Assembly: GCA_031835245.1 (NCBI GenBank)
Contig: JAVKOQ010000284.1
Coordinates: forward strand, 1 to 64,000
DNA length: 64,000 nucleotides
Source of the DNA: Balamuthia mandrillaris
Lineage: Eukaryota; Discosea; Longamoebia; Balamuthiidae
Direction: 5' to 3'
The position numbers and the translations under genes were made by a program. Every line of letters begins with the position of its first letter. Within the stretch, counting starts at the first letter, position 1. This document shows, piece after piece, positions 1-64,000 of this stretch. Below the pieces are notes generated by a model that saw only the letters and a program-made list of their open reading frames with translations, was not told where the DNA came from and did no database searches.

Positions 1-819
1 AAAAAAGTCAACTGTGTAATGCGTTGCAACTCCTTGGCCGCGATGCCCAGGAACGAAGTCATTCGAGAGCCTAACTGTTGCTGTTTTCATGAAAACAAAA
101 AAGATTGGGGAAAGGTGGAAGCGGTTGACGGCGTACCATGCCAAAGGATGGTGAAGTGTATAGGGGAAACCGTTCCCTCGCAGAGGGTAAAGGGAATGGT
201 TATGTTCTATTGTGTTAAGGAGTTTGGCAACTCTCCATGGTGATTGCTCCTAGGTGTAAGGTCTTCTACCGACGTACACACTCAGCAATCCTTCAACAAA
301 CCGAAGGAAGGTACTTTGTTAATGATAGGGTGTTCGGGTGAAAAGGAGGCTAAGTCGATCCTCCTACTACTTCGATACAAGCACAAGGTTTTGAAATGGT
401 GGTACTCTGCTATCAAGTTGGTAAGCTTGATGATAATTTTGATGCGAAGTAGCATGTGAAACATTTTTGCAACCCAAGGACTTCCGACCCTTGCTTTTCC
501 CCTTGATTTATTCACATACAACCATCAGCTTCTTTAAATAGCGACGGTGCAACGCAGGGCTACCATTTTGGTTTGCCTCGACTCGCAGTTTTCTTTGTGC
601 CAGAAAAAAACAAGAAAAAAAAAACACGTGCCTCAAGTTGTTGAATTTCGGCTGTTCGACTCCCGTCGATTACCTTTTTCTTTTTGTCGACATTTACTCT
701 GACTGCCTTCTGTTCGACTCGTTACGATAACACTTTTACTGGGTGTCGGCAAAATATATTTGCTTGAAAATTTTCCAAGAAAAGTAAAAAAGCAGCGAAA
801 TCTACCCACAAAAAGAGCG
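1..819. other. No recognisable gene; promoter of the downstream alkyltransferase at its right end
   Basis: I find no protein domain, tRNA or rRNA here. Short open frames exist in all directions but are interrupted by stops and match nothing I know. The last part is T/A-rich and carries one GTCGAC palindrome at 686-691, the motif that precedes several other genes in the window. The left two thirds could be a decayed mobile element or a non-coding RNA, but nothing in the sequence decides this. Confidence 0.4.
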
Positions 820-1964
820 ATGGAAGGGACTAGCGCAACAGCGTCTCCTCGGCGGGCCTCCTCCCCTTTGCGAGGAGACTTTTTGTTGTACAAGGACCTC
901 CCGCTGGTCTACACGGAGTGGACGTTGGACTGGCGAACGGCTGTGCCGGAACTGCAGGACTTTGCCAACCTCAACGCTTTGGCTCCACTTCGTTTGTTGC
1001 TTGCTGCGGATGAGGAAGGGCTCTACATGGTTCACTTTTGCACGTCTTATCCACGCAACCAAAGCGGCATTCCTCCGGCCTGGCGCTTTGTTCCTTGCAA
1101 CGAATCGAACCCTGAGGCGCTCTCTCAGAAGGTTCCTTCTCCCTTTTCTTTTTTACTTTTTTTTATTTATTTTTCTTTTTTTAAACTTTTTCTTTTTTTC
1201 TTTTGTTACTTTTTCTTTTATTTATTTTTCTTCTTTTAAACTTTTTCTTTTTTTCTTTTTCTTTTATTTATTTTTCTTTTTCTTTTTTTCTGTTATTTAT
1301 TTTTTCTTTTTTCTCTTTTTTTTCTGCTTTTCCAGTCTCCCATTTTGCATCGTGCAATAACACAACTGCAAGAATACTTTGGTGGAGAACGGCTTCAGTT
1401 CGACCTCCCATTCAAGCATCCTTTTGCTACTGACTTTCAAAAGGTCCTTGTCTTGTCTTGTCTTGTCTTGGCGAACCGCTATAACGTTTGTTGTTTTGTT
1501 TTGTTGTTAGTCGGTTTGGCAGCACCTCCAAACCATCCCGTTTGGGACCACCACATCGTATAGCGCCATTGCGAGAACCATTGGCAAACCTAAAGCTGTC
1601 CGGTAGGTCATTTCAATTTGCTTTCTTCTTTGTCCTTTGTTATTTCTTGCTTTTTCGTTCCATCATTCCTCTTTGCCTATCTACTTACTGTTTTCCCTCT
1701 CAAAGAGCTGTGGGGACGAGTAATGGAGCCAACCCATTGGGCATCTGCGTGCCCTGCCATCGGGTGATTGGGGCGGATGGCTCACTTCGCGGCTTCAGTG
1801 GAGGATTGGACAACAAAAGAGCCCTCCTCCACTTTGAGCAAAAAGTGAAGCAGAGAAAGATGGAGGAGAAACAACACAAGAAACGGGGAAGAGAAGCAGA
1901 AGAGAAGAAGAAGAAGGCATGCTCTATGGATGATAGCAAACTCGCAAAGCTAACTAACAAATAA
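820..1964 (+). CDS. MGMT: Methylated-DNA--protein-cysteine S-methyltransferase (O6-alkylguanine repair)
   Basis: Suicide repair enzyme that moves the alkyl group from O6-alkylguanine to its own cysteine, acting in the nucleus. Four exons: 820-1131, 1336-1443, 1511-1602 and 1706-1964, giving 256 residues. The active-site motif PCHRV lies near residue 188, preceded by the helix-turn-helix recognition segment [13 protein letters not shown] and by the conserved Ala-Val-Gly and Asn-Pro stretches. The order matches Ogt/MGMT. The N-terminal domain is weakly conserved, as usual, and a lysine/glutamate-rich tail of about 45 residues follows the catalytic core. Intron 1 is almost pure T/C. The stop at 1962-1964 lies inside the 3' end of the convergent F-box gene. 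I chose the ATG at 820 because the frame upstream of it is low-complexity. Function is certain from the motif; the exact start is likely. Confidence 0.93.
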
Positions 1965-4679
1965 CGCATTTCTTTTCGTTGCTGCGGGGAAAGGAAGCTG
2001 GAGGCTCATCACCACTGCCACTGCCACCACCACCGCCACCGCGATAATAATGATACCGATGCATAAAAGGTGATGGTGAGGAGCCTCCTATGTAAAAATT
2101 GCTCCTCTGATAGCTTGGCACCATCTCATCTTCTTCACCCTCTTCATCCTCGTCGTCACCGCTCAACTCCAAGCTAAAGGGCTTGCCCTCCGCCGTTGCC
2201 GCTGCCCATGCTGACTGAACTGTTCTTCTATTCGCTTCTCTTCCATCCTTTCGTTGTCTATATCGACGACCTCGAAAGTTCCAGACCTTGAGCGTGCGGT
2301 CGGCGGAGCCGCTGATGATCTTCTCGTCATCAAACTGAAGGCTTGCAACGGACTCGGAGTGGCCATGGAGAGTGTTGACCACCTTCTTGGTATGGATGTC
2401 CCAGATGTGGATGGACTTGTCGGTGCTTCCGCTCACTATCTTGTCTTCGTCGAATTGGATGGCCCAAACGGCGGAAGTATGAGCCTGGAGGGTGTCCGTG
2501 CATTCTCCGGTTTGGATGTCCCATATCTTTATCTGTTGGTCTCCACTGCCGCTTATCTAAATTATGTGAAGCTTATTGTCAAACTACACGAGAAGAGAAG
2601 AGAAACGACGATAGAAGAATGAACAAGACAAACGGATAATAAACACTAAAGAAGAGGAACAAGAAGAAAAAGCAAGAAGTGTAGAAGAAGAAGAACAAGC
2701 ACAAGCACAAGCACAAGAGGAACAAACACAAGAAGAAGAACAAGAACAACATATGGAATACCACGAACAACAATTGTCATGAACAAGAAGAACAAGCAAG
2801 AAGTGGAAGAAGAGGGACATCAACAGATGAAAAGAATAAGTACAATTTTTTCGTGGTCGTATTGGAGGCAGTAGACGTAGTGAGAATGGCCACTGAGCAC
2901 GTTGCGGCATCGCCCCTTCCGTTGATCCCAGATGCGGATGGTGTTGTCCGGATGAGCCGCACAGCTTACCACCTTTTCTTTATCAAACTGCAAGTCGTAG
3001 ACATAATGCCTATGTTTACAATATAGCGTTTTAACAACCTTGTTTGAAACAAAAGCTTTGATGAATTGTTCTAGGATGGGAATACGAACGTATGCCCAGT
3101 AAGTGTTCTAAGACACTTTTTGGAGTGAAGGTCCCATATCTTCAACGTGTGATCGAAGCCGCCACTGCTCATTCTCATGTGGTGAGAAAAGAGGAAGAGA
3201 ATGGAAACATTCACCGAGGAAGGAGAAATAGAACAAACCTTACGATATTTTCCTCATCGAACCGCATGCACCACACTTTGTCGGAGTGGCCTCGCAGGGT
3301 GCGCATGCATTTGCCTGTCTCAATGTCCCATACCTTTATGGTCTGGTCTTGGCTGCAGCTGACCACCTTGCTATCATCAAATCGTACACAGTAGACCTTC
3401 CCTTTGTGCATCCGTGTAAGAGAGAATGAAGGGGAGAAGGAAGAAGGACGGAGGAAGGAGGAAGAAGGACGGAGGAAGGAGGAAGAACAAACGGAAGAGG
3501 GATTGAGGCGAGAGTAAGGGAGAAGAGCGATGAAACAAATGAGCAAACCTCGGTGTCCCTGAAGGGTTCTAAGGCACTGGCCAGTATGAACGTTCCATAT
3601 TTTGATGCTTCGGTCTTTGGAGCCGCTAACAATGAGCCTCTCGTTGAAACGGACTTTAAGCACGTCCGCCTTATGACCGGTGAGCGTCGTGACCCCTGGG
3701 CGATACGTAGGAGCCATCCAGGTCTTGTTCACACATGATTTATACAGGTAGACTCGCTTCCAAGAAGTTCTCACGTTGCCGTCGTTGTAGGGAGATGGTG
3801 ACGGCCCACCACCGAGCGAAGAAGCGGACGAAGATGGAGAACCTGCTAAAGTCTTGTTCGGCCATCTATGCTCACAAAAGCCACGCGTCTATGTCATCTT
3901 CGGATAGAACCTTTTTGTTGAGCAACAGACAACAAAGGCGTGACGTTCAGACGCAGAGAAAGAGGGAAGGAAAGAGCAGCAGGACGGAAGCCGAAAAGGC
4001 AAAGGAAGAATACCAGCAGCTTGCGGCACACCAGCGCGATGGTGCCCAGTTCTTGCAGTTCCAAATACGAAAGGATGTAAAGGAACAATTCATCGGGAAA
4101 GTCGGCAAGACACGCCGCTGGTTCACCTTCAGCTCCACCACAGTCACGGCCTTGAATCAGCTCTGCTGTTGTTTTCAGCTTCGTGTGCTTCCTCCGAAGG
4201 AGGTGGCTGATAAGAGGTCTCTCCTTTTCTTTTTCTTTCTCTTTTGCCTGCTTTTTTTCGTCATCCTCTTGTGCTACTCGTTCGATCTCATCCCTATTCT
4301 GGTGTTGTGGTCGTTGCCATTGTTCGAAAGCTTCCGCACGCTCTTGTTCTGCTTCTTTCAGTTCTTCATCGTCAAAGCCACCAGCAGCACCAACTTTGTC
4401 TTTGCTACCGGAAACGCTTGCTGCTTTGTTGAGGTGATGGGCGGGAGCAAACAAAGAAGGCAGAGGGAGCTTCCTTCTTCTTTTTTGTTTGTTGTTGGAG
4501 GCAGGCAACGAAGGAGCAGCGGCGGTCGCTCGTGAGCTCCATGACTTGTTTCGTCCAGGAGAAGGAGAGCTGGCGGTGGTGGGGGTCGACGTATATTGCC
4601 CCCCGTCCATGTGGGAGAAAGAGGAGGAGGAGGAGGAGGAGGAAGAGCTTTCCTCTGTTGCTGCTGGTTCTTCGTTCAT
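1954..4679 (-). CDS. F-box / seven-WD40 protein with C-terminal CaaX box (FBXW7/Cdc4-like SCF receptor)
   Basis: Substrate receptor of an SCF ubiquitin ligase by architecture. Six exons (4679-4014, 3870-3549, 3401-3239, 3167-3090, 3009-2844, 2556-1954) give 665 residues. The N-terminus is Ser-rich then charged. An F-box (starting [14 protein letters not shown], near residue 195) is followed by a tryptophan-containing linker and exactly seven WD repeats, each ending IWD, VWD, IWN or VWN. Several introns fall at the same place within repeats, just before the SGS strand. After repeat seven comes an acidic and glycine-rich tail ending KKCVIC, which fits a C-a-a-X prenylation signal. FBXW7, Cdc4 and Met30 share the F-box plus WD40 plan, but I know of no CaaX box in them. 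The promoter side holds GTCGAC at 4785-4790. The 3' end overlaps the convergent MGMT gene by 11 bases. The target substrate cannot be predicted. Confidence 0.92.
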
Positions 4680-4944
4680 TGTGTTTTGGTTTTTTGTGAA
4701 CCAAAACGCTCTCTGGTTCTTTTTTGTTCAATGAACCGGTGGCTCTCAGATCCACCAATACGACAAGAGATCCAATATGCGAAAGTCGACAAAATAAGGA
4801 CGAACACGTCACGAAAGTCTGAAAAAATAGCTCTTATGATTTTCGATTGGCGAATTGAAACTCGTTACTGTAGAGATTGATCTTCCATTAATTGCCACGT
4901 ATGTATCTACCAAATAAAGCAATTAATGATGTAGGATTGGGATT

Positions 4945-6926
4945 ATGGCCAACAAAAAAAAAGAGCGGGAAAAAATTAAAACGTTCGAAGAAAGATGCAC
5001 CAAACAAGGGTACGTCTTTGCTCCTCCTCCTTTCCTCCTGCTCCTTCTCGCTGTCTCTTCTCCTTTGCTGTTGCACGTCGTTCCACCACCTCCACCACGA
5101 GCTTCTTCTCCCACCACCACCTCCACCATGGTGGCTACCAACCTCACTCTCGTGTTACACGACAGCTATCCCAGTTCTTCCCGGCCTTGAAGGCCTCCGC
5201 TCCGCAGGGAGAAGAGGACGCCAAGAAAAAAGTAGCAGCAGCAGCCGAAAAAGATGAGCTCAATGAAAAAAAGGACTCGATCGCCACAACAACCATCACC
5301 ACCACCACCACGACAACGACAAGCAAGCCCTTGCCAAGGTCTTTGTCCATCCCGAAGAGCATCCTACGGGTCCCTTCTCCTCCGCCTTGCAAGGTGGCTT
5401 CCCCTTCATCATCCGCTGCCCAAGAGTTTGTGGTGCCGCTACACAAAGCAGCCGCAGTGGAGAGAGAGAAAGGGGGAGAGGCAAAAGAGAAAGGGAAGGA
5501 GAATGTGGAGAAGGAGAAAGAGAAAGAAGAAGATGAACAGAAAAGAGTAAGTGGACAAAAGAGAAAACAAGCACCACGTGAGGAGGAGGAGGAAGCAGAA
5601 GAAGACAGAGGAAAAGTGGTAGAACAACAAATGCCTCCAAACAAAAGAAGGACATTGCACCGAGCGTTGTCTTCGCCGCTTCTCAACGTGAACGATGCTC
5701 TTCTCTCCAAACGAAAAAGCGTTACCAAGCATTTGATAGCACAGCACCAGCAAAAACTACAGCAGCAACGTGCGCTGGTCACAGAGTCGAGAAAAGAAGA
5801 GCAGGCAAAGAAGAAGCAACGTGGAGGGGAAGAGGAAAAGGGCGAAGCAGCGGAAGAAGAACGAGAGGACAGATCCACCAGCCAGTTGCTGAGAGAGCAC
5901 AGGACGCAATGCGGCAGAATTTTGCAAGTACGCCATGGAGATATCACGGGAGAGGCGGTGGATACCATCGTGAATGCTGCCAACACCCATTTGGCGCATG
6001 GTGCTGGCGTTGCTGGTGCCATTATGAGATCCGGCGGATGGTCAGCCTTTTGCTTTTCTGATGTTCTCCTTCCTCTTTATCAACCTTCTTGCCTCTTTTC
6101 TTCTCCGTTATGAAAAAACAGGAAAGTTCAAAGCGAAAGCGATGAGTGGGTACGAAAGCATGGTCCAGTTGCAACTGGTAACGTTGCAGGTACGTTTTTA
6201 CTGATGTTTTCTCTCTCTCTCTAAAGTGGTTACTGATGAGTGTTAAACAGTCACGGGACCAGGACGCATGTCCAACATTCGGTGCATCATCCATGCGGTA
6301 GGGCCCATTTGTTTCCGCTCCAACAAAGCGGAGATGGTGGAGAAGGATGCTGAGTTACGTAGCGCTGTTCTTAATTCGTTGCTCAAAGCTACTGAATTAG
6401 GCCTTCGCTCCATCGCCATTCCTGGTTATTCGCTCTCTCTGTTTCTCTCTCTCTCTTAACCTTTTTGTTGCTGACTCTCGCTTTTTCTGCAGCTATATCT
6501 TCTGGTATATTTGGATACCCAAAGGTTTCTATCTCTCTTGATCAGTTTAATCTTCTTTCCTCTCTTCTCACTTTCTCATTATGTGCTCAATTTTAATGGA
6601 ATGTAGCCCCGTTGTGCCACCATGCTTTTCGGTATGTCCTCTTTTGCTAATGCCCTTTTTTTACCCTTTATCTCATCTTTTTTTTTTCATATTGAAACAA
6701 AGACACGGTGGCAGAGTTTCTCAAAGAGCATCCAGAGAGCAGCCTCCGAGAAGTCCGTTTCACCAACTGGGACAAACCCACCGTTGTTATTTTCATGGAA
6801 GAGTTTGATCGTCGTTTCGGCCAAACAGCATCGTCGTCATCCTCCTCTTCAAACCACAAGAAGGAAGAACAGCCGAAAGAAAAGGACAAGGAAGAAGACT
6901 CTTCTTCTTACAAATCTTCGCTTTAA
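4945..6926 (+). CDS. Macro-domain protein (ADP-ribose binding / mono-ADP-ribosyl hydrolase type)
   Basis: Proposed exons 4945-5009, 5102-6040, 6122-6189, 6251-6424, 6493-6524, 6607-6631 and 6703-6926 give 508 residues. The first 320 residues are Lys/Glu/Ser-rich and probably disordered, with several basic nuclear-signal-like clusters. A macro domain fills the C-terminal part: GDIT then VNAANTHLAHGAG (ADP-ribose loop), the stretch ESDEWVRKHGPVATGNVAVT, then IIHAVGP, and AISSGIFGYPK for the phosphate loop. These are the family's canonical blocks and the key Asn and Gly residues are present, so binding of ADP-ribose and possibly hydrolysis are expected. Several exons are tiny (32 and 25 bases), yet the joins rebuild the domain exactly. 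The first exon and its acceptor at 5102 are the weakest part; translation could begin elsewhere. A short Glu/Lys-rich tail follows the domain. Confidence 0.88.
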
Positions 6927-6987
6927 TTGAACTACTAATTGACAAAAACATGTACAAAACAGAAAATAACAGAAACTAGGGGTTTAG

Positions 6988-8522
6988 TTACTCATCTTTG
7001 CCTTTGCTCTTCATCGTGGAGCTCGGCAACAAGAACGACATATCCGGTGCTCCTCCTTTCTTCTTCTTTCTCTGCTGCGATGATGAAGAAGCACCTCCTC
7101 CATTTCCTTCCAGGAACGACGCATACTTGTCCCTCCTGTTCGGTGTAAACTCGCTAGGCACCACGATGGTGCTGTTGTGCTCCGCCGAGATCTCCGTCAA
7201 CGTTTGGTAGTACCTCAACTGCAAGGCGATCGGGTTTCTCGCCATCACCTCCGCCGCCTCCGACAGCGTGGCCGCCGCCTCCTTCTCCGCCTTGGCCGTG
7301 ATGATCTTGGCAGAGCCCTCCCGCGTGGCCTCCGCCACGGCCGCCATGGTTCTCTGCATGTCCACCGGGATGACCAGGTCCTTGATCTCTACCGCCGAGA
7401 CGAAGATGCCCCACCCATCCGTCGCCGCATCAATGAGCTCGGTGAGGTGCGTGTTGACGCCGTGGCGATCGGAGAAGAGCTCGTCGAGGGTGACCTCGCC
7501 CACCACCGTGCGGAGGGTGGACTGCGCAAAGTTGGTGGTGGCCTGGCAAAAGTCGGAGACGTTGAAGAGGGCCTTGCGGATGTCCTCGATGCGATAGTAG
7601 ATCACTGCGTTGATTTCGACGGGCACCTGTTCGTTCTGGATGTTAGCAAGAGAGAGAAAAGAAGGAGGAACGGAGGAAGGAAGGACGAAGAAAGAAGAAA
7701 GGAAGAAAAGCGAAAGGAAAGGGGAAGAAAAGAAGGAAGAGGAAGAACGTACGTTATCTCTGGTGAGCATGTTTTGTTTGGGCACATCGAGCGTTCGGGT
7801 TTGGATGTCTTCGATCCGGAACTGTTCTGTGCCAGTGTTGTAATGGTACGTTCCTTTTTTGTGGTGCCGTCAAGGTTAGAAATAGAATACGCTCACGCAG
7901 CATTACAGAGAGAAGAAGGACAAGAAGAAAAGGAGCAAAGACAGAAGCAAAAGAAGCAAAAGAAGAAGAAGCATATGCTGAAGAGAAACACAGGAAGAGG
8001 GAAGAAGAAAGAACAAGAAGACGAACCAGGCCCAACAATGCGGTGGAGCTTGCCATACCGAATGACGGCAGCCCTCTGTCCCTCCCTCACCCGAATGACC
8101 GGCCCGCAGCCGAGCACGCCGCAAGGGCAGCACAGCACGGTGTTGAGGTAGCCCCGGATGGCCAGCATGCTCTTGAAGATGTTGGAGCAGCCGTCGTTGT
8201 CCAGGTCCTCCTCGTAGTCGTTGTACTCGGTGACGGCTCCTTTCCTCTCCTTCTTTGCGGCGCTGCGTCGCATGCCCCTCGGCGCGGAGGGCCCCTTTGT
8301 CGAGCCCTCTTCATCCTCTTGCAGAGATAGGGAGTCATCGTCGTCGTCGTCAACACCAATGTCGTCGTCTTTCCGCGCTTTTGCTTTGGTGGCAGAGGAA
8401 GACAAAGAGGCTGGAGCTTCAGCTTTTTGGCCGCTGGCGGTGAGAGGGGCGTCTTCCTCCGTCTCAGAAGCAGAGGAGGAGGAGGAAGAAGAAGAGGATA
8501 AACGTTCTTTTTCGCTGCTCAT
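6988..8522 (-). CDS. Stomatin/SPFH-domain protein, paralogue A
   Basis: Membrane-scaffold protein of the stomatin (band 7/SPFH) family. Exons 8522-8027, 7853-7753 and 7626-6988 give 411 residues. About 110 Ser/Asp-rich residues precede a conserved block with the motif LCCPCGVLGCGP, whose cysteines and hydrophobicity suggest a palmitoylated monotopic membrane segment. The SPFH core follows (EGQRAAVIRYGK, GTYHYN, INAVIYYRIEDI, then AVAEATREGSAKIITAKAE of the oligomerising coiled coil). The C-terminus is Ser/Lys-rich. It is divergently transcribed from a clear paralogue 236 bases away (8759-9952), and both genes share the intron at the codon after Asp-Asn. Intron 1, inside the GPGTYHYN motif, is absent from the paralogue. 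The start at 8522 opens the conserved frame. Confidence 0.93.
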
Positions 8523-8758
8523 TATTTGCTGTTTGTTTTTTTTTATTGCGAAATATTTGACCCGATATCGACTTTTCCGATATGTAACGGTCAAACTTTT
8601 CGCTATAGAAGAAAGCTGCTTCTTGTTCCTTTCACTTTCTCCCCCAACCGCGTCCTTCCTATCCTTCCTTCCGGCTTCTTCTTTAAAGTGCCTTCACACA
8701 CTTTGTTGTTGTTTTCTTGCAAAACTTCCTCCCCCAAAAAAAACTCGGATCAAAGAAA

Positions 8759-9280
8759 ATGAGCTCTGGCGTCAAAGTGCCTCACAAATCCATGATGAAG
8801 AAAGCGGGCGGGGGAGCGGCGGCCACCAAGTACGAGGACTACCAAGAGGACTCGGACAACGACCTCTGCTCCAACATCTTTAAGAGCATGCAGCTGGCCC
8901 AAGGCATCTGCTGCACCGTCCTTTGCTGCCCCTGCGGCCTCCTGGGCGCGGGTCCCCTCAAGGTGGTGCCGGAGGGCTCTCGCGCGGTGGTCCTCCGCTA
9001 CGGCAAGTTCAGTCGCATCGTGGGGCCGGGCACGTATCATTACAACGTGGGCGTGGAGGAGTATCTCGTGGAGAGCGTCCAGGTCAGGACAATGGACTTG
9101 AGCCGGCAGGTCATGATGACCAAAGACAACGTTCGTGCCTTTATTTATTTTTGCTTTTTCTCCTGCTCTTTTCTCCCATTCTCTCCTTCTTCTTCGTTGT
9201 TCTTCGTTTTCTCGTTTTCCTCGTTCTCGTTCCGCTTATTTTGCTTCTATGTACCCTCGTTGTCTGCTTCTCTCTCTCTC

Positions 9281-9314
<34 letters not shown>

Positions 9315-9952
9315 CTGTGGTCTCTCTCACTCTTCCCTCTTCTCTGCTCTATATTCTTTTCTTCTCCGTTCTTATTTGCTTATCCTTTATTCTCTCTCTT
9401 GCCAATCATCAGGTGACAGTGGATGTGAACGCCGTGGTCTACTACCGCATAGCCGATATCCGCAAGGCCCTCTTCAACGTGCACAACTACTCCTACGCCA
9501 CCATGAACTTTGCCCAGAGCAGCCTCCGCACCGCCATCGGGGAGAACACCCTCGACGAGCTCTTCAACAACCGCGCCAAGATCGCCGAGTCCCTTCGCAG
9601 CTGCATCGACGAGGAGACGGACGAGTGGGGCATCGAGGTCTCGGACGTGGAGATCAAGGACCTGGAGATCCCGCCAAGCATGCAACGGGTCATGGCGGCC
9701 GTGGCAGAGGCCACCCGGGAGGGCTCCGCCAAGATCATCACCGCCAAGGCCGAGAGGCAGGCGGCCGACACTCTCTACGAGGCGGCTGAGATCATGGCCG
9801 AGAATCCCATCTCCCTGCAGCTGCGGTGGTTCCAGACGTTGGCTGAGATGGCTGGGGACCAGAACAAGACAATCATCATCCCTGGAGAGCTCACCAGCTT
9901 GGGAGGGCTTGTAGGGGGAGGTGCAAGCGATGCATTGAAGAAAGCGCTTTAA
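8759..9952 (+). CDS. Stomatin/SPFH-domain protein, paralogue B
   Basis: Two exons, 8759-9130 and 9413-9952, encode 303 residues, close to the usual length of stomatin (about 290). The N-terminus has YEDYQEDSDNDLCSNIFKSM, nearly the same as in paralogue A, then the cysteine motif VLCCPCGLLGAGP and the SPFH core with GPGTYHYN, VNAVVYYRIADI and AEATREGSAKIITAKAE. It lacks the long Ser/Asp-rich extension of paralogue A. The intron carries a (CT)n run near 9280-9312 and ends in CAG directly before the Val-Thr-Val-Asp strand. Codon usage is noticeably more G/C-rich at third positions than in neighbouring genes, which hints at high expression. Expected location is the cytoplasmic face of plasma or vesicle membranes as large oligomers. 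Confidence 0.94.
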
Positions 9953-10034
9953 GAGGAGAGACGATATAGAAACGGGAGGATATAGAACAACAACACATTT
10001 TTTTGTACAAAAGGAGAGTTTATTACAGTATATT

Positions 10035-11236
10035 TCAGCAACGCTTCAGGGTTGCCAGCCACTTCTCCTCTGCTTTTCTGAGCTTCACTTCCTGGAAGAT
10101 ATCCTCCAAAACATCCTGAGAAACCATTTGCTGCAATCCTTCTTCGCTCCACCCAACTTCCTCCCCCATCACCAGACGCACCACCCTTTCTTTGCAAAGC
10201 TCAAACAGGCGATCCGCTTCTGCTGCCCTCTTCTCTTTATTCCTTCCGCCAAACCATGCATGCCGCAGCAGTTGGGTCATGGACCATCTTTTCGTTGGGT
10301 CTCTGAGCAGCTGTCCCTCTACGATCTGTTTGGCGGCGGAGGAGAGCCGGGCGTAATGACGTCTCTCTTTGTCAAACCTGACCTCACAAATGTTTGTCAT
10401 GAGGGTCAAGGGTGAAAGCGACTGAAAGGGAGCCTCAAGGGTCAACATGTTGTAGAGAACCGCACCCAGCTGATACATGTTCACTGCTTTCAGGTCCAAG
10501 CTGCTTCTCTTTCCCTCATAGGCTTCAATAGGCTGAAACAGGAGGTTTCTTGTCTTCATGTGTGTGGAAAACACCTGTGTTGCGGATAGCCTGAAAGGTT
10601 TCACGTGAAACAGCTCAATCCTCCACTCGCTCCTGTCTTCATCGCGCTTTGGAAGAAGCAGCAGTAGCCTGGAAGGATGAAGCACAGCAGGAGCCAAGCC
10701 TTTGTGATGAAGAAAGTCCACAGCACAAGCGATCTTCCAAACAACTGTTTCATTTGCTCTTCCCAGCAGCTCTCTTCTATTCCTTCGTTCCGGTGGTGCT
10801 GTAGAAAGCATTCCAGGTCGATAGTCTCGTCATGTCTTGCCAGAAGAGACCGAAGCACGACATAGATTTGATGCTCCACTTCTTCCTCCACAATGACCTC
10901 CACCACTTCAACCAGTTGTGGAAAAGAGGGATGCCCTCGGCATAGATTCAACGTGCGTAGCTCCCACCGAAGCTTTGCGAGGTGCTGCGGCACGAACCTC
11001 AATCCAAGCAGCTGTCCCGCGTACCGTTGGCAGAGCACAAAGCGATTCTCTTCTGCATAGGCAAAACCTCCTTCGTAACGAATGGCCGAAAACATGGTTT
11101 TGCTTTGACTTTCCAGTTGGAGTCGGTGAACGTAGCTTTGGGCAAAGGCGGACTGGGATAAAGTTCGTCGAGGCCATGACGGGTTCCAATAGTCCACCAA
11201 GTCGAATGCACTCTTGAGACTACGTTCTTTCTCCAT
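10035..11236 (-). pseudogene. Protein-kinase-like gene without catalytic motifs, interrupted by a one-base frameshift
   Basis: The region reads as one kinase-fold protein of about 400 residues if one base is restored near 10745; the frame from 11236 to about 10750 covers the N-lobe and the frame from about 10755 to 10035 the C-lobe. Downstream motifs are typical of a kinase C-lobe: YQLGAVLYNMLTLEAPF, LSSAAKQIVEGQLLRDPTKR, LLRHAWF. The catalytic loop reads APAVLHPSRLLLL where HRD-xxxxN should be, and no DFG triplet is seen, so the fold is a pseudokinase even with the frame intact. No GT-AG pair explains the shift. It may be a real inactivating indel, a sequencing error, or less likely programmed -1 frameshifting. 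Residues around RWELRTLNLCRGHPSFPQLVEV resemble the helix-C to strand-5 region. Not assigned to a kinase family. Confidence 0.7.
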
Positions 11237-11283
11237 TTTGGTGTTATTAATGCTAATTAATTAGACTGCTGTAACAGAAAGTG

Positions 11284-12822
11284 TTACAAAAGAGAGGATA
11301 GGTCCCAAAGACGAAGGCAATGGTCCTCTCCGCTGGTTAACAATGCTAAAGGGCGTCCTGGATAACCACCACAGCTGTTGCTCCATGCACAGGAAGAAAC
11401 GTGATCCTTGTTGCCCCTCAACCGAAGTACTTTTTGTTCTGTTTGCAAACCGAATGTCAACGAAGAAAGAACAGAAGAAAAGAAAACGAAGATACAAGGA
11501 GAGAGAAAAGAAACAAAGAAGAATTACGCACGAGTAAACGTGTCCCAAATGTGAACGTTATAGTCGGGATTGCCAACGCCAACGGCCAAATAGCTTGGTT
11601 CCTCTCCTGGAGAGAAACAACAGGAAAATATCCATCCATCGTGACTTGCACTAAACATAATCTCTTCTTTTGCTTCGTTCTCTTCTTCTCTGCATCTCTT
11701 TTTCGATTCTTTTCGTTCTTCTTGTTCCTTTTCTTTTTCTTCTTCTTCTTCTTCGTGTTGTTTCGCTGTTGATGTTTTTGTAGAAGATAACCAAATGCGT
11801 GCTTGTCTGTCATAACCTCCGGAAGCTATCCTTTGACCATCTTCTGCAAATTCACACGCTCTAACTCCTCCTCCGTGTTTTACCACTTTTATCATCTCCT
11901 CTCCTTTTGTTCCTTCTCGTCCTGCCTCCTCTCTCTCGTTGATCCTCCATAAACGCACAGTTGAATCACTGGAAGCAGAGGCAACCAATAACGACGAGGA
12001 AGAGGCCGACGATGAAGAAGGAGAAAAGCGACAAGCATTGATGCATGCGGTGTGACCCCGCCACTCGTGTTCCTGTTGCTGTGTTTGACGAATGTCCCAA
12101 AGGCGAAGCGCTGCGTCCTCTCCACCGAATACTATCTTTCTACCCTCTCGTGCCATGTCGCAACTTTCTATCTTTTGTGAGTGTTAGAGAAAGACCCTCT
12201 ATGAAGAAGAGAAAGAAGCGATAGCAGAGGAGAAAGAAGAAAGGAGCAAAGCAGCAAAGAAGAAAGAAGAGCTTACAGAACGATTCGAAGGGTTCTTAAT
12301 AACGCATATGAGAGGATCATCCATTCGCGTATCCCACAGCCGTAAGCTTCTATCTTTCGAACAGGACATCACCATCCTGTGTGTGCGTGTTTGCTAAGTG
12401 TTCCTTGTGATTTAAAGAAAGAGAAAAAGGAAAAGGTGGTACCCTCCATCGGGACTGTCAGGGAAAAAGGAGCAGCAACAAATACGAGCGGTGTGCCCTT
12501 TTAGACTCAAAAGGGCGGCGCCCCGCTCGGCGTCCCACACGCGAAGCTCTTTGTCCCAGCCGCCGGAAACCACTCGCCCGCCATCTCCCGAGAAGGCGCA
12601 GTGATGGATCCAGTGCCTGTGGCCCTTCAAAACCAGCCGCGGGGTCACGTTCAACAGGTCCTCGTCCTCGTCCTGTTTCGTTCCTTGTTCCTCCTCATCG
12701 TTGCTCTCCGTTTTCTTTCTTTTCATTTTCGTATTGCAAATTCTTTGCATTTTCTTTATTCTTAACATGCTTTGTATCGCGACCATTCTTAACAATTTTT
12801 GCATGTTCTTTATTCTTGGCAT
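11284..12822 (-). CDS. WD40-repeat protein (function unknown)
   Basis: Exons 12822-12443, 12376-12277, 12171-11532 and 11438-11284 give 424 residues. After a short charged N-terminus the protein is built of WD repeats with LKGHRHWIHHCAF, GWDKELRVWD, CSKDRSLRLWD, GGEDAALRLWD, SDSTVRLW, GYDRQARIW, DYNVHIWD and EDHCLRLWD, about seven to eight blades, enough for one propeller. Two low-complexity insertions (Ser-rich near 11990, Glu/Lys-rich near 11730) sit in loops between blades. The last exon is recovered by the acceptor at 11439-11440 and adds the final blade. The ATG at 12822 lies in an A/T-rich, degenerate repeat stretch; the ATG of MKRKKTESNDEEE (around 12727) is an equally good start. The gene begins right after the TAF10 stop on the same strand. 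Confidence 0.85.
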
Positions 12823-12953
12823 ACTTTAAATTGCAACCAATCTTTACATTGTACCCATTTTCTGTATTCTTTGCATTCTTGTTTCCTCTCATTGGAATGT
12901 GAAGAATGTCAACAGGAATCTTTCTCATTAGCGCATTTGTTGTTGGTTTCTTC

Positions 12954-13599
12954 TTATTTCTTTCGGTCTTTGCTGCTGCTGACGGAAGAGTCCTTGGAGG
13001 AGGATGAGCTGTCCACATAGTATTCTGGTTTTTTAACATCAATGCCGTACTCATGGAGGGAACGAGTGAGGTCCTCCAGCGTTAATACCGTTCTTTGTCC
13101 CTAGTAAAATGCCATGTGTGGAGAGTAAGAGAAAGAAAGAGAGAAGGCGAGAGAGACAGAAAAACCTTTCCTGAGCCCTTTGTTCTGTATGCAGGACTTT
13201 GTTGCCGCAGCTTGCAGTACTGGAGTGCATCATTCGCGATATCGGAGACAAACTTTTGGGTGGCGAGTGCTATCATGCGCTTCCTGTTGAGAGGAGAAAG
13301 AAAAGAGTGAGGTTATGACCTCCACTCAAACCGCAAAGAGATGGCAAAGCACTAACACCCGTATATCTGGACACACAAAGCCGGTTTTGTTTAAATAATA
13401 CGTGAGAAGCTCATCCGGAATCTGCACAATCATGTATTTGGATCACTCAAATGAGCAACTAACTGTCCGATACGTGAAGGAACCATCAACAGCATGAGAG
13501 AACACGTACCGTGGGCACTACTTGATCCATCGAAGCCAGAAACTCTTCTATGCCCTCTTTCTCGCCTTCATCGAGTGGGTTTGTGTTTGGCATCTCCAT
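12954..13599 (-). CDS. TAF10: Transcription initiation factor TFIID subunit 10 (histone-fold TAF)
   Basis: Histone-fold subunit shared by TFIID and SAGA in the nucleus. Exons 13599-13510, 13421-13359, 13279-13166 and 13100-12954 give 137 residues. The conserved TAF10 core is complete: FLASMDQVVPT, IPDELLTYYLNKTGF, LATQKFVSDIANDALQYCK, then LTLEDLTRSLHEYGI and KKPEYYVD. The phrase QKF-SDIANDALQ is diagnostic. The N-terminus is very short compared with metazoan TAF10, and the C-terminus is a small Ser/Lys tail. The acceptor before Arg-Met-Ile (13279) was chosen because it alone keeps the phase; two Lys/Arg residues around it are uncertain. GTCGAC lies 81 bases upstream at 13680-13685 and TGTCAC/GACGTG elements are close by. 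The downstream WD40 gene follows on the same strand. Confidence 0.93.
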
Positions 13600-13789
13600 C
13601 TTTCTTTTTGCTTTTTAAGTGATCTGATGATGTCACCCCAAGATGATCTAACATGAGGGGTCTACCCATTCAAAGGAATGTCGACATTAAAATAATGTCA
13701 CGACGACGTGAAACCAACACGGATTATTATTTTTATTTATTTTTTGGTGTTTTGCGTTAACTTTTTTTAAAGTTGTTATCGTTAAGGTT

Positions 13790-16561
13790 TTAACGACAAC
13801 AGGTTTGAGCATCCGCGGACAGAGAAAGATAGTTGGAAAAGGCAAGGATGGAGAGAGAGTAGGTCATCGCTGGGGAGCTCCAGTAGGGCCAGCCTCCTCC
13901 ATCGCTGTTGAAGCCAGAGAATCCCTTTGGGACGCTCGACCCAAACCACTTTTGTTGCAAGAGCTTTGCATACTCTGCCTCGCTTACAATGCCCTATTTC
14001 CCACAAAAATGATGTTAGCACCTTGGTTTCTTTGTCCCATCTGTTGTTTTTTTAACTTTGTGTCTTTCTTTTTCTCCTCTTTTTTGCGTACCTTCATAGC
14101 AAAAACGAGTCGTGCGCCATCTTCTGGAAATTCTCCACTCTGTGGATCCCATTTCGTTCCGTTCAGAAAGGCGCAATACGTTCCAGGATAGGCAAACGGG
14201 TTAGAGCTCTCTTGCTTCATTGAGCCGGAGAAGAAGGCATTGGAAGGCGGATATCGTCCGGCTAGCACTTCTCTTTGGAGATAGTTCACTCCTTCTTCAA
14301 CTGTTTGAAGAATAGAAGGTGGAATACCTTTATCCCAACAGTGACAGTCGTTGTTGTCAGGAGCAAAAGTGGAGTAGCTGTCCATTAGGGCGTTGAGAGC
14401 TAATGCGGAGGAGAAGAGACGATCCTCTCCTCTTATCACGCCGCCATAGTCGCCCAAAAAGTCATCCCTGTGATGAAAAGGCATGAGTGTAAGAACGAAT
14501 GAGTGATGAAACAAGAACCGAAGAATTTACAAAGCAACGACAAAAAGGTGGTATGAAGGTAGAAACAACAAAATAGGCTAACAGTAAAGAAAGAGCAACA
14601 GGAAGACAAATGTAACAAAACAAACATACCAGAAAGCTCCGCCATCAATGTCGTGCTTAGCTCCATCAACTAATAAAGTGGGACATGCGGTTTGCAGAGC
14701 ACCTTTTAACATTTTGCCAACTTTTGCCAACAACGGATATTCTATTTTTTCAAACAAACAACAAACCCAAAGTCAACACAAAACGAACAAAAGAAAAAAG
14801 AATAACAAACCTTGAACTTGCGAAGGGGTCATTGAAGAAAGAAGACGAGTCGTTCTAGCAGTCATCCACACAAAGTCATAAATAGAAGGATAGTACAACA
14901 ATGCTATATCCGGTCGTCTCGCAGCAGCTCCGCTTTCAACGGCCCAACTCACAACAGAGGCAGAGTCAAAGAATAGCCGTCCGAAAGCAGAAGTGGACAT
15001 TCGTCGAAAGTAAGCAGCGGCCTCTCCATTGTTAAGAGAGTAAAGCACCGCGTGAGACACGCCATACAGAAAGTTGGAGAGTACAGAGAGGTCCAAGTTG
15101 TTGGTGTTGAATGGCATGGCTACCTCAGGGAAGAGCTTGCGGTTCTCTGTCAAGTCGAGCAACCAAGTTTGGCCCAAAAGAAGGTCATTGAGGTTGTGAC
15201 TGTTGTACTTGGAGTTTTTGGTGTTATTGTAGAGAAAGGAAGAAAGAAAGTAGTAGGAACGCGTGTCGAGTAAGTTGGTGCCATCTTGAATGGCTGCTTG
15301 GAATGGTTTGTAGGCGTACTGTATAATGTGGCAAATGATGAGACAGTTAAAATGGCGGTAGAAGAAAACAAGAAGAAGAAAAGGTAGAAGCAGACCTTCA
15401 ATTCCAGTTCAAACAGAGAAGTTATGTTTCCATTTCTCTTTTCCCAAGCATCACTGAGCAAAGGAAACGAGTCTTTGTTCCGTGCCAAGATGCCACCCAA
15501 GGCAAGATTCACCGAGGAATCATCCAGGTCAGAGGGAATGTGAAATGCAGCAGCCATGGAGTTGAGACTGTCCTCCTCATTTTCCAAGTATTGAGCTAAT
15601 GACTGCAGACCAAGGTCGTCCAGTATCGCGATGGCGAAGTTGGCTATGGTGTCTGTTTTTTATTTTGAAAAGAATAAACAATGAAAAAGAAAGAACATGA
15701 AGACTGGAGAATGGAGAATGGAAAATGAAGAATGAAGTAAAGATGAATGAACGAATGAAGAAGAATAGAGAATGGAGACAAGAAAAGGAAAATGAAGATG
15801 GAGAATAAATGTAAGATAGAACATAGGAAGAGAGCAGAACGGAGAGAGACAGAGACAGAGAGAGAGAACGGAATAAACAAAAGAGAGAAAAACAAACCAA
15901 ATTCTTCAATGGGGACGACAAGGTTGATAGGGGCAGCGGTCCACCTGCCATGCTCCAGCTCTTGCGGCCAAAATATGTACTTGGGGACCTCCTCTCCTTC
16001 CCCTCCCACGAGCTGGTTCTTGTCCCTAAACGTAAAAATGGCTTCCAGACCTTCCCTTACGCTCCTTTCCAACTCCTCTTCCTCTTCTTGCCGAGAAGAA
16101 GAAGAAGAGTTGGAGGAGGAGGAGGAGGGCAGAAGATAGCCCAATTGATGGGCTTCCAGCAGGGAGCTCAGCACGAAGGCGGTGACAAACATGTTGGAGT
16201 CAGGGATGGCAAAGTAGCGGCGGAGGAGGGTGTAGGCGGCCTCCTCCTCGAAGGAGGCGTTGGCGGGCGGCACAAAGTTGAAGTGTATGTAGGAGTGGTA
16301 GAGCCCCTTTTGCTGCGCCCAGCGCAGGGGGAAGGTGCGAAAGGACTGGGTGGAGCGGGCTTGCTCGGCCTGAAGGACCTTGTAGAGCTCGGCGATGCGT
16401 TGGCGAAGAACCAAGGGATTGGGTGGTGACGAGGAGGAAGAAGCAGAAGCAGAAGAAGAAGAAAAAGAAAAAGAAGAAGAAGAAAAAGAAGAAGAAAGAG
16501 AAAGAGAAACCCAACAGCAGAGACAGAGAAGAAGAAGGAGGAATGAGAACCGCCACATCAT
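13790..16561 (-). CDS. Large secreted or lumenal helical protein, family unknown
   Basis: Exons 16561-15898, 15652-15396, 15318-14811, 14741-14630, 14467-14092 and 13993-13790 join without a phase error into 706 residues. The start at 16561 (or the adjacent ATG at 16558) opens a strong signal peptide with a Leu/Cys-rich core followed by a Ser-rich linker. An in-frame ATG 36 bases earlier would put a charged stretch before the signal and is less likely. The rest is globular and looks mostly helical, with aromatic-rich motifs such as DGGAFWDDFLGDYGG, YPGTYCAF and GFNSDGGGWPYW, and several Asn-X-Ser/Thr sites. The repeated helix pairs resemble an alpha/alpha toroid, but I cannot assign a family. 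Three GTCGAC palindromes lie upstream (16676, 16717, 16747). Confidence 0.82.
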
Positions 16562-16915
16562 GTTTTGCTCTTGTTTTTTTTTTCTTTCTCTTTGCATTCT
16601 TGGGATGTTTTACATAGATTCTAATTTTTCAAATATTTCACATACCAGTAAAACACGTCACGTATGCTAGATTTTGTCGACTAAACTAGGGTTATTCTTA
16701 GGTCGAAAAATATCAGGTCGACATGATAGTTTTTGTTATTCTTTGGGTCGACAAGTATCTCATGGACTTGCTTGAATTCCATCTCTGACATCGGGTGGTG
16801 CCATTTATACGTAAAGGCGAAGAGGCATAGGGTTCAGTTTCAACTGAAAAAACAATTGCATACTCTGAAACAAGACGTAAAATAACAAAGTAGGAGGACT
16901 AAAAAAATAAGTACT
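16562..16915. promoter_or_regulatory. Intergenic stretch with three GTCGAC palindromes
   Basis: GTCGAC occurs at 16676-16681, 16717-16722 and 16747-16752, 115 to 190 bases upstream of the secreted-protein start at 16561. A related GGTCGAAA lies at about 16701. The remainder is A/T-rich with no ORF of note and leads into the tRNA-Met gene. A regulatory role is inferred from recurrence of the motif in front of other genes in the window. Confidence 0.5.
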
Positions 16916-16987
16916 TAGCAGAGAGAGGTTTCGATCCTCCGACCTGTGGGTTATGGGCCCACCACGCTTCCACTGCGCCACTCTGCT
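16916..16987 (-). tRNA. Initiator tRNA-Met (CAT)
   Basis: A 72-base cloverleaf starting AGCAGAGTGGCGC, with anticodon loop CCCATAA (CAT) and a T-loop of the form GATCGAAAC. The first base pair is A-T, the anticodon stem holds three G-C pairs, and A replaces T in the T-loop. These are hallmarks of the eukaryotic initiator rather than elongator tRNA-Met. No intron and no encoded CCA. Confidence 0.93.
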
Positions 16988-17161
16988 TCGAGTTGTTGTT
17001 TCGCGAAGTTATCACCAGGCTGTTGTTTCCAAAGCAAAGAGAGAGAGGAATGCAAGAACACGCATAACTGGCATTCTTCAGATTCATGTCTACAAAAAGT
17101 TCAGCAGTCGACAAAAACTGTCCGTAAAAATCCAAAGAGATAGAAAGAAAGAGAGAAAGAA

Positions 17162-18237
17162 ATGGAACGAGTCTCTACCTTTGCATTCCATGCTGGAACG
17201 GGGGTGCTGAGAGGGGTGGACACCCTTCGGAGCAGCGTCCCTACCAACCTTCCCAACGTGAACTCTGTACAGAACTTGTTTGGTGGCAGTGGGACGGCAT
17301 CACCACCTGAACCTCCATCCTTCCTCTCCACCCTCCAATCGGAGCTCACCTTGTCCTACTCCAAACGGGTGGTGGCGTTCATCACTTTTCTTCTCTTGGG
17401 CGTTTTGTTTTGTTATGTAGTAAGTTACCATTTTTTTGGGGGGTTTTTCTACTACTCTTTTTTAACTGTTTTTTTTAAACAATCTGACGATTAACAAACA
17501 AAAATCTGATGAAACAATACTTGTAGTCCACTTTCTTCATTCTTAGTCCTCGACGGTTTGCCAAGTTCTACACATTCGGTTCTCTCATGCTGCTTGGAAG
17601 GTTCTCCGCTCCACATCTCTTTTTTTTTGTTTCTTGTCTTTTTTTTTTTTGCAATGTTTTTTCTATTATCAAAAGTGAATCTTTTCTTACATTTTTTCTT
17701 TTTTTTCTCTTTTTTTTTCTCTTTTTCTTATTTTCTTATTTTCTTATTTTCTTATTTTCTTTTTTTTCTTTTTTTTCTTTTTATTATTTTGTGCAGCACA
17801 TTCTTCTTGATGGGACCATGGAAACAATTACGGTCGATGACGCAACGGTCCAGGCTGCCCGCCACCATCCTATACTTTCTGGCCATTGCTGGCACCCTTT
17901 GGGCTGCTCTCAGCGTACCTCTTTCTTTTCTCTCTTAGTTTTTTCTTTTTCTTTTTCTTTTTTTGTGTTTTTCTTTTTTTTTTCTCTTTTCTTTTTTGTT
18001 GTTTTCTTTTCTTTTTATGTTGTTCTCTTTTCTCTTTTCGTTTTTTCTGTTAAAAAAAAAAGGGTAAGGAATGTATTCTAATCTTATTATATTTTTTTTT
18101 TCCAGTTGCAACGGACAGGCGCAACGATGGTGTTTGTGGTGATCCAATTCCTGGCGGCGTTCTGGTATGCCGCCTCCTACATTCCGTTTTGTCACAACAT
18201 CATCACCTCTTCCGCCAAAACAGTTCTTCCTCTCTAA
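17162..18237 (+). CDS. SFT2-family vesicle transport membrane protein
   Basis: Small Golgi/endosome tetraspan protein involved in retrograde vesicle fusion in yeast (Sft2/Got1 group). Exons 17162-17419, 17527-17600, 17797-17914 and 18106-18237 give 193 residues. About 60 cytosolic residues precede four hydrophobic segments, with the family hallmarks FAKFYTFGSLMLLGSTFFLMGPW, read across intron 2, followed by RLPATILYFLAIAGTLWAAL and the last helix ending AFWYAASYIPF. All introns are extremely T-rich. GTCGAC occurs 50 bases upstream at 17107-17112. Convergent with the UHRF1-like gene, 113 bases apart. Confidence 0.92.
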
Positions 18238-18350
18238 GAATCAAAAAAGTATGGTTATCAAAACTGATTTCGTTGTTGTTCTGCTTTTTCTCTCTTCTTT
18301 CTCGTTTGCTTTTCTCCTCGTTTCTTTTTCTTTCGTTTTTCCTCTTCTTG

Positions 18351-21300
18351 TTAATCCACGATGATATCATCTTCTTTTGTTGGATCCATTTTTCTTCTTC
18401 TTTTGGTTGTTGAAGAGATTGTCGTCTTCCTGCGTGTTGCTTGCTTTCGTTTCTTGTTCGTCTTCTCTTGCAACATAAAGTCTTCATCATCTGAAAATCC
18501 AGATCCCTCGTCTTCCAACCGGTCTTCCTCCTCCTCCTCCTCCTCCTCCTCTTCCTTTACTTCTTCTTGGATGCTTTGTTTCTTTCTCGTAACTACACTT
18601 CTCTTCTTTGCCGTTGTACCCGAACTAGAACCAGCTTTCCCCTTCTTCTTATTGTTTGTCTTTTTCTTCGTTCCTTCCGGTTCTTCTTCCTCTTCTTCCT
18701 CTTCTTCCTCTTCTTCTGTTTTGTCGCTGCTTTTCACTTGTCTCTTCTTGACCAACCGATCCCATTTGGCAATTCGTTGCAAGTACTCCTCCTTTACAAA
18801 TGCCTCATCCTCCTCCTTCAACCGCTCCAATCTTTCCTCCTCTTTTTTCTCCTGCTCCACCCTCCATCTTTCCACTACTTCTGGAAACTTGTGTTCTTTC
18901 GCTTGTTTTTTGCCTCGTTTTGAAGGAGCTGAGGATGAAGATTGTAGGAAATGAGGAAAGAGGAAAACGAGAACATCCCATAAAGCAGAATTCAAGACTA
19001 GTTGCTTTTGTTGCGCCCTGCACATGGGACAAGACATGGACGACTTGTTGCTTTTGGTCTCTCCGCGCTTGAGGCAGCTGGCACAAAAGTTGTTGTTGCA
19101 GCAGGTGGACGTCATTGGGTTGCGTACCACGTCTTGGCATATGGCGCACTCGAATTCCTTTTGGACTTGCTCCAAAAATTGTCCCTTGGTTTTTGTAACC
19201 AGTTTAGAAAGAAGGAAAGAAAAAACAAAAGAAGAAATGAGAATGAAAAGATAAAAATAGGTAAGCAAAATAACAAACCTTATTTTTGTCAGGGCCAAAG
19301 AACGCCTCGCATATCTCCTGCCACTTCTTCCGGTTGTGCTCATCTAATGCTATCAATTCCCTTATCACCTCCAAGTCATTCCACCACCACTCTGGAATCT
19401 CGCTTTCGTCCTTTCCTGCTTCTGCTCCTTCTTTCTCTTTCTTCTTATTTTTCTTCTTTGCGTTTGCTTCATCTTCAAGCCAAGGGCAGGGCTCCTCGTC
19501 ATCCCTCTTCATGAAATAGCGAATGACTTGAAATCCAGACTGACCGGTCTCGAACCAGTAGTCCATCACTTTGTAGATACCATCGTAGCGATAGCCTTGT
19601 TCTTTGGTGGGGGCGTATGGCGATGGTTTACTTCGTTTTTTCTTCTCAAAGCCTCGGACCACTCGTAACTATTAAAGATTGTGATGAGTTAGTTTTGTTA
19701 AAAAATAAGGCTTACTTTTGTTTCCCTTCTTTGCTCTTTCACTTCGACGCCTTCCTTTTCTTTGCCCTCTTTCTCTCATCGTCTGTTTTGAACATACGTA
19801 CAGGAAGCCCTTTACGCCAGTTGGAAAGACATTGAGTGCAAGCATGTCCCGCTGGATTTTTCTTTTTACAGGAATGCGAAAAGGCAAAACAGTTGCGAGC
19901 CAAAGCCAAGTTGAAGGAAGCCAACTTTTGGTCACAACTTTGCTCAGCTGTTCGTTTGTTGCCTGTAAGATCTCTTCCACCACTACATAAACAAAATAGT
20001 ATCACAAATAATTTTAACAAGCCAATAGAAAGAAGAAAGAAGAAAGAAGAAAGAGTAACGAATTCAGAATAACAGTTACCTTCCAGTGTAAGCAAACTGA
20101 ATGCCCTCATCTATGTCATCTTCATAACCACCAGAGAGCACAATGCTAGGCGAGCCCAAGTCTTGTCTTCCGGCTATTCCTCCAACAGGAGGACGATGAA
20201 TGCCAGACTCGCCGCATTCCTGTCGTGATGACCAACAGGTACCCACTCGTATTCCTGGAATCGGTCCGAAATGCTGTAGCAGACGAATAACAATAACCAG
20301 CAGCAGATTACTTTCGATCCTACAAACAAACAAACAAACAAACAAACAAACAAACAAACAAACAAACAAACAAACAAACAAACAAACAAACAAACAAACA
20401 AACAAACAAGACAAAAAGACAAAAAAGACAAAAATGAACCTGCTGATCAACGATGGTACACTTCTTTGTTTGAGCGGCGCATGATTTACCACCGCCCCAC
20501 TTCTTGGTAGTATGAGCAGCTGGCTTCATTTGCTTCCTTTTAGTCAACTTGCCAACATTTTTAACATGCTTGCCGTCGTTATAGCACTCAGGACAATACC
20601 AATCGCCTATCATGTATTGTAAGGATTGTAATGAGTTGTGTGTGTTAAATAAAAATATGTTTCAAAAAATGGGGGAAGAGAAGTAAGAAATAACCTTCTG
20701 GGATGGCTGTTAATGGAGGATCGAGACAAAACGTATGATAGCATTCATCGCACTCATCACAGATGAGCAACTGTTCACTTTCATTTGTTTTATCGCAGAT
20801 CTTACAACCTAAAATGAAAAAAGAATTAGAAGAGCGAGAGACAAGAGAGAAAGAGAGAGAGAGAGAGAGAAAAGGCGCCAAGTCGAACCAGAATTTTCAG
20901 CAGCGACACCAATCGTGAAGTAACCTCCGTTGGCAAGCATGGAGTGGTTCACAGTAATCACTACTCTGTCCTTCGTCGCTTTGCTCATAACTGCCTCTTC
21001 CAGTGCAGCCCAGGAGGACTGGTTTGTCTTGGTCGTTGGCCGATGCTGCAACAGTAGATACCGCTCTTTTGTTTGGACCTGTCCTTCTGCTCCATTCAAA
21101 GTGAAGTGCATTTCCACTGACTCCTGCTTGTAATAATAAAACATTAGAGTAAAGAAACTAATGCTAGGAAGCGAGAAGTGGAAAGAAGAAAGCTCCAAAC
21201 CTTTTGTTTCACTTGCTCCAATGCTTTGAGGACGGGCTCGCTCACATGCCAGGACCAGTACCACCGCGACGAGACCATCCAGTCAGGGATGTCATCCGTG

Positions 21301-21966
21301 ATGGGCAACAACGGGATCTCCGTTTTACACGGACACACCACGCTGCCCGAGGCGCTGTCCCAGCTCGTCTCCAAAATCGTTTCAGGCACCAACCCTTTTG
21401 AAGTACCAACCAAGATGAGAAAAAGATCTTTATGTTGGAAGAGTAAAAGAAGAAGAAGAAAAAACAACAACAACGAACCAGTTCCGGGAGGAAGAAGCTC
21501 TCCATCAAGCTTCTGTGGCGCTTCCTCCTTTAGTTTCGTTTCCTTGGTCGTTGTTTCTGGGGGTTCTTCAGAGTCCTCGTTGTTGCTACCTCGATTTGCT
21601 TCGTTCTCCCCGTCGTCTCCCTCGCCGTTGGGTAGAAAGGCATCTGCGGGCCGCACCACCAACGAAACCGCAAACACAAACAGGCTTTGCTCCACGTGTT
21701 TGTATTGCCAGAGCGCCGTGGCATCCCTCAATTCCGTTCCCGCGCCAATCAACCTTTTTTTTTTTTTTGATGGAATGATCGATTAGTCTAACAACGCAAG
21801 AGAGAGAGAGAGAAACAAACCGAAGATGTTTTGGGGTAGCATACGCGTAGTTTTTCTTCTTTCGCACCTCCGCCAAGATCAGCTTTCGCAACGTCTTCAC
21901 CGTGTCCGATTTTTTCACCTCCAACTCAAACACCTCCTCCCCCCACGTCACTTTCACCAACACCAT
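18351..21966 (-). CDS. UHRF1-like: UHRF1-like E3 ubiquitin ligase (UBL, PHD, SRA, RING)
   Basis: Multi-domain epigenetic regulator. Ten exons: 21966-21821, 21753-21479, 21394-21201, 21123-20889, 20808-20695, 20606-20440, 20273-20080, 19982-19802, 19668-19279, 19184-18351; 909 residues. Order: ubiquitin-like domain (1-85), acidic linker, an unassigned segment (140-280), PHD finger (CKICDKTN to DWYCPEC, about 284-345), SRA domain (about 378-590) and RING (FECAICQD to CPMCRA, about 640-690), then a 200-residue Lys/Glu tail. The SRA keeps the 5-methylcytosine pocket block GGYEDD and YTG, and the finger [12 protein letters not shown]. In animals and plants such proteins read hemimethylated CpG and guide the maintenance methyltransferase, while the RING ubiquitinates histone H3. 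The tandem Tudor domain of animal UHRF1 is not recognisable; residues 140-280 take its place. Intron 6 holds a long CAAA repeat. Presence of this gene predicts CpG methylation in the organism. Confidence 0.93.
20322..20409. repeat. CAAA microsatellite in UHRF1-like intron 6
   Basis: About 21 perfect copies of CAAA on the + strand. They lie wholly within the intron between 20440 and 20273, so the long Val-Cys-Leu-Phe frames over this stretch are not coding. Confidence 0.95.
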
Positions 21967-22299
21967 TTTTATATTTTCCTCCTCTTATGGGTTCATCACA
22001 CTGGTAATTGTTTTTTTTTCGCTTGTTTGGGTGTTTTTGTGGTGCGTGGGGCAAACAAAGGGAGATGGATGTTTGGGTACTTTTCCCGCGCTTTTTTTTG
22101 GGTGTTTTTCGTCGACACAAAAAGTATGATTTCGGATTGGATAGATGCGATCTGACTAACGCGCAATGGTTTGGTTCGGCGGTAGTCCTGATCGACACAA
22201 ATGAGTCCCGCTAAAAGCAGCAGGGAAGCTCAGGGACTATTTTAGCTGCCCTTTTTTCCCTTGCCATTTCTCTGCAGCCATCTAGCAATGATAAGTTTT
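21967..22299. other. Intergenic region upstream of the UHRF1-like gene
   Basis: T-rich stretch next to the UHRF1-like start with GTCGAC at 22111-22116. Further right, near 22230-22245, is a CAGGGACTATTTTA string; a close relative (CAGGGACTATATTTTA) occurs near 48271. No ORF or structural RNA could be identified. Confidence 0.45.
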
Positions 22300-23292
22300 T
22301 TACTGGTGGGATTGAAGGAGGAAGGTGAGGTCGCTCCCGCTTGCGTGCTCCTTGGGCTGCTGGCCGTGCACAAAGACGCGCGCTCCGTTGATGCCTTCCA
22401 GCTGCACGCTGTCGTCCTCGATGTGCAACATGGCGCCCTCCCGCAGGCCCACTACCATTCGACCCTGGTTCTCCTCCACCTCGTGAAACTCTTGCAGTCG
22501 CTTCTCCCGTGTCTCGCCCATGTGTTTGGAGGAAGGGTCTGGATCGAGATAGTGGGGATTGATGTTGAAAGGTACCAAGTTCAAAGCATCAAAAGAAGGA
22601 GGATAAACTGCATATATGAGAGAGAGAGAGAGAGCAACAAAGAGGTTCCATTTCAGACAACAAATAGAACGCCCAAAAGACAAAAGACAAAAAACACACA
22701 GAGAGACGGGAGCTCAAACCTATTGGCATATCGTTTGTGGTCCGAATAGAACAGCATGCTACGTTGGAGCCTGCACTCGTGCCGATGTAAGGCATGCCCT
22801 GCGCTACCCGTTGGCGGATGGGCTCGATGACGTTGTTGTCATAGAGCGCTTTGAGGAGGCGAAAGGAGTTGCCGCCGCCGATGAAGATGGCGTCTGCCTC
22901 CTCCACCGCTTGCACGGGGTCCGCGTGTTGGTGGATGCTGCGAAGGGAGAAGCCATTGGCCTCGAAAGCCTTTTTAGCTGTGTTTTCGTAGTTGTCCCAG
23001 TCTCTAAGAGCCCATGGGACAAACAGTACATTCACTGGAACGAAACGGAGGGGGAGAGAGGAGAGAGACACAGAGACACAGAGAGACACAGAGAGAGAGA
23101 GAGGCAGAGAGAGAGAGAGAGATTAAGTTTTGTTTGCCATTAATAAGATCCAAGGAGTGCTAGCGGGGACATACTTCGTTGCGGCGACTCACGAAGTAAA
23201 AAACTTTTGATGGCATCTGAGCAATGCTCCAAATAGCCGCTGCCATGCAGAGTGGAGTTGCTAATCAACAAAAGGCGTCTTCTGGAGTGCAT
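22300..23292 (-). CDS. Peptidase E / alpha-aspartyl dipeptidase (S51 family)
   Basis: Serine dipeptidase that hydrolyses Asp-X dipeptides; class I glutamine-amidotransferase-like fold. Exons 23292-23175, 23034-22720 and 22607-22300 give 246 residues, matching the 230-240 of bacterial PepE. Visible motifs: LLLISNST at the N-terminus, NVLFVPWALRDW, IFIGGGNSFRLL, and the nucleophile elbow YIGTSAGSN with the active Ser near residue 127, then NINPHYLD containing the candidate histidine. Expected in the cytosol. Intron 1 contains GA-repeat tracts. The frame and all splice joins reproduce the family without gaps. Confidence 0.93.
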
Positions 23293-23353
23293 GGTCCCCC
23301 TATCGTTCCTTTGTGCTATTCTTCTTCTGAAAACTGATGAAAAAAAAACTCAC

Positions 23354-23377
23354 CACACAGGTGGGGATCGAACCCCA
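23354..23377 (-). other. Isolated tRNA T-arm-like fragment
   Basis: The string GGTGGGGATCGAACCCC, about 50 bases left of tRNA-Arg(CCT), closely matches the T-arm/acceptor part of that tRNA but has no anticodon arm or D-arm attached. It looks like a partial duplication or the stub of a lost tRNA. Confidence 0.5.
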
Positions 23378-23410
23378 TTTGTTCAATAAAAATTGGCAAA
23401 AAAAGGAGTC

Positions 23411-23481
23411 GCACCCGGTGGGGATCGAACCCACAATCTTCTGCTTAGGAGGCAGACGCGTTTCCATTGCGCCACGGGTGC
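23411..23481 (-). tRNA. tRNA-Arg (CCT)
   Basis: 71 bases beginning GCACCCGTGGCGCAATGG. The acceptor stem GCACCCG pairs with CGGGTGC. The anticodon stem TCTGC/GCAGA encloses CTCCTAA, so the anticodon is CCT and reads AGG arginine codons. The T-arm is GTGGGTTCGATCCCCAC. No intron. Confidence 0.94.
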
Positions 23482-23726
23482 TGTTAGCTGCTTTTCTTCC
23501 AAGAAACTTTGAAAGAAGTCTATAATTTTGGATGCATCAAATAAAGCGTAACCATACTGCTGCAAGAGAGAAAGCAGAAACTTCACCCAGAAGTTTTGGT
23601 GAAAGAGAAGAAGAAAGAAAGAAGTCCTTTTGGTCCAAAAAATAAACAGGAACAAAAATAGCGAGGGTAGCCACGGTGAGGTTATTTCAGATTTTTTAGA
23701 GCAAAGAAACAAGAACAATTTGAACG

Positions 23727-24338
23727 ATGGATGCTGTTTGGCGGCTCTTGCAAACGACAACGTCAACAACATCATCATCACAATCTCAAGAAAGTGAAGA
23801 AATCAAAAATCATCATGCAGACACCCCGCGAGACGAAGAAACGGAAGAACAACAAATCTCATCTCAGGGACAAGAACAGCAAGAACAACAACAGCTGCAA
23901 CAGCTCCAACAGCTCCAACAGCTCCAACAACTAGAACGATTCTTGCAAGAAGTCACCGAAGAAGACCTGCTACGTTTCCGCAACCAGGAACTCCAACACA
24001 TCGAGGAAGAGACCCTCGCTCTCTTGGAGCTGCAAAAAATGCTCCACACCCTTGTCCAGGAACAAGGGGAGGACCTCCAAGTGGTGGAAGAGAACGTGGA
24101 GGACGCTGAGCAGGACACGAAGGAGGCTGTCTTTACCTTGGCCAAGGCCTCCAGGATCAACGCCGCCTCCTATCGCCTGAAATCCATTTTGTGGGGCGCG
24201 GGTCTTGGCTCGGGGCTTGGCGCTGTGGCAGGCGGCGCCTTGGGCTTGGTTGGGACTCCTGTTGCTGCTCTTATTCGTACGTCCACCTGCTCTATTTGAT
24301 TTAATCCTCGTTATGTCTTCTTTGTCGTAACCTTTTCT

Positions 24339-24377
<39 letters not shown>

Positions 24378-24517
24378 TTCTATCTTCCTCCCCCTCTCGC
24401 GCGTGCTCTTTCTTCCTCCCTCTTTGTCTCTGTCTCTGTCTCTCTTATCCTCGCTCTCTTTCTTATTGTTATTTCTTGTTTAATTTGTGCTAAAACCTCT
24501 TTTCTTTCTGCTCTCTC

Positions 24518-24551
<34 letters not shown>

Positions 24552-25047
24552 CTCCTTTGTTATCTTTTTCTTTTAAGTTGGTGCTGGCGGAGCAGCAACC
24601 CTTGGTTTAGCAGGTGGAGGATTAGGCCACTCTGTGGGCTCCTTCATCGAAAAGCAGATCAACAGAGAGGTGGACAAAGAGCTCATCACCCACCACCATC
24701 GCAAGGTGTGGGTAGACGATGAACTTTGTCGCAACTGTATGGAGTGTGGAGCAGAGTTTACTTTGTTTCTACGGCGACATCATTGTAGAATCTGCGGGTT
24801 CGTCTATATTATGCTTTCTTGCGATTTATTTCTTTCTTGTCATTTCTTGCTTTCTTTCTTTGTAACTAAAGTTGATTTTGATGGTTTTAGTGGTATCTTT
24901 TGTGCCTCTTGTTGTCAACACGAACGAGAGCTGAAGTATCCAGGAGTGGAGCAGCCCATCTTGCAGCGGATATGCAAGCACTGTGCCGAACATTCGCCGC
25001 ATTCGCAACCAACTTCTTCTACTTCTGCTTCTTCTTCCTCATCATGA
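23727..25047 (+). CDS. SNARE-like coiled coil, glycine-rich membrane hairpin and FYVE zinc finger in one protein
   Basis: Exons 23727-24276, 24578-24797 and 24891-25047 give 308 residues. A Gln-rich coil (residues 50-75) precedes a Qa-SNARE-like heptad segment (about 85-140) that includes [20 protein letters not shown]; the Gln of EQGE occupies the place of the syntaxin zero-layer Gln. Then comes a Gly/Ala-rich hydrophobic stretch of about 50 residues (150-205), long enough for two membrane passes, interrupted by Gly and Pro. The C-terminus is a FYVE finger (about 235-295): WVDDELC, the CxxC pairs, RRHHCRICG for PI3P binding, and CKHC. Known syntaxins have a single C-terminal anchor; a hairpin would keep the FYVE finger cytosolic so that it could read PI3P on endosomes. 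Both introns contain (CT)n or T/C tracts. I know no standard family with this exact combination. Confidence 0.85.
24342..24551. repeat. CT microsatellites in the SNARE-FYVE intron
   Basis: Two runs of CT, about 24342-24375 and 24524-24551, inside the 301-base intron 24277-24577. They form an extended polypyrimidine tract before the acceptor. Confidence 0.9.
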
Positions 25048-25318
25048 CGCATGTATTTAGGTTTTTTTGTTTTGAAAATATTGTAAATATTGTACCATTC
25101 TCTTCGATGCTCTCCTCATCGTTCTCTTCCATCCGAGTTCTGTTCTCTGTTCTCTGTTCTCTCTTCTCTCACATTTTTGTCGACTTTATGATCGAATTTG
25201 ATCAGATCTATATGTCGACACGAGAGATCAGTCCTCTGTGACGACACGAACGGTCGTTTTTTTGTCCACAAAAAAAATAGAACGAACAAAAAAGCCGAAA
25301 ACAAAAAAAAAGAGAGAG

Positions 25319-26242
25319 ATGGAGAACGACTATCGCAGCGATGAGGAAGACCTGGAAGCTATCACCGCACAGGCCATCGATGCCTACCGCAGAGTGGCCG
25401 CCAATTTAGAAAAGCGGGAGAAAGCGATCGAGCAGAGGGAGGCCCACATGAAGAAGGTGGCTGATCTGATGCACGCAAACTACTCCAAAGTGAAGGAGCG
25501 GGTGCTGTTGGACGTGGGAGGCAAACGGTTCGCCACGTCCAAGTCTTCCTTCTCACGCTTCGAGAACAGCTTCTTTTGGAGCATGCTCTGCGCGGGAGAG
25601 CCCTGCAGCGAGGACGGAACCTACTTTATCGACCGGAACCCAAAGTTCTTTGACCGGATCTTGGACTACCTCCGCACAGGCGAGTTGAATGCCAAAGGTC
25701 TCGATGCGTACGCTCGGGAGAAGGTGAAACGGGACCTTCAGTTCTATTTGCTTCCTCTTCCACCCGGTTGGACGGACGACGCCACAAGCACAAGCGCTCA
25801 ACGGAGAGAAAACAGCCGGGACGAAGAAGCAGAAGAAGAGGAAGAGGAAGAAGAGGAAGAATACGGGGCAGAGAACGAAAACGATGAAAAGAAAGAAAGG
25901 AAAGAACGGAGAGTGGACCGAGGGACGGTAACGCAAACAAGCATGGATCGATGGGACTATGAAGAAGGAAGAAGAACAGCGTCAAAAGAAGAGGATCAAA
26001 GGAATAGAGAGACCGATGCAGATAGCGCAGAAGGCGAAGAGGAACCGACTGAGATAGCCCACAGAACGGCTGGTCGTTATGGAACGCAAAAACGAAGCAA
26101 CGAAACGACGGAAGAGCACCACCACTCCAACGAGATTGCAGGTCAGCGGGACAACAAACGAAGAAAGAGCAGTGGCAACAACAACAACAACAACAACAAC
26201 AACAACGGTAACAACAAACAAGACCTCAAAAGAGCAGACTAG
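25319..26242 (+). CDS. T1-type BTB/POZ domain protein (KCTD-like)
   Basis: Single-exon gene of 307 residues. A short coiled coil (20-55) precedes a potassium-channel tetramerisation-type BTB domain (about 60-150): VLLDVGGKRFATSKSSFSR, NSFFWSML, GTYFIDRNPKFFDRILDYLRTGEL, RDLQFY. No channel pore or membrane helix follows, so this is a soluble KCTD-type protein, a family that often links targets to Cullin-3 ligases. The C-terminal half is Glu/Arg-rich and ends in an Asn homopolymer encoded by AAC repeats near 26177. The ATG at 25319 was chosen over one at 25238 because the intervening codons are Lys/Arg/Thr low complexity next to promoter motifs; GTCGAC occurs at 25179-25184 and 25214-25219. Confidence 0.88.
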   Translation: MENDYRSDEEDLEAITAQAIDAYRRVAANLEKREKAIEQREAHMKKVADLMHANYSKVKERVLLDVGGKRFATSKSSFSRFENSFFWSMLCAGEPCSEDGTYFIDRNPKFFDRILDYLRTGELNAKGLDAYAREKVKRDLQFYLLPLPPGWTDDATSTSAQRRENSRDEEAEEEEEEEEEEYGAENENDEKKERKERRVDRGTVTQTSMDRWDYEEGRRTASKEEDQRNRETDADSAEGEEEPTEIAHRTAGRYGTQKRSNETTEEHHHSNEIAGQRDNKRRKSSGNNNNNNNNNNGNNKQDLKRAD

Positions 26243-26577
26243 TTTATTCCCTTTGAAACCTAAGCAAAAGAAAAATGTCATGACTGCAACAAAGACATCG
26301 TCTTCCTCCCTCTCCTTGTCCACCCTAGAAAATTCTACTCGGCCCAGCGCAGGTACTGCCGCACACATACACGCAGAAAATGCAAGGAAGGAGACGGCTG
26401 CTCACCGGCCATTACTATGCTGGCAAGGAACAAAACGTCCTCTCTCGTCTTCTCAAAGGGCGCGAGCGGTCGGAAGGCCAATGATCATTTTTGCCTGTAG
26501 CTGTTGACCAATTAGAAATCGTACATTTCCACAATTGCCCAATCGAAAATCAGACGTTTGCTTTTTGTCTACAAAAA

Positions 26578-27282
26578 ATGGAACAGCAAAAGAAAGAAGA
26601 AGAGAAGGCGATCCCTCCGACGGTATCCCCCTATGCTGAGGCGCGGAAGTCTGGTTTGTGCACGCGTCTTTCCTTCATTTATTTTTGGCCAAACCATGCA
26701 CTTCTAACAGTACATCACCCAAAACAAAACGAAAAAGGCGTTCATGGTTTTGGCCTGTTTGCTACGCAAAACATCCCCAGAGACACTCGCATCATAGAGT
26801 ACATTGGTCCAAAGATCAAAGAGTCTCAATGGCGCTGCCTCTCATGGGAGGACATGTGCTACACTCATCGCTTGGATGAGGAGTGGTTGATCGATGGCAG
26901 TGTCTCTTACAACACAGCGCGCTTCATCAACCACTCCTGCGACCCCAACTGCAGCTCTGACGTATGGAGCGAAAAAGGTCGCATCTTCATCTACTCCAAT
27001 CGCCTCATTCTGCAAGGGGAAGAGCTAAGGTTTGTTCTTGTTCCGTTTGTCTGGTGCTGGTTGAGAGCTGATTGAAAAACAAAAAGCTATGACTATGGCT
27101 ATCCTCCTCCAAGAAACGTGGAAGAACTGGAAAAAGGAGAACGAAAGTGCTACTGTGGAAGCAGTGACTGCGTTGGCTACATGGTAGGTCGCATGTATCA
27201 CGAAGAATTAGCCGCTTTGAAGAAAGAACTCGAGAGAAAACAACGAGATGCAGCCTTCTCCCAACGTCGACTTCAACTTTAA
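26578..27282 (+). CDS. SET-domain protein with post-SET motif (putative lysine methyltransferase)
   Basis: Exons 26578-26653, 26711-27029 and 27087-27282 give 196 residues. The small protein is almost entirely SET domain: GVH-GFGLFATQNIP, IIEYIGPKI, FINHSCDPNC (cofactor-binding NHSC motif), GEEL then SYDYGY (catalytic Tyr region), and the post-SET cysteines CYCGSSDCVGYM. These motifs are those of histone methyltransferases of the SET1/trithorax and SUV39 type, but the short length and absence of other domains prevent a substrate assignment. A Lys/Gln-rich helix ends the protein. Intron 1 (57 bases) and intron 2 (57 bases) are among the shortest here. Confidence 0.9.
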
Positions 27283-27304
27283 AAACAAAAAATGGTACAG
27301 TAAA

Positions 27305-28776
27305 CTACTCACTCGAAAGCAAAGGCAATGGCTCCACATTCATTGTTTCAGCCAGTTTCTTCAGCTCTTGGATGAGGTTGTTGTGCAACGCGATTCCCCT
27401 GGCGGTGTATTCCTCCTGCGTGGCCTTTTCAGGGTCACCCGCCACTAAAACTGGCTTGTCTGGCTCGCTGGGTGGAAGCTCCCTCATTTGCTGCATCAAA
27501 CCGCTCATCCTGTCTTCGAAGCCAGTATTGAACTTAGAGGGATCCACCGCCACAAAACATAATCCTGCATTGAATGGTATGAGCGGAAAGAAGAGCTGTT
27601 CGAAGAGGGAGAAAGGTACCAAGGTTGCATTGGGTGTCGCTGCTGCGCCAAATAGGGATGTTGGGGCCGTAGTTGGAGCCCGAGAGGATGCCACAAAAGA
27701 TTTCCACCATCATTGCCAGTCCATACCTTTGGTAAGATAAGTTAGAAAGCGACAGGTGAAAAGAATGAACAAAAAAGATAAAAAAAGTCCACCCTTTATA
27801 ACCCGAAGTGGACTCTTCGCCTCCAAGAGGTCTCAAACCGCCGCCCTCATCGAGAATAGTCCTAGCATCCGTGGTAGACTTGCCCTCTGCATCGCAGCCC
27901 CATCCAAACGGCACGCTGAGCCCTTGAGTTTGCTTGTATTCCACTTTACCCAAAGCCACGGCCGATGTCGCCATGTCCAACACAAATGGATCTTGTTTCG
28001 AGTTCAAACAACGGAGTCAGAGACAAATGAAAGCAGCTACAAGAACGAAAATGCGAGTAAGAGCACTTGCCTTTAGGATCTTGACTGGGAGCAGCCACTG
28101 CTATCGGATTGGTTCCAAGTGCAGCACAAGCGCTCCTCGTGGGAAAGACCGCTGGTGATGTGTTGCAATAACTCATGCCAATGAGGCCCTCCTGGGAGGC
28201 CAGCATGGCGTAGTAGCCGGCAATGCCGTAGTGGTTGCCGTTCCTGGCTACCACCCAGCCGACGCCCACTTCCTTGGCCTTGCGCATGGCCAGCTCCATG
28301 CAGAACTTGCCAATGACGGAGCCCATGCCGTTTTGCCCATCTACACAGGCTGTTGCCACCGTTTCACTGTATTTCGAGTTTGATGTGTGAGAGAGCGGGA
28401 GAGAGAGAGAAGTAGAAGAAGTAGAAGCAGAAGCAGAAGCAGAAGAAGAAGAACAACAACAAGAACAAGAGAATGGAGAAGTGGGAAGAGAGAGATGATG
28501 ATGATGAGGTAAAGCCACAAACTTGACGATCTTGGGTTCTACGTTCTTGTCAACAGTGTCAAACTTGAGTTCCATGATGTAGCTTTGCAAACGGTTGACG
28601 CCATGGCTGTGAACGCCGCGAAGGTCAGCCAGGACCAAGACCTCGGCAAAGGTCTTGGCGTGGGCAGCGGGACACCCAGCGGCCAGAGCGCAACGCTCCA
28701 CGAAGGAGCGGAGCTCGGCCGCCTCCACTCGACCGTACTGTGCCTCCTTCTGCCTCTCCGGCTGCGTTTGTTCCAT
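27305..28776 (-). CDS. Malate/L-lactate dehydrogenase family (Ldh_2 type) oxidoreductase
   Basis: NAD(P)-dependent 2-hydroxyacid dehydrogenase of the YlbC/YbiC/Ldh2 group, unrelated to classical MDH/LDH. Exons 28776-28523, 28366-28071, 27991-27793, 27726-27620 and 27564-27305 give 371 residues, close to the family's 330-360. Motifs: VLADLRGVHSHGVNRL, ATACVDGQNGMGSVIG, VGWVVARNGNHYGIAGYYA, MSYCNTSPAV, ALGTNPIAVAAPS, FVLDMATSAVA, and KGYGLAMMVEIFCGILSGS. Intron 2 can only keep phase if its donor is AAG|GCAAGTG, a GC-AG intron. The first intron holds (CT)n and TCATCATCA repeats. Substrate (malate, lactate or a sulfonated analogue) cannot be told. Divergent from a small membrane ORF on the other strand. 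Confidence 0.92.
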
Positions 28777-28888
28777 TTCTTCTTTTCTTCTTTCTATTTT
28801 TCAAACGAAAAGACCTCTTCATGGAGAAACGGGAGGGAGGCGAATGCCGTCAAAACTTGTCCAGATACAGTGAGACCAGAAAGAGGAG

Positions 28889-29372
28889 CCATGGCGCTCC
28901 TTTGTCCTCTCCCAGCAGTTGAACACAAAAAAAGAAAGTAGCAAAAACGTAGCGAAACTTTTGTTTTTCTCCTGGCTCGTCGGTACTGGAGCTCATGGTA
29001 TGCTGCGTACGGTGCGTGAGATGAACGAGCGCTCCACCCAAGAGTCGGCTACCCAAGGGTACGACTCTCCTTTTTTTTCCTTTGTTTTTTTCTTTTCCCT
29101 CGGATCTTCTGACCTATCCTGCGTTTTCGCAGCATGAAGTGCTGTTTCTCTGCTCGTTGAAGGAGGCGGTCATATTAGATGGATGAAAGAAAATCAAAGG
29201 AAGCCAGCGCGAATGCTCGCTCAAATGCAGACTTGTTCAGCTGCAGTAGGGGCCTACCTTTTCCTTTTGTCGTTGGCTTCTCCCGCGAGTAACGCTCCAT
29301 TACTGGGATCCAACATTGCTTTTTTTGGCCCGCAAAGATATCCCTACCTCTTCGTTCTCGGTTAGTTTCTGT
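28889..29372 (+). CDS. Small hypothetical membrane protein (uncertain gene)
   Basis: A frame reading KNVAKLLFFSWLVGTGAHGM, then MLRTVREMNERSTQES up to a donor at about 29057, can be joined to an acceptor at about 29144. It continues as VSLLVEGGGHIRWMKENQ and a hydrophobic stretch VGAYLFLLSLASPASNAP to a stop near 29365. The GAHG motif and membrane segments recall DUF423/TMEM256 proteins, but the match is weak. I cannot fix the start codon. Spacing between the Ldh2-type and pectate-lyase genes leaves room for one small gene. Confidence 0.35.
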
Positions 29373-29433
29373 TGATGTTTTTTTTTTAGAACAAAACAAC
29401 AAAAACTCTTCTTACCATCTGAACAGATGAGGA

Positions 29434-29598
29434 ATGGTGGTTGCCCGCTTGCGTATCTTTTACCTCCTCTTGGTCTTTCTTCTCCTATCCTTCGAGGTCT
29501 ACGTTTGGAACGACACTTCTCCGCCTTCGAATGAGTTCTCCTCCCCCTCCGCTTCCACTTCTGCCCCTTCCCTGAAAGCCTCTTCTCCTCCTCGCTCA

Positions 29599-29636
<38 letters not shown>

Positions 29637-31749
29637 GTCATCTGCTTCCTCGTCTGCTCCGTCTTCTTCTTCCCCCTCCCACACACATCGTTCTTATCCT
29701 CCTTCGGCTTTGGAGCTTCAAGAGAACTATCCTGGAAGTTGCCATCCTGACACCTTTGTGACGGTCGACAACCTCCTTCCGGGTTACACCGCCAGTGGCT
29801 ATGTTCGTACTCATCTCCCCCATCAAGCTCGCTTCGAATGGAAAGTGCATTCTGCAGCTGTTAATGCACAAGTCCACACGTTGGAATTTTGGTATTTCTT
29901 TTGGCTTTCTCAACCCGTCACTTTCTCCCTTTTGGTCAACTGGGAATCAGTCCTTTCCTTCGGAATGGAAGCCACCAATGCCTCGTGGGAGCCCGTCTCT
30001 GTCACCGCCATTTTGCGACCTGGCGTCAATAGCATCGTTCTTCAAGCCTCAAATGACCAAAGCCACGGCGAGCTCTCGCTCTTGTTCATTGACAGTCTTG
30101 TCATCTACAACCACGACCTCGACCACGACCACGACCACTACTCTCTCCCTCTTCTACGTCCTGTACATTGTCACAATAACGAAGTGGTGCCCCTTCTTAA
30201 GCCGAATCCTCGATGCTTTGCTGGAGCGACCTTTCGAGACGAGGTGGTGGATTGCGGTGGGGCTCGTGTTGGCCTCTCCTGTGACGGAGACAGAGAAGAC
30301 CAACCAGCAGTCATCACACTTTACAATGCCACATTGAAGAACCTTCGCATTGCAGCACATGGAGGCGCAGATGGCATCCATTGCAACGGTGGCAATTGTA
30401 ATCTTGACAATATCATTTGGGAGGACATCTGCGAGGATGCAGCCACTCACAATGCAGATGGAGGAATCATGACCATCAAAGGAGGATGGGCGTTCAACGG
30501 AAATGGAGGTTGGGGAGGCACTCCCGACAAGATCTTCCAACACAACGCCAAAAACAGCACAGTTGTTGTGACGGAAGGGTTCAGAGCAAAAGGACAGAAC
30601 GGAATTCTCTACAAGTCATGTGGAAACTGCAAAGACAACGGCGGACCTCGATTCGCAAGGATTGAAGATGTGATAATTGAAGAAGGAACGACCAAGAAGA
30701 TGGCTGTTGCAAACTCGAACTACGGAGATAAGGTGACAATTCGAGACTTGTTCATAAGACATCAACAGGACCACAAGGCTTGTTTTGAATTCTTCGGTAT
30801 GGAGGAAGCATTGGCGGAAGGCCATGAGATAGGGCAACAATGGAAATCGAAGGCTTGCGATGTAGCTGCGACAGACGTGAAGCGGTTGGACACCATTCAT
30901 GTGGTGGTGGCAGTGAACAAGGACTACTTGGTAGGGCTGTTAGCTTTGCTTCGTTCCATCGGTAGGAACACTCCTCACCCAGAAGCAGTTATGGTGCACG
31001 TTATTATCTCTGCCAGCGATGCTGACAACGGAGAAGAGCGTGGCGCTTCAGCCTTGGGTCAAAAGGTTCTTTGCGAAGGCTGCCCTCCAGTGGATGTGAC
31101 AAAGTTCAAGTTGAGAAGGGAGATCAAAGACAAGTTGAACAATCATTACCGAGAAGAGCTGAACGAGGACAGCAACTACGCTCGTCTGTTTTTACACCTA
31201 TTATTTCCTTCCTTGGACAGAATCATATGGTTGGATAGCGACACTTTGGCGCTAGGAGACCTTAGAGAGCTTTGGCAAACACCCATGACGGCGAAGGGTA
31301 TTGCCCTAGCTGCAGTTCCCCAATGGGATAAACCGCTAAAGAGAGAAGTCGGAAAAAGTGTGCAAATGGCATTCCAGTATCGTTACCCAGAGAGAAGATA
31401 CAACCCAAAGGAAACAACGTTCAACACGGGAGTGTTTGTGGCCGACTTGCAAAAGTGGAGGAAACGCAGAGTGGAGGAGGAGTTCTTATGGTGGATCGAG
31501 ATAAGGAACAAAAAGGAGACCTTGTGGAAGTTTGCCACTCAGCCATTGATTTGGGTGGTGTTTCATCAGCAGTGGGTGCGACTTGGAGAAGAATGGAATG
31601 TAATCGATTTAGGATGGGATAAGACCGCTGCAAGCAAACAAAAACTGAAGGCAGCAAAGGTGTTGCACTGGAACGGATCGAAGAAGCCCTGGATGGAATC
31701 AGCGTTAGCAACATATCAGAATATATGGAAACAGTATGACGCGTCATGA
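29434..31749 (+). CDS. Type II membrane protein: carbohydrate-binding-like region, PL3 pectate lyase and GT8 glycosyltransferase
   Basis: A single exon of 771 residues. A signal anchor (residues 5-25) is followed by a Ser-rich linker (30-85). Residues 95-240 look like a beta-sandwich carbohydrate-binding module of the CBM6/35 kind. Residues about 255-460 match polysaccharide lyase family 3: ADGIHCNGGNCNLDNIIWED, CEDAATHNADGG, DKIFQHNAKNSTVVVTEGF and the cysteine block KSCGNCKDNG. Residues about 485-765 match GT8: VVVAVNKDYLVGLLALLRS, FLHLLFPSLDRIIWLDSDTL (DxD metal site near 600), FNTGVFVADLQKWR and VLHWNGSKKPW. One chain therefore carries a domain that cleaves polygalacturonate and one from the family that includes galacturonosyltransferases. 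Expected location Golgi or secretory membranes. Lack of introns in 2.3 kb contrasts with most neighbours; the GT92 gene at 45523-47217 is also intronless. Confidence 0.9.
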
Positions 31750-32346
31750 AACGTAAAGAAGATTACCTGCAGAATAAAAAAAAAACATGAGCGAAAGACG
31801 GTTTTTTACTTCGGGAAAGGAAAAGACGTCGATAGTAAATGGAGTTTCAAACAATCTTTGGTTCCTTTTGCGACTCTATCGCAATCAACCTTCCACTCTC
31901 CACTACGCCGAGCCCTGGCCCTCTCACCATGCAGAGAAGCTGATAGAAGCGCGCTCCCTCCTCAGGAGCCTTTATTACACTCAATAAAGGCACCTACAGG
32001 CCTATACACATTGGCCTAACCTCAATGAACCTACGCATCTCCAGAGATGGGCAGAGAGGGTGGGTGGGCGGGATGAACCTCACCCACAAGTTGAGCCGAA
32101 CGCCAACTACGTCCGTCTAAACTTCAGAAAAACGCGCACTAAGAATAAACTTCTTAGAGCGCCCAAGAAACCACCCCTCCTCAAAATTGCGACTAGAACT
32201 CCGAAGGAGTTCCTCCAATCCATCGTCGCAATTTTACCACAACACAACAACTCCGTACTCACCCTCAAACCACCAACTAGCACAGAGTGGGCACAGGGCT
32301 CGAGCTCCGTTCGTGGAACCAACCTTCCGCAAGCAGAAGGCAAGAA
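31750..32346. mobile_element. Retroelement remnant ending directly against tRNA-Pro (copy 1)
   Basis: From about 31925 to 32346 this stretch is a diverged copy of 35072-35360. Shared strings include CAGAGAAGCTGATAGAAGC, TTTATTACACT, CTTAGAGCGCCCAAGAAAC and CCGTTCGTGGAACCA (or close variants), and both end in GCAAGAA immediately before GGCGCTG, the first bases of a tRNA-Pro gene. AATAAA-type signals are present on both strands. This is what a solo LTR or truncated element inserted at a tRNA gene would leave. The part 31750-31925 has no partner in the window and no gene. Confidence 0.6.
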
Positions 32347-32417
32347 GGCGCTGTAGTTAAGTGGTAAAATTCTCGCTTAGGGTGCGAGAGGCCCCGGTTC
32401 GATTCCGGGCAGCGCCC
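32347..32417 (+). tRNA. tRNA-Pro (AGG), copy 1
   Basis: 71 bases. Acceptor GGCGCTG pairs with CAGCGCC, the anticodon stem CTCGC/GCGAG encloses TTAGGGT (anticodon AGG), and the T-arm is CCCCGGTTCGATTCCGGG. Preceded directly by the retroelement remnant and followed by a T-rich trailer (a Pol III terminator type). Confidence 0.95.
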
Positions 32418-32475
32418 AATATTCTTTTTTGTTTATTCTTTTATTTTTTTTCCACAATTTGTTGATATGGAGAGA

Positions 32476-32992
32476 TTACTGAATACAATTTTCAACGACG
32501 ACTGTGTGGCAAGCACGAAAAGGTTTCGCTTTCTGTTGTTGTAGCCACTTGGCTTCGTCCTTTTTTTTTGTTTTTTTTCACAATTTGTTGAAAGCGGGAG
32601 GTTAGAACAATATGAATGGCGATGTTTGTGTGTGTGAGCTGTTTTGTATTCCAACTTACCTGAATGACACAAGTGAACTGGGTTTCTTGCTCATGATACG
32701 GATAGGATTGTCGAATACCTTTTTGCAACAATTATCAGTCACTGACGTGAGCTGTTCAACTTGCAAATACAAACCTGTTCTTGCTGTTGGAGCAATCCAA
32801 TGACTGGTGAGATAACCAGTGGTGGGATCTTTTTCAGCGTCGGTAACGAGTCTGTTTAAGACTTGAGCGTGATAACTCTGCCAATCCTCTTCATTCTTAT
32901 AACTACCAGCACCACCAATACCTTCATCATTCGTTTCAAATGTTAATAACGAAGGAAGCGAGAGAAAGCACTAGAAGGAGCAGAGGGTAAGG

Positions 32993-33037
<45 letters not shown>

Positions 33038-34208
33038 ACGACGAAAAGAAGAGGAGAGGAGAAGAAGAGGAAGAAGCGCAAGAAGAAGAAGAGGAGAGGA
33101 GAAGAAGGAAGAAGAAAAAGAAGAAGGAGAGGGGAGAAGAAGGAGAAGAAGAAGAGCAAGAAGAGCAAGAAGAAGAAGAGGAGAGGAGAAGAAGAGGAAG
33201 AAGAAAAAGAAGGAGGAGAAGGAGAAGGAGAAGAAGAGGAAGAAGAGGATGAAGAAGAAGAAGAAGAAGAAGAAGAACAAGAAGAAGAAGAAGAAGAAGG
33301 AGAACAAGAACAAGAACAAGAACAAGAACAAAGACGCGAATAAACCTGGACATTCTTTGGTCAATGCTCGTATAATTGCTCGGTCATGGTACTTGTGGTA
33401 CCATACTGTCCACACTTCTGACCAACCTTTCGTGGATTTGCAATGAAATAAAGGAGTTAAGAAAGAATGGAAAAGAACAGCCACACCGAAACACGAAGCG
33501 AGAAGGACAAAGCAATAACATGAGAGGATATGAACAAAAAAAAGCGACAGAGAGAATGAACAAGAGACATATACCTTCATAGTGAATCAGAAACAAGTTC
33601 TCGCCAAGACGAGCATGCACTCGTGCAACCGACCAAAACTCGTACGTGTCTTTCACTTCAAAGACCATGCCTACCTGCGGCCATCGATACAGCTTTCTGT
33701 AGACATCGACCCACGTTACTTTCTTTTCCTTCCGTTCGTAACGTAGTCGCTTCTCTGTGTTGCTATAGCCCCATAACAAGGCTATGGAATCTGGGAACAG
33801 CTCTGAAAGGAGAATAAAAAAGAGCATGACAAAACGAACGGATGTATAATGAAGAAAGAAAGAACGCGAAAGAAAGGAAGAGAGTAATCGAAAAGACAAA
33901 GAGAGCGGAAACACACGCAGCCTAGGGAGAACATGAGGCCGCCAAACGGGAGCAGAGAGAGCCCATCGCCGAAATGAGGAATTGACGCCGGCCAACATGA
34001 CCAAGTCCTTCACCGACAAAAAAGGTGTCAACAGGCGAACAATGTTCTCGGTGACGACCGGGTGAAGCGCCAGCGACACCTCCATCTCGAGAGGATAAGC
34101 GTCCTCCACGTTGTTTTCTTCGCGCAAGCTTAACAGGAACTCAGTGAAGGCCACCAGGCCTTCATTCCCCAGAGCAACTTCCTCTCGTTTCTCTTTACTG
34201 CAGTACAT
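32476..34208 (-). CDS. F-box-like protein with a Tudor/MBT/chromo-type barrel
   Basis: Exons 34208-33917, 33802-33575, 33426-33346, 32921-32775, 32718-32660 and probably 32547-32476 give 292 residues. An F-box-like segment lies near residue 60 (ENIVRLLTPFLSVKDLVMLAGV, then SSFRRWA). Residues about 150-210 form a small barrel: VGMVFEVKDTYEFWSVARV, LFLIHYEGWSEVWTVW, the pattern of Tudor-knot/MBT/chromo-barrel proteins in which aromatic residues read methylated peptides. Exon 4 is not assigned. The last exon is the least certain, since an alternative acceptor gives a different tail. Intron 3 (33345-32922) contains GA and GAAGAA repeats. If right, the protein would couple recognition of a modified partner to SCF ubiquitination. 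Confidence 0.7.
32995..33325. repeat. GA and GAAGAA low-complexity tract in an intron
   Basis: A perfect GA run at about 32995-33034 followed by roughly 290 bases of GAAGAA/GAGGAA purine repeat. It lies inside the intron of the F-box/barrel gene, where on the coding strand it is a giant polypyrimidine tract. The Leu/Ser/Phe-rich frames over it are artefacts. Confidence 0.92.
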
Positions 34209-34363
34209 TTGTTGTTGTTTTCAATTTCTCTTTCTCTTTTGAACTCTTCTTACGCAAGCATTCCGAGCTTCAAAAAAAAAGGTTTCTTTGAAGAAAAAGT
34301 GAACCGAAAGAAAGCACTGAAAAAATGGAACAAAAGAAGCGCTAAAAACCAAAAAAGAATGTT

Positions 34364-34434
34364 GGGCGCTGCCCGGAATCGAACCGGGGCCTCTCGCACC
34401 CTAAGCGAGAATTTTACCACTTAACTACAGCGCC
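34364..34434 (-). tRNA. tRNA-Pro (AGG), copy 2
   Basis: 71 bases, same sequence class as copy 1, opposite orientation. Its 5' flank is AACCAA, shared with five other copies; the trailer CAACATTC followed by T6 is nearly that of the copies at 32347 and 44844. Confidence 0.95.
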
Positions 34435-35071
34435 TTGGTTGGTTTGAAAGGGGGTCGACTAGTCTTGTCGAATGGATTCGAAAAGGCTTTTGCTGTCGAC
34501 ACAGACCATCGTTTGCTCTTTCTCCTGCAAACATCCTGCCGAGGAACTTTCCCGAGCCTTGACCTTACGAAACCAAGAAGTCACTCTCCAATCTCGAGCC
34601 TCTTTCCTTCCTTGGTTCCCTTCTAAACTTTAAATACTTTCCCCTCAACAAGAACAAGAAAAAAGAAGGCACAAAAAGCAACAACAACACCAAACACTTG
34701 TTTTTGGATCACTTTACGTCTCCTGAGTACGAATCCAAGCTTCAGGATGAGTACCACAGTTTCAAGGCCAAACCTGGTGAGACCGTTCGAGCTATTGATG
34801 ATCGTCTTCGTTCCCTCCGTGACCAGATGGTGAACAAGCCGTCTACTCCCGCGTTGCTACACAAGTTTCGGTCGGCCCTTCCAAAGGACATTGGAGCAGG
34901 CACACGGATTTTGTCAAAGGAAGAGTCATCGTTGTTGGCATCGAGCTGAAAAAGAGCATCAGCTTGAGTTCGTTGATGGCTCGATTGTATTCCTCATAAG
35001 AACGGATGAAGCGATCAACTTCGCCCTGGCAATCGAAAGCGACCTTCGAGATCCTGATCAGGCGACTCTCA
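34435..35071. mobile_element. Nested retrotransposon fragments with gag-like frames on both strands
   Basis: On the + strand, 34698-34949 reads FTSPEYESKLQDEYHSFKAK, ETVRAIDDRLRSLRDQM and LHKFRSALP. This resembles the capsid part of LTR-retrotransposon gag. It stops at 34949. On the - strand, 35097-34843 reads KVAFDCQGEVDRFIRSYEEY, another gag-like stretch beginning just inside the tRNA-flanking repeat. The two fragments face each other and neither continues into protease or reverse transcriptase, so they are remnants. Two GTCGAC sites occur near 34455 and 34495. Confidence 0.55.
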
Positions 35072-35360
35072 CTACACAGAGAAGCTGATAGAAGCAAGCT
35101 TTATTACACTTTCTGTGGAAGGGCAGGAAGAACCTCACCTACAACAAATGCCAACGTCATACATCTACAATTCAGAAAACAAAAAATAAACCTCTTAGAG
35201 CGCCCAAGAAACTACCCTTCCTCCAACATTGCAACAAGCACTACGAAGGAGATGCTCCAATGCAATGCAATTTACTCGCCGCACCAACTAAAGAGCACAG
35301 AGAGGCGCAGGGCTCGGGCCCCGCTCGTGGAACCAGCCGCCAGACAACTGGTAGCAAGAA
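35072..35360. mobile_element. Retroelement remnant ending directly against tRNA-Pro (copy 2)
   Basis: Diverged copy of 31925-32346, shortened by deletions, again ending in GCAAGAA at the first base of a tRNA-Pro gene. On the - strand it leads into the gag-like frame starting at 35097, the expected order LTR then gag. On that reading it contains AATAAAGC near its inner end, a possible polyadenylation signal. Confidence 0.6.
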
Positions 35361-35431
35361 GGCGCTGTAGTTAAGTGGTAAAATTCCTGCTTTGGGTGCA
35401 GGAGGCCCCGGTTCGATTCCGGGCAGCGCCC
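35361..35431 (+). tRNA. tRNA-Pro (TGG), copy 3
   Basis: 71 bases. Anticodon stem CCTGC/GCAGG around TTTGGGT gives anticodon TGG. The rest matches the AGG copies, so the isoacceptor probably arose by changes limited to the anticodon arm. Preceded directly by the retroelement remnant. Confidence 0.95.
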
Positions 35432-35822
35432 AACTTTATATTTTTTATAAAATGACAAAAACCAAAATGAAAAATGGATAACGGTACTGTGTCCGTGCCC
35501 TTCCTTTGATTTCCTTCACGTGTAATTTGCAGCATCACTCTTGTGTACGAGACCACCCACAAGGGTAGGCCGATGCTTTGGAGAGCATTCAGACAGCGCT
35601 TCCCTGAGCGGTTCTTTATTCAGCCCGCCTTACACTGCGCTGCTGCGTCACCGAGGGTTCTTCAGAAATTCGGGTGGATGGTCATCCGATCAGGGAGAAT
35701 TTTGGGGTAGATCAATTGGAAACCGACAGATCAGAATTTTGGAAGGGGGTAGAGCAGGCTTTTTGTTTGTTTTTTTGAATGTTCGTGCAGCGCAGAAAAG
35801 TTTGGCAAAAAAGAAAAAGGTT

Positions 35823-35893
35823 GGGCGCTGCCCGGAATCGAACCGGGGCCTCCTGCACCCAAAGCAGGAATTTTACCACTTAACTACAGCGCC
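35823..35893 (-). tRNA. tRNA-Pro (TGG), copy 4
   Basis: 71 bases, anticodon TGG. The 3' trailer is CAACCTTTTTC. The stretch between this and copy 3 has open frames but nothing recognisable. Confidence 0.95.
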
Positions 35894-36449
35894 TTTCGTT
35901 GTCAAACAAGGGTGTAGCTTTGGCATCAAATGCAATCATCTCCTTACTCTGTTGTGCAAGCTCTTTAACTTGGATAACGGAAAAGAATTATTTTCCTCCA
36001 TCTTTGCTCAGCTTGCAAGAAGCCAGAGCTCAGGCGCATGGCCGGACGCTGTCTGGGCTGTTCCGTAAGACTAAAAAGGTGACTAACAGTGTTCGGTGGT
36101 TCTCCTGCTTCTCCTTTCTTGGCATGGCGTTCTTTCTCCTCTGTCTCTTTCGTTTGGTTGTTTCTTATTGTTGCAATGAAATTATAGATAGGGAAAATAA
36201 TTTATTTGGAAGCATATGGTTAGTGTTCACTACCGTGTCCTTTAGCACATTACCTGTACACACGCCGAACAACTGGAGCATTGACTATTCAAAATGGGCG
36301 ACAGAGTGCTTTTGATGAGGTGTAAGTATTCGAAACAACCGAAAGGATTAAAGCAACTGCAATGCAAAACAGAAACAAAGAAACCAAAAGGAGGTATGTG
36401 TGGCTAAAAAATACAATGCTTCCAGCAAGTTGAAACAAAAATTTAATTT
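35894..36449. other. Gene-free spacer between tRNA-Pro genes
   Basis: A frame at 35899-36315 includes one hydrophobic segment (WFSCFSFLGMAFFLLCLFRL), but it has no domain I know, lies in a tRNA/retroelement landscape and shows no splice context. I do not call it a gene. Confidence 0.4.
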
Positions 36450-36520
36450 GGGCGCTGCCCGGAATCGAACCGGGGCCTCCTGCACCCAAAGCAGGAATTT
36501 TACCACTTAACTACAGCGCC
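36450..36520 (-). tRNA. tRNA-Pro (TGG), copy 5
   Basis: 71 bases, anticodon TGG, 5' flank AACCAA, trailer AAATTAAATTTTTG. Confidence 0.95.
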
Positions 36521-36893
36521 TTGGTTGACATCTTGTCAAACAATAATACAGAACGTGTGCGAACCTAAAAAACCTATGACAAGAGACTCGCTGCTCAGCG
36601 ACCCCACCATTCCTGACTTGCTCGTGCTTCTTCCATTTTGTTCCGCTGGACGTTCGCTCATACCTTACAACCAAGACAGGCGAAGTGATTCCAATTATAG
36701 GTTGGTGACCTGCTGAAACAAAAAATTCCAATTGTTTCAAACTGTTGTATGGTTTCTGACAACTGGCGCGAAGGAACTGATTTTGCGATGCGTTGGGGGA
36801 GCGTTTGTGTTGTTCCGTCGCAACTTGAGGAAGAAGAGAGACTATCCAAAAAAATAGAGGAGGTAGCACGGGCAAAAATGAAAAAGTAAAGTT
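36521..36893. other. Spacer, nothing recognised
   Basis: Between two tRNA-Pro genes in the same orientation. No ORF with a known domain and no repeat shared with the rest of the window was seen. Confidence 0.4.
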
Positions 36894-36964
36894 GGGCGCT
36901 GCCCGGAATCGAACCGGGGCCTCTCGCACCCTAAGCGAGAATTTTACCACTTAACTACAGCGCC
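36894..36964 (-). tRNA. tRNA-Pro (AGG), copy 6
   Basis: 71 bases, anticodon AGG, 5' flank AACCAA, trailer CAACTTTACTTTTTC. It lies 133 bases upstream of the TatD start. Confidence 0.95.
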
Positions 36965-37097
36965 TTGGTTGACCTATTCTATACTTTTTCCAACGATGCG
37001 CTGATAAAATCAACTCATCCAAACTTATCTTTTCCAAAACGAATTCCAGCGCCGCAGCTTTCCCCTGTTACCGAGAGAGTTGGCACTGCTGGGTGAC

Positions 37098-38816
37098 ATG
37101 GAGAACCCCGGTAACACCACGAACACCACCAACAGCAGCAACGCCAATACTCGCCCAGGCAAAGCGCGCAACTCTCGTGTCAAACAACAACAGCAAAGCA
37201 AAAAGCAGCAGCAGCAGGCCGCCGCGAAGTCGCCTGCTGGAAAAAAACCACCGGCTGCCACTTACACCGCTTCGGGACCCTCTCTGCCCCAACGAGACCT
37301 GCGAGCCACAGAGGCGCTGTCCTTCTTCGACTCCCACTGCCACCTGGATCTCATATTGGAGAGAGAAGGCGCTCAGACGGCCTCGCAAGTGATTGAACGC
37401 TTTGAGGGCTTCTACGAACAAAATTTCTCGGATGAGGCTGTAGATCGGGTGAACGCTTCCCTCGATCCCACTTGTTCTCTGCCGTTCCACTTCCACTTTG
37501 ATGGGTGCCTCCAAGTTTGTTGCTTCCTTTCTGGGTACAAGGTTTGTTGTTACACTTGCTTACTTTTTGTTTCAAGAGAGGGAGAGAAGAGAAGAGAAAA
37601 GAAGAGAAGAGAAGAGAACGACGAAGAGAAGAGAACGACGAAGAGAAGAGAACGACGAAGAGAAGAGAACGACGAAGAGAAGAAAGAAGAGAAGAGAAGA
37701 GAACGACGAAGAGAAGAGAACGACGAAGAGAAGAGAACGACGAAGAGAAGAGAACGACGAAGAGAAGAGAAGAGAAGAGAAGAGAAGAGAAGAGAAGAGA
37801 AGAGAAGAGAAGAGAAGAGAAGAGAAGAGAAGAGAAGAGAAGAGAACGACGAAGAGAAGAGAAGAGAACGACGAAGAGAAGAGAACGACGAAGAGAAGAG
37901 AACGACGAAGAGAAGAGAGAGGAAGAATGAAAGCAGCGAAACAACCATAAAACTAACTTATGTTTCCCAAATACAAAAAAGGTGACAAAACAAATGGTAG
38001 AAAGCAAACCCAATGTTTGGGCTACATATGGCATTCATCCTCACCAAGCCAGTGACTACACGGATGAGCTGGAAGACGAGATCTGCCAGCTGATGGCCCA
38101 TCCAAAGACGGTGGCTTGGGGCGAAATGGGACTGGACTACTTCAAGAACATGTCCCCAGCGGAAGTGCAACGCGCGGTTTTTGAGAAACAGCTGAAGAGA
38201 GCGGTTTCTTTGGGCAAGCCCTTGGTCATACATACCAGAGAAGCTGATGAGGTTAGTTTCATGCTTGCTCTCGTTTTCTGCTTTACTTTGGGTCTCCTGT
38301 CCTTTCGTCCTCTTGTTCCCTTGTTCTCTTGTTCCCCACTTCTGCTACTCTGCTTCTCTATTTCTAAAAAAAAAGCAAACACAAGGATACTTTGCGCATC
38401 ATGAAAGAGAACGTTCCTCCAGAAACAAAGATCCACATGCATTGCTTTGGTTCAGGTTGGGAAATGGCTGAAGCGTTAATGGCTCACTTTCCAAGCCTGT
38501 GGTTTGGCTTCACCGGCGTTATCACTTTTGGCAGCGCCCAACAATCTCGAGATGTTGTCAAACAATTACCACTTGATCGGTTGCTGTTAGAGACGGATTC
38601 TCCTTTGTTCGTATCCTTCCTTCATTTCTTGTCGTTTCTCTTTCTAACCCATCCTATTGAAAACCTTTTAGCATGGCTCCTGTTCCGCACAGAGGAAAGA
38701 CCGGCCATCCAGGAATGATCCCATTGGTGGCAGCCAAGATCGCCGAAGTCAAACAAGAAACGATTGAGACTGTTGTTCGTGTTACAAGGGAGAACACACA
38801 TAAAATGTATGGCATC

Positions 38817-38819
<3 letters not shown>
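37098..38819 (+). CDS. TatD-family metal-dependent deoxyribonuclease
   Basis: Exons 37098-37541, 37982-38251, 38386-38606 and 38672-38819 give 360 residues. All metal ligand motifs of TatD hydrolases are present: FFDSHCHLD (HxH), TYGIHPHQA, VAWGEMGLDY, VIHTRE, HMHCFGSG and LLLETDSP followed by a MAPVPHRGK stretch. TatD nucleases act on DNA 3' ends in repair and apoptosis-like DNA decay. The N-terminus has about 70 extra Gln/Lys/Ala/Asn-rich residues. Intron 1 is mostly a GAAGA-type microsatellite. The donor of intron 3 (TT|GTTCGT) was chosen because it restores SPF-MAPVPHRGK. A second T/C tract and acceptor follow the stop, but the stop at 38817-38819 is in frame and gives a normal C-terminus. 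Confidence 0.93.
37575..37921. repeat. Complex GAAGA / GAACGAC minisatellite in TatD intron 1
   Basis: About 350 bases built from GAGAA and GAACGACGAA units in higher-order blocks. All six frames stay open for long stretches because the repeat lacks stops; these Arg/Glu-rich and Leu/Ser-rich frames are not genes. Confidence 0.93.

Positions 38820-38821
<2 letters not shown>

Positions 38822-38862
<41 letters not shown>
38822..38862. repeat. CT microsatellite after the TatD stop
   Basis: About 20 copies of CT beginning three bases after the TatD stop codon, followed by CTTAG, which imitates an intron end. It is probably in the 3' untranslated region. Confidence 0.9.
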
Positions 38863-38955
38863 TCTTAGTGATCCAGATGCCCTCGTTTCTGTTCTGAAAA
38901 ACGAGTAAACAGAAAAATTTTTTGTTTTTATAATTTTTCGATTTTGAATAACCAA

Positions 38956-39026
38956 GGCGCTGTAGTTAAGTGGTAAAATTCTCGCTTAGGGTGCGAGAGG
39001 CCCCGGTTCGATTCCGGGCAGCGCCC
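38956..39026 (+). tRNA. tRNA-Pro (AGG), copy 7
   Basis: 71 bases, anticodon AGG, 5' flank AACCAA, T-rich trailer. It forms a close tandem pair with copy 8 (86 bases between them). Confidence 0.95.
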
Positions 39027-39112
39027 AAACTTTTCTTTTTCATTTTTTTTCCAGCTTTCTTTCGATCGCCCAACTTTTCCTGCAGCGACCCTCTGTACTG
39101 TCTTCTTGCTCA

Positions 39113-39183
39113 GGCGCTGTAGTTAAGTGGTAAAATTCTCGCTTAGGGTGCGAGAGGCCCCGGTTCGATTCCGGGCAGCGCCC
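39113..39183 (+). tRNA. tRNA-Pro (AGG), copy 8
   Basis: 71 bases, anticodon AGG, identical in sequence class to copy 7. Its 5' flank (GCTCA) differs from the other copies; the trailer has ten T residues. Confidence 0.95.
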
Positions 39184-39302
39184 AACCTTTTTTTTTTGTT
39201 TTATGATCTCGTTGACATTTTTGGCGTTTGTGATTTTTTTTGAATATTTGAATTTATTTTACCACAAAAATATATCAAAACAGAAAACTAAGAGCTCTGC
39301 CG

Positions 39303-42300
39303 ATGATGACGGAAGAAGCTTACCAGCGGAACCTCTCCTCTCCGCAGAGCGACCATGCAAGGGGCGATCAGGAGGACGAGGAGGAGGAAGAGCGCTTCGA
39401 TTGGATCGCCATCTTCCGGGAAGCACTCAACACATTAAGTTGGTTTTTTATTTTCATTTTTTTTTATTTTTTATCTCCTCCAACGTTTCTAATCGTTCGT
39501 TCTTATTTTCAGAAGAAGCCACATATGAAAAAGAAATAGGAGGAGAGGAAGAAGACCTTGGAACGAGCTTCGTGGAGGACCTAGAAATGGTGTATGCCTG
39601 CGTTGAGGAGAGAGAGCGAGACCTGCAAATGGCCTCCGAGTTGGGGCAGATGCTCCTCCAAAAGAACCAAGAGCTGGAGGAACAGCTGCAGCAGCTCGAC
39701 TTTGACTGGCGGAACAAAGTGGAGGCCTTGCAGATGGACGCCGCTCAAACGGAACGTTATCGGGAGGAAGAGCAGAGGCTTACCGCGGTTGTTGCAGATC
39801 TCCGGAAGGTTTGTTATTCTTTTGTTTTTTCCATTTTGACTTTCTCTCTTTTTTTGTTGTTCACTTTTTGCTTTCCTCTTTGTTCCTTTCTCTCGTTGGT
39901 TACATCATTAGCGGAATGATGAACTGCGAACAGAGAACCAAGGCCTGTTGGAAGCACAAGCGCAAATGAACAAAGAAGAGACTTCTCTGCGGCGCAAACT
40001 TAAACAGGTGAAGGACAAGTCTTTGCGACGACATTCCCGTCAATTCGAAGAGGAGGTGGAAACGTACAAGGAAGAGCTGGAGGAGAAGAAAGCCGCTTTT
40101 GCATTGTTAAAAAAAGAAAACTCTTCTTTGCAACACCAATTAGGTACCTTTCATTCGCTCTATTCCTTCCTGTTTGCTCTGCTTTCTCTCTCTCTCTCTC
40201 TCAGCCTCTTCTTTGTAGTTCTTGTTTTACCTGTTCATAACACAAGCCCACTTCAGAAACTCTGAGTTCTGAAATGAAACGAGGGCAACATCTTCAAGAA
40301 CAGGTACAACAACTTCAAGACGCTATGCGTCAGCTGGAAGTAAACAAACGCAACAAACAACATATTTTAAAGCAACAACTGTTCTCGGTATCTTCCTCTG
40401 ATCTTTTTTTTTTGTAGTCTTTGCTTCTTCTCTTGTTCTCTTTTATCTTCTTTCTTTTCCAGCTAATGTTTCTCTTTTTGTTACTTTGCATAGTTACAAG
40501 AAGAAAACCAACTGTTGAGAGCCTCAGCGGAGGAAAAAGAGGCACATCTTCAACAGCTTTTGCTGCAGTTAGAGAGAGAAAAAGAGGAATACCAAAAACA
40601 CATTCAGGAAAACGAACAAAGCCTTCTTCTTGAATTGGATAACTCTCTTCTTGACCCACAAATAGAGGAAAAACGAGCAGGCGATGATGAAGAGGATGAC
40701 AAACAACAAAGTGAAGGAGTGGTATTATATGAGGAGCTTAAAGAAAGCGAAAGCAGAGCAACGGAGCAAGTAAACGAAAAAGAGAAAGAACGAAGAGAAG
40801 GAAGGGAGTTAATGTTACGCCGAACGTTGGATATGTGGCTCGAACGAAAAAAAATTGGAAACAACATTGTAAATGAAAGACAAAGGGAAGAAAGGGCACA
40901 GGAGGGAGACCACAACGAAGTGGAAGAACTTTTGAGAGTATTGGATGAATACTTTACGAAAGCACTTACAGCAAACCATAACCAAAGCAACGTGAACGTC
41001 GACAAAACAGCTGCACACAACCAAACACACGTCCCAACAGTAATACCAACAACGCGTCACCATTCTCTCACCAGCAACAATAACAACGAACAAGAGCAAC
41101 AAAACAAAACAAATAACAGCTTTACTCTCAACACACAGAAACGGCTCGAACATTTTCTCACTCCACAACCCAAAAAAACAAAGATGTCTTCAACAGCCAG
41201 CAACGCAGAATCAAAGGATGATGGCAGCGGAAGTGCTCGTCGACGACGTCTCGTTCGTTCCACATCCTCCTATTCTCGTACTCCTGCTCCTTCTTCTTCT
41301 TCTCTTTCTGCTTCTTCTTCAGCTACTGCGGCATCTCCATTTGATGTTTTCAGGAAGATCGCAAGAATGGAGCATTACGTGCTCTCAACAACACCTCAAC
41401 GAAAGTATCAACGCTTACATCCGCGAGTTCAAGCACTATTCCAACATCAACACCAACATTTGATGAAGAAGAAAGAAGGTGAGGAGAAGAAAAAGGAGCT
41501 AGAAAGCAGCAGAGGAGAAGACGAGGAGGTCGGAGAGGGATTACCGGTAATACCTTCATTCTATGCTTCCGCTTCGGCCATACCTGCTTATCGCTCTCCT
41601 TCTTACCCTTCTGCTTTTACTCCTTCATCCACTTCTCCGTTTTGGTCGTCTGCCTCTTCTCGCTCTTCTGCACCTGATGCTTCTCCGTTTTCAACACCAC
41701 TCCCCCTTTCTTCTCTTGTACAACCAAAGCGAAGAAAGAGCAAGAAAAGAGAAAAGAGCAGAAAGAAGAAAGGAACAGTTCTTCCATTCGTTGTTGAAAG
41801 TGAAGAAGAAGATAAGGACAAGGAAAAAGAAACGGGGAAAGCAACGGAAACAGAACAGGGCGAAGAAAGAACCGCGCCTTCAACATTAAACCGCGAAGAA
41901 CAGGAAGAAGATGGAATGAAGGACAGACCAAAGACGAAACGGAAGAAACGTAAAGATATGAAAGACAAGAACTGGTACCATTCGTTGACTCCCTTTGAGC
42001 TGTACAAACAAGAGAGCAACAAAGAGACCTCAAGGCAAGAGCTAATCGACAAGCAAAAGACAAGCAGCAGCAAAAAGAAGAAGAGAGCGAAGCAAAAAGA
42101 ACAAACAAAACAAACAAATGAAGAAAGTAATACAAGATTAGAGCTTTCTTCTCCCGACGATGATGGGGCGGTATTGGAGGCGCTTCAACGTGAAGTTGTT
42201 GAAGTTTGGAAGAGATGGAAGGAAGAAGAAAAGGAACAAAGACGAGAGCTACAAACAATCGAACCGCAGCAACTGCTCCTGACTCTCTTGACAACGGAAC

Positions 42301-42644
42301 AGCAAGGCAAAGGAAAGGGAGATGGCAAGCAAGAAGCGACGAAGCTTCCACGTATAACGGAAGAAGAACGAGAGGGAGGAAAAGACGAGAGTTCCCAACA
42401 ACTCGCGGTAAATAATAAGATAGAACGAGAACGAAGCATAGAAGCCTTGCTAGAGAAAGAAGGAATACGGCCAGAGAAGAAACGGTATCAGTTTATTCAA
42501 TTCGTGGTGATGTTATTGTTGCTGTTCTTTCTGTTGACGTCGTTTGTGCACCGGAGCTTCTCTTCCTTTTTCATATTTCTTCAAAGCAAGTTCCAACGAG
42601 GTCATCGCCCTCTGCCTTCCAACTCTTCTTCATCTTCTTCTTAA
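39303..42644 (+). CDS. Tail-anchored coiled-coil protein with CDR2/BICDR-like CC1 box (putative dynein adaptor)
   Basis: Exons 39303-39438, 39513-39808, 39912-40143, 40257-40387 and 40494-42644 give 981 residues. Residues 45-265 are continuous coiled coil. Near residue 84 is ASELGQMLLQKNQELEEQL, close to the CC1 box (AAELGxxLLxRNxELE) by which CDR2, BICDR, BICD, TRAK and Spindly contact the dynein light intermediate chain. A long Ser/Glu/Lys-rich middle follows. The C-terminus has a hydrophobic segment of about 20 residues (QFVVMLLLLFFLLTSFV, near residue 932) and a short Ser-rich end, typical of a tail anchor. The likely role is to link an organelle membrane to dynein; this is inferred from the motif only. 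The stop lies 18 bases from that of the convergent cysteine-rich gene. Confidence 0.82.
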
Positions 42645-42662
42645 CAACTTGTTCTGCTCTCT

Positions 42663-43897
42663 TTACATCCATCCAAACAAAGAATGGAAAAGCGCACTTA
42701 CGTTCCCACTCTCCTCCATCTCTTGTTGTTGTTGGTTGTTTTTGTCTCCCATAACTGCTTCCACGTCTGTACAAACTCTCTCTCCGCGCACAAAGTACTC
42801 CCTGTTGCATCCTCCACAATAGTTGGACTTGCATTCAGCGTACTGCGAGATAGGGCACTGCTCCACGGGAGGAGGCAAGGAGCAAGGATCCACCAGGCAG
42901 TTGACCGGTTGAGAGCCATCCGGACACAGCACGTTATCATCGGAGCTGCTGCTTCCACCATGTCCATCTTCATCTCCATCGCAGGAGGAGGTGCAAACCT
43001 GCTTGCCATCGATGAAGTAGTCCCTGTTGCACCCTCCGCAGTAGTTTGCCACGCACTTGGCCTCAGCTGCCTCAGGACAGTCCGAGGGAGGCGGCAAGGA
43101 ACAAGGATCTACCAGGCAGTTCACCGGGGCAGAGCCGTCGGGGCAGAGCCCCAGGTTGGGATCGTCACAGACCTCCATGCCATGGCTGATGTAGTTCCTG
43201 AAGCATCCTCCGCAGTAGTTGGGCACACACTCAGCGTATTTGGCCAAGGGACAGTCCTCAGGAGGAGGGTTGGAGCAAGGGTTGATCAGGCAGTTAACGG
43301 GCTCCGAGCCATCAGGACAAAGGCCCCTCTCGTTGCAGACCTGGGTCTTGCCGATAAAGTATCTTCGGTTGCAGCCTCCACAATAGTCTGCCCTGCACTC
43401 GGCGTATTGGGCCAGGGGGCAGTCCTCAGGAGGAGGGTTGGAGCAAGGGTCCACTAGGCAGTTGACGGGCTCAGAGCCATCCGGGCAGATGGCCGGTCGG
43501 CGCGCGCTGAGGGTGCTGCCAGCTGCCTGGGGTTCCTCGCAGACCAGCTCGCCGTCCCGGTAGTAGTGACGGAAGCAGCCGCCGCAGTAGTCGGGCTTGC
43601 ACTCGGCGTAGCGGGCCTCGGGGCAGTCCTCCGGAGGAGCAACGTCGCAGGGGTTGATGAAGCATTGAACGGGGAAGGAGCCGTCCGGGCAGAGCTCAGG
43701 AGGCTTTCCCATTTGTTGCATCCGCATGTAAGGGCATGCCCCAAGGGCTAGTGTTTTGGCCAAAAGAGCTGGTGAGTTGTTGTTTGCACAAGAACCACTG
43801 GAAAAACGAGAAGAAGAACCCGCCTAGGGAGGGAGCACAGTGTACCTAGTAAAGGAAGGGAAACACAAACACAAAAGAGGACGAGTGTTCTCGACAT
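42663..43897 (-). CDS. Secreted protein with five tandem cysteine-rich repeats
   Basis: Exons 43897-43839 and 43797-42663 give 397 residues. The first exon encodes a signal peptide (MSRTLVLFCVCVSLPLL), joined by a very short intron of 41 bases. The mature chain has five repeats of about 60 residues with the pattern CPDGS-PVNCLVDPCS, then PPPEDCP, YAEC, YCGGC and a closing VC after a YF-G segment. Each repeat has nine or ten cysteines in fixed spacing, implying disulfide-stabilised extracellular domains. Repeats differ mostly in linker length; one linker is Asp/Ser/Gly-rich. I recognise no named family. Possible roles are surface adhesion, protease inhibition or cyst wall. The signal exon is inferred: without it the frame starts at a TTG. 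Confidence 0.83.
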
Positions 43898-44189
43898 CTT
43901 TTCGTTGGGGTTCAGGGTGTGTTTGGTGGAGGTTTTACGCGTTAAACGTTACTTTCTTTTCTGTTACCAACAAAACACAAGAAAGGAGAGATATTTGTTT
44001 TGCCTTCTCTGTTTGGGCAGGCAGTTTCTGTTTATATATTGTATTACTTACCAACTAGGAATAAGGCTGTCGTAGCGCAACGGGGCTCCCCCCCTTAACC
44101 TCACTGCAAAAGGGACGAAATTTCCTTTCTGCTCCGCCCGATTCTTGCTTTTGGCCGCTGCTTTTCCCCACATTTTCCCTGTAATGCCA
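43898..44189. other. Intergenic, nothing recognised
   Basis: Upstream region of the secreted cysteine-rich gene. No other ORF, tRNA or repeat is apparent. Confidence 0.4.
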
Positions 44190-44843
44190 TCCAATAAACA
44201 TTCAGACATTATTGACACCAAAACTATTTATCTTATCTCTTTTGATTCAGGCACAGTATCAGGACGACACGACATTCCACGTCATTAAGGATAAGGCCCT
44301 TCGCTCAACAAAACGCAGGAGAAGGAACGGTAACAATAAGAGGCAGCAAGAGGTTGTTTTTACGCGGGTTTCTCTGCTGAAATCAGTCTCTCCACCGATA
44401 CTCAGCCTGGGAGAGCGCGGCCTCAGTTCGAAGGCGGTTGTTCTCAGCCACGAGCGGATCCAAACGGTCGAACATTGTTTCCGCCCACAAGGGGACAGAC
44501 TCCTCCGCCATCTCTGCATCCGGCTCCTCGAACTGGACAGCCGAGTCTTGTACCATGGGCAGCAGTCCTCCTTTTCATCGGCCGCACTCTTTCCTTTCCG
44601 TTGTCCTTACCCACAGATGTAGGCTGAGGAGCAGCGCCCATGGGCGATTGGGATGATGGGGGCAAAACAACTCCACCAGCAGAACCGGAACGAGCGGCCT
44701 CATCGCTAGGAACCACGCGATGAATAGCTTCACCAGCTCTCTTAGCCGCCATCAAACCTCTTCTTTCCACTAAGTAGCGCATAGAAGGCACGGCGCTCAA
44801 TCTCCGTTCGTGGATCCAACCTTTCATAGTTAAAAGGCAAGAA
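44190..44843 (-). mobile_element. Retroelement remnant with gag-like reading frame abutting tRNA-Pro (copy 3)
   Basis: The right end shares GCTCAATCTCCGTTCGTGGA-type sequence and the final GGCAAGAA with the remnants at 32346 and 35360, again touching a tRNA-Pro gene. On the - strand 44827-44444 is open (RYLVERRGLMAAKRAGEAI), and another frame encodes WAETMFDRLDPLVAENNRL, a coiled segment like the start of some gag proteins. There is no reverse transcriptase. Boundaries on the left are not defined. Confidence 0.5.
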
Positions 44844-44914
44844 GGCGCTGTAGTTAAGTGGTAAAATTCTCGCTTAGGGTGCGAGAGGCCCCGGTTCGAT
44901 TCCGGGCAGCGCCC
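44844..44914 (+). tRNA. tRNA-Pro (AGG), copy 9
   Basis: 71 bases, anticodon AGG. Preceded directly by the third retroelement remnant; its trailer CAACATTC matches that of copy 2. Confidence 0.95.
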
Positions 44915-45180
44915 AACATTCTTTATTGCGTTTTTTCATTCTTTTTTTCATTTATTGCTAACACGGAAAATCTTGCAAAAAAAATTAGCAATAGTTGAGA
45001 AAAAAGTTGACATTTGAAAAAATAGTTGGATTTTCTCAAGAAATATTGAAATTGTATGATAGAAAAGTTGAAAACGCACAAGCAACCACACCAGAAAATT
45101 TAAAATTCTTGCAATTGGAGTTGTGTTTTCTCTCAAAAACAAAGGGGAAAGACCCAGTGAATGAAGCTACAAAAAAATAA

Positions 45181-45238
<58 letters not shown>

Positions 45239-45383
45239 GGAGGAGGAGAAGGAAGAAAAAGCAGAAGCAGAAGAAAGAGAAGGAGAATAAAAGTGATGTC
45301 AGTGACTACCCCGATTGTTGAGCTTTCACTGACCTCTCCTGAAGAGGCACTTGCAATAGAGAGAGAGAGAGAGAGTGAAAACG
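44915..45383. repeat. A/T-rich spacer with AAAG microsatellite
   Basis: Contains a perfect AAAG run at about 45184-45237 and a small inverted repeat ATTGCTAA/TTAGCAAT near 44955-44992. Open frames here are short and biased by the repeats. Confidence 0.7.
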
Positions 45384-45552
45384 CTTAAAGATGAGGTAGA
45401 GCAACAGCGAAGGGCATTAATAGATGTTCAGAATACCTTTGATGCAGCAAAAAGAAAGTGCACCGCATTAGAGCACTACACAAGCAGTAAGAAAAGGGAT
45501 AGCAAAACAGAAGATACAATTTTTATCTCTCATTGGGAACAAGGCGCATGAG
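45384..45552 (+). pseudogene. Possible fragment of a coiled-coil gene
   Basis: A frame reads KTLKDEVEQQRRALIDVQNT and AAKRKCTALEHYT, good heptads with natural-looking composition, but it starts in a GA repeat without an ATG and ends inside the 3' end of the GT92 gene. Most likely an exon left from a lost or moved gene. Confidence 0.35.
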
Positions 45553-47217
45553 CTCTTCCAGCGGAACGCCGGCGTGCTTCGCGCGGATGTGCAGAATGTG
45601 AGCCGTCTCTCTGGCCACGCTCTCTGGCGGCGGTGTGCGCTGCCCGTCTTGGTTGAAGTGGAGGTAGGGCTCCAGGGATCCACTCACCCGAAACAGGCTT
45701 TTGCCCCACTTGTCCTTGCGCCACTCCTCCAGACGCGGCAGGCCGCCTTCCCACCTTGCGACCCGTGCAAGGACAGCACCCAACAAGGGCTCCTCCTCCC
45801 ATGCTTCTTTCGTCCTCAAAATCTTCAACCGCGACAGGTGAACCTCGTTCATCGGTCCTTCCAACTCTTTCCGGTGTTCAGCGATGAACTGCTTCACATC
45901 CACACGTTGACGAGGCCGATCCTCATCTTCACTTGAAGAATAAAGTTGAGGAAACTCATCCGTGTCTAAGGAGAATGCATACTGACAGTAGCCTTGCCAC
46001 CGGAGAAAAGCATCCCAGTTCATGGCTTGTAGCATATGCGCGTAGGTTATAGGTTTTCCTGGCACTTGTGTCTCCACCAACACCACCCGATCCACCAGCG
46101 CTGGATATCTCTGGGCCAACCTCTCCCTAATTTCCTTCGCGGAGGGCAAATGTGGGTTGGGCAGGGCGTAGAGGTTGATAAACACTCGATCCACTCCCAC
46201 CACATCCACCATCCATTGCAGCCACAGCTCATCATCCCGAGTCCAGCTGTACTTCTTCACCACGAAGGCGCACACGCTGATGTTGCCTTGCTCTCCTCTG
46301 GCTCTTTGCATTGGCACGAAGAAGGCTTCCCCGTTGGAAGCAGGCTGAGTTGGAGGGGGTAGCGGCGGGGTGCGCCAAGGAGAAACGGTTTGTGCGTGGT
46401 GTTCTTCAGAGGTTATCTTCGGCGGCAGGTGCGGTAACACGTTCCAGAGGGTTGGAAAGTGCAAAACTTCTTCCACAGGAAACAACACCACGTCGCCAGT
46501 TGCATGAATGGCAAAATGTGCTGGTTTGCACTGGTTGTTTCCTCTGAATGATGACATCCCTGATGGCGAAGGCTCATTACAGAAGGCGGCCTGAATGAGT
46601 CGGGGAGGGATGGTAAAGGAGCAACGAATGATAAAGTCCATCCACACCGTCCCAGCCGCGTGGCGAAACTGGAAGCTCATGGGTTGTTGCGCAATGCATC
46701 GCCTGGCTGGTGTCTTTGTCACCATGAAGCCTTCTCCCCTTGCACCGCGGGAACGGCGATACGTCCAAATTTCAACGTGCGAAAAGACTTCAGAAGGAGG
46801 GACAAAGGTGAGGCCGCTGTTAATGACGGCGTGGAACTGAAAGATTCGTTTGTGGGGTGGTCGGTGTGTGGGAAAAGTCCGACGTAACGCTCCAGAGGTG
46901 AGTTGTTCTGATGGAGGGAAGGAGCGGTGGTCTTCCGCGGCGGTGACCACACGAAAGAGCCCGTTGGTGGAGAGCTGGCGGTCGCTCCAACGAACCCGGA
47001 AGAGCGGCTCTGTCGGCGAGGAGAGGGCTTCCCCCTGGTCTGTTGCGGAGGGCAAGTAGTCGGCAGAGGAGGCATAAAAGTAGGAGAGGGTGATGGAAAA
47101 GGTGCCGAGGATGCACAAGCCAAGCACAATGCCCTGCGTCAGCGTTCTTCTCTGCATCTGCGTGGTTGGTTTCCAAAACCCAAAATAAGAGGAGGAAGAT
47201 TTGGGTGAGTGATGCAT
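45523..47217 (-). CDS. Type II membrane glycosyltransferase family 92 (DUF23) protein
   Basis: Single exon, 564 residues. A signal anchor near residues 28-50 puts the rest in the Golgi lumen. GT92 motifs occur in the C-terminal half: VCAFVVKKYSWTRDDELWLQ, WMVDVVGVDRVFINLY, the metal-binding DTDEF (near 420) preceded by YCQYAFSL, and the basic KDKWGKSLFR, then HIRAKH. Plant and animal GT92 enzymes add galactose (beta-1,4-galactan synthase, C. elegans GALT-1); the sugar used here is unknown. The N-terminal 250 residues form a separate, unassigned stem region. Like the PL3-GT8 gene it lacks introns. Start at 47217 chosen as the first ATG; MQRR (about 47157) is a possible alternative just before the anchor. 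Confidence 0.88.
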   Translation of the reverse strand: MHHSPKSSSSYFGFWKPTTQMQRRTLTQGIVLGLCILGTFSITLSYFYASSADYLPSATDQGEALSSPTEPLFRVRWSDRQLSTNGLFRVVTAAEDHRSFPPSEQLTSGALRRTFPTHRPPHKRIFQFHAVINSGLTFVPPSEVFSHVEIWTYRRSRGARGEGFMVTKTPARRCIAQQPMSFQFRHAAGTVWMDFIIRCSFTIPPRLIQAAFCNEPSPSGMSSFRGNNQCKPAHFAIHATGDVVLFPVEEVLHFPTLWNVLPHLPPKITSEEHHAQTVSPWRTPPLPPPTQPASNGEAFFVPMQRARGEQGNISVCAFVVKKYSWTRDDELWLQWMVDVVGVDRVFINLYALPNPHLPSAKEIRERLAQRYPALVDRVVLVETQVPGKPITYAHMLQAMNWDAFLRWQGYCQYAFSLDTDEFPQLYSSSEDEDRPRQRVDVKQFIAEHRKELEGPMNEVHLSRLKILRTKEAWEEEPLLGAVLARVARWEGGLPRLEEWRKDKWGKSLFRVSGSLEPYLHFNQDGQRTPPPESVARETAHILHIRAKHAGVPLEELMRLVPNER

Positions 47218-47446
47218 TTACCCGCAATTATCCATAACAAAACACGACGTCGTTAATTATGAAGGAATATGATAATTAAAAGTTAATTAATTAAGTGGGA
47301 AGTTGCTCAAAAAGGTAAAAAAATAGAGAAAATTTTGATTGTTGATTGGTTAGATCTTGTTATAACGCCGGGACCCTCGTGTCGGGTAATTCACTTGTAG
47401 AATTTTTCTCACGCACAAAAAAGGGGAAGAAGCACAAAAATATTTT

Positions 47447-47517
47447 GGGCGCCGCCCGGAATCGAACCGGGGCCTCTCGCACCCGAAGCGAGAATTTTAC
47501 CACTTAACTACGGCGCC
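47447..47517 (-). tRNA. tRNA-Pro (CGG), copy 10
   Basis: 71 bases. The anticodon stem CTCGC/GCGAG encloses TTCGGGT, anticodon CGG. The acceptor stem is GGCGCCG/CGGCGCC, a compensated change from the other copies (GGCGCTG/CAGCGCC), which shows it is under structural selection. 5' flank AACCAA. Confidence 0.94.
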
Positions 47518-47683
47518 TTGGTTACTGTTTCGTGACGTATTTTTTAAAAGATAAAACTTTTTGTATCAGGTCTTCAACTCGAAAAAAAAAATCTGCTGCC
47601 TACTAATCGTTACAGTGGCAGGAATACAATCAAAAAGAACAACGATGTCCTATCTGAGTGGGCCATGACTACAATAATAAAAT

Positions 47684-47787
47684 GGGCTACGTTGATCAGC
47701 TGGACTCACTTTGCACCCAGGACCACCGTTTGCGCAATTGGGAATTCCTTCTGGGTGCAACTTGAGTCCAGCTGATTAACGTAGCCC
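47684..47787. repeat. Long imperfect inverted repeat (hairpin)
   Basis: The left arm starts GGGCTACGTTGATCAGCTGG and the right arm, read on the other strand, starts GGGCTACGTTAATCAGCTGG. The arms are about 37 bases with only a few mismatches around a loop of about 30 bases. No ORF lies within it. It is consistent with a MITE-like element or a structured non-coding RNA. Confidence 0.8.
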
Positions 47788-47808
47788 TTGGTGGCTTGAA
47801 GCCACCAA
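47788..47808. repeat. Short perfect hairpin following the large one
   Basis: TTGGTGGC, TTGAA, GCCACCAA: an 8-base perfect stem placed exactly after the end of the 104-base inverted repeat. Confidence 0.75.
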
Positions 47809-47889
47809 TTCTTTGGGATTTTTGCACAAATTCATTTTTTGTTTAGCTTTCCTATTGTCCTTGTTTTATGCCCAAAACAAAGACGCAGG

Positions 47890-47935
47890 AAGGTCGTTGC
47901 CGGGAATCGAATCGGGGGCATCTGTACCGAAAGCA
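47890..47935 (-). pseudogene. Decayed tRNA-Pro fragment
   Basis: GTTGCCGGGAATCGAATCGGGGGC followed by a cytosine/adenine-rich stretch with ACCGAAAGCA resembles the T-arm and part of the anticodon arm of the tRNA-Pro genes on the - strand. The acceptor stem, D-arm and anticodon pairing are lost. Confidence 0.6.
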
Positions 47936-48012
47936 AAGAAAAAAAGAACGGCGCAAGGCAGGAAAAGTCTACCGTTACTCGAAAAAGGTGAAACACATTA
48001 AAAAGAAAGGTT

Positions 48013-48083
48013 GGGCGCTGCCCGGAATCGAACCGGGGCCTCTCGCACCCTAAGCGAGAATTTTACCACTTAACTACAGCGCC
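48013..48083 (-). tRNA. tRNA-Pro (AGG), copy 11
   Basis: 71 bases, anticodon AGG, 5' flank AACCAA, trailer CAACCTTTCTTTTT. Last member of the tRNA-Pro region. Confidence 0.95.
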
Positions 48084-48591
48084 TTGGTTGGCTGAGGAAA
48101 TTTTCTTGTGGGAGATGCCCCCTCTGCTGACCCGCGAGTCGTGTGGCCTTATCTTTCGCTCTTACAAAAATTGCACTCAGTGATGTCTATGGTCCATCGA
48201 GAGAGAGGGACGTACGTCCATGGGGATGGTTGCTAGGTCTTATCTCGCATTTCTACTGAACTCCACAAGTCAGGGACTATATTTTAACCAAACTTTGCTA
48301 CAAAGTCTCGAAAGAACAGAGCGTTGGCCTTTGTAAACGTTTGCGTGCCGTTTGCTTATACCCTCTGGCAGTGTGTCTAACAGTGTCCCTTTCCTTCAAA
48401 GTGAAACACCTTTTCTTCCAAGTTTCGTTCAGTTTCTTTCCGGTTTGCACTATGCTTTCGTCGGTAACGCATTTCTCTTTGAAACGTTTTTTTTTTCCCT
48501 CTTGCTTTCTCTCTCTCTCTTTTGTTTTGTGCGACTTGTCAAACAACAAACGTTTTACAACCCATAAGAAGTGTACATACAACCAACAAAG
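48084..48591. other. Intergenic, no gene recognised
   Basis: Holds CAGGGACTATATTTTA near 48271 (compare about 22230) and T-rich sequence before the NTF2-like gene. No domain, tRNA or repeat was identified. Confidence 0.4.
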
Positions 48592-49152
48592 ATGCAAGAC
48601 CTCAAAGAATGCCGTCGTTTGGTCAAGGACGTGATTGAAGGGGACGAGGACGACCTGCAACAAGCCTGTGAGAAGTGTTTTGCTGAAGGGGCTGTCTTTC
48701 GTCACCCCTTCTTTCGTATTGGTGGTCGAGAGAACATGATCCGAGTGAGTATTTGTCTTTTCTGCCCTCTCCTCCCCTCTCCCTTGTCCTCTCCTCAACA
48801 AGAAAAAACTTGCATATAATAGATGTTCAAAGCATGGCGTCGTTGCAACTGGAAGCACTCCGTGACCATCAACAACCTGTGGACCAACGATAGCACCGTG
48901 CTCCTCGACATCACCCAGACCTTCCGCCTCTACTTCCTCCCCTTCATGGAGGGGCGCATGCAGATGTTCGTCGAGTTGGACTGCAAGCAGGACGCTCGAT
49001 CGGGCAAATGGGTGATCGTCGGACAGAAGGACTATTATCCCGTGACCTCGTTGATAAGGCTGACCGCCCCCGGCAGGTTCTTGTACGACAACGTGTTGTT
49101 GGTCGTCTTCACCCTCCTGTTTTTCTTGTTCAGCTTGCTTCTTGGCATCTAA
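48592..49152 (+). CDS. NTF2/SnoaL-like small protein with C-terminal membrane anchor
   Basis: Exons 48592-48744 and 48823-49152 give 160 residues. Residues 5-125 show the alternation of a cone-shaped NTF2-like fold (CRRLVKDVIEG, FRHPFFRIGG, MFKAWRRCNW, WKHSVTINNLW, DITQTFRLYFLPFM, WVIVGQKDYY). The C-terminal 20 residues (VLLVVFTLLFFLFSLLLGI) are a tail anchor. Membrane-anchored SnoaL-like proteins of this size are widespread and of unknown function. No catalytic residues are evident. The donor is the only GTGAGT type seen in this part of the window. Confidence 0.8.
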
Positions 49153-49347
49153 AAAATAATAATAATATTTTTATGGACGATTATTTTTGTGTTAATCGAT
49201 AAAGTGAGCGGAATCAAAAAATATTAACAATTATTGTTTAAAATGGTAAATATTTTAAGTTATTTTTCCTTTTCCACAACCACCAAACAATAATTTTTTG
49301 AAATATTATGATTATTGCGAAACCAAGCAAAAAAAAAATGTTTGGGT

Positions 49348-52300
49348 TCAGGCGACAAAGGATCTTACCTCCAAACGAAAGGCGTTGAGGTTTTGTCTAA
49401 ACTTTTCCCGGTTCTTGGACAAAAGGTTATCCCCAATGCCATCCATAAGCTTCTCAAAGGCCTCCGCCAATCGCTGCTGGCTGCTTCTTCCATCCTTAAC
49501 GCCACCAGCGCTGGCAGCGGAAGACGAGGAGGAGGAAGAAGGGGCAGAGGCGGATGAGGCAGAATCAGCACCGCCCATCCCTTCAATCAACCGATCCGTT
49601 TGTCCTTGCTTCTCGATGAGTTGATTCTTGATGAGGTTGTACTGGTCCGGGAAGAGCAGGATGAGGCACAGCATCGGAAGAGAGAACTCGATGATGCTGA
49701 CCTGCTCGTCGTAGATAATGAGCTGGAAGAGCAGCAAGAGCACATCCGGGAAGAGCTTCGGATAGGCTTGGTTATGTACAGAGAACTTGTTGAGCGCTTT
49801 CAACACATCCACATGAGGAGAAGCGGAAGCAAAAGCAGAAGGGGAGGGAGAAGAAGCAGAGGAGGAAGCGGAGGCAGTTTTGGATTTGTTTTCGACGACG
49901 AAGGAGAGGATGCTGTTCAAGGCGGCAGCGCCTTGCTTGACGACGTTTTCGTTGGCGTGAGTGAGGCCGTCGTAGAGAGAGCGCACGATGCGAGCAAAGA
50001 CTTCGGTATCCAGCTCGATGATGGTGTCGGTGTGGTTCAGGCAGAGCACGTGGATGAGGTTGTAGTACTCGCGCAACATTTTAGGGTAAGCCTATTTGAT
50101 AATTCAGTTTTTAGAAGGTAGAAGGAAGAGGAAGAGGAGGAAGAACGTACACTCAGTTCTCCGAAAGGAATGGAAAAGACTAATTGAAGGACGGCATCGA
50201 GGGCATTGGTAAGTGCTGGATCGCCATATAGAGAAAACACGCCAAAGACAACGTAATTGCCGCGCAGAGAGTTAGCGAGGATCTGCATGCACAGCCATAT
50301 GCCCTTGTACTTGTCAGGATAGGGATCCTCTGGATCTGCCGGTGTGTACGCCAAAAGTCTGCCACCTTGAGCATTGTTGTGTGAGACAAAGAAAGAACAG
50401 AACCAAATGAACAAGGACAAACCAAACAAGCAAGTGGACAACAAACAATAAAGATAACGATAACAGTTCATTTTACAAACAACAAAACAAAGGGTAAGCA
50501 TACCATAGGCACTAAGCAGCTTGCTGGTTTCGCGGAAGAGGAGGATGCCGTGAGGTGATGAAGGTTTGAAGGATATGCGTTCCGCTCGATTATTCACAAA
50601 CTCTGAAAAAAACTTTAGCAAAGGAGAGGTAACGCTCGGAGTGTCGTAATAGACTTCTGCAGCCTGTATAAGTAGGGGCATGTGCTCTGGGTAACTGTTT
50701 GTTTAAGACAAATATGTAAGAAAAGCCAGAAGAAGGGAGAATAACAATCGAGAGTGCAAGTCAACAACATACATCCATTCGAACATGCAAGTGTAGGAAC
50801 GACTGCAAGTGACAGCATTCATTATACCCAATAAATCTCTGAACAAGCCAATCAAAACTCTCTGGGATAAACGCAGCACACGTGTGTTAGCCTGCATTCT
50901 CAAAGAGGGGAAAAAAGGAAAGAAGAAGACACCAACCTTGCAGTCGCTCTGTCGGAATGCTTCCGCCGAATTAACGCTCATTAGAGAACGAGTAGTTTGT
51001 TTGAAGGGAAGCATGAACTCCTCGAACTTCATGATGTGAGTGTCGCTGAAGAGTAAACGTCCTAAAGTGGAATAAAAGGCTGTCCGATTGTGGACATTGT
51101 CGCCGTGATCCAGAAAAGGCAAATATTGACTCTATAAAAAAGAGAATCACTGTTACGAGAAATTGAAGGAGACGATAACAAGGGAAACTCACCGTGTGAT
51201 GGGTCAATATTTCGGTAATAATGTCCATCTTTGATAAAAGTTTGCCGCTACTGTACCCTACAGCAAGATCGAAAAACAACTTCAACGTTCTATAAACAAC
51301 ACTCGAGTCTTCTCGCCAAAATTTAAGGTTTGTAACTCTGCATTCATGTTAGACAAGAATGACGCAAATCAGAGAGAGAGAGAGAGAAAGTGAAAGGAAA
51401 CGCACATCTTCGTAATGATAAAGTGCATTAGGCGAACGTTGTCGTTGATACCCAAACATTCAGCAAGTCGTAGGTACAACAAAGGAGATGGCGAGTGCTC
51501 TCCGATGTAAATCCGCCTAAAGTTGAGCAAAAAGGAGAGAAAAGCCCATTCCAGTCTTACATTACTGTCATCACCACCGCTCTGTGCGAGCCGTCGATCG
51601 TGCAGCTGCATTAGCTGAAATACTCGTGCGGTCAGCTCTCCATCAATCGTGTCGTGAGTGTCCGAGTTGGCGCTGCCCAAACGACCCGCCACCATCGCGC
51701 CCATGATATGTACGAGCCATGCTAATTGTCCTTCCAGAATGAAAACTTGCTCCACGTTTGTTGGGCCTTTAGGATTTTGCTATTGATTTATCGTTTGTTT
51801 TGATTTGTGTTGAGCATAGAGAAAAGCGAAATGAAACGCAGAGAGCGAAGAAGTATACCTCATAGCTTTGGGCAATGGGATCGAAGCAAGCAACAAGAAA
51901 CTCGCTCGTCTTGGCATAGCTACAGCGTCCCAATGGCGGCAGTGCTTCCAGCTGTGCTTGCAACGCATCCGCATCCAAAAGGGGGTCTTTTCGCTCCAAG
52001 TGAGAACATTGAATGAAAAAAAAAATGAAATTGTCCATACCTTCATCATTACCACTCATGGTACTGGCACATTCCAAGCGCGAAGTAATATACGACTCCA
52101 AAATCTGAGGTCCATACACATCAAGCTGCGTCCTTACCTCTGGTTTCGAGTATTGGATGGAGGCCACCATGCGGGACCACAGGTTCAACAAGTAGTAAAC
52201 ACTGTTGGGAGCCCACTGCCAGGCTTTAATGGTGGTGACCGTAAACTTTGCGACTAGGTCCACCCATTGCTCATAACCCTCCGTCGATACAATGTGGTTC

Positions 52301-53729
52301 AACTGATAGTTGGCCTTCAAGCGAGCCAACAGACGAGAGAGCTCGTGATGGTTGGAGACATGGTTTAATCCCGTTTGATGCTGAAGAATGTCGGCAGTGC
52401 CTTGCAGGAACATGGCTAGATACTTGTTACGATCCTCATCTTCACTAAAGACGGAGCGTCGCACGGATACCAGCTGCACGAGACAGGCCATGGCCTCCGT
52501 GGATTGAGGTGGTTGGGAGGAGCAGTAGAGGGTGAAAAAGAGGCGAAGGGTGGCAGGATCTTGGATGATGCTACGCCAGCTGATAGGAATTTGCACGGTA
52601 GCCATGTCCAAGGAGGACTCATCGGGAAGACTACCAATAAAGTCAAAAGAAAGGCATTCCAGCGAGAGTTTGAGGGCCTCGTTTTTAACAGCTTCTTCTT
52701 GTGCAGCTTTTAATTGTTTAGTAAGTGAGAAAAAGCACGTTAAAAAAAGAGGGGTGATCCCAAGAAGAACAACAACAAAGAATTGAAGGGGTTATACCTT
52801 CTTCGATGACGGCAGACTTGCTTACAAGTTGTTGCAGCGTGGAGAGGCCGATTTGAAAGATGGTACGAAGGCAGGTATCGCGAAAGGAAATGCAGACTTT
52901 CCGGTGTTGCGCCAACGATAAAAAGTAAAAACCTTTCTTTGGCTTGTTGGAGTGTTGATTGATTTCATTCACCAGTTGAGTAAATAGACGAAGGCCCATA
53001 ATACAATGCGGCAATGAGGCCTATATCGATTGGGGTAACAGGCAACGTTATATAAACGCAAACGAATATAAAAAATAAATGCGAAGTACCTGCAAGAACT
53101 TAGAAATGAGTTCCACAATCTTTTCGTGTTCAGTGTCATCGAACCAGGAAAGCTTTGTGATCAAACAGACCAATTTTATCAAGGACTTCAGAGTAAAGTC
53201 AGTGGTGTCCATTCCCCTTCCACTGAGAAAGCTCAACAAATAATTCCCTTCGCACGATAAAAGACAATAACGAGTGAGCAAAGACGCAACGTCATAGCAA
53301 ACGAGAGAAGGAAAGAGCGAAGGGAAGTGAGAAGTAAGAAGCCAGAAGGGAGTGAGAGCGAGGTATAGGAGTGAGAAGAGGGAGTGAGCGAATGAGATGA
53401 GATGTGAGAGAGAAAGCGAAAGAGAGTGAGAGTGAGAGAGAGTGAGAGTGAGAGGGAGAGAGAAAAGTACGAAGGTCCTGACGCATGCTCTTACTAAGGC
53501 TGTTCCAGTGCTCATTGACGATCTTGGTGAAGCACTGCGCAGCCAACAGCTGAGCGTAGGGAGAGGAGGAATTGTCCAGCACGTACTGGGCCTTGGAGAG
53601 GATCTCGATGCTGGAGGGCTCCAGGAAGGGCTCCAAGGCGCGCGTGGCCTCCTCCCTCTGCTGTGGGTTGGTGGCAGCGTAGAGCCTCTCACCGTACTCC
53701 TCCACTTGAGCGAGTTGTTGAGCGTTCAT
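49348..53729 (-). CDS. XPO7: Exportin-7 (RanBP16-type karyopherin)
   Basis: Nuclear transport receptor of the importin-beta superfamily that works with Ran-GTP. Eleven exons: 53729-53471, 53247-53090, 53020-52798, 52706-51859, 51779-51406, 51337-51193, 51131-50937, 50891-50773, 50694-50504, 50365-50151, 50091-49348; 1156 residues, against about 1087 in human. Conserved blocks run the full length: QLLAAQCFTKIV, TKLSWFD, LSFDFIGS, VQIPISWRS, CLVQLVSVRRS, HELSRLLARLKANYQL, FTVTTIKAW, ITSRLEC, DGELTARVFQLM, RRIYIGEH, NRTAFYSTLGRLLF, GLFRDLLGI, SPHGILLFRETSKLL, GNYVVFGVFSLYGD and LLSKNREKFRQNLNAFR. All joins match the exportin-7 alignment. A Ser/Ala-rich insertion near the C-terminus (49800-49870) accounts for part of the extra length. 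The promoter region to the right carries three GTCGAC sites. Confidence 0.95.
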
Positions 53730-53990
53730 GGTGTTATTCTCTTCTCACTCCAACAAAAAAAAAACTCAACAACAAGATAATCAATCCTGCAGTGACTTTT
53801 CTTTCAGTCCAACCGAAAGAAAAAAAAATCAAGCAAACACCAATCGCGCGAGACAGAGAGAGGGTTTTTTTTTTGGTCTATTTTTTTTGTGTGTAGCGTT
53901 AGAAGAATAAACAGTGTTTCTATCACTCATTGAAAGAAAAGACCTCACACAAGATTTACACGCTTCATAAAACTGGCCTTCAGTGATCTT

Positions 53991-54034
<44 letters not shown>

Positions 54035-54377
54035 AGAAGAATCGCTTACGTACAATACACAAAAGCTGGATCTGATCACACCAACAACAAGGCGAACCAC
54101 ACACAGAAAGAAAAAAATGAAAGGGGTTCGCTAGTTGGGGGTCAAGCGCCACTCCCCTATTATTTTTAAATGTTTGTTTTCTTTAGTGCGATAAACCAAA
54201 CTTTTTCTTTTGTTGTGCGACGGAAAAATTTCCAAGAAAATCAATTTAAAAATCAGAGAAAGTCGACAAACCGAACAAATTATTAACAATAAATTATTTA
54301 GTGGCGAAATGTCGACAAACCGGAAAAATTATTAACAATAAACAATTTAGTGGCGAAATGTCGACAAACCAAAAAAA
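53730..54377. promoter_or_regulatory. Upstream region of exportin-7 with a 49-base tandem repeat carrying GTCGAC
   Basis: GTCGAC occurs at 54262, 54311 and 54360, exactly 49 bases apart, within a unit that also holds AAACCG/A-AAAAATTATT-AACAATAAA and TTTAGTGGCGAAAT. A GA microsatellite is at 53999-54031. No gene is seen in the stretch. A regulatory role is inferred from the motif's recurrence at other promoters. Confidence 0.6.
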
Positions 54378-56501
54378 TTATTGGAGAAATAATGAAATTA
54401 TCTCCACGCGTCGAAAAGAGAGGAAGAGAAGGAGGAGGCAGAAGAAGGTAATGCACAGAAGGTTTTTCACCCAACCGAATAACGGCAAAGAGGAAGTTTG
54501 GTTTGTTGTTGTCTCTTTTGCGTTTGTTGTTCGTTTTCGGTGCTTTTTGATGTCATGCTTCAGGTTTTCAAACTCTTCTTCCAAGCAGTGGATGAAAAAC
54601 TCTGGATCGGGAATCGTCGATGGGTCCGCTGTGGTTGTGGTTTGATTCAAAATAAACTTGTTCAGAAAGAGAAGAGAAGAAAAGACAAGAGAAGGAGGCA
54701 GAAGAAAGTAATGCACAGAAGGATCTTCATCCAATCGACAAAACAAACATACCTGTTAATCCAAGGGTTACTTTGCCATCATAGCTGATGAAGGTGAAGA
54801 CGGAGCCGACCACAGCTGGAACGTAGAACATCATCTTGTGCACTTTAGCTCCAAATAGGCTCATCGCCACCGAGGGGCCTATCACGTTAGTCATCATCAT
54901 CGTGAACCGGCTGAACAGACTCATGACCAGACGTTCCATCAGGTGATGAGAAAGGAGGGTTCGGCCAACTACTTGGATGTAACGTAGGATGATGGGCACG
55001 GTGGAGCGTTTCAGTTGGTCGGCTTGTTGCTTGCAGGTGCGAAGGATTTCAATGCGGTCGGAGAGATGAATGGGAAAGGAGAAGGGCACCACTGTCCATC
55101 TTTGCTTGCGGAGCATAAAAAACGAAGCAAAAGAAATGGATAAGAAACTGAAGTGCTATTGAAAAACAGAAGAGGAAGAATATAAGCGTACTGGTTAGAA
55201 AGCTCCACCATCTCTGAATCGAGTCGTCGCCGCCCCACAAATGACCGAATGTCCAACGGAAAGAATCCTCGCAACAGAATCGAAGCATCGGTGCCTCCTC
55301 TCTTTCCTCCTTCCTCCGTTGACAACATGACTGCTGGATCTTTCTTTGCCAAAAGATATCTCCTGATAGAACCTGTCAACAACACGAGCAACAGATCATT
55401 GATGGTGGTATTAGGCGTGTTGCTATCTGACGACGCCTCGTTCTTCATTCGTTTGAATTCGGTCAAAGGCAAGGCTTTAGTGCAAGCAACTCGTCGAGTG
55501 GTGCTGAGGTGATATGGAGTAGTGAGCTTCATTCTGGTGGGAGTATCGTTGGGAAAGAGAGGAAGGCATAGACACGTCCACAAACTGCACATCAGTTCTG
55601 TCCCTCTGTCCATCAGTTCCACCGGGAAAAAAACCAGTTTTAGCCACAAAGCAGAAGAAGATGGAGAAGGTCGTTGTTGTCGTTGTTTGTCTGTAGAAGG
55701 AGCAGAAGCAGAAACAGCAGCAGCAGCAGCAGCAGCAGAAGAAGAAGAAGAAGAAGAAGAAGCAGAAGAAGCAGAAACAGAAGAAGCGGAAAGAGGGGAT
55801 GAAGGAGGGTCCAATAGCTGAAAAAGAAGGCGAACTAAGCTGTTGCCATCCCCGATGGCATGGTGGATGCGCGCCACGCAAGCAAACGACTCCTCCTCGC
55901 CCTCCCCAGCAAAAAAGCCAGACAAGAAATGCACCTCCCAAACGGGTCGGCTAAAGTCCATCTGGCGCACGAGCATAGTTTCCACCAGGTGGTCCAAGGT
56001 TTGCGGGCTTCCCGGCAAAGGCAGCCGCGAGTAAAAGAGGTGTCGAGAGAGATCTACGTTGTCGACCTCTTCCCAGTAGCCACGGCCCTTCTCCAGGATG
56101 ACTCGGGACCGGAAGCGAAGGTGTGGCAGGAAGACTACAAACAATAAAAGGACTAAGCAAAAGAAGAAGAAGAAGAACAAGAAGAAGCAGAAGAGAGAAC
56201 CTTTGCGGACGCGTTCTTCAACGACGGAGCGAGGAGGAAGTGCGGAGCCGGCAGCGAATTGAAAGACGGCGTGAATGGTGGAGACGAAGCGAGGGTCCGA
56301 GAGCTCCATTTGGACGGTGCCTTGTCCGACCACCGTCATGGCGCGTCGACGGTGTCCCGTCCTTGCCGGCACGGTTGCGCTCGCGGTGTCGGCAGGGCGG
56401 TGCTTCCCATCACTATTCTTCGCTGCAGGTCGCTTCATGCTTTCGGTTCCAGTTTGTGACATTACGTCGATATTTCCTTCTAGAGAGAAGGGTGATGTCA
56501 T
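54378..56501 (-). CDS. Wax ester synthase / diacylglycerol acyltransferase (WS/DGAT family)
   Basis: Acyl-CoA-dependent acyltransferase making wax esters or triacylglycerol, probably at the ER or lipid droplets. Exons 56501-56198, 56134-55192, 55099-54745 and 54656-54378 give about 626 residues. The catalytic HHxxxDG motif is present as RIHHAIGDGNSLVRLL near residue 190. Other family blocks: MDFSRPVWEVHFL, NDLLLVLLTGSIRRYL, RGFFPLDIRS, VTLGLTG after SYDGK, and the C-terminal IPDPEFFIHCLEEEFENL. An N-terminal Ser/Ala-rich region and an Ala/Ser insertion after the active site are lineage-specific. The last intron is uncertain: the obvious GTATGT donor breaks phase, whereas GTTTTG keeps it. The predicted last 30 residues run into a copy of that intron's own T/C tract, so the true stop may lie earlier or further on. 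Confidence 0.85.
54412..54725. repeat. Duplicated segment at the 3' end of the WS/DGAT gene
   Basis: Two copies of about 50 bases, 54412-54472 and 54663-54737, share GGCAGAAGAA(A/G)GTAATGCACAGAAGG and the adjoining purine-rich run, followed by T(T/C)ATCCAA or CACCCAA. One copy is the last intron of the gene; the other overlaps the end of the predicted coding region. Confidence 0.7.
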
Positions 56502-56577
56502 GCATTATCCGGCTGACGTGTCCGTCCGGTTTATGAAGCTTGCGTCATGTATTCCATTTTCAGACGATCGTGACGTA
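56457..56577. promoter_or_regulatory. Cluster of CRE/bZIP-like TGACG elements in a divergent promoter
   Basis: Within 120 bases between the WS/DGAT start and the ubiquitin-like gene are TTACGTCG (56462), TGATGTCA (56493, overlapping the start codon), TGACGTG (56514), TGCGTCA (56541) and TGACGTA (56571). TGACGTCA-type sites bind CREB/ATF bZIP factors in other eukaryotes. The density suggests shared control of the pair. Confidence 0.5.
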
Positions 56578-56670
56578 GTATTGTAAATAAATGAATTATT
56601 TCTGTTTTTAGTCCATTTTTTACTGTTACGCGAAACAAAATTATAGAGGCAGCAAGCTGAACATCGAGGA

Positions 56671-57288
56671 ATGAACAAAAAGAAAGGAAGAGCCAAGCTG
56701 TTGCTTCGCTTTCCGGCCTCCACCGGCTGGACTGACGTCCCGCTGTTTGTCGATGATGACCTCAGCATTATCGAGCTGAAAGAACAAATCTTCTACGTAA
56801 CGCTTTTTTTTTCTTTCTTTATAGCTTTGGAGGCCCAAACCCCTGATTACCCAAAACATTTAAAACAGGAAACCGGGATAGAAGAGAACGAACAAGTTTT
56901 GTACTATGATAGACGCGCGCTGTTGAGCAGCAAAATGCTAAGCGACTACGCTCTCCCTCAAAAGGCCGTTATACGGGTGGAGAAAGGGCTGGCGGGTGGA
57001 GCGGAAAGCAAAAGAGATAAAAAGAAGGAAGGAAGCTCCTCCAAACAAAAACAGAAAGAAGGAAGTGAAGAAGAACAAGAAGGAAGTTCCTCCAAACAGC
57101 CAAAGGAAGAAGGGGAGGCCGGAAGTTCCGCTGAACATAAGAAGCAAGGAGGAAGAGACAGAGCCAGTTCCTCGAAACAAACAACGAAGGAGGAAGGGGA
57201 TGAGCCACGTAACTCTTGTTGTTGTTGTTATTGGACTGGACCGTTTTCCTTTTGTCCTTGCGGCTGTTGCTTGGAAGAAGGCTTTTGA
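56671..57288 (+). CDS. Ubiquitin-like domain protein with cysteine-rich C-terminus
   Basis: A single exon of 205 residues. Residues 1-105 contain a ubiquitin-like fold (AKLLLRFPASTGWTDVPLFV, IIELKEQI, KQETGIEENEQVLYYDRRAL, MLSDYALPQKAVIRVEKG), but with an insertion of about 18 hydrophobic residues where ubiquitin continues its helix. The insertion looks like an unspliced intron (GTAACG to TATAG, 28 bases), yet removing it would break the frame. The middle is a set of imperfect Glu/Gly/Ser-Ser-Ser-Lys-Gln repeats. The C-terminus has CCCCYWTGPFSFCPCGCC, a likely palmitoylation or metal site. No C-terminal Gly-Gly for conjugation is seen. Not assigned to a known family. Confidence 0.75.
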   Translation: MNKKKGRAKLLLRFPASTGWTDVPLFVDDDLSIIELKEQIFYVTLFFSFFIALEAQTPDYPKHLKQETGIEENEQVLYYDRRALLSSKMLSDYALPQKAVIRVEKGLAGGAESKRDKKKEGSSSKQKQKEGSEEEQEGSSSKQPKEEGEAGSSAEHKKQGGRDRASSSKQTTKEEGDEPRNSCCCCYWTGPFSFCPCGCCLEEGF

Positions 57289-57705
57289 GAAACCAAGTTG
57301 GCTTCAGAAATAATACTGCAACAAAAAAGTACATTACACCGGGTTCAGCACCTTTGCTTGTTCATCTTTAGCAGCGCAGCTCTTGCGAGAACGAAAGGCA
57401 AGAGAGGAGAGATGTACGATGCAAGACGAGAGAACGAAAGAACAGAGACCCGAGAGAACGAGAGAAAAGTGCGTTGCAAAGACTGAGACCTGATGGACAG
57501 AGAGACAGAGAGAGTGAGCACATGGATGATTGCGCTCAGCAGAGAGAAAGAGAGAGAGAGAGAGAGAGACAGAGAGAGAGACAGAGAGAGAGAGCAGGGA
57601 CAGAGAGAGAGAGAGAGAAAGAACAAAGAACTCCTCCCCATCAATGTGCATATGTGGGGTCCACAAAAAAAATCTCAGCAAAAAAAGAAAACGAAAAAGA
57701 AAGAA
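57289..57705. other. GA-repeat-rich upstream region
   Basis: Contains GA microsatellites at about 57545-57620. Arg/Glu-rich frames across them would extend the downstream methyltransferase gene, but are repeat artefacts or at best untranslated leader. Confidence 0.6.
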
Positions 57706-59150
57706 ATGCAACAAAGGGAGGACCCTGCTGATGCTTCCTCCTCTGCCATGAAGCTCCGGGCGGTTTGTCGCCACTGGCTGAGGCTGGGCGGCCATTGCAG
57801 CTTCGGCTCCGAGTGCAAGTTCAGGCATCCTGGCCCGGAGGAGCTCTCCCGGCTGCGTCAAGAGACCACCACAACGTCAACAACAACCACAAAGACGGTC
57901 CAAACGACCGGTGGTGCACTGCCAAAGAAGAGAAGAAAGAAGGTGAGGAACAAGAACAAGGCCAACTGCTTTCGGCGCTGGTTGATAGACACCTTTGGGC
58001 GTGAGCGGTTGCTGCAAGGTGTCGGCGTGCTGGAGGTAGCGGGAGGCAAGGGAGAGCTCTCCTTTCAGCTTGTAAACCTGAATGGGGTGAGCTGCACCGT
58101 CGTGGAGCCTCGTCCTCTCGAGCTGAAGCACTACCAGAGACGCCTGCTCTATGGTCTTTACCACCGCTGCGCTCCTCCCTTTAGAGCTTACCTGGACACG
58201 GAGGTGCCGCCCGTAAGTGCGGAGGAGGTTCAGCAGCCTGCTCACTTTCGGTTGTTCTTCACAAGGGAGTTGTGGCAACAAACAACAGGAGAGGACGAAG
58301 GAAGAGAGAACGAGTTGAGGATGAAGAGTGCTTTGAAGGAAGCCAAATCGGTTTTGTGGACGGAGAAAGGGTTGGTTGCGAAGAAACAGGTGGAACAAGA
58401 AGGACGCTTGTTGGCGGAGGATGGCTATCGCTTTGTGAAGCAAAGAGACAACAGCAACAGTTCAACAGCAACGAACATACATACAACGACACGGACACAA
58501 AACGAAGAAGAAACCGAGGAAGAGGAGAAAGAAAACGACACCAATCAAATAAGAGAAGAAAAGGACAACAACGACACCCAAAAGGAAGAGGAGGAGGAAG
58601 AACATGCTAGCGAATCGTTCAGCAAAGAGGAGTTGGAAGAAGTGGAAAAGGCAAAGGAAACGTTGGACTGGAATAACTTCAGACGAGTCTTAGAAGAGTG
58701 CTCTGTGGTGGTCGGAATGCATCCTGACCAAGCCGCTGAGGCCATCGTGGACTTTGCTTTAGAGCAGTACGTTTGTTTTTTTTGTTTTTGCTTTTGTTTT
58801 TTGTTCTGTATCTTCATTTGTTTCTACAGCTTCTTGTTCTATGCGTTGCCTATTCTAACGACAAAAAAAAAAAAAAGCAACAAAGCCTTTGCCGTGGTTC
58901 CTTGTTGCACGTACTATCATCAGTTTCCTCACCGCCGATTGCCCAACGGCCAACCCGTGAAGAGCTATCAACAACTATTACAATACCTGCAAGCAAAGGT
59001 TTGTGTCCAAACCATGCCAACCAACAACCACCATCGTTCTCGTCATCTTATTCTCCGAAAACACACATCCTATAGGACCCACAACGGATTCGCTTGACTG
59101 AAGTACCTTCACTCGATGGTAAAAATAAGGTCCTTTATTATGTTCCTTGA
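57706..59150 (+). CDS. CCCH zinc finger plus methyltransferase-domain protein
   Basis: Exons 57706-58766, 58878-58998 and 59076-59150 give 418 residues. A CCCH finger (about residues 18-40: CRHWLRLGGHCSFGSECKFRH, spacing C-x8-C-x5-C-x3-H) precedes a Lys/Arg-rich stretch. The Rossmann-type methyltransferase region starts with GVLEVAGGKGELSFQLV (S-adenosylmethionine loop) and ends with VVGMHPDQAAEAIVDFAL, then FAVVPCCTYYHQFPHRRL across intron 1. The GMHPDQ and VPCC motifs recall fungal and plant proteins combining a CCCH finger with a methyltransferase fold, presumed RNA-modifying. A long Glu-rich insertion splits the domain. The ATG at 57706 was preferred to those inside the GA repeat; 57748 is also possible. 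Confidence 0.85.
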
Positions 59151-59270
59151 GAAGAAGAGAGCGATGAAGAGATGAATGAGAACGTTGAACAATAGAAGCA
59201 ATAGAACGAATGTTTCATACGAAGACAAACAAAAAAAAGAACAACAAAGACAAACAAAAAATGTAGATGC

Positions 59271-59341
59271 AGCCCCACCCAGAATCGAACTGAGGGCGCG
59301 AGAACCAGAACCTCGCATGTTACCAACTACACCATGGGGCT
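59271..59341 (-). tRNA. tRNA-Gln (CTG)
   Basis: 71 bases. Acceptor AGCCCCA pairs with TGGGGCT. The anticodon stem CGAGG/TCTCG encloses TTCTGGT, anticodon CTG, which reads CAG. The T-arm is CTCAGTTCGATTCTGGG. No intron. Confidence 0.9.
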
Positions 59342-59479
59342 TCGGTCGAAGGCGGCGAAGACACCACCAAACATATCTTCACTTTGTTGTCGGAAAGCAC
59401 CAACAGCAAAGAAAAGAGACAGCAAGAAGGAACGTTTGTGCTCTGTTCTTCGCCAAGTAAAAGTACGACTTTTTATTTT

Positions 59480-60391
59480 TTAGGGAGAGGAGGTGGCCGC
59501 ACGTTGTTGACGAGGAGAGGTGAGCTGCACCATCTTGCCGCCAGGAGAGAGGTACTCGGGGGGCTGTCCCTTGTTCTTCCGGGCGGAGCGTCGGCGTTGA
59601 CTGGGAGGGGTCAAGAAGCCATCATCCTCCTCCTCGGCGGACTCCTCCTTCTTGGCCTTTTCTTCCTTCTTAGCGGCGGCCTTCTCGCCCTTCTTGTTGG
59701 CGTTCTTTTGCTGCTTCTTCTTGCCTCCAGTGGTGGCAGCGGCAGCTGGCACGGGGGTGCGCCCGGTGTGCTCCTCCGCTCCGTATTGAGCACCGTCGTC
59801 GACGTCCATGCCCAGGAAGACCGCCTTCCTTTCCTTCTTGTTAGTCTGCTGCTCCTGCTCTTGCTGCTGCTGCTTCTTTGCGTTGTTATTCTGCTGTTGC
59901 TTCTTTGCGTTAGCAGTGTTGTTCTTCTTGGCAGCGGCGGTGGTGGCTTTCTTCTCGGAAGAAGGAGAGGTCTTCTTCTGGGCTTCGGCCTTCTTGGGGG
60001 CGGCAGGCGCGCTGTCATTGCTCTTCTTGGAGGCGGTGGCCTTCTTCTTGGCGGCAGCAGCTTTCTTCGAGGGAGATGCAGCAACGGCTTGCTTCTTGGT
60101 GTTGCTGTTGCCCTTGGTGCTCTGCTTCTTGGAGGAGGAGGAGGAAGAGAAAAGGAGTCGCCAGAACAAAATGGTGAAGATCAGCAGTACAAAGGAGATG
60201 AGGCCACTGAGGACGAGGATCTCGTGCTCGGGGGCGAGGTCCACCAAGCCGACGGCCTTGAAATAGGGAGTGTAGTGGTGGCGGTAGGGCAAGTACTCGG
60301 CCTTCAACTGCGCGAAGTAGGGCTGAAGCTGCTCCAACGCCCACTGCCCGTATTTTTGGCACTCATCCAAGTAAGGTTTCACTACTTCCAT
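59480..60391 (-). CDS. Single-pass membrane protein with long lysine/alanine-rich tail
   Basis: Single exon of 303 residues. An amphipathic, Tyr-rich N-terminus (residues 1-55) is followed by one strong membrane helix (ILVLSGLISFVLLIFTILFW, about 58-77) and a Ser/Lys stop-transfer. About 170 residues are then composed almost only of Lys, Ala, Gln, Asn and Ser. Near the end are FLGMDVDDGA and a basic RRRSARKNKGQPPEYLSPGG motif. The composition recalls ER ribosome-binding or sarcoplasmic junction proteins, but I recognise no family. G/C-rich codons suggest good expression. The first ATG after the divergent promoter was taken as the start. Confidence 0.82.
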   Translation of the reverse strand: MEVVKPYLDECQKYGQWALEQLQPYFAQLKAEYLPYRHHYTPYFKAVGLVDLAPEHEILVLSGLISFVLLIFTILFWRLLFSSSSSSKKQSTKGNSNTKKQAVAASPSKKAAAAKKKATASKKSNDSAPAAPKKAEAQKKTSPSSEKKATTAAAKKNNTANAKKQQQNNNAKKQQQQEQEQQTNKKERKAVFLGMDVDDGAQYGAEEHTGRTPVPAAAATTGGKKKQQKNANKKGEKAAAKKEEKAKKEESAEEEDDGFLTPPSQRRRSARKNKGQPPEYLSPGGKMVQLTSPRQQRAATSSP

Positions 60392-60920
60392 CTTTTTTGT
60401 TGTGGTCGATTGAGTAGAGATTTTTGTGAGAAATAAAAAACAAAGGGGGGAACGCGAGACGAGAGAGAATCAGCGAGTGAGGCAAACAAAACAAAAAAGC
60501 GGGTAGTGTTAAGCAAGAGACGTACTTTTAAAATAATAAATAAATCAAAAAGAAAAAAAGAGAGCGAGAGGGCAAGCCAACAAGAAGGAAAGAAAAAAAA
60601 GAAAGGGGGGCGGCGAAGCGGCGTGGGTCACTCTCCCGCTTATCCTGTTTTTTTTTTTTCTTTTGGTTCCGCGCGTGAAAAAATCAGCAGCAAATACCAA
60701 GGAAAAAGGAAAACGGAAGCGGGAGGAATATTTTCTGTCGACTGTAACGATCTCCGCTTTCGTCAGCGTTTGACCGGCTTGGAAAGTCGACAATTATTTT
60801 CCGTGTCGACATAAGACGCTTTCTATGTCGACAACTATGAAATGTGTCGACATAATTTATTTCCATGTCGACACAGCAGAATCAGAAAGCAAGGAAAAAG
60901 GAGGAAAGGAAGAAAGAAAA
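60392..60920. promoter_or_regulatory. Divergent promoter with six GTCGAC palindromes
   Basis: GTCGAC at 60737, 60786, 60805, 60827, 60846 and 60867 (each six bases), mostly in the context TGTCGACA, all between 184 and 49 bases before the LAS1 start. The left part, next to the lysine-rich membrane protein gene, is purine-rich low complexity without the motif. This is the densest occurrence in the window. Confidence 0.6.
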
Positions 60921-61360
60921 ATGAACGAGGGGAGCAGGGCGCTGGTGGAGGCCATTTGGGATGAGGCGCAAGGCAAGGTGCTCCCCGCGGTGGGGGCGCG
61001 GAAAAGAAAAATGCTGAAGAAGGGCATGCACATCCCCGCCAGCAAAGAAATAGCCAAAGGCATCACCTGCGTGCGTAGCGTGCCTTGGGCAACGTGGTCC
61101 GAGTGGCAGCAGGTCTACAGCGGACTTTTCGGCTCTGACGCTGAGCTCAAAGCGCTCTCCGTGAAACGGGTATGTGTGTGTTTTTTTTTCTTTGGGTGTG
61201 ATTTGAGGGAGCACATGACTCACTTTTTCTTGGATTCCTTTTGAAGATCCGAGCGTGGGGCAGTAGAGGAAAGGTTCCGGTGTCGGTGGAGGCTACCGCT
61301 AGTCTTGTAGAAATCCAACTCGTCGACACGTATGTTCTTCTTTCACAGTCTCTCTCTCTG

Positions 61361-61401
<41 letters not shown>

Positions 61402-63627
61402 TCTCTCTGCTCTCTCTGCTCTCTCCGCTCTGTCCGTTCTCTCCCGCCTGCCCTCTGCTCCGCTGCTTTGCTGCTGCTCTCTACACTTCACGTTCGCTAA
61501 ATGCAATGCAAATAACGTACTTTTAGCACTCCTGCCACTCGCTCCTCCAAAGAACTTCAGCTAATGTACTCCATGGCCCTAACCCGCTTCGTCAACGGCC
61601 TCGCGGACTCTGCCCAACGCGGCGCCTACGCCACCTCCGTCGGACAGATCGCCGCTCGGATGGGCCTACCGCAGCTGCTGGTAGACCTGCGCCACGGAGC
61701 CACTCACAGCCGCCTCCCCGCGTTGTCCATTCTGAGGTCGGCTGCATCAACGGCCTTGCATTGGTTGGACGAGCGCTATTGGCAACCGCAGCACCATCGC
61801 TTGGCTTGCTCTCGGCATAACCTTCGTGCCCTGTTGCAGAGCTTTCAATCCTTGAAGACCGAGATACAACATCATCGATTGGTGCTGGAGTCAACTTCTG
61901 CTGCGACTTCTTCGTTGTCAAGACAGAATGCGTTGTTGAAGGAGAAAAGCCGGGCGGCTAGAATGTGTTTGAAGACCATCATTTTGGCGACTACCACCCA
62001 TAGAGTGAAGGATTATCTGGTTCCTACTCTGTTGGATGATGGTTTTCTTGTTCCACCTCCTTTGTACGTTCTTCTGCTTATTTCTTCCGTCATCTCTTGA
62101 AGAAGATTCTAATACTTGTGTTATTAGAGCGGGACTCACAGTGGAGGCTGTGTTTCACACATTGACGCAACTGTGGGAAGCCGCATTACAGAGCTTCAAT
62201 TCCTGTTGGCCTGACTTCGTTGCTATCCTATTCCTAGCTATTGTCAAGCGGCTTGCTGAGAAACGTTATGGTTTGTGCTCTCTCTCTCTCTCTCTCTCTC
62301 TTTCTATCCCTCTCTTCATTCCATCTTCATTTTGTTTGACACCCGGAAATTTACATATATCAGATGATCAAGAAGAAGAATCAGAAGAGATGCCTCCAGA
62401 ACAAGAAAAACAAGAAGAGTGGCGACTAAGCATGTTACATTCTTGGGTGCAGTTCCTTTTGGACAAGTCTTATTACCTTACCTCTCTGCAACAGTCCAAC
62501 ATTGCCCCATTTGCCATTCTTATCCAGTCTCTCCTACGGAATCCTATTGAACGGTACTCTACTCTTGCTACTCCTCCTTTCTTCTCGCTCCTTTTTTCCC
62601 TTTCTCTATCGTTGTCTTTTCTTTCTTCTCTGTTTTCCGTTTTTTTCTTATTCTCTAAACAACAAACAGAAACGTAACTTTGGCCTATCAACTGGTTGGC
62701 TTTGTCCAAGATGAAACGATGCCAGTTCTTCGATCCAAAATCGACCGCATTTTATCTCTTCGCACAGACACACCCGCTCCTCCTTCCTTAGCTCCCCAAC
62801 CAAAGCAAGATCTCGCAGCAGCGTTGCAAGCTTACGAGCGTCTCATCGGAGTTTCCTCAAAAAAAACAGCGAAAAAGAAACAAAAAACAGTAACAGAGAA
62901 CAGCACGTCTTCGGCTTCGTCTTTTTCTTCTGCTTCTGCTTTTTCTTTCACTTCTGCTATTCCTTCAGATTCTTCTGCTTCTTCGTCTTCTTCTTCTTCT
63001 TCAAGTGGTGGATGGCAACTGGCTAAACAGGTGTGGCACGACTCACCTTTGGGTATGTTGCCCGGACAAACCTTTCCCAAGCTGGACTTGCCTCCATCTT
63101 TAGATGCAATGCACACAGGTACATACTTATCTCTCTTTTTCTTACTTCTTGCTCTTTACTCTTTTATTTTTTTCCTTCGTTTAAAACCTGACAAACCAAA
63201 AACAATAACAGCTCGTTATTTGGAGCCAATACCACCTCCCCCAATAGTGGAGCATTACGAGCCGCCTCCTGCCTTTGCAACCATCCAAGCGCTCGCCAAC
63301 GTTGTTGCCCCCTCCATCGCAGAAGACCCCTTCCAGCAGCAGCAGCAGCAGCAGCAACAACAACAACAAGAACAACCATCGCTACAACAACAGCTGTCTC
63401 CTTCTTCGTCTCTTGCTGTGGATGAAGACGATATGTTGATAGTGACGCCTATGGAGGCTGCATCGCTTCCGCCATCGCAGGAAGCGGTTGTCCTGGCTGC
63501 GCCGTCTCCCATCATCGCCGAAGCAGCTGCCAATCCCTCATCTCACGTCGCTCTTACAGCCGAGAAGCAAGAAGCAACATCAACGGCAGCACTGTTGTTC
63601 CCTCTCGAAGAACTCCTTTCTCTTTAA
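60921..63627 (+). CDS. LAS1: LAS1 pre-rRNA processing endoribonuclease (HEPN family)
   Basis: Nucleolar endonuclease that, with the kinase Grc3/NOL9, cuts ITS2 during 60S ribosome maturation. Exons 60921-61169, 61247-61329, 61527-62063, 62128-62270, 62364-62553, 62670-63118 and 63212-63627 give 688 residues. The N-terminal LAS1 domain is clear: VRSVPWATWSEWQQVY, VEATASLVEIQL, LMYSMALTRFVNGLAD, GLPQLLVDLRHGATHSRLP with the catalytic RHxxxH (near residue 165), and STALHWLDERYW. The rest is weakly conserved and helical, with a Ser-rich stretch and a C-terminal polyglutamine tract encoded by CAG/CAA near 63335. All six joins keep phase. Promoter with six GTCGAC motifs upstream. Confidence 0.93.
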
Positions 63628-64000
63628 AGTGGTTTTTCCAAAAAGGTAAAAAAGTGGACCAAGTTTTGATTTTTGATTGGTGGTTTGAAATTTGTTCTCT
63701 CATTTTGATTGGATGAATTTAAAAAACGTAGATCGGTAAGGATCGGTTTTTTCTTTATTCAGTAAGCACGTGAAGAGATGGAAACTTGAAACAAAAAAGA
63801 AAAAAACAATCGAAGAAGGGGCACAACAACGGACCGAAAAGGGATGAAAAGTAATGCGGGGCGGGGAAACATAATTGTATTATCCCTCCTCAGCATCACC
63901 TCCTGTCTTTACTTCTATTTCGCCCCTTCTGGTCCCGTCTTTCAGCTGTCCTCCACCGACGAGAATGAAGCAGACGCGGTCCCAGCGAAAAATGAGGAGT
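63628..64000. other. Downstream region, no gene seen
   Basis: T/A-rich sequence including TTTTTGATTGGTGG, a string also found in related form near 47335 (TTGATTGTTGATTGG). A short open frame at the right border has no recognisable content; a gene may begin beyond the window. Confidence 0.4.

Follow-up and report, generated by a model that had tools for sequence, protein, structure and literature searches.

A single gene of the amoeba Balamuthia mandrillaris joins a pectate lyase domain of family PL3 to a glycosyltransferase domain of family GT8 in one continuous reading frame. The gene lies in the window that we analysed, the first 64,000 nucleotides of contig JAVKOQ010000284.1 (forward strand; assembly GCA_031835245.1), where its frame is open for 771 codons as a complete, intronless coding sequence (771 aa and a stop). 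The fusion is real, and its lyase part has probably been put to a different purpose, because the residues with which a PL3 enzyme grips its substrate have changed.

Results

Domain layout

Both families score far over their Pfam cut-offs within the one frame: PF03211 (Pectate_lyase, PL3) reaches 138.2 bits over aa 270-457 (cut-off 25) and PF01501 (GT8) 147.5 bits over aa 489-755 (cut-off 24.3). The initial annotation had described a single uninterrupted frame that unites the two in one protein; the frame is as described, and the union is strongly supported by the two profiles together with the nine same-frame copies reported below. The layout is as follows.

29434-31749 (+): whole coding sequence, with anchor, stem, CBM35-like, PL3 and GT8 parts (open frame, Pfam, copies)
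29434-29508 (+): putative type II signal anchor, a basic N-terminus and hydrophobic stretch (Kyte-Doolittle scan)
29509-29703 (+): Ser/Pro-rich stem, of varying length among copies (sequence)
29704-30123 (+): CBM35-like beta-sandwich, aa 91-230 (sequence and fold matches)
30187-30888 (+): beta-helix of family PL3 (aa 252-485), nearest to Pel3 and PelI among solved structures
30883-31746 (+): GT8 glycosyltransferase domain
31234-31242 (+): DSD motif (Asp601-Ser-Asp603), in 9/9 intact copies
31663-31692 (+): LHWNGxxKPW motif, in 9/9 intact copies

The CBM35, PL3 and GT8 folds were each matched from the predicted structure, the parallel beta-helix of the PL3 part matching solved PL3 structures. 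What had been called a carbohydrate-binding-like beta-sandwich proved to be CBM35-like, with matches to PDB 2w3j by sequence (E 5.6e-5) and to the CBM35 fold by predicted structure (Foldseek, E 1.6e-6). All eight bacterial relatives compared carry a GLP motif in this domain (GLPN in six, GLPH and GLPD in the others), and the Asn of GLPN may be read, after the portion of PMC9843283 that describes it, as a binding-site asparagine. At the place of the bacterial GLPN, the nine Balamuthia copies have SLLF, SGFL or STLL, and GLP is lost in every one.

The N-terminus of each of the nine intact copies is strongly hydrophobic over one stretch, with basic residues ahead of that stretch or within it. Of the signal anchor claimed at the outset, the hydrophobic N-terminus therefore stands, while its role as a type II anchor leading into the Ser/Pro stem is our interpretation. 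A second window above the threshold, at about aa 483-488 where GT8 starts, appears in three of the nine (the window, C642 and C81) and would be buried inside the GT8 fold. The absence of introns also held, all nine intact copies being open without them; two NCBI protein models have differing ends, the C-terminus of P0002 and the N-terminus of P0004 departing from the genome frame.

A family of fusion genes

Our search covered the genome assembly (64.8 Mb in 775 contigs), and the copy counts are lower bounds. PL3 sequences occur in at least ten places: on C283 (the window), C642, C81 and C732, at three places on C585 and at three on C68. A GT8 domain lies downstream in 10/10, in the same frame in nine and frameshifted inside GT8 in one (C68:48.6k), and the nine continuous-frame copies are spread over six contigs. 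C497 and the beginning of C732 also carry shorter matches to the GT8 end. Since C642 and the window run colinear over window positions 28467-34472 (88-96%, except for about 580 bases), and since the clusters on C585 and C68 mirror one another in order and strand, these two pairs are probably haplotypes of the same loci, from which we estimate about six genes per haploid set.

That the single protein is a misreading, whether of two separate genes, of a frameshift or of a join in the assembly, is an explanation to which we give next to no credence. It draws on P0014, the NCBI protein model at C642, which begins within PL3 and was assigned GT8 only; against it, the same continuous frame recurs in nine copies on six contigs, and NCBI itself models three full-length Balamuthia mandrillaris fusions, each named "Pectate lyase" (P0002-P0004). 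We rejected it on the nine copies, and the join or frameshift at the domain boundary against which the initial annotation had warned is ruled out by the nine same-frame places among the ten.

Several features of the surrounding sequence may be recorded here. The approximately 580 bases at 31764-32344 are missing from the same place on C642, and a sequence 96% identical to 31884-32335 lies next to a C68 copy that resembles the window gene at only 74% in its coding region; for these reasons the segment has the look of a repeat that is mobile or dispersed. A short repeat (about 75-110 bases, 90-98% identity) is scattered over the window, once at 32345-32440 and at ten sites from 34346 to 48085. 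The neighbouring gene at 27949-28800 (-) encodes a malate/L-lactate dehydrogenase (Ldh_2); its match falls into two stretches that flank low-complexity sequence, where an intron has probably been read through.

Selection on the two halves

We estimated dN/dS for ten copy pairs, three of them between two deep clades and seven within clades. Between clades (dS 1.04-1.32) the ratio was 0.19-0.20 for PL3 and 0.19-0.21 for GT8, compared with 0.21-0.34 for CBM35, 0.36-0.58 for the stem and 0.46-0.48 for the junction (aa 460-488); the stem had the highest dN of the regions in all three pairs. Both enzyme halves have thus been under purifying selection since the clades split, and ratios near 0.2 in both across so deep a division indicate that the fusion is old and has been retained. 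Within clades the values ranged over 0.14-0.48 for PL3, 0.11-0.39 for GT8 and 0.06-1.15 for the short junction, and with such wide ranges and a dS that is mostly low in these domains, recent constraint is measured less sharply. The copies on C585, C68 and C732 are near-identical over PL3-GT8 and divergent at their N-termini, which suggests gene conversion among them.

The GT8 half

The motifs WLDSDT, N[TA]GVF and LHWNGxxKPW are intact in all nine intact copies, which confirms the full GT8 motif set with its DxD site as first reported; we take DSD to be the GT-A metal site and LHWNGxxKPW to be a GT8 motif. The best outside match found, in a word-limited search, was a GLT8D1-like protein of a chiton (P0015; 30% identity over 98%, 112 bits), and the other GT8 frames of Balamuthia, read unspliced, score at most 53 bits. 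Among the sequences compared, a set to which plant GAUT proteins do not belong, the GT8 half appears closest to GLT8D1-like proteins.

The PL3 active site

In Pel3, Lys227 is the catalytic base and Lys252 and Arg255 bind substrate, according to an excerpt of PMC7949064, and for the calcium-site roles of the PL3 acids we follow part of PMC10992409. The equivalent positions were fixed by the adjoining SCGxC cysteines.

30370-30372 (+): Asp313, calcium-site acid, kept in 9/9 intact copies and 37/37 bacterial rows
30433-30438 (+): Glu334-Asp335, calcium-site acids, kept in 9/9 intact copies
30529-30531 (+): Lys366, at the position of Pel3 Lys227 (catalytic base), kept in 9/9 intact copies
30604-30606 (+): Ile391, where Pel3 has Lys252; Ile in 7/10 copies, Ala in 3/10
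30613-30615 (+): Lys394, where Pel3 has Arg255; Arg in 4/10 copies, Lys in 3/10, Met in 3/10

The frameshifted copy (C68:48.6k), too, has equivalents of Asp313, Glu334, Asp335 and Lys366 in its PL3 domain. The "full PL3 motif set" of the initial annotation was therefore wrong: the base Lys and three calcium acids are kept, and the Lys252 equivalent is lost in 10/10 copies and the Arg255 equivalent in 6/10. Bacterial sequences with the SCGxC motif (45 rows) have the Lys252 equivalent in 43 and the Arg255 equivalent in all 45; the two that do without the lysine are from actinobacteria, so its loss may not abolish activity. These are 45 of 53 bacterial rows read, the eight without SCGxC not being counted; six of those eight carry Lys and Arg, and the other two are L101 and L103.

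To set these changes against the whole domain, we used 37 of 51 BLAST-matched bacterial sequences, leaving out those with less than 44% identity or no more than 200 columns. Seventy columns are conserved in at least 95% of the 37 rows, of which 62 show no change in any of the nine intact Balamuthia copies and eight differ in at least one. The alterations fall on three of five conserved basic columns versus five of the 65 others (one-sided Fisher p 0.009), and eight of nine acidic columns are unaltered, the ninth being Glu468, which is Gln in 9/9 copies. The bacterial loci had been found by peptide patterns containing Lys366 and Glu334, so that conservation at those two positions is partly built in; Lys391, Arg394 and Lys465 lay outside the patterns. 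The nine copies include haplotype pairs, and the residue losses are therefore not nine independent events. By descent the domain belongs to PL3, and its function as a pectate lyase is putative.

Origin of the CBM35-PL3 half

The PL3 part is at most 55% identical to bacterial PL3s, and the nearest bacterial proteins, seven in number (P0005-P0011), have the order CBM35-PL3 found here at 44-47% identity. In a PL3 tree of 46 rows (midpoint root, bootstrap not settled), the nine Balamuthia rows and eight bacterial CBM35-PL3 rows form a group with support 100/96, the eight bacterial rows being sister to Balamuthia (85/81), and this group is separate from the ricin-type lectin-domain rows and the Pel3/PelI rows. 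Close species and identical rows (P0012/L057, P0013/L059) were left unthinned in the tree. We infer that the CBM35-PL3 unit was acquired from a gammaproteobacterium by horizontal transfer; the donor was perhaps one of the Cellvibrionaceae, to which one of the eight bacterial rows (L055) belongs. The suggestion, made when the gene was first noticed, that parts of it had come by transfer is in this way supported for the lyase half by shared architecture and by the tree. The PelI equivalog NF041898 scores 247.3 bits, below its cut-off of 620.

A viral origin of the lyase half was considered and rejected on a scan of viral contigs, where none of 48 pattern stretches was a relative, which is weak evidence. 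Among plasmids, 33 records match some part of the query and none covers 80% of it in one place; the best ten of the 33 match PL3 or GT8, and among the matches listed one record (H4) extends from PL3 to about 37 residues beyond the start of the GT8 profile at 28.5% identity. The coding strand itself changes from pyrimidine-rich (28-42% purine) at 29434-30273 to purine-rich (52-66%) at 30274-31749, a shift present in four of four copies checked and weaker in C732. As it falls near the start of PL3 rather than at the PL3/GT8 boundary, it marks no GT8 join.

Uronate supply and other pectin genes

A supply of UDP-glucuronate is likely in this organism, given a UDP-glucose-dehydrogenase match on C57 (118.7 bits) and a dehydrogenase-like gene on two further contigs, C314 at 3909-6660 (-) (L124) and C51 at 3993-6762 (-) (L125). 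The latter gene has nucleotide-sugar dehydrogenase central and UDP-binding domains in frame with an NAD-dependent sugar epimerase, making it a second carbohydrate-enzyme fusion, and it adjoins a DUF2961 gene. The epimerase candidates of the genome match UDP-glucose 4-epimerases and other sugar epimerases, and a proven UDP-glucuronate 4-epimerase was not found among them. PL1 (PF00544) has no match in the genome at E 0.001. The polygalacturonase family GH28 is found at two places (C514:8692-9513 and C253:63712-64557), probably two haplotypes of one gene.

Occurrence of the architecture

A protein search with the GT8 alignment returned 15 proteins, four of them from Balamuthia and the remainder with GT8-type Pfam domains only. 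No PL3-GT8 architecture outside Balamuthia appeared among the limited number of candidates that share five-residue words and were scored, which is weak as a sign of absence; the fusion, for which the initial annotation knew of no described counterpart, was thus found only in Balamuthia by these word-limited protein searches. Searches of the open-licence literature found no paper on a PL3-GT8 protein, which is weak evidence of novelty. "Balamuthia" and "pectate lyase" occur together in none of the open-licence papers searched, and the papers combining "pectate lyase", "glycosyltransferase family 8" and "fusion" deal with plants, to judge by their titles. The main text of a trophozoite transcriptome paper contains "lyase" and "glycosyl" zero times (PMC8569187).

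Discussion

We favour, with a confidence a little short of even, the reading that this protein is a GT8 transferase with a captured CBM35-PL3 arm that holds the acceptor, its cleavage weak or lost. It would be a glycosyltransferase with type II membrane topology, resident in the secretory pathway and presumably in the Golgi, and its lumenal arm would be the bacterial CBM35-PL3 unit, taken in whole by horizontal transfer. The C-terminal GT8 would do the main chemistry, a retaining sugar transfer that uses a UDP-sugar donor and a divalent metal. The PL3 part, which has kept its fold, calcium acids and base Lys and has lost basic residues that grip galacturonate, would most likely bind an acceptor glycan or glycoprotein and hold it in position for GT8. 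Cleavage of pectate would be weak or absent, at least where residue 394 is Met. Against this acceptor arm, the presence of Lys366 and the three calcium acids in every copy examined exceeds what a scaffold needs, Arg394 is retained in four of ten copies and conservatively Lys in three, and the CBM35 domain has lost its GLP motif.

The retention of base and calcium acids in the copies examined also keeps two readings viable in which the PL3 half still cuts. In one, to which we would assign a minor but serious share of belief, GT8 makes a uronic-acid glycan with alpha linkages, which PL3 then cleaves by beta-elimination; the cleavage would set the chain length, and the unsaturated ends it produces could not be elongated at O4. 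Besides the retained residues, PL3 is conserved between clades as much as GT8, the genome holds UDP-glucose dehydrogenase and sugar-epimerase matches, and the stereochemistry of an alpha-1,4 lyase fits that of a retaining GT8; yet the Lys252 equivalent is lost throughout and the Arg255 equivalent changed in six of ten copies, and UDP-galacturonate would have to be supplied without a proven epimerase among the genome's candidates. A working range of pH 8 to 9.5 lies above the usual pH of the Golgi, which also counts against such a cutting synthase. That is the range of the three PL3 enzymes tabulated in PMC10992409, although, to judge by a title cited there, a low pH optimum is known for one PL3 enzyme. 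In its narrower form, initially proposed as an active lyase trimming polygalacturonate made by a galacturonosyltransferase, the idea is not established: the PL3 substrate residues are lost, and the nearest GT8 found is GLT8D1-like, not a named galacturonosyltransferase. In the other, which we consider rather unlikely, PL3 is a lyase whose target is now a uronic-acid glycan of lower charge or different linkage. The concentration of losses in basic residues (three of five versus five of 65) while base and calcium acids stay would fit this, as would paralogues that differ at exactly positions 391 and 394, as divergence in substrate would have them do; but the switched lyase is without a candidate substrate, and relaxed constraint yields the same pattern.

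It is quite improbable, in our judgement, that the CBM35-PL3 half is an inert stem for the folding and spacing of GT8. The lost PL3 binding residues and GLP motif would suit a stem, whereas a constraint on PL3 equal to that on GT8 between clades, and 62 of 70 bacterial-conserved columns unchanged in nine copies, would not. A bolder and unlikely proposal, though one we keep in view, is a single-chain synthase-lyase, in which GT8 would make an acidic glycan of the surface or cyst wall and the bacterial lyase, retuned by the loss of basic residues, would cut or cap the product of its own chain; if true, it would to our knowledge be without precedent as a eukaryotic PL-GT chimera that has both activities.

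Two carbohydrate-active families have here been joined in one eukaryotic chain, seen only in Balamuthia within our word-limited searches. The protein suggests a route by which a secreted bacterial degradative enzyme can enter a eukaryotic glycosyltransferase of the secretory pathway, and it points to possible uronic-acid chemistry at the Balamuthia surface or cyst wall. It also raises a testable question, namely whether the acidic glycans of amoebae are built with a captured lyase as handle or as cutter.

Among known systems, LARGE1 and WbbM likewise place a GT8-like domain within a larger enzyme and match the GT8 fold, and the WbbM structure entry is titled bifunctional; in both, the partner domain is a second glycosyltransferase, not a lyase. 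The chiton GLT8D1-like protein matches the Balamuthia GT8 along the full length of the domain (30% identity) and shares the LHWNGxxKPW and NTGVF motifs with it, but is without the CBM35 and PL3 domains of the fusion. Human GLT8D1 is described in a section of PMC10709319 as a UDP-dependent galactosyltransferase of low measured activity. On the lyase side, PelI (Dickeya) and Pel3 (Pectobacterium), secreted via type II secretion (excerpt of PMC7949064), are Fn3-PL3 proteins with Fn3 where the Balamuthia protein has CBM35, and unlike the Balamuthia copies they have the substrate-binding Lys252 and Arg255 intact. Closest in layout are the bacterial CBM35-PL3 proteins (P0005-P0011, and L055 of the Cellvibrionaceae), probably lipoproteins to judge from their N-termini, in which CBM35 precedes PL3 as it does here; they retain the active-site Lys and Arg, in contrast to the Balamuthia copies (Arg retained in 4/10), and they end after PL3 without a GT8, whereas the Balamuthia protein continues into its glycosyltransferase.
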